This document shows, one piece after another, positions 1 to 38,538 of a DNA stretch of 38,538 nt (the stretch's first letter is position 1; each line of letters starts with the position of its first letter). The stretch is taken from positions 1 to 38,538 of the forward strand of contig JARKQF010000067.1 in the NCBI GenBank assembly GCA_029973975.1, in the 5' to 3' direction. Under the pieces are notes generated by a model. It saw only the letters and a list, made by a program, of their open reading frames with translations, was not told the DNA's origin and made no database searches. Both the position numbers and the translations under genes were made by a program. The stretch is from Paludibacter sp. (GTDB lineage: Bacteria > Bacteroidota > Bacteroidia > Bacteroidales > Paludibacteraceae).

Positions 1-11
1 TCTTCTTTGAC

Positions 12-2030
12 TTATTTTACAAATATCTTTTGCTTTTCAGCCAGATAAAATCCCCTTTCAAGGCCTCTGATTTCGTTTCTCCCTGCAATCAGATTTACCG
101 AACGAATCAAACGGCCGTCAACAGCAAATAAATTGAATGAACGGGCAATGTCAGATGTCACGACCAGCAAATCGCCGTCAAAAGAAACCTTTACATCCGA
201 TTGCACTCCCGCTAATCCGGTCGTATTCATATCAATGGACGCCCAATCAGAATACACATTATTGCTGAAAGTTCGTACACGTATAAAATAATCTGCGCCA
301 TCCGGCAGATTCAGATTCTCAAGCGAGAAAGCAGTTGTTTCTACCTGTTCACTCAGCAAGATATTCTCACTTGTCTTTTCAACAAATTCTACCATCCAGC
401 TTTCGCCTGTGGCTTCCCAGGTCAGCATATTGCTCGCGATAGCCAGATTTACAGGTTTCCCGGAAAGAACTTCATACGAATGCATAGTCGTCCACGTAGC
501 GGCAGGAAGCAAAGAACCATTGTTGGTGCCGGGATTAGCTACATTCATGACAGTCTGATCGAAATTATCGAAGTTGTAATAGATATACAGACCTGTTTCA
601 TTTCCTTTCAGGCGTTGATTGTAGTTTTCTGCTATTTCCGTTGCACTCCGGGCAACATTCCATACCCGGATATCAGCCATTTTACCATAAAAGGTAGGAT
701 CGTTCGTGTACCAGCGTCCTATCCACAACTGGTCGGTCACGCGATTGCCTACCCAGTTTGTATAAAAATCTTCAATAACATCATAAAGCTCTCCGTTCAG
801 ATAAGCATAGGCTTTCAGTTCATCCGAGGAAATTACAAAAGCTAAATGTCCCCACTGATTCGAAAATGCTTCACGGGGTAAAAATATTGCAAAAGCCTGA
901 TCGTAAGTTCCATCATTTTTTGTATTCTTAAATACGAATCTCACATCTACTTTACTGGTTGCACTGTTGCTCGCTAAATTCACCGAAAAGCCCTGGTTAC
1001 CATTGTGTCGGTTCGATATGACATTGACACCAGTTTTATTGTTACCGCTGGTATCATCGATATAAAGCCAGGTTTCCAGTGTCATGCTTTTTTCAGCGAA
1101 AGCAAGAACACCACTATTTAACCCATTGTGACCAACAGTAGTCAGATTCCACGCGTTAAAATTTCCGGTAGGTTGTTCCAATTCAACAACCACATCTGTA
1201 ACTTTTAACGGATCCTGTACGGCGCTGTGAGCAGCCTTACGGGCAACTTCAGCATTTCTTTCCGAAAGACTTGGAGGAGCATAAGTATTACTAAGTACAT
1301 TCTTTCCGGTTATTTTTTCATACCACGTACATGCAGCTGTATAACGCCCGATGTTATAATCCAGATGATATCCGTCGCGACAAAGATTATCGCCGATAAA
1401 ACTGGTGCGGGCATTTTGAATTGCTGTACCGGATGGAATAATGATGCTGATATTTTCAGCTGTCGCACTACGGCTTACCGCATCGAGTATACCATTATAC
1501 ATGGTCATTTGGTCCTTGTTGTAATTAGCAAAACCTGAGTGGGTTGAGTTCTGCTGATAAGCCCATGTCATGTGCAAAGCATACTTCACGTTCGGATTGG
1601 TAGCCTTCGTTTTCACATAAGCCAGCAAATTGGTTAAATAAGGAAAATACGTATTGTACATTCCGGAATTCTGACTCACCTGCTGAAAAGTAATGTAATC
1701 CCAATCTTCATCGGCAATCGCGGTCTCCAGTTTTGTACTTGCCGTATTGGATTTAACTCCATTTACTATCTTACGGTATTCATACGCAGCACTGTTGTTA
1801 TTGGCATTATTCCAGTGCGTTTCCAGACTACAACCGCCGATATACATGTTTCCAATAATGAAAGTCACATTATCCGCCTGTCCCAGTTCATACAAATAAT
1901 TTTCAACCGCATCCTCGGAAAAACTATTCCCGATGGCTAAGATTTTAATTGTTTCAGCATAACCGGTAAGGCAAACCACAAGAAATAAAAATACCGGTAA
2001 TAATTTCATTTTCAATGTCTTCATATTCAT
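12..2030 (-). CDS. Secreted SGNH/DUF4886-type esterase with LamG, FnIII-like and T9SS-like sorting domains
   Basis: A 672-residue modular secreted protein. A Sec signal peptide (about 1-25) is followed by an SGNH-hydrolase-like domain (about 27-275). Visible there are the block I motif GNSFS with Ser36 as likely nucleophile, a block II-like glycine in NMYIGG, and the Asp219-x-x-His222 dyad in RDGYH, so a carbohydrate esterase role is plausible. Next come a LamG/concanavalin-like sandwich (about 290-515), an FnIII-like segment (about 525-605) and a C-terminal domain of about 60 residues ending in GFYLAEKQKIFVK, the pattern of T9SS sorting domains. The LamG, FnIII-like and C-terminal parts are close relatives of those in the next gene upstream. 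It is the last gene of the operon seen here. The starts at 2030 and 2024 are equivalent. The domain order is clear; the substrate (probably acyl groups on the target glycan) is inference. Confidence 0.8.
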   Translation of the reverse strand: MNMKTLKMKLLPVFLFLVVCLTGYAETIKILAIGNSFSEDAVENYLYELGQADNVTFIIGNMYIGGCSLETHWNNANNNSAAYEYRKIVNGVKSNTASTKLETAIADEDWDYITFQQVSQNSGMYNTYFPYLTNLLAYVKTKATNPNVKYALHMTWAYQQNSTHSGFANYNKDQMTMYNGILDAVSRSATAENISIIIPSGTAIQNARTSFIGDNLCRDGYHLDYNIGRYTAACTWYEKITGKNVLSNTYAPPSLSERNAEVARKAAHSAVQDPLKVTDVVVELEQPTGNFNAWNLTTVGHNGLNSGVLAFAEKSMTLETWLYIDDTSGNNKTGVNVISNRHNGNQGFSVNLASNSATSKVDVRFVFKNTKNDGTYDQAFAIFLPREAFSNQWGHLAFVISSDELKAYAYLNGELYDVIEDFYTNWVGNRVTDQLWIGRWYTNDPTFYGKMADIRVWNVARSATEIAENYNQRLKGNETGLYIYYNFDNFDQTVMNVANPGTNNGSLLPAATWTTMHSYEVLSGKPVNLAIASNMLTWEATGESWMVEFVEKTSENILLSEQVETTAFSLENLNLPDGADYFIRVRTFSNNVYSDWASIDMNTTGLAGVQSDVKVSFDGDLLVVTSDIARSFNLFAVDGRLIRSVNLIAGRNEIRGLERGFYLAEKQKIFVK

Positions 2031-2093
2031 TTTTTTACTATGTTATTCAAGGTAGTATATATATTTTGAGAAAAACAATCAATGGCAAGCAAC

Positions 2094-3302
2094 TCAATAA
2101 ACTACAACTTTCTGTTTATCTATCAGATACATACCTCTCGAGATATTATTGATCACATTTTCTCCCACCGACAAATCTACGGAACGTACCAAACGTCCAT
2201 CAACAGCAAACACATTAAGCTTGCGGACAACATCCGAATTAACAATGATTGCATTATTCCGGGTGAAAACCGTTAAGTTACTGCTATTAATATCCTCGAT
2301 GCCCGATGTATTCGAATTAGTTGTTGCCCAGCCCGAATAAAACAGCGCATTTTTAGCTCTCACATTTGCATAATACTCCTTATTTCCATCAAGGCCAAGT
2401 TCAGCAAGCGAGTAAGAATTTCCGGTAACAACATCCGTTTTAACAACATTATTTGTTCCTTTCTCAACGACTTCCAGTTCAAAACTTTCTGCCGTTCCAT
2501 TCCAGGTAAGTGTATTCGCAGTTAACGATAAGTTTGCCGGAATAGCGGAAAGCACTTCGTAAGCATGCACATCGCTCCAGGTTGCAGCAGGTGACAAAGA
2601 ACCATTATTGGTGCCAGGGTTAGCAACGTTACTTATTATCTGAGCGAAATCATCGAAGTTGTAATAAATATACAAGCCGTCTTCTGTTCCGGTCAGAGGC
2701 CTGTTGTAGTTTGCAGCTATTTCATCCCCGGTACGGGCAATATTCCAAATGCGGATTTCCGCTAACTTACCGTAAGGCTTAGGATCGCTCCACCATTGTC
2801 CGATACCCAATGCAGTTGTGCTGTTCCCAAAATAACCTCCGATAGCATCTTTTTCTGCAAAGTAGCCTCCATTCAGATATGCATAAGCCTTTTCTTCTTC
2901 AGCTGAGATTACGTAGGCAACATGCACCCATTTGTCTACAAAATATTCGCGGGGAATATAAAAGTGCGCTGTATTTTTTTGCGTGTCTTTCGCAAACAAC
3001 CTCAATTCAAGCGCACCGGCATTTGCCGAATTAGCCCTTACACTGACTAAAAATCCTGCGTCAGGACCTGAAGTTCCTAAAATAGCAATCTTTTCAACAT
3101 CTGCTGAATTCAGATACATCCAGAATTCAATTGTTATTGATTTCTCCGCAAAGCCAACGGTTCCGCAAGACATGCCACCATGCCCGCTTTTGAGCTCCCA
3201 TGCACCAAAGTCTCCTTTTTCTGCATGTACAAATAATACATTTACAAGTACCAATAATGTAACTGATACTAAACGAAAAACAGGGTTAACATTTCTCATC
3301 AT
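2094..3302 (-). CDS. Secreted LamG/FnIII-like protein with T9SS-like sorting domain, no catalytic domain
   Basis: A 402-residue protein with a signal peptide (about 1-27), a LamG-type jelly roll (about 31-245), an FnIII-like segment (about 255-335) and a C-terminal sorting-type domain (about 342-402, containing FAVDGRLVRSVDL and ending in GMYLIDKQKVVVY). No catalytic motif is visible, so a surface glycan-binding or adhesive role is the simplest reading. It is a clear paralog of the rear two thirds of the neighbouring SGNH protein: both contain the block PGTNNGSL-x-PAATW and both end alike. It lies 63 bp upstream of that gene and probably shares its transcript. The ligand is unknown. Confidence 0.75.
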   Translation of the reverse strand: MMRNVNPVFRLVSVTLLVLVNVLFVHAEKGDFGAWELKSGHGGMSCGTVGFAEKSITIEFWMYLNSADVEKIAILGTSGPDAGFLVSVRANSANAGALELRLFAKDTQKNTAHFYIPREYFVDKWVHVAYVISAEEEKAYAYLNGGYFAEKDAIGGYFGNSTTALGIGQWWSDPKPYGKLAEIRIWNIARTGDEIAANYNRPLTGTEDGLYIYYNFDDFAQIISNVANPGTNNGSLSPAATWSDVHAYEVLSAIPANLSLTANTLTWNGTAESFELEVVEKGTNNVVKTDVVTGNSYSLAELGLDGNKEYYANVRAKNALFYSGWATTNSNTSGIEDINSSNLTVFTRNNAIIVNSDVVRKLNVFAVDGRLVRSVDLSVGENVINNISRGMYLIDKQKVVVY

Positions 3303-3403
3303 ACATTTAATTTTAAAAGATTATTAATAATAAATCCGGAACTTTATGTCCCTTTTGTTCATACGTTTTAATTTTATTTTTTAGTTGTCGTATGGAACTC
3401 TCG

Positions 3404-3456
3404 ATGAACTAATTTAATCATACACAAGGGTGTAATAATTGATTAAATTAGTTCAT
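3404..3456. repeat. 17-bp perfect inverted repeat with nested hairpin in the 3303-3472 gap
   Basis: The arms at 3404-3420 and 3440-3456 are perfectly complementary over 17 bp. The 19-nt loop can itself pair (TACAC with GTGTA). The repeat begins 16 nt after the stop codon of the 753-residue DUF4832-type gene on the transcribed minus strand, and no U-tract follows the hairpin. It could be a bidirectional terminator, a transcript-stabilising or processing structure, or an operator. The rest of this 170-bp gap is AT-rich and shows no gene or promoter I can support. Confidence 0.6.
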
Positions 3457-3472
3457 GTTCGTTTCATACTGA

Positions 3473-5734
3473 TTATTTTATTTTCACGTCAAACAATTGC
3501 AGCCATCCCGTAGCAGTTATGTTCTCTTTTGCCGATATTTGAATTCCGGGTACATTGTTTTTAGTTACATCCACAATGGCAACAACCCATTTATACAAAC
3601 CGGCAGGAACTCCGCTGATTGATGTTGTAAACACATAAGAAGAAGGCGTACCTTTCAGCCATTTTGACAAATCAGTCTGGTTATCGACCATGCTGGTAAC
3701 CACATTGCCGTTTCCATCCATCAAGCCAAAAGCAACTTTATATTTCTGATTCCATACCGGAATGTTGGCTGGACAATATCCCCAACCCAGATTATTCCAC
3801 CGGTGCGCTATTGTTATCATAGAACCACTATTTACTTCTTTAGGAAGTGATAAACGGTCAGGATAAAGTCGATAACCTCCTTCGGCAATAAATTCCTTAA
3901 CCAAATTAAATGAGGATTCAAACCATGTATTGACCTCATTAATGCGAAAATCCATCGTGTTTACACGGGCTTCCTTAGAGTCATCGAACTCACCCTGCCG
4001 GACATCGGCTACCGTTACATAGCCGCGTGGGTCGTTCCACCAACTGTGCGAGTTGGTAACCCATCCGCCTTCCATGATAACCGGTCGTTTGAAAACCCAT
4101 TTGGCTGCGATATTTTTTTCCCATTGCTGGTAATAATCCGTCATGCCAAATGCATCCTGACGCAATACATATCCTTTGCTGAACGCATATTCCAGAAGTC
4201 TTTCCGACTCACTGTCAGGACTTCCCCAACTTTTCTCCGTACCGATAAGTCTGTGGTAATTAATAGCCAATGGAATTTTAGTGAAATGTTTTGCATACAA
4301 ATCAACCACCCATTTGAGTACACTTTCCCTATTCGAATAATTCTTATATCTCATATTATGGGCTTCGCCCCACAAACCCAGGCCAAAACCATCGATAAAG
4401 TCAACCGCATCCGGATCATTAAACTTTTGGGCAAAAGCTTCCACGAATTTTGCATATTTCGCCTGAAAAACCGGATCATCGGGATAAGGAGACCAACGTT
4501 GATTATTCGAACCTGAAGTAAAGCCCTCTGCACCTGCGTCCTTCACATATTTAGGCGTAAAATCCTCACTTTTATCCCTGCTGTCAACAACAACCCGGAA
4601 AGCCAACCGCATTCCTCTCTGGCGTGCGTTATCAATCATCCATTTAAGTCCGGTGTTTGTATTCCAGCCATAAACTCCTTCACTCGGATTTAAGGCCGTC
4701 CAGCTTGTACGGATATAGAGCGTATTGGCATAATCAGCAATCTGAACAGGATTACTTACGCCGGGAACACTTATATTATCAAGTTTGGTCCAAAAGTCGG
4801 ATGCCGACCCCGGACTTCCGTAAAGCACCCATCCGGTCAATGGATTACGCAGATTTTTCCCGGTTTCCGGCTCTATCGTTACGATGTAATTCCCCGTTAT
4901 TTCATTATCAGCAGCTAAAGTATTTTTACCGCTCCAGGTAACTGTATACTGATTTATCGAGATATCAGTGGGTTTTTGGGCCAGAATTTCATGTCCATGA
5001 TAGAGATTCCAGTTAAGTTCCGGATTACAGACTGCATAATTGAACGAACCTGCCACATTGCTTATTTCCCTTTGATATGAAGTAAATTGATAATTAACAA
5101 CCAAATCCGGATTGTTCTCTTCAATATGCTTTCTGAAATTTGTTTTTATTTCATCTGCCGTGCGGGCTGTTTTCCAAACACGCACATCAGCTATTTTTCC
5201 GTAGAGCTTGGGGTCGCTGTACCAACTTCCAATCGCCAGGGCAATATTGGAATTGCCAATCCATCCTCCGGTAGCTGTCGTCGCACTATAAAGGTTCCCA
5301 TTCACATAAGCGTATGCCTTATTTTCCGCTTCTGAAACAACAAAAGCCAAATGTCCCCATTTCCCGGTAAACTCGCTTACAGGAATAAAAAACAAGATGT
5401 TTGCTTTTTGCGGATTAACAGCAAAAAAGCGTATCTCCAGCGCGTTATTATTCTCCGCATTTTTTCTTAAACTTAAAAGTACTCCCCGGTTGTTGCTATC
5501 CATGGTTCCCAGAATAGTCATTTTTTCTGTTTCGTTTTTCCCTTCAGCCATATTCAGCCAGAGTTCAAGCGTCATCGATTTTTCCGTGAATGTAAGCGGA
5601 GTCCCTGTAATCCCGTTGTGTCCGGTTTTTAACTCCCAGGCACAAAAATCGTCCGAAGCGTAAGACATTACGCTCAGCAAGACCAAAGTAACGGTCAACA
5701 AAAACGATTGAACGAGAAAATCAAATTTCTTCAT
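3473..5734 (-). CDS. Secreted LamG + DUF4874/DUF4832-type protein, putative glycoside hydrolase
   Basis: A 753-residue protein with a signal peptide (about 1-26), a LamG domain (about 28-235) related to those of the two downstream genes, a short linker, then a region of about 450 residues (about 296-753) homologous over its full length to the lipoprotein encoded near SusE. This region matches what I know as DUF4874 plus DUF4832. It looks like a TIM barrel with a C-terminal beta-sandwich. Acidic residues conserved between the two paralogs are Glu457 in GLWGEAHN, Asp527 in LRQDAFGMTDYYQ and Glu555 in VIMEGGW. The two glutamates, on strands far apart, recall the acid/base and nucleophile of clan GH-A. 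Unlike its neighbours it has no C-terminal sorting domain and ends in GWLQLFDVKIK. Glycosidase activity is inference. Confidence 0.75.
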   Translation of the reverse strand: MKKFDFLVQSFLLTVTLVLLSVMSYASDDFCAWELKTGHNGITGTPLTFTEKSMTLELWLNMAEGKNETEKMTILGTMDSNNRGVLLSLRKNAENNNALEIRFFAVNPQKANILFFIPVSEFTGKWGHLAFVVSEAENKAYAYVNGNLYSATTATGGWIGNSNIALAIGSWYSDPKLYGKIADVRVWKTARTADEIKTNFRKHIEENNPDLVVNYQFTSYQREISNVAGSFNYAVCNPELNWNLYHGHEILAQKPTDISINQYTVTWSGKNTLAADNEITGNYIVTIEPETGKNLRNPLTGWVLYGSPGSASDFWTKLDNISVPGVSNPVQIADYANTLYIRTSWTALNPSEGVYGWNTNTGLKWMIDNARQRGMRLAFRVVVDSRDKSEDFTPKYVKDAGAEGFTSGSNNQRWSPYPDDPVFQAKYAKFVEAFAQKFNDPDAVDFIDGFGLGLWGEAHNMRYKNYSNRESVLKWVVDLYAKHFTKIPLAINYHRLIGTEKSWGSPDSESERLLEYAFSKGYVLRQDAFGMTDYYQQWEKNIAAKWVFKRPVIMEGGWVTNSHSWWNDPRGYVTVADVRQGEFDDSKEARVNTMDFRINEVNTWFESSFNLVKEFIAEGGYRLYPDRLSLPKEVNSGSMITIAHRWNNLGWGYCPANIPVWNQKYKVAFGLMDGNGNVVTSMVDNQTDLSKWLKGTPSSYVFTTSISGVPAGLYKWVVAIVDVTKNNVPGIQISAKENITATGWLQLFDVKIK

Positions 5735-5767
5735 AACCTTTATCTTTTATTCATTTTCAGAGACAAA

Positions 5768-6277
5768 CTATCGTATTGCTATTTTTTGATTGTTAATCAG
5801 GTATATTCCTTTTTCAAGACCTCTTACGATTGTCTCTCCTTTTGATAAACCGACATTGCGCTTGAGGCTGCCATCCAGACTGAAAATTTTCACCAACTGC
5901 TCCACTTCCGAAATTATTTTCAGGGTTTGATTTTCACATTTAAATACCAGATTGCTAACCAACCAGGGATTAAATGTGGTAGTTGATGTCAGGGTGAAAA
6001 CACCGGAACTGACCCAGCCGGAGTAAACCATGTTGATTGTCCTGACTTTAACATAATACTCCACATTACTTTCCAGTCCTTCCAATGAAAATGAATTATC
6101 ATTCACAATTTCATTTTTAACTATCTCATCTGAGTTATTTCTGACAACCTGAATTTCCCATAAATCATTAACTCCATCCCAACTGATCATATCATTAGCA
6201 TTCAGAAACGAAGGCCATTGCGTCAGAAAAATCATGGCCAGCATGGTGGTATGCAATGCATAATTCCGATTTTTCAT
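5768..6277 (-). CDS. Small secreted FnIII-like protein with T9SS-like sorting domain
   Basis: About 169 residues from the ATG at 6277. The reading frame stays open to a TTG at 6304, but the methionine at 6277 gives a cleaner signal peptide (about 1-25). The mature part is one FnIII-like segment (about 26-105) and a C-terminal domain (about 110-169) containing FSLDGSLKRNVGLSKGE and ending in GIYLINNQKIAIR. This corresponds to the last 150 residues of the LamG proteins further down the operon. It has no catalytic or LamG domain. It may be a trimmed member of this cassette family or a small surface binding protein. Its function is unknown. Confidence 0.65.
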   Translation of the reverse strand: MKNRNYALHTTMLAMIFLTQWPSFLNANDMISWDGVNDLWEIQVVRNNSDEIVKNEIVNDNSFSLEGLESNVEYYVKVRTINMVYSGWVSSGVFTLTSTTTFNPWLVSNLVFKCENQTLKIISEVEQLVKIFSLDGSLKRNVGLSKGETIVRGLEKGIYLINNQKIAIR

Positions 6278-6308
6278 AATAATATTGATTTTAAGATTCT
6301 TCAAAGGG

Positions 6309-8516
6309 CTAATCCACTAATTCTATTTTTATTTTCTTATCTTTTACCATCACATAATAATCACCCGATTCTAAAAAGCGTTTACCAGTGCTATCCACGA
6401 ACCCGAAATCACGCATTAAATCAACTTCAAACCTGAACACCCTGGTTTCTCCGGCCTTTAACAACTGCTTTTCAAAATATTTCAGCTCCTTTACCGGTCG
6501 GGATATCGTTGAGACAGGATCAGAGATAAACCAGTGTACAGTTTCCTTTCCATCCATTTTTCCTGAGTTTGTAACAGCAATATCAAACGACAATTTATCT
6601 CCGCGTTTTATTTTTGTTGCAGAAGCCTTCATGTCACCATACACGTAATTTGTATAGCTCAAACCATGGGTAAATCCATAAAGAGGAGTTGTCGGGATAT
6701 CCTGATATTTACCCTGATGGGTACGTGCACTTTGCCGTGCATTGTAATAAACCGGAATTTGTCCTGTAGAATATGGAAATGTCATCGATAACTTTCCGGA
6801 TGGATTCACCCGTCCGCTTAGTATGCCCGCAACGGCTTTGCCCGTCATAATACCGGGCTGCCATATTGCTACCATGGCATCACTCAACGGTTCTAATCTG
6901 TTAAGTTCGAGTGGACGTCCGCTTGAAAGCAGTAAAATAAGCGGTTTACCTGCCTTTTTCAATTCCATTACCAAATCCTCCTGGATCTTGGGTAAAGCGA
7001 TAGTCGAACGTGATGCATTTTCTCCACTCCAGTCTTTTTTCTCTCCCAGACAAAGAATTACGACATCCGATTTTGTTGCGGCATCCAGAGCTTCGGCAAA
7101 TTTTGATGTATCATTACCATCAAATGCGCATCCTTCAGCATACGAAAGTTGAACGTTATTTCCCAATTCAGTTTCCAGTCCATCATAAATCGTTATCACA
7201 TCATCCGTATTTCCATGTGCTGCCCAGGAACCCAGCAAATGCCACCTGCTTTTTGCCAATGGTCCTATTACGGCTATCTTCGTTTGACCCGACAATGGCA
7301 AGGTATTATTTTCATTTTTAAGCAACACCAGCGACTCTTCTGCAAGTTGTTCAGCAATCTTCAAACTGGCGGGCAAGAGGAAACGTTCTTTTTCATCTGT
7401 TTCCGGAGTATACGGATTTTCAAAAAGTCCCAGGCGAAATTTCACACGCAACACACGTTTTACCGCATCATCGAGCATCGACATTGGTACTTTTCCTTCC
7501 TTTACCAATTCAGCCAGATGCATATCATAGCAATTATTCATCATGTCCATTTCCACACCGGCAGTAAAAGCTTTAAGTGCAGCTTCCTTTTTATCACCTG
7601 CCACTCCCTGAGACCTGAGTTGCTGAATGGCTCCCCAATCGGAAACGACAAAACCATCGTGTTTCCAACGGTTTTTTAATATGTCCCGCAGGATGTATGC
7701 ATTAGCAGTACCGGGCGTTCCGCTTATGTCGTTGAAAGAACTCATCAGTGTCGCTGCTCCGGCCTTAACTCCTGCTTCATAAGGTAACATATAGGTATCC
7801 CACAGCGACTGGGCAGATATTTCGGTATAAACATAATCACGTCCACCCTCCGAAGCTCCGTAACCAATATAATGTTTAAGACAGGCCGCTACTTTCTTGG
7901 GATCAGACATATCTTTTCCCTGATACCCTTTTACCGAAGCCACACAGAAAACCGCATTTGTATAAGGGTCCTCACCATATCCTTCAGCTACCCGTCCCCA
8001 ACGTCCATCGCGTGCTACATCGATCATAGGAGAGAAAGTCCAGTCAACACCCGACATTCTGGCCTCCTGAGCTGCAACCGCGCAAGCCTGCTCCACCAGA
8101 TCAGGATTCCACGAACATGCCTGCGCCAGAGATATCGGATAAACAGTTCTGTAACCATGGATAACATCATAACCGAATATCATCGGGATACCCAAACGCG
8201 ATTTTTCCATCGCCTGACGTTGCACTTCATTACGAAGTTTCGGATCGCTGTTGAAGTAGATAACCGAACCCAACTCTGCCGGCTTTTGTTTCAGCACATC
8301 CTCTATATTGTTCTTGTTATCATTACGTCCGAGTGTATACTGGTTCAGCTGGAATACTTTTTCTTCCAGGGTCATTCTGGACAATAAATCATTCACTCGC
8401 TTTTCTATATTTTGTTTAGGATTTTTGTATAAGGGCATTCCTTTCTTGTTTTGCGCGAAGACAAACGTACTCAACAAGACTAACGATACTAAATAAATTG
8501 CTCTGTTCATTTTCAT
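6309..8516 (-). CDS. Glycoside hydrolase family 3, beta-glucosidase-like (BglX type)
   Basis: About 735 residues from the ATG at 8516; an in-frame ATG at 8531 adds five residues. A signal peptide (about 1-21, ending FVFAQ) precedes the GH3 N-terminal TIM barrel, the alpha/beta sandwich and a C-terminal FnIII-like domain. The catalytic nucleophile is Asp293 in FVVSDWGA. The likely acid/base is Glu499 in WSGENASRS. The substrate motif KHYIGYG and the RWGR-x-x-EGYGEDP block are typical of the BglX branch. The length is normal for that branch. It is predicted to be a periplasmic exo-acting beta-glycosidase, with beta-glucosidase the usual activity but beta-xylosidase or beta-galactosidase possible. 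It follows the GH35-tail gene closely and precedes the FnIII-like gene by 31 bp. Confidence 0.93.
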   Translation of the reverse strand: MKMNRAIYLVSLVLLSTFVFAQNKKGMPLYKNPKQNIEKRVNDLLSRMTLEEKVFQLNQYTLGRNDNKNNIEDVLKQKPAELGSVIYFNSDPKLRNEVQRQAMEKSRLGIPMIFGYDVIHGYRTVYPISLAQACSWNPDLVEQACAVAAQEARMSGVDWTFSPMIDVARDGRWGRVAEGYGEDPYTNAVFCVASVKGYQGKDMSDPKKVAACLKHYIGYGASEGGRDYVYTEISAQSLWDTYMLPYEAGVKAGAATLMSSFNDISGTPGTANAYILRDILKNRWKHDGFVVSDWGAIQQLRSQGVAGDKKEAALKAFTAGVEMDMMNNCYDMHLAELVKEGKVPMSMLDDAVKRVLRVKFRLGLFENPYTPETDEKERFLLPASLKIAEQLAEESLVLLKNENNTLPLSGQTKIAVIGPLAKSRWHLLGSWAAHGNTDDVITIYDGLETELGNNVQLSYAEGCAFDGNDTSKFAEALDAATKSDVVILCLGEKKDWSGENASRSTIALPKIQEDLVMELKKAGKPLILLLSSGRPLELNRLEPLSDAMVAIWQPGIMTGKAVAGILSGRVNPSGKLSMTFPYSTGQIPVYYNARQSARTHQGKYQDIPTTPLYGFTHGLSYTNYVYGDMKASATKIKRGDKLSFDIAVTNSGKMDGKETVHWFISDPVSTISRPVKELKYFEKQLLKAGETRVFRFEVDLMRDFGFVDSTGKRFLESGDYYVMVKDKKIKIELVD

Positions 8517-8540
8517 TTGACTATTGTTCATAATATTTTT

Positions 8541-9308
8541 TCACTTAAATACGGGGTTACACGAAAATCTCAATGACTTTTGCTGGTGGTTTTTCAATTC
8601 GAAAACAACGATTTCATTCATTCCTTTTTTTAGAATAGTAGCCGGAACCAGGATAGATTGCTGTTTTTCTTTTTCCCAGAATGAACCGATATACTTCCCA
8701 TTAATCCAGGCTTCACCCATTCCCCAACCTGAAATATCCAGATATTTATCACGGGGTCTGTTCGTTGAAAAACAGGCTTTGAAAAATCCGGGAGTTGTCT
8801 TTTTCCCGAAATCACCAAATTTCAGTTGTTTGACGTCACACGACCTCACATTCAACTCAATCATTGTCCAGTTATCAACTGTTTCTCCATTTAATTGAAT
8901 ATCACCGAAGACCCCTTTTGAATTATCCAATATTTCCGGACCATAAGTAATCCGTCCGATATTCTCAACATATAATCTCAACCTGTATTTTCCCGGTTTC
9001 GATTTAAGCCTTAGCTGCTTCTGATTGTCTGTAATCGTTCCTTGTAATACTTCACCAAGATATACAGCGGCAAAATCCCTTATGTTTTCTACATTTAGCA
9101 CAGATTCTTCTGATTCAATCAATACCTCCGACTCATACAAAACATAACCAAAATCAACTCCCAACTCATTCATGGGTAACAAATAATCTGAAGACATTTG
9201 CTCTCCGTAAATCTGCTTCAAATCTGCAAACTCAGTCAGGCGAATTTCCTGGGCAAAAGAAGCACAGATAGATATCAGCAGGAATATTATATTGAGAATT
9301 AGTTTCAT
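8541..9308 (-). CDS. Free-standing GH35 C-terminal beta-sandwich module, no catalytic domain
   Basis: A 255-residue protein with its own Sec signal peptide (1-19, ending CASFAQ). The mature part reads like the C-terminal jelly-roll and galactose-binding region of GH35 beta-galactosidases: DFGYVLYESEV (52-62), VENIGRITYGP (114-124), KGVFGDIQLNG (131-141), and the hallmark GWGMGEAWINGKYIGSFW block (194-211) followed by VPATILKKGMNEIVVFE. The GH35 TIM barrel, about 330 residues in the family, is absent, and the neighbouring frames encode GH2 and GH3, so it is not a simple split gene. It starts 4 bp after the GH2 upstream, so is likely translationally coupled. A glycan-binding or accessory role is inference. 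The homology is from motif recall, not a search. Confidence 0.75.
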   Translation of the reverse strand: MKLILNIIFLLISICASFAQEIRLTEFADLKQIYGEQMSSDYLLPMNELGVDFGYVLYESEVLIESEESVLNVENIRDFAAVYLGEVLQGTITDNQKQLRLKSKPGKYRLRLYVENIGRITYGPEILDNSKGVFGDIQLNGETVDNWTMIELNVRSCDVKQLKFGDFGKKTTPGFFKACFSTNRPRDKYLDISGWGMGEAWINGKYIGSFWEKEKQQSILVPATILKKGMNEIVVFELKNHQQKSLRFSCNPVFK

Positions 9309-9312
9309 TATT

Positions 9313-12048
9313 CTATTTTTTCTCAGAGATTAAAAATGACTGAATAAAATCTTCACTTATTGTTATCTCCGGATTGAACTTATCACTGTTAACATACATA
9401 TCTATACTCTTTAGCAACTGCCTGGTAGCCGGACGGCTCTCCATGTCTTTCTCCGTATTCAGCGCCAGTACAAGTAATTTACCATTACCTGCTTTTGCTT
9501 CAAAGCCAATTCCGAGTTTTTCATTGTTATCGTAACTGTCGATTACCTGAATAAAAGGACGTAACTCGTCCGGAGTATTTTGCATTTCAATGACTTTTGC
9601 ATTTTCAAGAATATCCCACCATTGCCAATCAGTGTGATAATCAGTGACAAAGTGATCGAAAACAGGGTGATTTTCATGAATCAGACAGCCAATTGTCTTT
9701 GGATGCCAGGCAAACATGATAGGATTCCAGAAATGATTATGAAAAGTCGATTTGCGGCCTTTTACCTTATTCGGCATCGGACAAAAAACTACCTTTTTCC
9801 CCTGAGACAAGTATTGTTTTGCCTGTTCGTTAAATTCCCTTGTGTACAATACCTCTTCGGTAGAATTCATCAGGATATTATGATGTGGATATACCCATAT
9901 ATTCCAGCTGTTTTTAATATCATCATTAATGAAAAGGTTGACTGAAAGTTTCTGTGGGACATCAATTCCCCTGAGATTAAACGTGAGGTCTCCTACCGGA
10001 AAAACTCCGTCATTAGCTATGGTTTGCGTTTTTAATCTTCCTTTCCGGAGAATCTTTCCTGAGTTGTCAGTCACACTCCACGATATTTTTGCGTTTTTTA
10101 TTGCGGCACGACTATAGTTGTACACTTCAGCCTTTGCTGTAAAAGTCTCATTCGCATAAAATATACTCTTATCATAGCGCAGCAATGCGACCGTAGGCGC
10201 ACAAAACTCCCTGAATTTTTCAGGCGTTATCAACCCCTTCGACTCCCAGAACGGATCAAGTATACCTACCGGTGCATATCCCTGACCAGGAAAATCGTTG
10301 ATCGACAGTAACTGGAAACCAGCGGATTTATCTGACCTGAGTAAAGCTTCAATAACTGCTTTATATTCTACCACAGTAAGCGCTCCAGAAGCCCGGAAAA
10401 AGTCATGAGCCTGATCGAGCATTCCGTTTGCTTCCAGCATTTCTCTGAAAACCTCAAAGTTTCTGGCCTCAACCGGACCGGTAAAATTCGCGATTTCATT
10501 AAAATTCGGATAAACACAGCGCTGACCGGTTTCGTGTGAAATAACAGGTACGTCGACATCCGACTCAGCGCTTCTGTCCCAGTTGGTTTGAGGCAATCCT
10601 TCATAAACTTTGACCGGCCCTTTGTTTGTTTGCTGCGACACATAATACTGATCCGATTTTACACGGGTACGGGCAGTGGAACCGCTGTAAAGGTGCCGGT
10701 TATCAATGGCACGTCCATTGGCTGTTAATTCTTCTATGAAATCAAAATTGCCGGTTATCTCATTCCCGTTACAATACAAAATAAAGGATGGATGGTTACC
10801 ATATTCCCTGAGTATTGCCAGTTGTTCCCGGCGAAAGAAATTATAGCGGTCTTCATCCGGTTCGGCATCCTTGCCCCACATAGGCATTTCTACTTCCAGG
10901 TAAATGCCATGCTTATCGGCCATTCTGAATGCGGCTTTCGGAGGACACCAGGAGTGAAAACGCATATGATTCATTCCATAGTCTTTCATAATTAACATCA
11001 AACGTTCCCACGAAGCGTCGTCAACAGGAGCATAACCGGTCTTCGGAAATACGGCATTTTCTACATTGCCTCTCAGATGAACAGGCCGGTTATTAATTAA
11101 AACATGGTTTTTCCCCTGTTTAACTTCCCGCATACCGAAAACTGTCGCCTTCTCGTGCTGACAGGTTTTTTCTTCTGTTTGGGTTGTCAACTCACAACTT
11201 ATGTTATAAAGATGGGGATTGAATTCATCCCACAATCTTATATTGTCACCTAATAATATTTTCTCCTCAACGACGAAAACAGAATCTTTTCCGCTAACTG
11301 CAATCTCTTTCTTTAAATTATAATTATCTCCTTGAATTGAAAAAGCAGCTTTTCCTGTGAATTTTGATTTTGAATAATTCTTAATCTGAATTTTTACTTT
11401 CACCGAATTATCGCTGATATCAGGATAAACCTGTAAATCATCGAGATAAACAGGATCTAAAGCCATCAGTTTCATCTCACCGAGGATTCCATTCCAGTTA
11501 ATCTGGGTAAATTCAGTATGTGCATGATTCCATTTATGTGTATTGTACTGAAAACGATTGTCGATACAGACTGTAATCAGGTGAGTCTTGCCCGGCGTCA
11601 CAAAACCGGTAAGATCATGTACATGAGGCACACTGATATAATCAACCTTACTAATCTCCTTTGTATCAACATAGATAGAACTTAACCAGTGTGTCCTTTC
11701 AAAATAAACGAATATCCTTTTGCCTTTCCATTCTGCGGGAATAGTTATTTCGCGTTGATACCAGGCCGGTCCCATATATTCATATTTACGTGTCAGGCGG
11801 TCGATGTGCCGGTAAGGTGATTTATAACCAATCTGGAAATCATCGGTTATTCCCGGAAGGACAATCTTCTCCTGTAACTTATGATTATACCGGGGTGATA
11901 ATGATCCTCTTCTGAAGTCCATTACATCCGTTTGAAACCCCCATTCTCCCGACAAATCGATTTCAACTGTACGTCCCGAAAGATTACTAAACAAGCATAT
12001 CATCATAAATGAGCATATAAACCTCAACACCTGCGTTTTAAATTCCAT
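9313..12048 (-). CDS. Glycoside hydrolase family 2 (third GH2 of the locus)
   Basis: About 911 residues. The frame is open to 12162, but that start lies inside the GH43 gene; the ATG at 12048 follows a purine-rich stretch and begins directly with a signal peptide (about 1-26). The order is: N-terminal sugar-binding sandwich (from EIDLSGEWGF), Ig-like sandwich, TIM barrel, and a long C-terminal region of about 300 residues. The likely acid/base is Glu430 in LYCNGNEITGNF and the nucleophile Glu506 in VPVISHETGQ. The sequence differs from the other two GH2s here, so a distinct specificity is expected (beta-galactosidase, beta-glucuronidase or an arabinosidase-type GH2 are options). The ATG at 12090 is an alternative start. 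Confidence 0.85.
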   Translation of the reverse strand: MEFKTQVLRFICSFMMICLFSNLSGRTVEIDLSGEWGFQTDVMDFRRGSLSPRYNHKLQEKIVLPGITDDFQIGYKSPYRHIDRLTRKYEYMGPAWYQREITIPAEWKGKRIFVYFERTHWLSSIYVDTKEISKVDYISVPHVHDLTGFVTPGKTHLITVCIDNRFQYNTHKWNHAHTEFTQINWNGILGEMKLMALDPVYLDDLQVYPDISDNSVKVKIQIKNYSKSKFTGKAAFSIQGDNYNLKKEIAVSGKDSVFVVEEKILLGDNIRLWDEFNPHLYNISCELTTQTEEKTCQHEKATVFGMREVKQGKNHVLINNRPVHLRGNVENAVFPKTGYAPVDDASWERLMLIMKDYGMNHMRFHSWCPPKAAFRMADKHGIYLEVEMPMWGKDAEPDEDRYNFFRREQLAILREYGNHPSFILYCNGNEITGNFDFIEELTANGRAIDNRHLYSGSTARTRVKSDQYYVSQQTNKGPVKVYEGLPQTNWDRSAESDVDVPVISHETGQRCVYPNFNEIANFTGPVEARNFEVFREMLEANGMLDQAHDFFRASGALTVVEYKAVIEALLRSDKSAGFQLLSINDFPGQGYAPVGILDPFWESKGLITPEKFREFCAPTVALLRYDKSIFYANETFTAKAEVYNYSRAAIKNAKISWSVTDNSGKILRKGRLKTQTIANDGVFPVGDLTFNLRGIDVPQKLSVNLFINDDIKNSWNIWVYPHHNILMNSTEEVLYTREFNEQAKQYLSQGKKVVFCPMPNKVKGRKSTFHNHFWNPIMFAWHPKTIGCLIHENHPVFDHFVTDYHTDWQWWDILENAKVIEMQNTPDELRPFIQVIDSYDNNEKLGIGFEAKAGNGKLLVLALNTEKDMESRPATRQLLKSIDMYVNSDKFNPEITISEDFIQSFLISEKK

Positions 12049-12094
12049 TTTCTCTTCTTTTCCCTTTTTTCTGTTTTTATTTTTTTTCATTCTC

Positions 12095-13231
12095 TCACAA
12101 CGAATCAAACAAATCTTTTTTCCACGAATCTTTCCATTCGATAAAAAAACGATCATCCTCAAATTTTACCGGAAGCCATACATACCTCCCATCAATCGCG
12201 TCTTCCGGATTCCAGCGGTCACCCATATAGATAAAGGCATCTTCAGTCCCTTGCACGGGGAAAATACAAGTGCTTTGAGAGTGAAAAGTGGTGCCTGTCG
12301 TATCATTCAGACACGGATCTCCCAATTCAACCCACTCACCCATAATTGAACCGGCTACTGCTGAACGTGCCTGATTGGGACGCCAACCTGTACATCCCGA
12401 CATCATCAGGTAATATTTTCCCTTTCTTTTGAACATGGCAGGCGCTTCCATGAATCGCCCCGGAAAACAGCGGATATATCTTCCCGTATGTGAAAGATAA
12501 TCATCCGTCAATTCAGCAATATGCAACGTACTGTTTTCTTCTGAGGAATAAATATGATAGGCCTTCTGATCCTCATCAACAAATAAATTCATATCCCTGG
12601 CCATTTGTCCTTTGGATAAATCCCTGACCAGGATACTCAAAGCATCCACATCCGCAGGAAGACTCCAACCGTTAAACTTTATATTATCAACAGACGACGT
12701 TTTCTGTTTATGTATTTCACTGACATTGAGTGGATAAAATCCGGAATTGGGTCTTACAGACTTTAAATATTGATAGGGTCCTGTAATCTCATTACCAACG
12801 GCGACACCACTGAGCGCGTCTGAATAATTGTTATTCTTACGCTCCAGGTGAAACCACATCACATATTTACCGGTCTTTTGATTCTTAATCACTTTGGGTC
12901 GTTCAATGATACATCCTTTTTCAATATCACTACCTGACCCTACCGGATCAACAGTCAATACAACACCTTCATCTTTCCAGTTATACAAGTCTTCTGAAGA
13001 ATAACAATGTACACCAACATTGGCAGCATTCCCTTCGCTACCCGGCGTTTTATGTTCGCCAAACCAGTAATAGCGACCATTTTCAAATAAGATTCCACCT
13101 CCATGCGCATTGATATGGACACCATTATTGTCGGACCACAATTTGCCGGGACTGAAAGCATCATACCTACTCTTTCCTTTACAAGAAAAAAGTAATATCA
13201 CGCAAATTCCGTATGTGAAAAATGATCTCAT
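12095..13231 (-). CDS. GH43 lipoprotein, exo-beta-1,3-galactanase-like (subfamily 24/34 type)
   Basis: A 378-residue five-bladed propeller enzyme with a lipoprotein-type signal (Cys17 in LLFSC). The N-terminal GVHINAHGGGILFENGRYYW and the later motifs match the GH43 branch that includes exo-beta-1,3-galactanases: Glu110 in ERPKV, Asp213 in RDMNLFVDEDQKAYHIYSS, Glu262 in EAPAMF and Gln319 in FHSQST. In the fungal enzyme of this branch the corresponding residues are a Glu acid and a Gln in place of the usual catalytic base. The branch acts on beta-1,3-galactan of arabinogalactan proteins, but subfamily 34 members have other specificities, so the exact substrate is uncertain. Its ATG overlaps the stop of the GH88 gene by one base (TAATG), so the two are likely coupled. 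Confidence 0.82.
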   Translation of the reverse strand: MRSFFTYGICVILLFSCKGKSRYDAFSPGKLWSDNNGVHINAHGGGILFENGRYYWFGEHKTPGSEGNAANVGVHCYSSEDLYNWKDEGVVLTVDPVGSGSDIEKGCIIERPKVIKNQKTGKYVMWFHLERKNNNYSDALSGVAVGNEITGPYQYLKSVRPNSGFYPLNVSEIHKQKTSSVDNIKFNGWSLPADVDALSILVRDLSKGQMARDMNLFVDEDQKAYHIYSSEENSTLHIAELTDDYLSHTGRYIRCFPGRFMEAPAMFKRKGKYYLMMSGCTGWRPNQARSAVAGSIMGEWVELGDPCLNDTTGTTFHSQSTCIFPVQGTEDAFIYMGDRWNPEDAIDGRYVWLPVKFEDDRFFIEWKDSWKKDLFDSL

Positions 13232-14430
13232 TATTTCTGATTGTCAGATAATTTTCTTTTTAATCTTGTAAGCGCTTCCACATAATAATAATCTGCATAA
13301 GTCAGGGGAACGTCTACTTCCGAATTAAGCGGATAAGCTCCTACACTGTGCTTGAGAATGAAAGAGCCATTTTCACCTAACTTAGCCGTATAAGCCGGGG
13401 AAGCCAATGTTCTGATTTGCTTTTCAGCAACATTCAGGTATTTCCGGGCAGATTTTGCATCAACAAAATCACTCAACTCAATTAATGCCGATGCCATAAT
13501 ACATGCGGCCGACACATCTCTGTACGTATCCGGAATATCAGGAGCGTCATAATCCCAATAAGGGATATAATCTTCAGGCATCCGTGGATGAGCAATTAAG
13601 AAATCAGCGATATTGATGGCCTGATCCAGGTAACGTTTATCTTTCAGTTCACGATAAAGGTAAGTATAGCCATATAAGCCCCAGCTTTGTCCGCGACTCC
13701 ATGATGACTCATCAGCATAACCCTGATGCGTTTGTTTACGATGTGGTAATCCGGTTATGGTATCATACGACACCACATGATATGAACTGTAATCCGGACG
13801 GAAGTGATGCTGCATGGTTTTGTCGGCATGTGACACCGACATATTTACAAAAGCAGAGTCGCCGGAATACTTTGCAGCCCAAAGCAATAATTCCAGATTC
13901 ATCATATTGTCGATGATAACCGGGTATTGCCATATATGCTTATTATGATCCCATGATTTAATCAACCCTACATTCGGATTATAACGGGTTGATAGAGATT
14001 TTGCCCCGGTAAGCAAAACTTCCTTATATGTTTCATCTCCCGTCAGGCGAAGTCCGTTGCCGAAACTGCAATATAACATGAAACCAACATCATGATTATC
14101 GGTTGTATACTTCTCTCTTTCCACTCTTTGCGTATACGATTTGGCATATTTCAGCACTTCTGGACTTTTACCATTCTCATAAACATACCACAAAACACCG
14201 GGAAAAAAACCACTACACCACCAACGTGAATCAGAATAAGTATCGCGGCCATCAACATACGAACGGGGTAGAACGCCTTCCTGACCGACGTATTTTTCCG
14301 CCATCAACAAACTCTGTTTCTCTGAAAAGATTAACGCTTCATCGATAACCGTTACCAGTTTTTGTTCACTCGCGCAACTACTTGCCAGAAGAAAAATCAT
14401 GATACAACTTAACCAACCATACTGTCTCAT
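13231..14430 (-). CDS. GH88 unsaturated glucuronyl hydrolase, lipoprotein
   Basis: A 399-residue alpha6/alpha6-barrel enzyme with lipobox Cys19 (FLLASSC). The family signature residues are present: Asp114 in TTDNHDVGF and Asp174 in PVIIDNMMNLELLLW, which correspond to the two catalytic aspartates of Bacillus unsaturated glucuronyl hydrolase. SSWSRGQSWGLYGYTY is the conserved active-site helix. It hydrolyses the delta-4,5-unsaturated uronic acid left at a non-reducing end by a polysaccharide lyase. No lyase is recognisable in this locus, so its substrate must come from an enzyme encoded elsewhere or from an unrecognised one here. It overlaps the GH43 start by one base. Confidence 0.9.
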   Translation of the reverse strand: MRQYGWLSCIMIFLLASSCASEQKLVTVIDEALIFSEKQSLLMAEKYVGQEGVLPRSYVDGRDTYSDSRWWCSGFFPGVLWYVYENGKSPEVLKYAKSYTQRVEREKYTTDNHDVGFMLYCSFGNGLRLTGDETYKEVLLTGAKSLSTRYNPNVGLIKSWDHNKHIWQYPVIIDNMMNLELLLWAAKYSGDSAFVNMSVSHADKTMQHHFRPDYSSYHVVSYDTITGLPHRKQTHQGYADESSWSRGQSWGLYGYTYLYRELKDKRYLDQAINIADFLIAHPRMPEDYIPYWDYDAPDIPDTYRDVSAACIMASALIELSDFVDAKSARKYLNVAEKQIRTLASPAYTAKLGENGSFILKHSVGAYPLNSEVDVPLTYADYYYVEALTRLKRKLSDNQK

Positions 14431-14484
14431 ATCTATATTTTATTCTTGATTATTTAAATTTATACCCGTAACATATCCATTATC

Positions 14485-16935
14485 TTATTCCACATTGATG
14501 CTGATTACCCCGGTTTTCAGTCCCTTTGCTTTTGCTTCCAATATCAATTCCCCGGATTTTTCTCCTGACTGAACAATGGTTGTCAATTGACCTTTAAACA
14601 CAGACATTTTAGGTAAATGGAACAATTCCAGACAAGTAGGATCTCCATTGGCTGAAGCCCGGTACTTACCCTCTCCTTTCACCGAAAACTGAATCATGCT
14701 GCCGTCATGCGGACACAAATTACCCTCTCTGTCCACCACACGGACATTGATATAAGCCAAGTCTCTGCCATCGGCACGCAAGGATGTCCTGTCGGGAATT
14801 AGCTCTACACGGTAAGGTTTACCGGCCGTTTTTACCGTTTTAACCTCCACTGCTTTATTATTTTTATCATAAGCGACTACTTTCAATTCGCCGGGTTCAT
14901 ATACCACATCCATCCACCTCAGGCGATAACGGTCGTCCAACGATTTGCTGTTTTTGGTCTTCCTGCCATAGCTCTTGCCATTCACAAACAATTCGGCCGA
15001 CTCATAATTTGTATAGACAAAAACAGGGGTAATTTCATTTTCCCGTCCTGTCCATGTCCAGTGCGGAACAACATGAAGCGTGGTTTCATCCTTATTCCAC
15101 ACACTCCGGTAGAGGTAATAGCGGTCTTTGGGAATACTTGCAAGGTCAATAATTCCGAACATCGAGCTATGGTTAGGCCATGCATCGGTATGGTAAGGTG
15201 TCGGTTCGCCGAGGTAATCGAAACCCGTCCAAACAAATTGTCCAAGCGTCCATTCATAATCCTCGGCCAAAGCAAAATCCTCATCGGGCAAGTTAGACCA
15301 GGGACAATACTCCCAATCATAAGAAGATGACTGATGATCTTCGTATAAAGCATTTGCCTTTTTCTCAACCGGAAATTTATAAACACCTCTCGAACTAACC
15401 GTTGAAGCTGTTTCAGATCCCAGAATCAACTTTTGAGGTGTATTTTCATACGTTTCGGCATAACGCTGCGTGCGGTAATTAAGTCCCGGTATTTCAATAG
15501 TTGAAGCAAAACCGTTCTTCAACACACAGCTAACCTGATCGATGCCGGAAGTAACCGGGCGGGTCGGATCCTCGCGATGACAGATCTTTTGCAGGAAATC
15601 CGACACTTTATAGCCCTCATCATCACACTGACTGGGTACCTCGTTACCTATGCTCCACATTACAATCGAAGGATTATTACGGAAATTATGCAACATATTC
15701 ACCATATCTTTCTCCGCCCATTCATTGAAAAAACGATGATATCCGTTTTTACACTTAGCGATATCCCATTCATCAAAGTTTTCTACAATCATCATAAATC
15801 CCATCTCGTCGCACAGCCGCACCAACTCAGGAGCAGGCATATTATGCGTGGTGCGGATAGCATCACAACCCATATCTTTCAATAAAGTCAACTGACGACG
15901 CAAAGCCGCTTCATTAACGGCAGCGCCCAAAGGTCCTAAATCGTGGTGATTGCATACTCCCTGAAATTTTCGTCTTTCTCCGTTCAAAAAGAAACCTTTC
16001 TCTGCAATGAATTTTATATCGCGAATGCCAAACGAAAGGCTATATTGATCAACCAGTATCTCGTTCTGATAAATTCCGGAAGTTATTCTATACAAGTGAG
16101 GATTTTCGGGCGACCACAACTCAGGATCATTCACAATAAAATTTTGTTCAAAAGCTTTTCCCGGATTTAATTTTTGTGTGTCATCGCGGCTTACTACAAC
16201 ATTTCCATTCTTATCCGTTATACAAGTGACAACCCGGATGTTTTCTCCATTGTTATTGGCTATTGTTGTCTTCAGTTTTACAGCAGCATATTCTTTCGAT
16301 ACGAAAGGGGTAGTTACATGCATTCCCCAAACAGGGACATGCACTTTATTCGTTTTTATAACGTGAACATTACGATATAAACCCGCACCCGGATACCAAC
16401 GGGATGACTCCGGAAGATTTTCCAAACGTACCGCCAGCAGATTATTTTTGCCATCTGCATTCAGATATTTAGTTACATCGCAATGAAAAGAATTATACCC
16501 ATAAGGCCAGAAACAAACTTCATGTCCGTTCACGAAAACACGCGCTTCGCTCATTGCTCCATCGAACAGAAGTCTGACTTCCTGAGTGTTCAAATCAAAA
16601 ATATCGATGTCAAAATAATTTCTGTACCATCCTACGCCTATGTAAGGTAATCCTCCGGTACGACCTGTTTTTACGGTAGAAATTGTTTCGAAGTTCTGAG
16701 TAACCGCCACTTTCTGTAAATCATTATTCCGGTCAAATGGTCCGTAGATAGCCCAATCGTGTGGTATGGTAACAACTTCCCAACCGGCATCCTTAAAATC
16801 CACGTTTCTTGCTTGCGGATAATCGCCCTTTGTGAATTTCCAGTTTTTCTCCAACAAGAACTCCGTTCGCTGCGCATCGCACCAAACAACAAATATCATC
16901 GAGAACAAAAAGAGAATTATATATTTGTTTTTCAT
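14485..16935 (-). CDS. Glycoside hydrolase family 2, beta-galactosidase type
   Basis: An 816-residue enzyme with a Sec signal peptide (1-21, ending WCDAQ). The order is: sugar-binding sandwich with the WPYGYNSFHCDVTKYLN motif, Ig-like domain, TIM barrel, then two or more C-terminal beta-sandwich domains including an Ig-like module near the end. The catalytic acid/base is Glu432 in NPSIVMWSIGNEV and the nucleophile Glu508 in LILGSETAST. WTLGQFVWTGFDYLGEPTPY is the usual aglycone-site loop of Bacteroidota beta-galactosidases. It is predicted to be a periplasmic exo-beta-galactosidase removing terminal galactose. It is 21 bp downstream of the next GH2 and 54 bp upstream of the GH88 gene. Confidence 0.92.
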   Translation of the reverse strand: MKNKYIILFLFSMIFVVWCDAQRTEFLLEKNWKFTKGDYPQARNVDFKDAGWEVVTIPHDWAIYGPFDRNNDLQKVAVTQNFETISTVKTGRTGGLPYIGVGWYRNYFDIDIFDLNTQEVRLLFDGAMSEARVFVNGHEVCFWPYGYNSFHCDVTKYLNADGKNNLLAVRLENLPESSRWYPGAGLYRNVHVIKTNKVHVPVWGMHVTTPFVSKEYAAVKLKTTIANNNGENIRVVTCITDKNGNVVVSRDDTQKLNPGKAFEQNFIVNDPELWSPENPHLYRITSGIYQNEILVDQYSLSFGIRDIKFIAEKGFFLNGERRKFQGVCNHHDLGPLGAAVNEAALRRQLTLLKDMGCDAIRTTHNMPAPELVRLCDEMGFMMIVENFDEWDIAKCKNGYHRFFNEWAEKDMVNMLHNFRNNPSIVMWSIGNEVPSQCDDEGYKVSDFLQKICHREDPTRPVTSGIDQVSCVLKNGFASTIEIPGLNYRTQRYAETYENTPQKLILGSETASTVSSRGVYKFPVEKKANALYEDHQSSSYDWEYCPWSNLPDEDFALAEDYEWTLGQFVWTGFDYLGEPTPYHTDAWPNHSSMFGIIDLASIPKDRYYLYRSVWNKDETTLHVVPHWTWTGRENEITPVFVYTNYESAELFVNGKSYGRKTKNSKSLDDRYRLRWMDVVYEPGELKVVAYDKNNKAVEVKTVKTAGKPYRVELIPDRTSLRADGRDLAYINVRVVDREGNLCPHDGSMIQFSVKGEGKYRASANGDPTCLELFHLPKMSVFKGQLTTIVQSGEKSGELILEAKAKGLKTGVISINVE

Positions 16936-16956
16936 ACCATTAGCACTCCTTATTTG

Positions 16957-18738
16957 CTACTTTTTATCAAAATATTCTTTCATGATGTACCATGCTTTCT
17001 TACGGTATCCCTGATCCGACACCAGACCTTTGCGGTTCCAGCCTTCCTGATTAGTCGGATGAAAGCGGAATGGAGAACGGAAATCGAACAGAATCCAGGG
17101 AGAAACACCTCTTAGATTCGGGATGTTATTAAACATGGCAATATTATCATCATATAATTTAGCCTGATATTCTTCGCTCCATGAACTGGCGACTTCTCTG
17201 TCACCCGACTGTCCGTAAAGAGCTTCTCCTCCAAATTCAGAAACAATCAGAGGCTGACCTGCAGCGACATTCCATACGGCTTTCTCAGGCGCTACCGGCC
17301 ACGGATGATACCATCCCATGTATTTATTTATTGCAATAACATCAAGTTCTTTTATAAAAGGATCATCCATAAAAAACACTTGTCTGCCCCGGTCGAAGCG
17401 AACAAGGTCAAAAGCTGCCGTTATCAGGCGGGTCGTATCCATTTCGGTACAGCACTGAATCAGGTATTTCAGGAATTCATTACGAGGAGCCGAAGGTTGC
17501 GTTTCGTTGGCAACACCCCAGAATGCTAATGCACAACGATTCTTATCGCGCATTACCATTTCCCTGATCATATTACCGGCCTTTATTTTTGTAGCTTCAT
17601 TTTCGAAGTCAATTCCCTGCCAGATGGGTATTTCTTCCCAAAGCAGGAAACCCATTTTTTCAGCCAATCTCACGGTATACTCATTTTGCGGATAATGCGC
17701 CAGACGTATCATATTACATCCCAAAGCTTTTGCTTCCGACAACAACATGATCGCATCGGCTTCGGAAAATGCACGCCCTTTGCGTTGTGGTATTTCTTCG
17801 TGAAAACTGATTGATTTGAGGAAAACAGGTTTGTCGTTCAGATAAATATCTTCCCCTTTTACCCAGATATTGCGGAAACCGATCATTTCTTCTATTTTTT
17901 CATCAGCAGATGAAATTATAACCTTGTAAAGTTTTGGTGAATCAGGAGACCAACGCTGTAATTTTTTTACATTAAAAGATATTTTTGCGCTTCCCTTTTC
18001 ATCAGTTACAAGATTTTGTTTAATCTTAAGCTCCGGTATTTCGACTTGAACCGGCACATTGTTGTTGTTTGCAGAAAGCTGAACACGAACATCAATTTTA
18101 TCCGACTTATATTTATCCAGTTGGACAAAATAATCCTGAATATAGGTCTGAGGAGTTGTTACAAGAAATACATCCCGGGTAATTCCACCGTAATTCCACC
18201 AGTCGAATGCCATTGCGGGAATAGCATCGATAGTCCGAGTATTATTTACTTCTACAGCCAAGAAGTTATCCTTTTCTTTTACCAAGCCGGTTATATCGAA
18301 CTGGAAAGGGGTGAAACCACCTTCGTGGCGTCCCACTTCCCTGCCGTTTAAATATACGCGGCAACGATAACTTACCGCACCGAAATAAATAAACAATCGT
18401 TTATCCTTCTGAACCTGCACGTCAAATCTACGGGCATACCAAACAGTACCCTCATAGTAGTTCAATTCTGCCAGTTGACTATTCCAGTCGGATGGTACAT
18501 TCAGACGCAAACCATGATCAAACGAGTACTCAAAGAAATCGGTCTTGCCCTGAGGCTTTTGATTGAGATATATTTTATTTTTTCGTCCCTGATCGTATAA
18601 ATCTATAATGGCATCCCATTTTCCGTTTAAAGACTGAGTTTCTCTGCCATAGATATTAGTCATCAGCTCCTGAGCAGCGATATCATGATAAAAAACACTT
18701 ACTAATAATACGATAAGAATACTTTTGATTTCCCTCAT
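16957..18738 (-). CDS. Glycoside hydrolase family 2, beta-glucuronidase type with N-x-K motif
   Basis: A 593-residue compact GH2, the size of classical beta-glucuronidases, with a signal peptide (about 1-22). The three domains are a sugar-binding sandwich, an Ig-like sandwich and a TIM barrel ending at the C-terminus. The acid/base is Glu412 in FWGVANETQPS and the nucleophile Glu501 in LIVSEFGGEAL. NKYMGWY corresponds to NRYYGWY of glucuronidases. Importantly, GWNRKG near the C-terminus contains Asn568-x-Lys570, the motif that contacts the uronate carboxylate in family 2 glucuronidases and separates them from galactosidases. It should release terminal beta-linked glucuronic acid (or galacturonic acid), consistent with the GH88 gene nearby. 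Confidence 0.88.
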   Translation of the reverse strand: MREIKSILIVLLVSVFYHDIAAQELMTNIYGRETQSLNGKWDAIIDLYDQGRKNKIYLNQKPQGKTDFFEYSFDHGLRLNVPSDWNSQLAELNYYEGTVWYARRFDVQVQKDKRLFIYFGAVSYRCRVYLNGREVGRHEGGFTPFQFDITGLVKEKDNFLAVEVNNTRTIDAIPAMAFDWWNYGGITRDVFLVTTPQTYIQDYFVQLDKYKSDKIDVRVQLSANNNNVPVQVEIPELKIKQNLVTDEKGSAKISFNVKKLQRWSPDSPKLYKVIISSADEKIEEMIGFRNIWVKGEDIYLNDKPVFLKSISFHEEIPQRKGRAFSEADAIMLLSEAKALGCNMIRLAHYPQNEYTVRLAEKMGFLLWEEIPIWQGIDFENEATKIKAGNMIREMVMRDKNRCALAFWGVANETQPSAPRNEFLKYLIQCCTEMDTTRLITAAFDLVRFDRGRQVFFMDDPFIKELDVIAINKYMGWYHPWPVAPEKAVWNVAAGQPLIVSEFGGEALYGQSGDREVASSWSEEYQAKLYDDNIAMFNNIPNLRGVSPWILFDFRSPFRFHPTNQEGWNRKGLVSDQGYRKKAWYIMKEYFDKK

Positions 18739-18756
18739 AATCTATATTGAATAATC

Positions 18757-20763
18757 TTATTTTCTGAAAATTTTCATGGCATATCCTCCCCCTGCTGCCA
18801 TCGATATATTAATTTTTCGATCTGAGGGTATATTGATGATTTCTTTCTTATAATCAGCGGCAATTCTGTCGGCATTTAAACCGTCTTTAAAAATTTCAGC
18901 CTGCCAGCTTCCTTCGCCAAGAAATGAAAGATCAAGATACAATGTACGTGCATCCCAGTTCGTAAGCGAACCTACATACCAGATATCACCTTTCCTGCGG
19001 GCGATTGAAATATATTCCCCAATCTTCCCGTTCATGGCAATAGTATTATCCCATACGGTAGGAATTGCAGCTATGAATTCGGTACATTCCGTTTGGTTTT
19101 CATAGCTATCCGGACTATCGCAAAGCATATTCAGCGGCGACTCAAAAATCACATATTGAGCTAACTGCCGGCAACGTGTTCCCTGACTCATAGGCTCATT
19201 ATTGATTGCGCGAAAGGTTTTCTTTGTCGCGTTACGCATTGCCCCTTGCGTATAATCCACAGGACCTGCCACCATGCGGATAAACGGCATGGTCACATCG
19301 TAAGTAACCTGATCGGTATTGATATCCGACCATTTTAACTGCTCCAGTCCGTGTACTCCCTCGAAATTGATCACATTCGGATAAGTCCGGTTTAACCCCG
19401 TCGGCTTATACGTACCGTGAAAATCAACCAGCAATTTGTACTTTGCTGCTATTTCGGCAGCCTTGTAATGAAAATCAACCATTGCCTGATCATCTCTGTC
19501 CATGAAATCTATCTTAAACCCTTTGATTCCCATATCGGCATAATGCTTACAAACCCGCTCCATATCCCGTTCAAATGCATAATAACCAGCCCACAATATC
19601 AGTCCTACGTTCTTCGAACCGGCATAGTCGACCAACTTTTTCAAATCTATTTCAGGAACAACCTGGAATAAATCTGCCTGCAGGTTTACCGCCCAACCTT
19701 CATCCAGAATCACATATTCGATATTATTGCGCGAAGCAAAATCGATATACGCCATGTAAGTTTGATTATTTACACCGACCTTGAAATCGACCCCATAAAT
19801 TCCCCAGTTATTCCACCATTCCCAGGCAACTTTTCCCGGCTTAATCCATGTAATATCATTTACCCGAGAAGGTGAAGCTAATTTGTAAACCATATCATTA
19901 TCTGCCAGGCCTTTATCTTCAGACACAACGATAACTATACGCCACGGGAAATTGGTTTTCGCCTTGCATCCGGCAATATATGGCTCTCGTTTAGTCACAA
20001 TTTGTTGCAATTGATTGTGTCCGCCTTGTTTTGTTCCGGCAGGAAAAGGAGCAAAATGAGACTTCAGAGAAGCAGAAGCATCGCTGTTTTGCAGAAACAT
20101 GCCCGGATAACTTTCAAGGTCGGATTCGGCTATACAAACCTTTTTACCTCCTCCGATCTCTACAACAACAGGAGTAAACATCAGGCGTTCCGGATTAATA
20201 TCCGACAATAAAGTATGTGTATAAGTGTTTTCAAAAGAATTGAAATATTGCGCTTCAAAATCCCCCTGTTTTGTTTTCACATAAGGAATATACGCTTTGT
20301 AGTCTTTGTCGAAATTAAATGTAGCTTCCTCATTCTTCACAATAAAATCATCTTTTCCGGTCGACACAAAACGGTAGGCCATTCCTTCGTTGTAAGCCCT
20401 GAAAATAAGACTGAAATCTTCCCTGAAATTCAGTGTCATTTCGTTGTAATGGTCTCTTATTTCTTTTCTTTTATAAAATGGAGACGCTATTGTGTTATCA
20501 ACCGAAGTTGTTCTTACATTTTTTAATTTAGAATTGACACCAAAACTTTCACGTCCCTCTACTTCCATCAGAACAGATGAAGGAGTAATCACCCTGTCGT
20601 TTTCGTGGGTAACCGTATAGCTAATTTTATTGCCGACAAAAACGCTGATGTTCAGTTTTCCATCGGGCGACTTCAACTGATAGCTTTTCTGCGCCACAAC
20701 ATGTGTTGTCAACAGCATTGATGTTATAAGTATAATTAAATTTCTGGTCATTATTCTCTTCAT
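18757..20763 (-). CDS. GH97, retaining type, probable alpha-galactosidase
   Basis: A 668-residue GH97 with a Sec signal peptide (about 1-25). It has the family order: an N-terminal beta-supersandwich (about 26-300), a TIM barrel (about 305-570) with WEWWNNWGIYGVDF and EYVILDEGW, and a C-terminal beta domain. The catalytic region shows GFKIDFMDRDDQ with Asp419 as likely nucleophile and Glu468 in NVINFEGVHG as likely acid/base. This arrangement belongs to the retaining alpha-galactosidase branch of GH97, not to the inverting SusB alpha-glucosidase branch, which uses glutamates. It likely acts in the periplasm on alpha-galactosyl ends; alpha-L-arabinopyranosyl ends are also conceivable. It sits between the GH36-like and GH2 genes with gaps of about 20 bp. 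Confidence 0.9.
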   Translation of the reverse strand: MKRIMTRNLIILITSMLLTTHVVAQKSYQLKSPDGKLNISVFVGNKISYTVTHENDRVITPSSVLMEVEGRESFGVNSKLKNVRTTSVDNTIASPFYKRKEIRDHYNEMTLNFREDFSLIFRAYNEGMAYRFVSTGKDDFIVKNEEATFNFDKDYKAYIPYVKTKQGDFEAQYFNSFENTYTHTLLSDINPERLMFTPVVVEIGGGKKVCIAESDLESYPGMFLQNSDASASLKSHFAPFPAGTKQGGHNQLQQIVTKREPYIAGCKAKTNFPWRIVIVVSEDKGLADNDMVYKLASPSRVNDITWIKPGKVAWEWWNNWGIYGVDFKVGVNNQTYMAYIDFASRNNIEYVILDEGWAVNLQADLFQVVPEIDLKKLVDYAGSKNVGLILWAGYYAFERDMERVCKHYADMGIKGFKIDFMDRDDQAMVDFHYKAAEIAAKYKLLVDFHGTYKPTGLNRTYPNVINFEGVHGLEQLKWSDINTDQVTYDVTMPFIRMVAGPVDYTQGAMRNATKKTFRAINNEPMSQGTRCRQLAQYVIFESPLNMLCDSPDSYENQTECTEFIAAIPTVWDNTIAMNGKIGEYISIARRKGDIWYVGSLTNWDARTLYLDLSFLGEGSWQAEIFKDGLNADRIAADYKKEIINIPSDRKINISMAAGGGYAMKIFRK

Positions 20764-20782
20764 CTTTTAAGAATCGCTGTAA

Positions 20783-22846
20783 TTACTTTATGATTGTATA
20801 TTCGTACAAAACAAAATCGTTGATGCGTGGTAATTCTATTTCAATTACTCCCTTTCGTCCGATGGTCTTTTTTACTTTCTTTCCATTACCGAGCACCGGT
20901 TTACAACTGATTTTTGTTCCTTCTTCAAACCAGGTCTCAACATATCCTTGCTTATCAGGGTTATTCTCACGGAAGAAAAGCAGATAGCCTTTTTTACCAT
21001 TTAATGACTGGAAACCCGTCCACGATTTTCCGGATGGTTCATCGCCTATCGGCAGAATTATGCCTGAATGGAAATCGTGCTGAATACTTTTATATTTGTT
21101 TATCAGAGTCTTAATGCTTAGCGCTTCATCAGGTAATCCGCTACCTTCAAACCAGGCCAGCGGTTGTCCGGCCATGGTGATGGCAAACAGGTATTCAAAT
21201 GAATAATTTGCCGGAGCAAACGGATCATTGTTGTATTTATCGGCATTGCGCCATTTATTTAAAAATTCGATTTGCAGCTTCTCGGCGGGTACATATTTCG
21301 CCAGTTGCCACAAATTGCGTAGCGTATGGTACGGATAATAATTTCCCCAGTCGGTATAGCGATTTTCGAGGAAGATATTACCATATTCGTTAAACGTATG
21401 ATAACCAGCCCGTCGTCCGGCTGTGGCATCCAGATTGAAAACAGCATTGTTATTTGTTCCCTCCAACACTTTGTCGAAAAGCTTTTTAAGGTTTTTTTCC
21501 GATTTTTTTGCCGGTATAGCGAGTCCATCTATCTTGAAAGTACGTATTCCGTATTCATTGTACAAATCTATCATTGCCTGAGCATCCTTTTCCCAATCGG
21601 CATAATCGTGCTGAACACTTGGATTAAACCACAGACAAACTTCAACGCCTAACTCTTTAGCCCTTTTCACAATAGGATGTAATCCCCGTGGATATTTTAC
21701 CGGATCGGGTTTCCAGTAATCAGGATTATCCCAGATGTTTTTGAACGAGCCTTTGGCAATAGCCGAGTTAGGGCTTCGGCCTGCCTGCCAGCCATCGTCA
21801 ATCTGAAAATGCGTCATTCCCAGTTCAGCAGCCCGCTCGACTTCAATCAGGCTGAACTTCTCATTCACTTTCGAGTCCTGACTGCGGTCGCCCCAGGTAT
21901 TCATCATCACCATTTCGTCTCTTTCGGACAAAAGCCTGCGAAGGTTTTTCTGATAGCTACGCAAAGCGCTTAACTGTTCCAACTCTCCACCGTTATAAAT
22001 CCCTGTGACCACACCATAGGTTTTCACCCATTCATCTTTTTTCAGGTCGTGTTCGTTAATGCCCAGCCCCGTGACCGTAAAATGTCCGAATTCGGCAGTA
22101 AAATCGTTTCCATTGTACGCCAGTTGTACACTTGAGCAGGGAGCTTCTTTCAGGAAGAAGAATCCTTTCTCTTCCGTCGGATTATGTGCAAATAAAAGAT
22201 TGCCACGGTAAGAGTTTTTACGGTAAGGAATTACGTTGGTTTCAAAAACGAGGTTATTATTCCAATCGGTAACATCATAAAATTCGACTGTTTTCATTTG
22301 CCAATGATTTCCCCCCGGATTGAACTGATCAAGAATGGCAGTAACCTGCTTTGTTTTCATATCTTCCGCGAACTCGATGTTCTTTTTATCAGCCAGATTC
22401 TCGGTTCTTCCTCCGAACACACTGTTGCTGTAGCCTTTCAGATAAGTGTCACAAGCAATCACCGGACTATTCCCGTAAACCCGGAAAACTCGTTTTATAT
22501 CAAGTTCATCAAGAGTAAACGACACGGTAGTCTCCCAATAAGCCGGATGAATAGCATTCTCTTTTATTTCCTGAGCATTGAAAACCGCATTAATCGCTTT
22601 GGGCGTGTTATTGGAAATATGGAAATCCGGTCGCTTATTCTTATTATACCAAACATGGTTCCCTACTTTATCAGTAAGGCTGTAAGTAATCAGATTCCCG
22701 TCGTTCCATATAAATTTCCTTTCCACCAACGAATTTCCGATAACGAGGGTATCATTTTGCAACCGGCTATAGTAATTCTTCTGAGAATTAGCCGGAAAAC
22801 AAAAAGCAACTATGATGAATAAGATGATTAATTTGAGTTTTTCCAT
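20783..22846 (-). CDS. GH36-like alpha-galactosidase (clan GH-D)
   Basis: A 687-residue exported enzyme with a signal peptide (1-22). An N-terminal beta-sandwich of about 300 residues precedes a TIM barrel beginning MMNTWGDRSQD. The barrel contains HFQIDDGWQ, VCLWFNPS, Asp440 in RTFKIDG as likely nucleophile and Asp499 in NRYTDWGNYYPY as likely acid/base. Two aspartates with a DDGW motif are typical of clan GH-D (GH27/GH31/GH36). The N-terminal domain is unlike classical melibiases, so it may belong to a divergent GH36 branch or a related unclassified family. Its presence beside GH97 gives the locus two independent alpha-galactosidase-like folds. The exact linkage is unknown. Confidence 0.8.
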   Translation of the reverse strand: MEKLKLIILFIIVAFCFPANSQKNYYSRLQNDTLVIGNSLVERKFIWNDGNLITYSLTDKVGNHVWYNKNKRPDFHISNNTPKAINAVFNAQEIKENAIHPAYWETTVSFTLDELDIKRVFRVYGNSPVIACDTYLKGYSNSVFGGRTENLADKKNIEFAEDMKTKQVTAILDQFNPGGNHWQMKTVEFYDVTDWNNNLVFETNVIPYRKNSYRGNLLFAHNPTEEKGFFFLKEAPCSSVQLAYNGNDFTAEFGHFTVTGLGINEHDLKKDEWVKTYGVVTGIYNGGELEQLSALRSYQKNLRRLLSERDEMVMMNTWGDRSQDSKVNEKFSLIEVERAAELGMTHFQIDDGWQAGRSPNSAIAKGSFKNIWDNPDYWKPDPVKYPRGLHPIVKRAKELGVEVCLWFNPSVQHDYADWEKDAQAMIDLYNEYGIRTFKIDGLAIPAKKSEKNLKKLFDKVLEGTNNNAVFNLDATAGRRAGYHTFNEYGNIFLENRYTDWGNYYPYHTLRNLWQLAKYVPAEKLQIEFLNKWRNADKYNNDPFAPANYSFEYLFAITMAGQPLAWFEGSGLPDEALSIKTLINKYKSIQHDFHSGIILPIGDEPSGKSWTGFQSLNGKKGYLLFFRENNPDKQGYVETWFEEGTKISCKPVLGNGKKVKKTIGRKGVIEIELPRINDFVLYEYTIIK

Positions 22847-22858
22847 GGATAATAAGCA

Positions 22859-24748
22859 TTATTCTTTTAAAGCTCTGGGCGTTTTTAAAAATCTTTGTTC
22901 ATTAAAGCGTTGATTGTCGGGGATATTTTCTTTTTTCCCGGCTCCTTCCTGCATCATTTTTTTCAGTTCATCCAGATACTGTTGATAAACTTTACGGGGA
23001 GTTGCATCGTGTTTCTTACACAGTGCCGCAGCCATTCCCACTACTTCACCCATCATTCCGGTAGTACGCATAACCCTTACGGTACCCAGCGCGACATGCG
23101 TTACACTTATGTTTCGTCCGGCCATAAAAAGATTATCTATATTCCGCGAGTAAAGGCAGCGGTAAGGCACTGCATGCGGATAAATCTGAATATGCTTGGT
23201 AGCAGCTTTAAACTCAGCCCCGGGAAACTTTTTGGAGTTTTCCGGATCCGGGAAGTGAAGGTCGATACTCCAGGAAGAAGTAAATGAAGCATCTTCATGA
23301 AAGACATTTTTGTCAATATCGTCCTGTTTTAATATATAATCGCCCAGTAATCGCCGGGATTCTCTTTTGCCTGCAATACATGCGACCCAGTCAAGTTCCC
23401 GGTTTTGATATGCCGCATTATCTTTCAATTCGTTTTTCAGAAAGCTCCAGTTGGAATAAACAACCATAAGTCCGTAATCACGTATACGCTCAAAATCATC
23501 GATTTGATTCAGATTCATCCCCGTTTCCCATTTCCATTCACCCATGGTTACTTTTTCGCAATTATCTTCATTGAACACTACGCCGTATTTGAATTCCGGA
23601 AAATTGGTCTTCCTGTCTGTTTTCTTTGAATACCATTGTACCGAAGAACCCATCGTCATTTTGTCGGCAATTTCAGGAGCAAGTTCTTCCCCGAATTCGT
23701 CGCGGCTTTCACGCCCCATGCTATAATCAGCTCCGGCAAGATAACCGATTGTTCCATCACCCGTACAATCAGAAAACAAAGGGGCTTTCAACCGCATCTC
23801 TTTTCCACTCTCAATATGTTTGATAATCACAGAAGCAATTTTATTTCCATCCATTTCAACAGCGATGGCACGGTAATTTGAGTATAGCGTTACGTTTTCT
23901 TCATTTGCAATAAACTCACTTTTCTTCTCGTCTTCGTAATAGGATCCCGGTTGAGCATTTCCGGATTTTGAATGTCCGAACTCACGGATGATGCGTCCGA
24001 GGCCTTTATTGGGACCTAATTCGATACTTCCGCCCAGATGAACCCTGATTTCGGAACTGTTATTTCCACCCAGAACCGGACGGTCATTAATCAGTGCAAC
24101 TTTACAACCCGACCGGGAAGCCGTAGCCGCGGCACACATGCCGGCAATACCCCCGCCCACAACAACAAAATCGAAAGATTCAGTTTCTGCAGGACTTTCA
24201 GGTATATTTAGTTTTACTTTCCTGAATCTGCTCAGTTCTTTCACATCCGAAGGCGGCATTTTATCACCTTCGGTTGTAAAATAAACAGCATCACATCGGC
24301 CATTGAATCCGGTCAAATCAACTAAGGAAACGGTTGCATCAGTTTTATTGATTTTCACCTTTCCTGCATATTGCCAATACCATCCGGAACCTTCCGATCC
24401 TAATACAACCGGCAGTGTTTTATTATTTACATTTAATGTAAACTTACCCGGACCTTCGGCTGTTGTCCAAGGTGATGTCCAATTGAAAGTGCGCACATAA
24501 ATATGATAGGTTCCTCTTTCGGGAAATTTTACAGTCGTTGAAGCATCGGCAACAGGATTACCCATACCATGAGCTATCAAATAAGGAGATCCCATCTGAT
24601 CCATAAACTGCTGATCAAGTATCCACCCGCCTTTATTTTCAAAACTCTCGGCTTCGACCAATATATCGGCAGCAAACGATGTCGCATACAAGAATACCAA
24701 CAAAGCAACCAATAATATCCTTTTTATGTGTTTTTTCAATTTCATCAT
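22859..24748 (-). CDS. Exported FAD-dependent oxidoreductase with N-terminal golvesin/xanthan-lyase-type sandwich
   Basis: A 629-residue protein with a Sec signal peptide (about 1-27) and no twin-arginine motif. Residues 28-160 form a beta-sandwich (VEAESFENKGG, GTYHIYVRTFNW, DAVYFTTEGD) of the type often annotated as golvesin/xanthan-lyase carbohydrate-binding. Residues 190-600 are an FAD-binding oxidoreductase of the PF12831 kind: Rossmann motif GGGIAG at 198-203, RPVLGGNNSSEIRV, DCTGDGTIGYLAGAD, and a C-terminal FAD motif around NLFMAGRNISVTHVALGTVR. Genes of this family are common in Bacteroidota PULs but I know no settled reaction. Oxidation of a sugar hydroxyl is a possibility, as inference only. 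Its place in the operon ties it to the same glycan. Confidence 0.85.
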   Translation of the reverse strand: MMKLKKHIKRILLVALLVFLYATSFAADILVEAESFENKGGWILDQQFMDQMGSPYLIAHGMGNPVADASTTVKFPERGTYHIYVRTFNWTSPWTTAEGPGKFTLNVNNKTLPVVLGSEGSGWYWQYAGKVKINKTDATVSLVDLTGFNGRCDAVYFTTEGDKMPPSDVKELSRFRKVKLNIPESPAETESFDFVVVGGGIAGMCAAATASRSGCKVALINDRPVLGGNNSSEIRVHLGGSIELGPNKGLGRIIREFGHSKSGNAQPGSYYEDEKKSEFIANEENVTLYSNYRAIAVEMDGNKIASVIIKHIESGKEMRLKAPLFSDCTGDGTIGYLAGADYSMGRESRDEFGEELAPEIADKMTMGSSVQWYSKKTDRKTNFPEFKYGVVFNEDNCEKVTMGEWKWETGMNLNQIDDFERIRDYGLMVVYSNWSFLKNELKDNAAYQNRELDWVACIAGKRESRRLLGDYILKQDDIDKNVFHEDASFTSSWSIDLHFPDPENSKKFPGAEFKAATKHIQIYPHAVPYRCLYSRNIDNLFMAGRNISVTHVALGTVRVMRTTGMMGEVVGMAAALCKKHDATPRKVYQQYLDELKKMMQEGAGKKENIPDNQRFNEQRFLKTPRALKE

Positions 24749-24769
24749 TCTTTAAATTAAAAACAGCTA

Positions 24770-26338
24770 TTATTTCACCTGAACGTCGAGTAGCTTAACC
24801 CAGCCCTCATTCGTTGTTTCATCATTTACGGCAAGCTTTATCGCCGGTTTATTTTCTTTTTGTGTATCCACAATAGCCACAGCCCATTTATATTTTCCGG
24901 CAGGAAGATTTACCTTTGTTTTAAAATCATAGACTTTAGGGTTGTCCTTCAACCAATCCGACGGTTCGCAAATCTTATCAACAAATACCTCTTTTACATT
25001 GTCTTCCGAATCCAACAGTGCAAAGGCTACTTTGTATTTAAAGTTCCATTGCGGAATATTATTAGGAAAATAACCCCAACCCATATTCCTCCAGCGGTGA
25101 TTTATTTTCGCCTCCTGGCCGGAGTTTACATTTTCGGGTAGATATATCTGGTCGGGATAAAGGCGATATCCTCCTTCGGAAACAAAGCTTTGTACAAGGG
25201 AGAAACTGGAAGTAAACCATGTTTCGGTTTCATAACCAGCCCTGAAATCCATCATATTAACGTGTGCTTCTTTCGAAGCTTCAAATTCTCCCAACCTTAC
25301 ATCTTCCGGGTGTCCTTCGCGATATTTACCGCTCGGATCAATCCAATATCTGTGTGTTCCGCCGGTAATCCAGCCACCCTCCATAATGATTGGTCGTTTG
25401 AAGTTCCATGCTTTGGCAAAGTTCTTCTCCCAGGTTTGGTAATAATCAGTCATACCGAAAGCATCTTGTCTGAGGCTATACCCTTTGCTGATCGCCAAAT
25501 TCAATAAGGTAGCGCTGTTCTCGTTGGCTGCCCCCCAGCTTGACGGATGACCTACTACACGGTGATAATTGATAACCAAAGGTACTTTTGTGAAGTTTTT
25601 ACTATATAAATCAGTAACCCATTCAAAAACTTCCAGTTTAAGTTTTTCTGTATTCTCGGTAACTTTTTCGCCTACACTTTCGTATATCACATTATGTGCT
25701 TCTCCCCATTTACCCAGACCATAAGCATCAATAAACGCTGTGCGGTCCGGGTCGTTGAAGTCCTCAGCCAGCGCTTCGATAAATTTAGTATAGTATTGTT
25801 TGAAAACCGGATCCTGAGGGTATGGTGTTCTTCTGGTCGGATAGTTTGCATCCTGCAAATAATACTTAGCTCCGGCATTGAACACCCATTCGGGCGTATT
25901 CATTCCCTGATCACGTCCGTCAACCACAATACGGAAAGCTATCGGCAGACCTCTCCGCTCTGCACCCTTGATTAAGTTTCCCAATCTCGAATTCGGATCT
26001 CTCCAGGTATACACGCCATCACTGGGATTGAGCGAAGACCAGCTAGTACGGATATAACAAGCCGATGCATAATCACTGACTTTAACCGTTTTAGCTATAT
26101 CAGAAACCCAGAATTCCGTATCCCAATAGGATTCATTAGCATCGCGGGCAGCATACATCACCCAACCGTTCAAAGGATTTTTAAGCACCTTGGTTTTATT
26201 GTATTTCAACTTCATCAGTGTTCCCGTTACATTGCCATCATCAGGCAAATCTGTTGAGCAGGAACAGGCCGCAAAACACAAAAAAGTAACAAGAACACTA
26301 ATAATCATCAAATTACCATTCACACTTATCTTATTCAT
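24770..26338 (-). CDS. DUF4874/DUF4832-type lipoprotein, putative glycoside hydrolase
   Basis: A 522-residue protein with a lipoprotein signal (likely Cys25 in FAAC). The mature region is homologous along its length to residues 296-753 of the LamG fusion protein later in the operon: NPLNGWVMYAA, YIRTSWSSLNPSDGVY, GKWGEAHN, SLRQDAFGMTDYYQTW, RPIIMEGGW, GGYRLYPDQIYLP, RWRNMGWGYFPNN. Candidate catalytic residues by position and conservation are Glu213 and Glu320, with Asp292 nearby. The C-terminal part (from about 390) looks like a beta-sandwich. As the first gene after the SusCDE block it may work at the cell surface. No characterised relative is known to me. Confidence 0.78.
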   Translation of the reverse strand: MNKISVNGNLMIISVLVTFLCFAACSCSTDLPDDGNVTGTLMKLKYNKTKVLKNPLNGWVMYAARDANESYWDTEFWVSDIAKTVKVSDYASACYIRTSWSSLNPSDGVYTWRDPNSRLGNLIKGAERRGLPIAFRIVVDGRDQGMNTPEWVFNAGAKYYLQDANYPTRRTPYPQDPVFKQYYTKFIEALAEDFNDPDRTAFIDAYGLGKWGEAHNVIYESVGEKVTENTEKLKLEVFEWVTDLYSKNFTKVPLVINYHRVVGHPSSWGAANENSATLLNLAISKGYSLRQDAFGMTDYYQTWEKNFAKAWNFKRPIIMEGGWITGGTHRYWIDPSGKYREGHPEDVRLGEFEASKEAHVNMMDFRAGYETETWFTSSFSLVQSFVSEGGYRLYPDQIYLPENVNSGQEAKINHRWRNMGWGYFPNNIPQWNFKYKVAFALLDSEDNVKEVFVDKICEPSDWLKDNPKVYDFKTKVNLPAGKYKWAVAIVDTQKENKPAIKLAVNDETTNEGWVKLLDVQVK

Positions 26339-26377
26339 AACTTAAAGAAATTTATAATAACTATAGATTGTTTCAGG

Positions 26378-26431
26378 AAAAATATTGCCGTACCTGCCAC
26401 TCATCAAACATCATCCCGATACGGCAATATT
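26378..26431 (-). terminator. Putative attenuator hairpin between SusE-like gene and enzyme genes
   Basis: Perfectly complementary 12-bp arms at 26381-26392 and 26420-26431 flank a 27-nt loop. On the transcribed minus strand the distal arm runs into a T-rich stretch (ATATTTTT), as in an intrinsic terminator. It lies in the 114-bp gap between the SusE-like stop and the next start. Partial termination here would make the SusCDE transcript more abundant than the downstream enzyme transcript. The long loop lowers confidence that it is a classical terminator. Confidence 0.6.
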
Positions 26432-26452
26432 CTTTGTTTTGTTAGATCCTGC

Positions 26453-27676
26453 TTATTTTTTCTTGGCCAGGATGGTCTTATTCCTCAAATCGAACACAAT
26501 GAAATTGGTTCCTGCAGGAAGTTTGTAATAAGAGTTACGTGTTTCACCATCATAGCCTCCATGCAATTCACCTACTTTGTCCAACGCGAGTGACAGATTT
26601 TGTCGTTTACCTTCTGTAGTCAGAGGATTAGTAAAGCAATACGCGGTATTTCTGAAATCGCTCTCACCGTACACAACGAATTTCACACCATCACCACTGG
26701 TCAGAGCAGCTCCCTGATAAATAAGCACCTGAGGGTCGGCCAAACTTACCGAACAATTACCTTTCCACCAACCCCAGCCGGTTCCACCACCAAACAACCA
26801 CAATTCAGAAACAGTAGTTTGTACTTCTTCTGTACCTTTTAACCATGTAACAACAGCAGGTTCAAGCGCTTTAGCAGGTGAGTAAATGGTAACTTCTGAA
26901 TTCTCAAAATCTACAACAACACGATATTCACCTGCTGTTGTAATATTCCATGCAATACGATCATCTTCTTGCTGTACAGCTTCTGCCTCTCCATCCAACA
27001 AAGTACCTTCACCGTCTTTAGGAATCATATAATATTGTTTATCTCCGGTTGTAACCAAAGGCATTACCAATTCCCCGACTTTCAGATTAACTAATGCTGC
27101 ATATTTGTTTTCATTCTCTATGGTCTTACTTAGTTCAATTACTGCATCATTCAATGAACTTCCGGATAAAGTTACTTTCTCCGGCACCGGAATTTCCTCT
27201 TTTACAGCAGCAACATTAACAGTCACTGTACGAACTTCGGGGGCTTCGAATGTAGAACCGCCTTCCCATTGGGCTATCACCCTGAATTCAAGTTTCAGAG
27301 GTTTGGTCAAAGGAACACTCCATCTGTCAACCATCCAGTTATACAATTGTTCGGAGGTAAAACTCCTGCTGAACACTCCTTCATCTTCTGAATTAACGAT
27401 CGCAGTAGAAGTACCGAAGTTATTTCCGACAACATCCAGTTTTGTTGTATAGAATACCATATTGTCTCCCGAAACCTCTCTGGCCTCAGTCCAGTCGAAC
27501 GTTAAGATAAACTCTCTGGGATTATCCAAATCAATGGCAATACTGTCAGCAGAAGCAGTAAGTACCAGTTTCTCTTCGACCTTCGCGATATCCTTTATTT
27601 CGTTGTCGCATGCACTAAAGCTTATTCCGACAAACAAGAAAGGCAATACCTTATATAAATTTATTATACTTTTCAT
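26453..27676 (-). CDS. SusE/SusF-like outer-membrane lipoprotein
   Basis: About 407 residues from the ATG at 27676; an upstream ATG at 27697 overlaps the SusD stop (TAATG) and would add seven residues. The lipoprotein signal has Cys23 in GISFSAC followed by the acidic stretch DNEIKD, compatible with surface export. The N-terminal part (LVLTASADSIAIDLDNPREF) is typical of the SusE N-terminal domain. The C-terminal half has SusE/SusF-type starch-binding-like folds with GGGTGWGWWKGN and TNFIVFDLRNKTILAKKK. It probably binds the target glycan beside the SusCD transporter. It is positioned directly after susD, as expected. Confidence 0.85.
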   Translation of the reverse strand: MKSIINLYKVLPFLFVGISFSACDNEIKDIAKVEEKLVLTASADSIAIDLDNPREFILTFDWTEAREVSGDNMVFYTTKLDVVGNNFGTSTAIVNSEDEGVFSRSFTSEQLYNWMVDRWSVPLTKPLKLEFRVIAQWEGGSTFEAPEVRTVTVNVAAVKEEIPVPEKVTLSGSSLNDAVIELSKTIENENKYAALVNLKVGELVMPLVTTGDKQYYMIPKDGEGTLLDGEAEAVQQEDDRIAWNITTAGEYRVVVDFENSEVTIYSPAKALEPAVVTWLKGTEEVQTTVSELWLFGGGTGWGWWKGNCSVSLADPQVLIYQGAALTSGDGVKFVVYGESDFRNTAYCFTNPLTTEGKRQNLSLALDKVGELHGGYDGETRNSYYKLPAGTNFIVFDLRNKTILAKKK

Positions 27677-27696
27677 GTGTTTAAATTTTATTTCCA

Positions 27697-29346
27697 TTAT
27701 TTATCATATCCCGGATTCTGAGGGAATTCGGCATCACGGTTAGCGTCGATTATAGATTGAGGAATAGGCCACAGCACATCATTCTCAGTAATCTTATCTT
27801 TTATACTGGTATTATAAGCTTTAACCCTGTCTACCAGTTTTCCGGTACGTACCAATGTGAAGCGGCGGCTTTCTTCACCTACCAATTCACGTATACGTTC
27901 ATTGAGTAATTCATCCATGGTCATGTTAGCAGCGTCAATATCAGGAGCTCCGGCACGCCGACGTACTTCATTGACTGCATTAGCAGCTTTTTGCGGATCA
28001 TTCTGCCCCAGATAAGCTTCAGCAAGTAACAAATAGGTTTCAGACAAACGAAATTTCATCCTGTCCCTGTAACTTCCGGTAAGACTTAGATTTTCTACAC
28101 GTCCGTAAAAGAATTTGGTCAATGCAGGGAATAATTGCTTCGTCGAGAACCAAGTTTGCTCCGTTATATTACATTTTTTACCATACAAGGAGGCATTGCT
28201 TGTATTGTTATAATACCAGTTACGTTTGATATTATAATTTGAATTACGTATATCATTCGCATGAAAAATACCCGGAACATTGCCATCTGCATTAGTGCCT
28301 CCGGTACCAATCCACCATTTCATAGGGACAATCTGAGCAATGCCACGACCACCTAATGTGTCGGCTAAAACAAAGCCTGTTATTGTTGAATAGTTGGGAA
28401 TCCATGCCCTGCGTGTCCAGTCGGTAGAATTAGTACCTCCTCCAATTGCATTAAATTCAAGCTGCAGCACCCAGATACTCTCTTTATTACCGCTACCCCT
28501 GTTTTGATTGTTTTCAACAAACAGGTCACTGAATACATCGCCCGGTTTATCCTTGTTTACACCATAGCGATTTTTCATCAATCCGTAATATTTACTATTA
28601 ATTACTTCCAAGGCCGCTTTTTCTGCCAATACATATTCTTTCTGGAACAGGTACATTTCACTTAGCAAGTGATATGCAGCCCATTTGGTTAACTTTCCGT
28701 CTTTAACCTGGTCGGGATTCTCCGGCAAGTGTTCGGTTGCAAACTTCAGGTCATCAATTATATGTCCCAACACCTCAGCTTTAGGAGTACGGGTAAAATC
28801 GAGTTTAAAGTCATATAATATTGTTTCTACATACGGCACATCCCCAAAAAGATAAATCAGCGTACGATAAGCATAAGCACGGAAGAAACGGGCTTCAGCC
28901 TGATAGTGTACCTTATCGGCAGGTGAATCCCAATTTGTATTCTTCTCGGAGAAAAGCAAGATTTCATTTGCTGATGAAATCAGACTGTATGCCCAGTTCC
29001 AATAGGAGCCCACAAACCTTTCTTCAGGTGTAAGTGTCAGATTAGCAAATGCCGTCAGAGAACCGTCACTGTTAATTGCCTCAACAATGTCTGTCGCGAC
29101 ATGCAATGCTTCGTACGGACAAGCATTCCCATGCATATAAGCATCTTCCTCTCCCCATGTATTATATTCGGCACGGGCAAGCGCGTAAAGACCAGTAGAA
29201 CAAACTTCAAATCCATACGTGCTGGTTAAAGTATTATTGGGAGATAAAGTTGACTTTAAATTTTCATCAAGAAAACCCTCACAGCCTGTCACAAAGATCA
29301 TTAACACGAACAAAAGCCCTGATTTTATATAATTAATTAATTTCAT
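27697..29346 (-). CDS. SusD-family glycan-binding lipoprotein
   Basis: About 549 residues from the ATG at 29346, 11 bp after the SusC stop. The frame is open to 29418, but that extension lies inside susC. The lipoprotein signal has Cys22 in MIFVTGCEGFLDE. The SusD signature is clear: NWAYSLISSANEIL, YQAEARFFRAYAYRTLIYLFGDVPYV and the C-terminal RLSETYLLLAEAYLGQNDPQKAANAVNEVRRRAG TPR-like region. It forms the lid of the SusC channel and binds the oligosaccharide at the cell surface. Together with SusC it marks this locus as a polysaccharide utilization locus. Confidence 0.95.
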   Translation of the reverse strand: MKLINYIKSGLLFVLMIFVTGCEGFLDENLKSTLSPNNTLTSTYGFEVCSTGLYALARAEYNTWGEEDAYMHGNACPYEALHVATDIVEAINSDGSLTAFANLTLTPEERFVGSYWNWAYSLISSANEILLFSEKNTNWDSPADKVHYQAEARFFRAYAYRTLIYLFGDVPYVETILYDFKLDFTRTPKAEVLGHIIDDLKFATEHLPENPDQVKDGKLTKWAAYHLLSEMYLFQKEYVLAEKAALEVINSKYYGLMKNRYGVNKDKPGDVFSDLFVENNQNRGSGNKESIWVLQLEFNAIGGGTNSTDWTRRAWIPNYSTITGFVLADTLGGRGIAQIVPMKWWIGTGGTNADGNVPGIFHANDIRNSNYNIKRNWYYNNTSNASLYGKKCNITEQTWFSTKQLFPALTKFFYGRVENLSLTGSYRDRMKFRLSETYLLLAEAYLGQNDPQKAANAVNEVRRRAGAPDIDAANMTMDELLNERIRELVGEESRRFTLVRTGKLVDRVKAYNTSIKDKITENDVLWPIPQSIIDANRDAEFPQNPGYDK

Positions 29347-29357
29347 GTATTTTTGAT

Positions 29358-32300
29358 TTAGAAGTTTATATTTAATCCTAACATATAAGAGCGTGCAGTC
29401 GGGTAAGACGCCATCCATCCATTGTCATAGTTTAAAATCTGTCTCATATTAGAGAACGTATGCAAGTTGTTGATACTCAGATTTACATTTACCGAGCTCA
29501 GGTGTAACTTATTAACCAGTTTCCTGTCAATGTTGTACCCCAATGTAATATTCTTAATCTGAACATAAGTTTGCTTTTTATAATAACCATGTCCCAATGT
29601 ATTCACATAACCTGGAGATACAATGTCTGCATCAGTATTTTCAGGTGTCCAGTAGTTCGCGCCATGCACATAATTAGTTGTACTATATGCCCAGGATCCA
29701 ACATTAGCCACGTTATCTTCACGCCAAACACCAAATACACCGTTTACAAGAAATGAAAAATAAAGTTGCTTATAAGTCAGTTTATTACCCATTGACATTG
29801 TAAAATCAGGCAATTTAGAGCCGATAACCTTCTTATCTTTTGCATCTATGTATCCATTTCCATCTACATCTTCCACCTTAGCTGCTCCTGGCGCAGCTCC
29901 TGCCTGAATACTTTTCTGAACTCCATTATCATCTGTATAAAAATACTCATCATCCTTTTGCCATAAACCAATTACGTTATAATCATAAAACACTCTCAAC
30001 GGCTCACCAATAAACCACTTGTTGGATATATCATCACGCTTGTCATCTCTCAATTCTATAATTTTATCTCTGTTTAGTGAAAAATTAAGATCAGTGCTCC
30101 AATTAAAATCTCTGTTTTTTACATTAACGGTATTCAGGGTTATTTCAATTCCTTTATTACGGGTTTGACCAATATTATCCATAATTCTATTATAACCATT
30201 CATGATAGGCACTGAACGGTCCATAAGCAAATCATGAGTATTGGAAAGATATGCTTCGAGAGTTCCACCTAACCTACCTTTAAAAAACTGAAAATCAAGT
30301 GCAATATTAGCAGTATATGTAGTTTCCCATTTTAAATTAGGATTTCCGATTCCATCACCTGGCAAATAGGCAGTGTTCACCGCTGCACCTCCGTCGCCCC
30401 AAATGTATTTTACTTTAGAATAGAGACGATCCAGTGTCCTGTAAGCTATTATTGCCTGATTACCATTCGCACCATAGGAAGCCCTTAGTTTAAGCATATC
30501 CATCCACTCAACATTGTCTTTGATAAAACTTTCTTCTCCAAGATGCCATGCAAGAGCTGCTGATGGGAAAAATGCGTATTTATAGTTTTTAGCAAAAACA
30601 GAAGCGCCATCAGAACGTCCGGTCAGAGTAGCCATATACTTTCCTTTATAAGCATAATTCAACCGGAGCATATAAGATAACATTGCCGTTTCGGTTATAC
30701 CTGAAGATATTGATTGCTTACGTTCGGCAGTTCCCATCATGAAATAACTCGTATCATCAACAACAAAACCTTCTCCACTTTGAGACGATGAAATACTTTT
30801 TGTTTCCTGTGTACTGAATAGCCCTGTTACATCAAAGCGGTGATTGCCAATTTCACGTTCATAGCGAAGAATATTCTCCCATGTGTAATCATTGTAGTGA
30901 CTATTACTGATACTTGCTTTGCCACCTACAAGACCACCTTGCTCTCTACCTTCGTAAGTATCGCGACCATAATATGTTCCCGTGAACCCACTTCGGTAGT
31001 TATATCCATAATTCATCCTGAAACTCAATCCTTTTATAGGAAACAATATATTCGCGTATGCATTCAAGAAAAAGTTCCGGCTTGTTCTGTCCTGATCGGC
31101 ATTTACATTAATCATCGGGTTGGTTATAAGAGAATATTCCATCGGCTCGGCAACATAATAGCCGGCTTCGTCTTTGTACTTCCCGTAAGGACTTTGTTTG
31201 ATGGCGTGTTCAATATTCGGGGTTATTCCTCCATTTTCTTTTTGTATGAACTGAGTTCCGACACCAATCGTCAACCATTTATTGAAAGTCTGATCAATAT
31301 TGGCAGATATATTTGAACGATTCAAATTCGAATTATAAACTACCCCGTCTTCATCCAGATAAGAAATAGCAGCCATGTACTTGGTATTTTCGGTACCTCC
31401 AGAGATACCAATCTGATGATCCATTGTATAACCAGTCTGGAAAATATAATCCTGCCAGTCGTGCGTAACCCCGTTGATAAAATTTTCACGTTCGCTTAGA
31501 CTGATGATATTTCCCGTGATAGGATCAAGTTGATCCCCGGAATACCCATTTTTCAGACGACCGATATCTTGTTTAAAGCGGATAAATTCGTTAGGTCCCA
31601 TCACCTGGATCCGCTGCATCGGTTCTGAAAAACCAAACTGCCCCTTGTAAGATACCTGAGGTTTTCCCACAACACCTCTCTTGGTTTGAATAAGGATTAC
31701 GCCATTAGATCCACGCGATCCGTAAATCGCCACGGCAGAAGCATCTTTCAATACCGAAAGGCTTTCAATAATATTGGGATCAAAATCAACTAATGATCCA
31801 CTGTATGGAATTCCATCTAAAATAATTAAAGGACTATTATCGGCTGTTAGCGAATTCACGCCACGGATAATAATACTCTGATCACTCCCTGGAGCTGCAT
31901 TGGAAGTCGTGATATTCAATCCTGCAACTTGTCCGACCAGGCGGTCCATTAAGTTACTCGTTGAAACCATCTCCAATTGTTCTTTTCCGACAACTGAAAG
32001 ACCTCCGGTCAAATCTTTTTTTCGTTGAGTACCATATCCTACCACAACAACCTCGTCGAGTAGCGCATCCCCTTCTTTCATTGTAACATTAACAACCCCT
32101 GAAGTATTTACTTTAATTTCCTGGGCTATAAATCCGACATAAGAAAAGACCAGGGTAGATGCAGGAGGCACCTGCAATGTGAATTTTCCATCAAAATCGG
32201 TAATTGTCCCTACAGTTCCGTCTTTAACCCGAACCGTTACCCCAACCAGGGCATCACCATTTCCATCAACAACTTTTCCGTTCACTCTAATAACATCTTG

Positions 32301-32387
32301 TTGCGAAGCCGCATACATCTGTAAAACAGAGAAAAGAGACAAAGCCGCGATCACTAAGCGATTTTTTAATTTTCTGTGTATTTTCAT
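29358..32387 (-). CDS. SusC-family TonB-dependent outer-membrane transporter
   Basis: A 1009-residue protein with a signal peptide (1-28). A carboxypeptidase-regulatory-like domain (about 33-110, VNGKVVDGNGDALVGVTV) precedes a TonB box region (DEVVVVGYGTQRKKDLTG), the plug (about 120-230, with IIIRGVNSLTADNSPLIILDGIPY) and a 22-strand barrel ending in an aromatic C-terminus (MLGLNINF). There is no N-terminal STN signalling domain, which fits control by an HTCS rather than an ECF sigma/anti-sigma pair. It imports the oligosaccharide captured by SusD. It is the first gene of the operon, with a 289-bp leader region in front. Confidence 0.96.
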   Translation of the reverse strand: MKIHRKLKNRLVIAALSLFSVLQMYAASQQDVIRVNGKVVDGNGDALVGVTVRVKDGTVGTITDFDGKFTLQVPPASTLVFSYVGFIAQEIKVNTSGVVNVTMKEGDALLDEVVVVGYGTQRKKDLTGGLSVVGKEQLEMVSTSNLMDRLVGQVAGLNITTSNAAPGSDQSIIIRGVNSLTADNSPLIILDGIPYSGSLVDFDPNIIESLSVLKDASAVAIYGSRGSNGVILIQTKRGVVGKPQVSYKGQFGFSEPMQRIQVMGPNEFIRFKQDIGRLKNGYSGDQLDPITGNIISLSERENFINGVTHDWQDYIFQTGYTMDHQIGISGGTENTKYMAAISYLDEDGVVYNSNLNRSNISANIDQTFNKWLTIGVGTQFIQKENGGITPNIEHAIKQSPYGKYKDEAGYYVAEPMEYSLITNPMINVNADQDRTSRNFFLNAYANILFPIKGLSFRMNYGYNYRSGFTGTYYGRDTYEGREQGGLVGGKASISNSHYNDYTWENILRYEREIGNHRFDVTGLFSTQETKSISSSQSGEGFVVDDTSYFMMGTAERKQSISSGITETAMLSYMLRLNYAYKGKYMATLTGRSDGASVFAKNYKYAFFPSAALAWHLGEESFIKDNVEWMDMLKLRASYGANGNQAIIAYRTLDRLYSKVKYIWGDGGAAVNTAYLPGDGIGNPNLKWETTYTANIALDFQFFKGRLGGTLEAYLSNTHDLLMDRSVPIMNGYNRIMDNIGQTRNKGIEITLNTVNVKNRDFNWSTDLNFSLNRDKIIELRDDKRDDISNKWFIGEPLRVFYDYNVIGLWQKDDEYFYTDDNGVQKSIQAGAAPGAAKVEDVDGNGYIDAKDKKVIGSKLPDFTMSMGNKLTYKQLYFSFLVNGVFGVWREDNVANVGSWAYSTTNYVHGANYWTPENTDADIVSPGYVNTLGHGYYKKQTYVQIKNITLGYNIDRKLVNKLHLSSVNVNLSINNLHTFSNMRQILNYDNGWMASYPTARSYMLGLNINF

Positions 32388-32569
32388 TTTTTTATATTTA
32401 AGATAAAAATTTAAATTTAGTATTGCATATACATTTTCAATGATCCAGTCTCCCGGGAAGGAGCCCTTATACTACCATTCTCTGTTGTGTTTCTCATCTG
32501 TTTCTCTTATTTTTTGTAATATTAATCCATATAAAATCAAATCGAAGACAACCTTAATTATCTTCGTAG

Positions 32570-32597
32570 CAAAAATAGCCTAAGTGCAAACGCACAA
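32570..32597 (-). promoter_or_regulatory. Candidate PUL promoter in the susC leader region
   Basis: On the minus strand, TATTTTTG at 32570-32577 matches the Bacteroidota -7 box TAnnTTTG. A weaker CTTG (32595-32598) lies 17 nt upstream. Transcription would start near 32563, giving a leader of about 175 nt before the SusC ATG. A weak -33 element is expected for an activator-dependent PUL promoter. A 6-bp inverted repeat (CGAAGA/TCTTCG, 32543-32566) sits at the predicted start site. The rest of the 32388-32676 gap shows no gene. Confidence 0.4.
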
Positions 32598-32662
32598 GGT
32601 TATCGGTTTATTCAAAAATGGTTTCAGTTTGTACAGAACTGTTAAAAAACAGTCCTTTTCAG

Positions 32663-32691
32663 AAAAAAAGAAGTCTTCATGACTTCTTTTT
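32663..32691 (-). terminator. Intrinsic terminator at the end of the HTCS gene
   Basis: An 11-bp stem (arms 32681-32691 and 32665-32675) with a 5-nt loop is followed on the minus strand by a run of seven T. The TGA stop of the HTCS gene (32677-32679) lies inside the loop, so the last codons form one arm. The hairpin is nearly symmetric and could act in both directions. It separates HTCS transcription from the susC promoter. Confidence 0.75.
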
Positions 32692-35600
32692 AAATTCCGA
32701 AGGAGTTAATTCGAAGTGTTTTTTAAAACAGACACTAAAATACTTGGGGTTTACAAATCCGGTTAAATCTGCTATTTCGGAAATAGTCAAATCCGATTCT
32801 TTCAACAACTGGGCGCTTCGTTTAAGCCGGATATCCATTATAAATTCTTTAATAGACATCCCTGTTATATCATTAATTTTTTGATATAAAAGCGTACGCC
32901 CGATTGCCATATCCGATACGAAAGACTCGACATTGTAATCACAATTGCTCATATTCTGTTCAATGTGCTCCATGGCCTTTTTCAACAATTTCTCATCCAT
33001 CGAAGATATTGTAACCTTAGATGGTTCCGCTATAAACTTCTTACTGTATAAATCCTTGAGTTCATTCTGGCTTTTTATCAGGTTTTCCACTTGCCTGAGC
33101 AGAAAAGTCATATCGAAAGGCTTATCGACAAACACATTAGCACCATACTCAAGCGCCTTAATCTTATCTTCGGTATTTTTACCTAATGCAGATAAAACGA
33201 TTATAGGGATGTGGCTGGTTTTAATATTGGAGCGAAGCGTGCGACAAACCTCGAATCCGCTTGCGCCTGGCATCATTAAATCGGTAATTACGATTTGCGG
33301 ATGGATCTTCTCGGTTTTCGCAATGCCTTCGTTACCATTTATCGCAGTGTAAACAGTGTAAGACTCAGACAGCCGTTGTTCCATATACGTTCTTAAATCA
33401 GGATCATCCTCAATAACCAAAATACTGTAGGCCTTGCGACTTCGCTTGTCATGCAGATTCATTTCTTCCGATTCTGCCAACACATTATCTATCTCGGAAA
33501 TTGTATACTCATACGAAACCACATTATTATCAGTCTTCGTTGTATTTAAAGCAAAAGGAAGAATGACAGTAAAAGTAACTTTCGAATCACCTGAATGCAA
33601 TGTAATTTTCCCTTCCAGGCTGGTCACCAACTCTCTCACAATGGCTAAACCAAGGCCAGTACTATCATCAAATGCAATTTTACCGGAAGTTAGACGATTA
33701 AAAGATTCAAAAATCTGCTCTTTTTTATCGTCAGGTATTTCTGCTCCGGTATTCGTTACTGCAATAGAAATATATTCAGCATCGGTTTTTGCCGGTAAAG
33801 AAAGCTTATTTACTTCTTCCGGGGTAGTTTTGTTAATCTTTACACCAACAAAACCATTCTCCGGACTATATTTTATAGCGTTTGAAAACAAATTCGTAAA
33901 GATTTTTTCTATCGCATCATGATCAAATTTTGTATAAATTTCTCCGGCATCGGCATTTATATCAGTCTCGATTCCCTTTTTGTTTGCATAAAGCTCGAAC
34001 AAGGAAAAAATATCTTTAACGTATTGAACCAAATCGCCGGGCTGATAATTGAAAGTTATTTTTTGACTCTCAATCTCCCTGAATTGGAGTAATTGACTGA
34101 TCATCCGTTGAATACGGCTCACATTTTTCTCTATAAGCTGTATGTAAGCATTCAACGATTTATCTTCCGGCAAATATTCTTTTAGTTGCTTTAATGGATC
34201 AATAACCAGCGTTAAGGGGGTTTTAAGGTCATGCGATATATTTGTAAAGAAATTGATGCGCGCCTGAGTCAGTTTTCTCATATTCTGTTCTTTAAGCTGC
34301 TCCATCTCAAGCCTGCTCTCGAATATTTTCTTATTGGTAAAATATCTCCAGATAAAATACACGACAAACATCAGCAAAATGGAGTAGATGATATACGCCC
34401 AAACAGAGAAGAAAGGCGATGGCTGAACATCGAAATACAAAGCTGAAACCTCATCTCCCCACAAACCATCATTATTCGCAACTTTCACCTCAAAGAGGTA
34501 ATTTCCTGCCGGCAAATTGAAAAACTGTATATTTTTTTGTCCCTGCGGCAGAAGATTCCATTCATCAGAAAGCCCCAACATTCTGTATGCATATTGATTT
34601 TTCTCGGCGTGCAAATAGCTGTTAGCCGAAACGCATATTTCTATATTAGATTGATTATGTGACAATATTATCTTATTGTTGCCATCTCCTTTATAGGAAA
34701 GGGTTGATATATCCTGCTTCAACGGTGAATTTTCGGTACCCGGAATAACCCTTTTATTATTGATTAATAAATCAGTAAAAAAAACGCCTGGTTTTTGATT
34801 GTTATATCTGATTTTATCGGGGGTAAACATAATAAAGCCGTCGGTGCCCCCAAACAACATTTCTCCCTTCGAGGTTTTGAAACATGATCGCACATAAAAT
34901 GCGCCGCAAAGCTTTAGATTATCTATTTGCGATTTATGTATACTCTTGGTTTTGTAATCATAATAATATAAACCGTTATTGGTACTGAACCAGATATTTT
35001 TTGAAGAGTTATCTTCCAGAATTCCGAAAACCGTTTTTCCAAACAGCCCGTCTTTCTCTGCAAAGTTTACATAAGTACCGTCCTTACTCAGCCTGTTTAT
35101 ACCTCCGCCACGTGTCCCGAACCAGATATCAGAATCAGATGTAATACAATAAGAGCAAAGATTGTTGACCGAATAAGGTACATTCTCTATAAAATAGCGT
35201 TTTACGATGCGTTTTGTTTTTACATCTATAATGTATGCTCCTTCATGCGTTACCAGCCACAGATTATTTCCTTTATTACGGAATAATGTTTCTACCTGCA
35301 TCTTAACAGGATTTCCCTTTGAATCGGATAAAGAAACAACCTGAATAACACCCGTTCTTAAATCTTTATACATTAGCTCGGAATCCGGGTCCGTCATCCA
35401 AATGCCAGAATCGCCTTCCATTGCAAAATCATATATACTAAGCTGTTGCGAAGTAACAGGGTGATACATCCGCATATCGGTGAAACGACCCTGTGCTTTA
35501 TTAAACTGCCCCATTCCTCCGTTGAACGCTGAAATCCGCAAGGTATTTCCTTTCTCGTCGTATCGCAACATTTTTATCATATTCGAGCTTACACCCGATT

Positions 35601-36774
35601 TATTTTCCTGTGTGTAATATGAAGTTACACCTGTCTTTCTGTTCCAGAAATTCACCCCGCCTCCTTCAGTACCAATCCACAGATTTCCATTTTCATCCTC
35701 TTCAAAACAGCTGACAATAGGATGATTTAGTCCACCCGGGGCTGCTTTAAAATAGTTCACATTATTGTCATAGAAAGTCATATAAGCCAGTTTCCCTCCA
35801 TAGGTTCCTATCCAGACACCTCCATCCGGGTCCGGATATATTGACCATATTGAATTATTGGGAATAGAGTAGGTATAATGGAGATTAAACCGAAGATGAC
35901 GCATCTCCGATGTAAGAGGATCTAACAGAAAAAGTCCTGATTGCGTGGCAACCCAGATGGTATTCGACGAATCGAGGAATAGTTTTTTCGTACTGGCCGA
36001 TTTTCCATATTCGCGTGCAAGACTGTGAAGTTGTATAAATTTTCCACTATTATCGTATTCATACAAACCACTCATGTGAGTAAGAATATAAACCGACTCG
36101 TTATATTCTATTATATCTCTTATTATATCTTTATTACCTAAAGTAGCAAATAAACCATATTGCCCGATCTTCTTATTTAGCCTGTACACTTTCCCGTTTG
36201 AACCGATATAGACGTCATCCTTATTGGTACATATCAGTGTTAATGCTGCAACATCGACGCCTGCGGGTAAAGGATAATTTTTTATGTCAGGCGATTGCCC
36301 CGGATGAAATGATTGAATTTTATTGTCTCTGATAAGCCACAAATCACCACCGTTATCTGATATAAGCCACCCTATATTTCCATCCAGAACGCGTTCAAAA
36401 TCCTGTGTGCGGTAATTGAACCGCAACAAACCATGATTAGTACCGACGTATAATCTCCCGGAATGATCTGTAACAACCTGTCCGTATGTCCAGTATGAAT
36501 CAGGCAAAAGCTTTGTAACAAAATCATTCATTTGGATGAATGAATTGCCGTTGTATACAAACAGCGCGTCGTATCCGCTAAACCATATCCGTCCGATGCT
36601 ATCCTTAACAATGCTATGTATGCCGCCATAATAAGAGGTTTCCGGCATGCTATGGAATCTATAATCTGAAATACTCAGGGTAAATCCGAAAAAAGGAAAG
36701 AAGATAAAAAACAATATAGTCGAAAGAAACCTCATTTTGTCACGTATTATCTTTAAAATTGTATTACTAATCAT
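32677..36774 (-). CDS. Hybrid two-component system sensor/regulator (HTCS) with AraC-type output
   Basis: About 1365 residues from the ATG at 36774, preceded by GGAGAGG; the ATG at 36735 is an alternative. The frame is open to 36957, but that start lies upstream of the likely transcription start. The order is: signal peptide, about 14 propeller repeats forming the periplasmic sensor (repeated IWFG and LWIGT motifs), a Y_Y_Y domain, a transmembrane helix (about 788-812, VWAYIIYSILLMFVVYFIW), HisKA with His848 in NISHDLKTPLTLV, an HATPase with N-box LFSNAIKYSPENG and G-box TGLGLAI, a receiver with Asp1165 in ITDLMMPG, and a C-terminal AraC-family HTH (TISEIADLTGFVNPKYFSVCFKKHF). It should sense an oligosaccharide of the target glycan in the periplasm and activate the susC promoter directly downstream. 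Confidence 0.95.
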   Translation of the reverse strand: MISNTILKIIRDKMRFLSTILFFIFFPFFGFTLSISDYRFHSMPETSYYGGIHSIVKDSIGRIWFSGYDALFVYNGNSFIQMNDFVTKLLPDSYWTYGQVVTDHSGRLYVGTNHGLLRFNYRTQDFERVLDGNIGWLISDNGGDLWLIRDNKIQSFHPGQSPDIKNYPLPAGVDVAALTLICTNKDDVYIGSNGKVYRLNKKIGQYGLFATLGNKDIIRDIIEYNESVYILTHMSGLYEYDNSGKFIQLHSLAREYGKSASTKKLFLDSSNTIWVATQSGLFLLDPLTSEMRHLRFNLHYTYSIPNNSIWSIYPDPDGGVWIGTYGGKLAYMTFYDNNVNYFKAAPGGLNHPIVSCFEEDENGNLWIGTEGGGVNFWNRKTGVTSYYTQENKSGVSSNMIKMLRYDEKGNTLRISAFNGGMGQFNKAQGRFTDMRMYHPVTSQQLSIYDFAMEGDSGIWMTDPDSELMYKDLRTGVIQVVSLSDSKGNPVKMQVETLFRNKGNNLWLVTHEGAYIIDVKTKRIVKRYFIENVPYSVNNLCSYCITSDSDIWFGTRGGGINRLSKDGTYVNFAEKDGLFGKTVFGILEDNSSKNIWFSTNNGLYYYDYKTKSIHKSQIDNLKLCGAFYVRSCFKTSKGEMLFGGTDGFIMFTPDKIRYNNQKPGVFFTDLLINNKRVIPGTENSPLKQDISTLSYKGDGNNKIILSHNQSNIEICVSANSYLHAEKNQYAYRMLGLSDEWNLLPQGQKNIQFFNLPAGNYLFEVKVANNDGLWGDEVSALYFDVQPSPFFSVWAYIIYSILLMFVVYFIWRYFTNKKIFESRLEMEQLKEQNMRKLTQARINFFTNISHDLKTPLTLVIDPLKQLKEYLPEDKSLNAYIQLIEKNVSRIQRMISQLLQFREIESQKITFNYQPGDLVQYVKDIFSLFELYANKKGIETDINADAGEIYTKFDHDAIEKIFTNLFSNAIKYSPENGFVGVKINKTTPEEVNKLSLPAKTDAEYISIAVTNTGAEIPDDKKEQIFESFNRLTSGKIAFDDSTGLGLAIVRELVTSLEGKITLHSGDSKVTFTVILPFALNTTKTDNNVVSYEYTISEIDNVLAESEEMNLHDKRSRKAYSILVIEDDPDLRTYMEQRLSESYTVYTAINGNEGIAKTEKIHPQIVITDLMMPGASGFEVCRTLRSNIKTSHIPIIVLSALGKNTEDKIKALEYGANVFVDKPFDMTFLLRQVENLIKSQNELKDLYSKKFIAEPSKVTISSMDEKLLKKAMEHIEQNMSNCDYNVESFVSDMAIGRTLLYQKINDITGMSIKEFIMDIRLKRSAQLLKESDLTISEIADLTGFVNPKYFSVCFKKHFELTPSEFKKKS

Positions 36775-36904
36775 TTTACCTCTCCGACAGTATCTATTAA
36801 ATTCACAAAGCTTTTTGCTCAATAGAATTGATGAGGAAGTGTACATTCCATTCAAAATGTACTTCTTATTTCTGAGGGTGTTAATAATATCTTTAAGAGG
36901 GGAG

Positions 36905-36935
36905 CAAAGATATATTATTTGCTCAACCGGACAAA
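36905..36935 (-). promoter_or_regulatory. Promoter of the HTCS gene
   Basis: On the minus strand, TTTG (36932-36935) is separated by 19 nt from TATCTTTG (36905-36912). This is an exact match to the Bacteroidota sigma-ABfr pattern. It predicts a transcript start near 36898 and a leader of about 124 nt to the ATG at 36774. This also argues against translation from the open-frame methionine at 36957. Confidence 0.7.
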
Positions 36936-36992
36936 ATTTCTTTCTATTTTTATTCATTGTTGTCCGGTAAACATTTTATAACATCGATTTCT

Positions 36993-37033
36993 CCCATCAC
37001 GAACTGGGCATGGGAAATATCCCGGGAATGCCT
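36993..37033 (-). pseudogene. araB: Remnant of an araB (ribulokinase) C-terminal coding segment
   Basis: These 41 bases align with 38405-38446 inside the partial araB gene with about 36 identities, five substitutions and one single-base gap. Read on the minus strand the remnant gives HSRDISHAQFVMGE against VHRDIAHAQFVMGK in araB, and several differences are synonymous. The frame is not open around it, so it is a decayed fragment. The match fades on both sides. The remainder of the 36775-37180 gap shows only the promoters listed. Confidence 0.65.
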
Positions 37034-37072
37034 TAAATGTCCCTTTTTGACTGTAAACCGGGCAAAATATAC

Positions 37073-37104
37073 TGTTATTTCCTTCTTTTTCTATTCTATT
37101 TTTG
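37073..37104 (+). promoter_or_regulatory. Candidate promoter of the HU-like gene
   Basis: On the plus strand, TATTTTTG at 37097-37104 matches the -7 consensus TAnnTTTG. A weak TGTT at 37073-37076 is placed 20 nt upstream as -33. The transcript would start near 37111, about 70 nt before the ATG at 37181. Confidence 0.45.
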
Positions 37105-37180
37105 TCCTGTCAAAAACATTTAACTGATCAGTAAGTGACGACAAAACAAACCTATTATTAATTTTTAAAATTTTATCTTT

Positions 37181-37918
37181 ATGATTAAGTATGCTTTAAG
37201 AAAAAACCAACTGGCTACAGAAGAGCCGAACTTTGTTGCGAATGTAACATGTATGGCAAGCAAAACACTCGACGATCTGGTAGCAAAAATGGTCGCAGAG
37301 GGAACAGGATTGACACGCCCCCAGGCGCTGGCGTATTTCGAGAAAATAACCCAGCTTGTTATTGAATTCTTAGAAGACGGATGTGCAGTCAACACGCCGC
37401 TCTTCAGGGTACGACCTACCATCAAGGGTGTTTTCGGAAATTACCAGGACATCTTTAATCCGGCTCAACACAGATTGAGTTATACCATGTGTGGTGGTAC
37501 TCGTATGGAACCGGTGTTGAAAAACGTTGAACTGGTAAAACTCAAATCGAAGCTTCCGTTTATCGAGAGTTTCTTCGATGGTATGAGTCGGCAAAGCAAC
37601 ACGGTCATCACCCCCGGAGGAAACGCGGAAATTAAAGGAGATAGTTTACTGTTCAACATCGACGATCCGGGACAGGGCGTATTCTTTTGCCCCGAAACAA
37701 ACCCAAAAACAGAAATCAGGGCATTGGCCTTTCTGAAGAATGGCATAAAGGAAACCTCTTTCATGATTCCACCATTGGAAGCAGGCAACTACATACTGAA
37801 AGTGAAAACGGGCTGTGCTAGACCAGCAAGGCATCCGACAGGAAAAAGAGGAAATCCGAAAATCAGCCGTAAGCAGCACGATAAACGAGAGTCTCTACTC
37901 AGAAAATCAGCCAGATAA
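37181..37918 (+). CDS. HU-like DNA-binding protein with DUF4469-type domain and aberrant C-terminus
   Basis: A 245-residue protein, the only complete plus-strand gene. It has an HU/IHF-like DNA-binding domain (about 1-125, MIKYALRKNQLATEEPNFVA, then TGLTRPQALAYFEKITQLVIEFL and NTPLFRVRPTIKGVFG) and a DUF4469-type domain (about 135-210, TPGGNAEIKGDSLLFNIDDP, GVFF, PPLEAGNYILKVKT). Family members normally finish with one or two more beta strands ending near a hydrophobic LTV or LKV. Here, after about residue 210, the sequence becomes a very basic, low-complexity tail (GKRGNPKISRKQHDKRESLLRKSAR) that does not fit. In the next frame the same DNA encodes a plausible membrane-anchored tail. A frameshift or recombination at about 37803-37815 is likely. 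It probably binds DNA or nucleoid in the cytoplasm and is unrelated to the PUL. Confidence 0.8.
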   Translation: MIKYALRKNQLATEEPNFVANVTCMASKTLDDLVAKMVAEGTGLTRPQALAYFEKITQLVIEFLEDGCAVNTPLFRVRPTIKGVFGNYQDIFNPAQHRLSYTMCGGTRMEPVLKNVELVKLKSKLPFIESFFDGMSRQSNTVITPGGNAEIKGDSLLFNIDDPGQGVFFCPETNPKTEIRALAFLKNGIKETSFMIPPLEAGNYILKVKTGCARPARHPTGKRGNPKISRKQHDKRESLLRKSAR

Positions 37919-37994
37919 AAGGATCAGCCTGTATGTATTTATCGCGATACTATTTACCTGTTTTTTTCTGCTTCTTTACATCCGAAAGCGCTGA
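37815..37994 (+). pseudogene. Overlapping small frame with a C-terminal membrane helix, possible gene fragment
   Basis: In the +1 frame relative to the HU gene, 59 codons from a GTG at 37815 are open after a stop at 37803. They encode a charged segment (RQEKEEIRKSAV, ENQPDKR) and then a strong transmembrane helix (ISLYVFIAILFTCFFLLLYI) ending RKR and stop. This looks like the tail of a membrane protein rather than the noise expected from a shadow frame. It may be the end of another gene joined to the HU gene by deletion, or a small membrane protein. The evidence is compositional only. Confidence 0.35.
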
Positions 37995-38012
37995 CGACCT
38001 CGTCTCTAAACT

Positions 38013-38044
38013 AAAAGGTTTGCCCGAAAAGGCAAACCTTTTTA
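38013..38044 (+). terminator. Strong intrinsic terminator downstream of the HU-like gene
   Basis: A 12-bp perfect stem (38013-38024 with 38031-38042) and a 6-nt loop are followed by a T-rich run (TTTTTATTTT). It ends plus-strand transcription from the HU-like gene. Because the stem begins with AAAA it can also stop minus-strand transcription arriving from araB. Confidence 0.88.
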
Positions 38045-38310
38045 TTTTGCTCCCTTCTCTCGGGGCTAAGCTCCTCACTTATATTCCAACTTCTCCCCAT
38101 TTTTGGGAAAATTCTCTCGCAGCAGGAAAATATCCTCCCCATTTTCAAAAGCTATTGCCAAACGTGCAGGTGCCGGATATGATGCATATCGTAAATTTAC
38201 CAATCTAAGACTATCTCAAAGGTCTTTTCAAGCAAGAAACTGCAAGGTGTTTCAGAAGGCTTCAAATGCAAGGCGCCGAGATTGAGGATGGAAATCGTAT
38301 ACAGGCAAAA
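38045..38310. other. Gene-poor stretch between the terminator and araB
   Basis: No convincing gene is present. A short direct repeat (CTCCCCATTTT at about 38093 and 38135) and, at about 38225-38285, an imperfect duplication around CTGCAAGGTG and ATGCAAGGCG are visible. The latter has the look of a dispersed intergenic element, but this cannot be shown from one copy. No araB terminator is evident apart from the hairpin at 38013-38044. Confidence 0.4.
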
Positions 38311-38538
38311 TTAGAGATGCCCCAACTCCTGATACCCCACGTACAGCTTCCGATAAACCGCAACCTGCTCCGACTGCGGCACATACGTTTTCTCGAAGCC
38401 TTTTCCCATCACGAACTGTGCGTGAGCAATATCCCGGTGAACGCCTGCGACAACGGCTGCAAACATGGCGGCCCCCAGTGCACAGGTTTGTTCTGAAGCA
38501 GCCACCTGAATCGGCATATTCAGCACATTGGCTAATAT
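38311..38538 (-). CDS. araB: L-ribulokinase, C-terminal fragment (gene continues beyond the window)
   Basis: The last 75 residues of a gene whose 5' part lies beyond position 38538. The sequence ILANVLNMPIQ, then VAASEQTCALGAAMFAAVVA, GVHRDIAHAQFVMGKGFEKTY and YRKLYVGYQELGHL matches the C-terminal FGGY-kinase region of Bacteroidota AraB. ASEQTCALGAAMFAA is the conserved kinase-family segment after the adenine-binding site. AraB phosphorylates L-ribulose in the cytoplasmic L-arabinose pathway. A GTG at 38526 is inside the gene and is not the start. The neighbourhood to a galactan-type PUL may be meaningful for arabinogalactan use, or coincidental. Confidence 0.9.
   Translation of the reverse strand: MLANVLNMPIQVAASEQTCALGAAMFAAVVAGVHRDIAHAQFVMGKGFEKTYVPQSEQVAVYRKLYVGYQELGHL

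Follow-up and report, generated by a model that had tools for sequence, protein, structure and literature searches.

The DUF4874/DUF4832 superfamily now has one remote member reported to be active, namely SIR_1591, a DUF4832 protein encoded in the pel operon of Streptococcus intermedius (PMC12345266). The purified protein was reported in 2025 to disrupt preformed Pel aggregates, and its authors find that it resembles beta-amylases and beta-galactosidases; in the available part of that report the support consists of aggregate dispersal, no products are given, and deletion of the gene had no aggregation phenotype (PMC12345266). No other outside evidence speaks as strongly for catalysis in the superfamily. 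SIR_1591 shares with the proteins considered here the link to DUF4832, the dual resemblance to beta-amylases and beta-galactosidases and a predicted position on the cell surface, and differs from them in acting on the biofilm polymer of a Gram-positive organism, in its predicted transmembrane anchor and in its GalNAc-rich substrate, the likeness being one of description (PMC12345266). In the accessible portions of other work, DUF4832 genes adjoin pel operons (PMC7112168), a rumen culture yielded a DUF4874-DUF4832-dockerin protein (PMC7480376), and the DUF term appears in a Klebsiella genome paper (PMC6258164). No study of the Bacteroidota branch of DUF4874/DUF4832 was found in the literature searched. 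To our knowledge no activity is known for this branch, which includes two proteins of the present locus, B1 and B2, and their relatives (together the B family). The original prediction, made from the sequence of the locus, had likewise named no activity for these domains; for the superfamily as a whole this is outdated, given that SIR_1591 is reported to be an active glycoside hydrolase (PMC12345266). No other function for the family emerged from the searches made; such a function was one of the outcomes that the same prediction had named as counting against it.

The evidence as a whole is best explained if B1 and B2 are active glycoside hydrolases of an as yet unassigned family, a divergent DUF4874/DUF4832 branch, with B1 as a first cutter at the cell surface and B2 as its exported partner, a reading to which we give a probability of roughly 0.68. 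The window (the whole stretch of DNA analysed, 38,538 bases) is the entire contig C183 of an assembly of 358 contigs with an estimated completeness of 85.7%; because its ends are the ends of the contig, genes of the locus may be missing from it. Pfam matches and gene context identify it as a polysaccharide utilisation locus, and 19 of the 20 open reading frames followed here lie on the minus strand (Table 1). Transcription starts with a hybrid two-component regulator and proceeds through SusC, SusD, SusE, B1 and an FAD oxidoreductase; the middle of the locus holds a GH36-like gene, a GH97 gene, two GH2 genes, a GH88-type gene, a GH43 gene and a third GH2 gene, and its end a GH35 beta-domain pair, a GH3 gene, a short fn3 reading frame, B2, a LamG gene and a DUF4886-LamG gene. 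The GH2, GH43, GH88-type, GH97, GH36-like and GH3 enzymes are, by family, presumably exo-acting, and no canonical endo-enzyme or lyase was found by Pfam among the window's other proteins.

Table 1. Features of the locus and their positions in the window
Feature	Position	Strand	Basis or remark
Hybrid two-component regulator of the locus	32677-36957	minus	
SusC	29358-32387	minus	
SusD	27697-29418	minus	
SusE	26453-27697	minus	directly upstream of B1
SusE/SusD/SusC, outer-membrane import unit	26453-32387	minus	directly upstream of B1
B1, 522-aa lipoprotein, candidate surface glycoside hydrolase	24770-26338	minus	ORF, AlphaFold, lipobox
B1 domains: (beta/alpha)8 barrel, residues ~50-392; C-terminal beta domain, residues ~393-522		minus	AlphaFold
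B1 codon of the candidate general acid Glu213 (WGE motif past strand 4)	25700-25702	minus	
B1 codon of Asp292 (just past strand 6)	25463-25465	minus	
B1 codon of Glu320 (strand 7), candidate base or nucleophile	25379-25381	minus	
FAD oxidoreductase	22859-24748	minus	
GH36-like	20783-22846	minus	
GH97	18757-20763	minus	
GH2, near beta-glucuronidases and a beta-galacturonidase	16957-18738	minus	
GH2	14485-16935	minus	
GH88-type	13231-14430	minus	
GH43, near exo-beta-1,3-galactosidases	12095-13231	minus	
GH2	9313-12162	minus	
GH35 beta-domains alone	8541-9308	minus	
GH3	6309-8531	minus	
Short ORF, weakly matching fn3 and a type IX sorting tail	5768-6304	minus	both below cut-off
B2, 753 aa, N-terminal LamG (~29-269) and B1-type enzyme copy (268-753)	3473-5734	minus	
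LamG protein	2094-3302	minus	
DUF4886 (SGNH-type)-LamG	12-2030	minus	

Both reading frames are real and lie on the minus strand, and their paralogy, on which the original prediction was built, is firm: residues 26-522 of B1 align with residues 268-753 of B2 at 49.6% identity over 502 columns (E 2.5e-167; 52% identity by genome search), the motifs GEAHN, QDAFGMTDYYQ and IMEGGW are common to the two, and Glu213, Asp292 and Glu320 of B1 correspond to Glu457, Asp527 and Glu555 of B2. A search of their own assembly with B1 (E<=0.001; estimated completeness 85.7%) returned the loci of B1 and B2 and no third. In a midpoint-rooted tree the two fall into separate groups, and because each group spans several genera, the duplication looks old. 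At 43% identity, the LamG half of B2 covers residues 31-269 of the LamG protein that follows it; this half stops at residue 269, and the B half begins at 268; the short fn3 reading frame corresponds to residues 260-401 of the same neighbouring protein (35% identity), that is, to the half absent from B2. Across 3473-6304, the LamG half of B2 and the short reading frame jointly correspond to the whole of one neighbouring LamG protein, as if its gene had been cut apart and rearranged about an enzyme that it had taken in. Judged from these alignments, the arrangement could have arisen when tandem LamG genes recombined and captured a B gene. LamG was found in one of the 23 Pfam-scanned B-family rows; B2 itself also has it.

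Relatives of B1 were collected from 21 loci by a contig scan that detects close peptide patterns only. All are from Bacteroidota (Pedobacter, Dysgonomonas, Paludibacter, Bacteroides, Prevotella, Alistipes, Cryptobacteroides and other Bacteroidales), the closest being a Paludibacter B gene 87% identical to B1 (L015). The family is rare, occurring in 3 of the 296 genomes of a phylum sample (the own genome and two remote intermediates) and in 3 of the 395 of a class sample, own genome included. Within the limits that fetched flanks and contig ends set on such counts, a B gene follows a SusE-like gene by 200 bases or less in 14 of the 21 loci, SusC or SusD lies within the flanks in 15, and two or three B copies are present in seven, with several copies each in three loci from Bacteroides genomes (L021, L022 and L023). 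A Bacteroides xylanisolvens beta-1,2-galactosidase locus, considered because its enzyme matched by fold, was rejected as a counterpart: in the available part of its description, its GH35 beside GH144 differs from the neighbours in L021 (PMC11739564).

The two paralogs appear to part ways in localisation. B1 has the lipobox FAAC followed by SCSTDLPD, as identified by a simple pattern and by eye, and relatives carry acid-rich stretches such as CKKDEPEE (L005) and CSDEEGG (L010). Such acid-rich stretches are surface-export signals in Bacteroidota. Four loci (L018, L021, L022 and L023) each encode one copy without a convincing lipobox by eye and another with CSDDNDDE or CGSDNDEE, and the B genes of L008 and L009 have neither a lipobox by pattern nor a SusE gene before them. 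The simple pattern flags 22 of 32 rows, and among these hits VSLC, found in each first copy of L021-L023, is read as part of the signal peptide; because by eye the pattern misses some lipoboxes and over-calls others, localisation is a reading and not a count. B2 has, by eye, an ordinary signal peptide and no lipobox and so resembles the unanchored kind. As for the original proposal of one lipid-anchored and one secreted copy, B1 looks lipid-anchored; for B2, secretion is one option, and the protein may be periplasmic given its ordinary signal peptide and the lack of a type IX sorting tail (none at E<=1).

The DUF4874/DUF4832 name that the pair had been given holds at the level of the superfamily, with weak backing from Pfam itself. 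Against a gathering cut-off of 29.2 bits, DUF4832 (PF16116) scores 21.4 bits in B1 and 20.4 bits in B2, and DUF4874 (PF16173) was undetected by Pfam in B1 (E<=10) and B2 (E<=0.001). Among 23 relatives, 21 match DUF4832 at E<=10 (best 5.9e-7) and one matches DUF4874 (E 0.13). With DUF4832 below its cut-off and DUF4874 undetected, the family label is a good guess, not a Pfam fact. Elsewhere in the same genome, two canonical DUF4874+DUF4832 proteins lie on other contigs (C95 and C300), and these alone match DUF4874. When a B-family profile of 23 rows was compared in global mode with a profile of nine canonical proteins, including those two, E was 3.2e-7, and it fell to 1.3e-12 once two intermediate proteins (L025 and L026) were added; 11 other families from the same loci, run against the same two profiles in the same mode, gave E of at least 0.16. 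In local mode the B family alone reached the canonical profile at E 3.8e-4 (probability 36%, C-terminal half only), a weak result because the best control, SusE, reached E 0.002; with the intermediates added, E was 3.2e-6. Against the B family the intermediates reach E 2.4e-11 across 230 columns, and their own profile of two rows, 80% identical, gave E 0.49 against the canonical proteins in global mode (best control, E 0.039). These two proteins, for which Pfam gives nothing at E<=1, form a link between the B family and the canonical proteins. A DUF4832 protein heads the Foldseek matches of the whole B1 model in a viral library (E 5.8e-20), with a TM score to the query of 0.59 and an rmsd of 10.4 Å. 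Profile comparison and Foldseek thus place B1 and B2, as judged from alignments and a predicted model, in a divergent branch of the DUF4874/DUF4832 superfamily. Canonical members share with the B family the WGE motif after strand 4, the Asp after strand 6, the Tyr of a GYR motif, the N of an NP.G motif and the C-terminal beta domain; they differ in their Pfam matches and in the region of strand 7, which is not confidently alignable. The canonical proteins carry an invariant Glu of their own in a GET motif.

The TIM barrel of the original prediction is what AlphaFold returns for B1, a complete (beta/alpha)8 barrel followed by a beta domain. The whole model has a pLDDT of 86.7 and a pTM of 0.85, with eight alternating strands and helices, and the barrel alone (residues 50-392) a pLDDT of 87.3 and a pTM of 0.89; the strands span residues 58-64, 91-99, 133-138, 200-204, 254-257, 287-291, 317-321 and 362-366. 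Of the two glutamates that had been assigned to strands 4 and 7, Glu320 lies within strand 7 and Glu213 in the loop past strand 4, nine residues beyond the strand and preceded by Gly212. Both are invariant in all 32 B-family rows (30 of them distinct within the barrel, with six named Bacteroidota families among them), as are Asp140, Asp143, His215, His259, Asp292 and Asp364, among others. By four alignment methods, Glu213 and Asp292 are also invariant in all nine canonical proteins and both intermediates; the invariance of Asp292, common to all three groups, had no place in the original claims. No Glu of the canonical proteins was placed opposite Glu320 with confidence; one of the four methods puts a Glu there in two of the nine canonical rows. 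Invariant charged residues occupy 7 of 136 positions in the loops of the catalytic face, 0 of 41 in the back loops, 5 of 46 in strands and 3 of 96 in helices, and the concentration in front as against back loops is not significant (p 0.15). Solved structures offer little by sequence: the B-family profile found no PDB chain at E<=10, and the lone phmmer match of B1, to an arginase (E 0.95), was dismissed as chance. B1 and B2 are probably glycoside hydrolases that act on a complex polysaccharide, for instance a plant gum.

In clan GH-A, to which the original prediction had likened the pair, the catalytic glutamates lie after strand 4 and in strand 7, and strand 4 ends in Asn-Glu; B1 lacks this strand-4 feature, with Gly212-Glu213 in its place. 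Foldseek with the barrel alone (best 50 of 305 matches) ranks five GH14 beta-amylases from Bacillus cereus at the top, with GH35 and GH5 enzymes closely behind; the best match, 1veo (GH14), has E 2.4e-10, TM 0.60 to the query, rmsd 6.0 Å and 13% identity. For the whole model (best 50 of 261 at E<=0.001), a GH5 endoglycoceramidase and GH35 beta-galactosidases come first, and PslG ranks 27. No TM score for the barrel exceeds a modest 0.60, and the glycosidases among the matches listed for the whole model reach 0.33-0.39. With five GH14 enzymes heading the barrel matches and Gly212-Glu213 nine residues after strand 4, clan GH-A proved too specific, and the predicted model is better described as a 4/7-type barrel of no assigned family whose nearest known neighbours are GH14 and GH-A. 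GH35, the GH5 endoglycoceramidase and PslG resemble B1 in having one Glu past strand 4 of a (beta/alpha)8 barrel and another in strand 7, and GH-A enzymes differ from it in the Asn, where B1 has Gly, before a Glu that in B1 lies nine residues beyond the strand; GH14 provides the best solved fold for the barrel, set against 13% identity and no PF01373 match. B1 and B2 might be GH14-like inverting enzymes, in which Glu213 would be the acid and Glu320 the base and the target perhaps an alpha linkage, rather than retaining GH-A enzymes, a proposal that we would put somewhat below even odds. Beyond the five leading matches, it gains from the likening of SIR_1591 to beta-amylases by its own authors and from the finding, in the available part of the same source, that the Pel aggregates it targets are also dispersed by alpha-1,4-N-acetylgalactosaminidases (PMC12345266). 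It loses from the closeness of GH35 and GH5 in the barrel list and their lead for the whole model, and from PF01373, which Pfam scans of 23 members did not return at E<=10 and which is absent from the own genome at E<=0.001. GH35 and GH5 are retaining enzymes. The G-x-x-G-E sequence around Glu213 resembles the active-site signature of GH14, whose mechanism is presumably a single displacement with inversion. A search for a GH14 protein in 395 Bacteroidota genomes gave weak partial matches in six and nothing better.

Gene position raises a further doubt, since the slot after SusE is a common place of surface glycan-binding proteins and a B gene fills it in the 14 loci counted above; B1 could then be a non-catalytic glycan-binding protein on a dead hydrolase barrel. 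This is quite improbable, because a dead barrel is hard to reconcile with the invariance of both glutamates and six other Asp and His residues across 32 rows and six named families, and the remote relative SIR_1591 is reported to be active (PMC12345266). Less far-fetched, although still rather unlikely, is that B1 and B2 are exo-acting or linkage-specific side-chain enzymes and that the backbone cutter is encoded elsewhere. GH14, GH35 and GH42 enzymes are mostly exo-acting, and in a window that is a whole contig further locus genes may be missing; yet the window has no canonical endo-enzyme or lyase by Pfam, and B1 looks lipid-anchored and adjoins SusCDE. The original prediction had cast the pair as the missing endo- or linkage-specific enzyme, and here the locus type and the lack of a canonical endo-enzyme or lyase stand as it described them, with the endo role of B1 and an arabinogalactan substrate both plausible.

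The neighbouring enzymes provide the clues to substrate. The nearest solved structures to the GH43 protein are 6eug and 6euf (deposited as beta-glucanase), which we take to be exo-beta-1,3-galactosidases, with galactan 1,3-beta-galactosidases among the next matches; the GH97 protein lies near the alpha-galactosidases 3a24 and 5e1q; the first GH2 protein in transcription order is nearest to 6d8k (activity unstated), then to a beta-galacturonidase and beta-glucuronidases; and the GH88-type protein is nearest to GH88 and unsaturated glucuronyl hydrolases. Ten neighbours chosen from the relatives' loci include GH28, glucuronyl-esterase-like, two GH88 and acetyl xylan esterase proteins, together with an alginate-lyase-type protein in L005 that lies beyond the regulator and perhaps in the next locus; the rest carry no such hint. 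From these matches we infer a substrate that is acidic, contains galactose and is perhaps acetylated, a heteropolysaccharide such as arabinogalactan. Since relatives of the GH88-type protein occur in 3 of the 21 loci and those of the GH43 protein in none, the substrate may vary by species, or the genes may lie past the flanks.

If B1 and B2 are indeed active hydrolases, the substrate would bind at the C-terminal face of the (beta/alpha)8 barrel, where Glu213, in the loop after strand 4, would serve as general acid and Glu320, in strand 7, as nucleophile or general base, with Asp292 assisting; the C-terminal beta domain may be structural or carbohydrate-binding. As a surface lipoprotein beside SusCDE, B1 would be the first to cleave an arabinogalactan-like heteropolysaccharide that bears uronic acid and perhaps acetyl groups, SusCD would import the pieces, and the GH2, GH43, GH88-type, GH97, GH36-like and GH3 enzymes would finish them. 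B2, exported by its ordinary signal peptide, would act on pieces either in the periplasm or beyond the cell. The available part of earlier work describes endo-enzymes at the surface that open up polysaccharides, among them arabinogalactan, for import by SusCD (PMC8406133). A bolder proposal, tentative and in our estimate a little short of an even chance, is that of a new glycoside hydrolase family joining two lines of 4/7 barrels, with a beta-amylase-like G-x-x-G-E acid site on a GH35/GH5-like barrel, in which a Bacteroidota pair divides the work, the surface copy opening acidic arabinogalactan-like polymers and the exported copy continuing, with frequent duplication and, here and there, LamG or DUF4886 fusions. 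New polysaccharide-opening activities tend to turn up at places like this one, where a conserved, uncharacterised lipoprotein lies next to SusCDE and the locus has no canonical endo-enzyme. Given a predicted fold, candidate residues, a testable substrate class, copies in Bacteroides and a remote relative reported to be active, a single enzyme screen could be enough to assign a family that at present sits below the Pfam cut-offs.

Several features of these loci merit separate mention. A 1237-aa Prevotella protein (L020, 2154-5864) has a DUF4886 (SGNH-type) front and a B-type enzyme domain at its rear, a fusion that would fit deacylation and cleavage of one polymer; DUF4886 belongs to the SGNH superfamily and, in the available part of a 2022 review, has no known function (PMC9487903). 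The FAD oxidoreductase, which sits between B1 and the glycosidases, matches PF12831 from residue 193 onward and has an extra N-terminal part of about 190 aa; relatives occur in 4 of the 21 loci. The GH36-like protein matches Pfam Melibiase weakly (E 3.7e-7) and one solved alpha-galactosidase (E 6.2e-4), has relatives beside B genes in 7 of the 21 loci (one a partial match at 35%) and is possibly another under-described glycosidase. The GH35 piece, 255 aa with BetaGal_ABD_1 and galactose-binding domains and without a barrel, might be taken for a broken gene, an explanation rejected on account of stand-alone copies of 256-264 aa in 5 of the 21 related loci, where they always sit between GH2 and GH3 genes.
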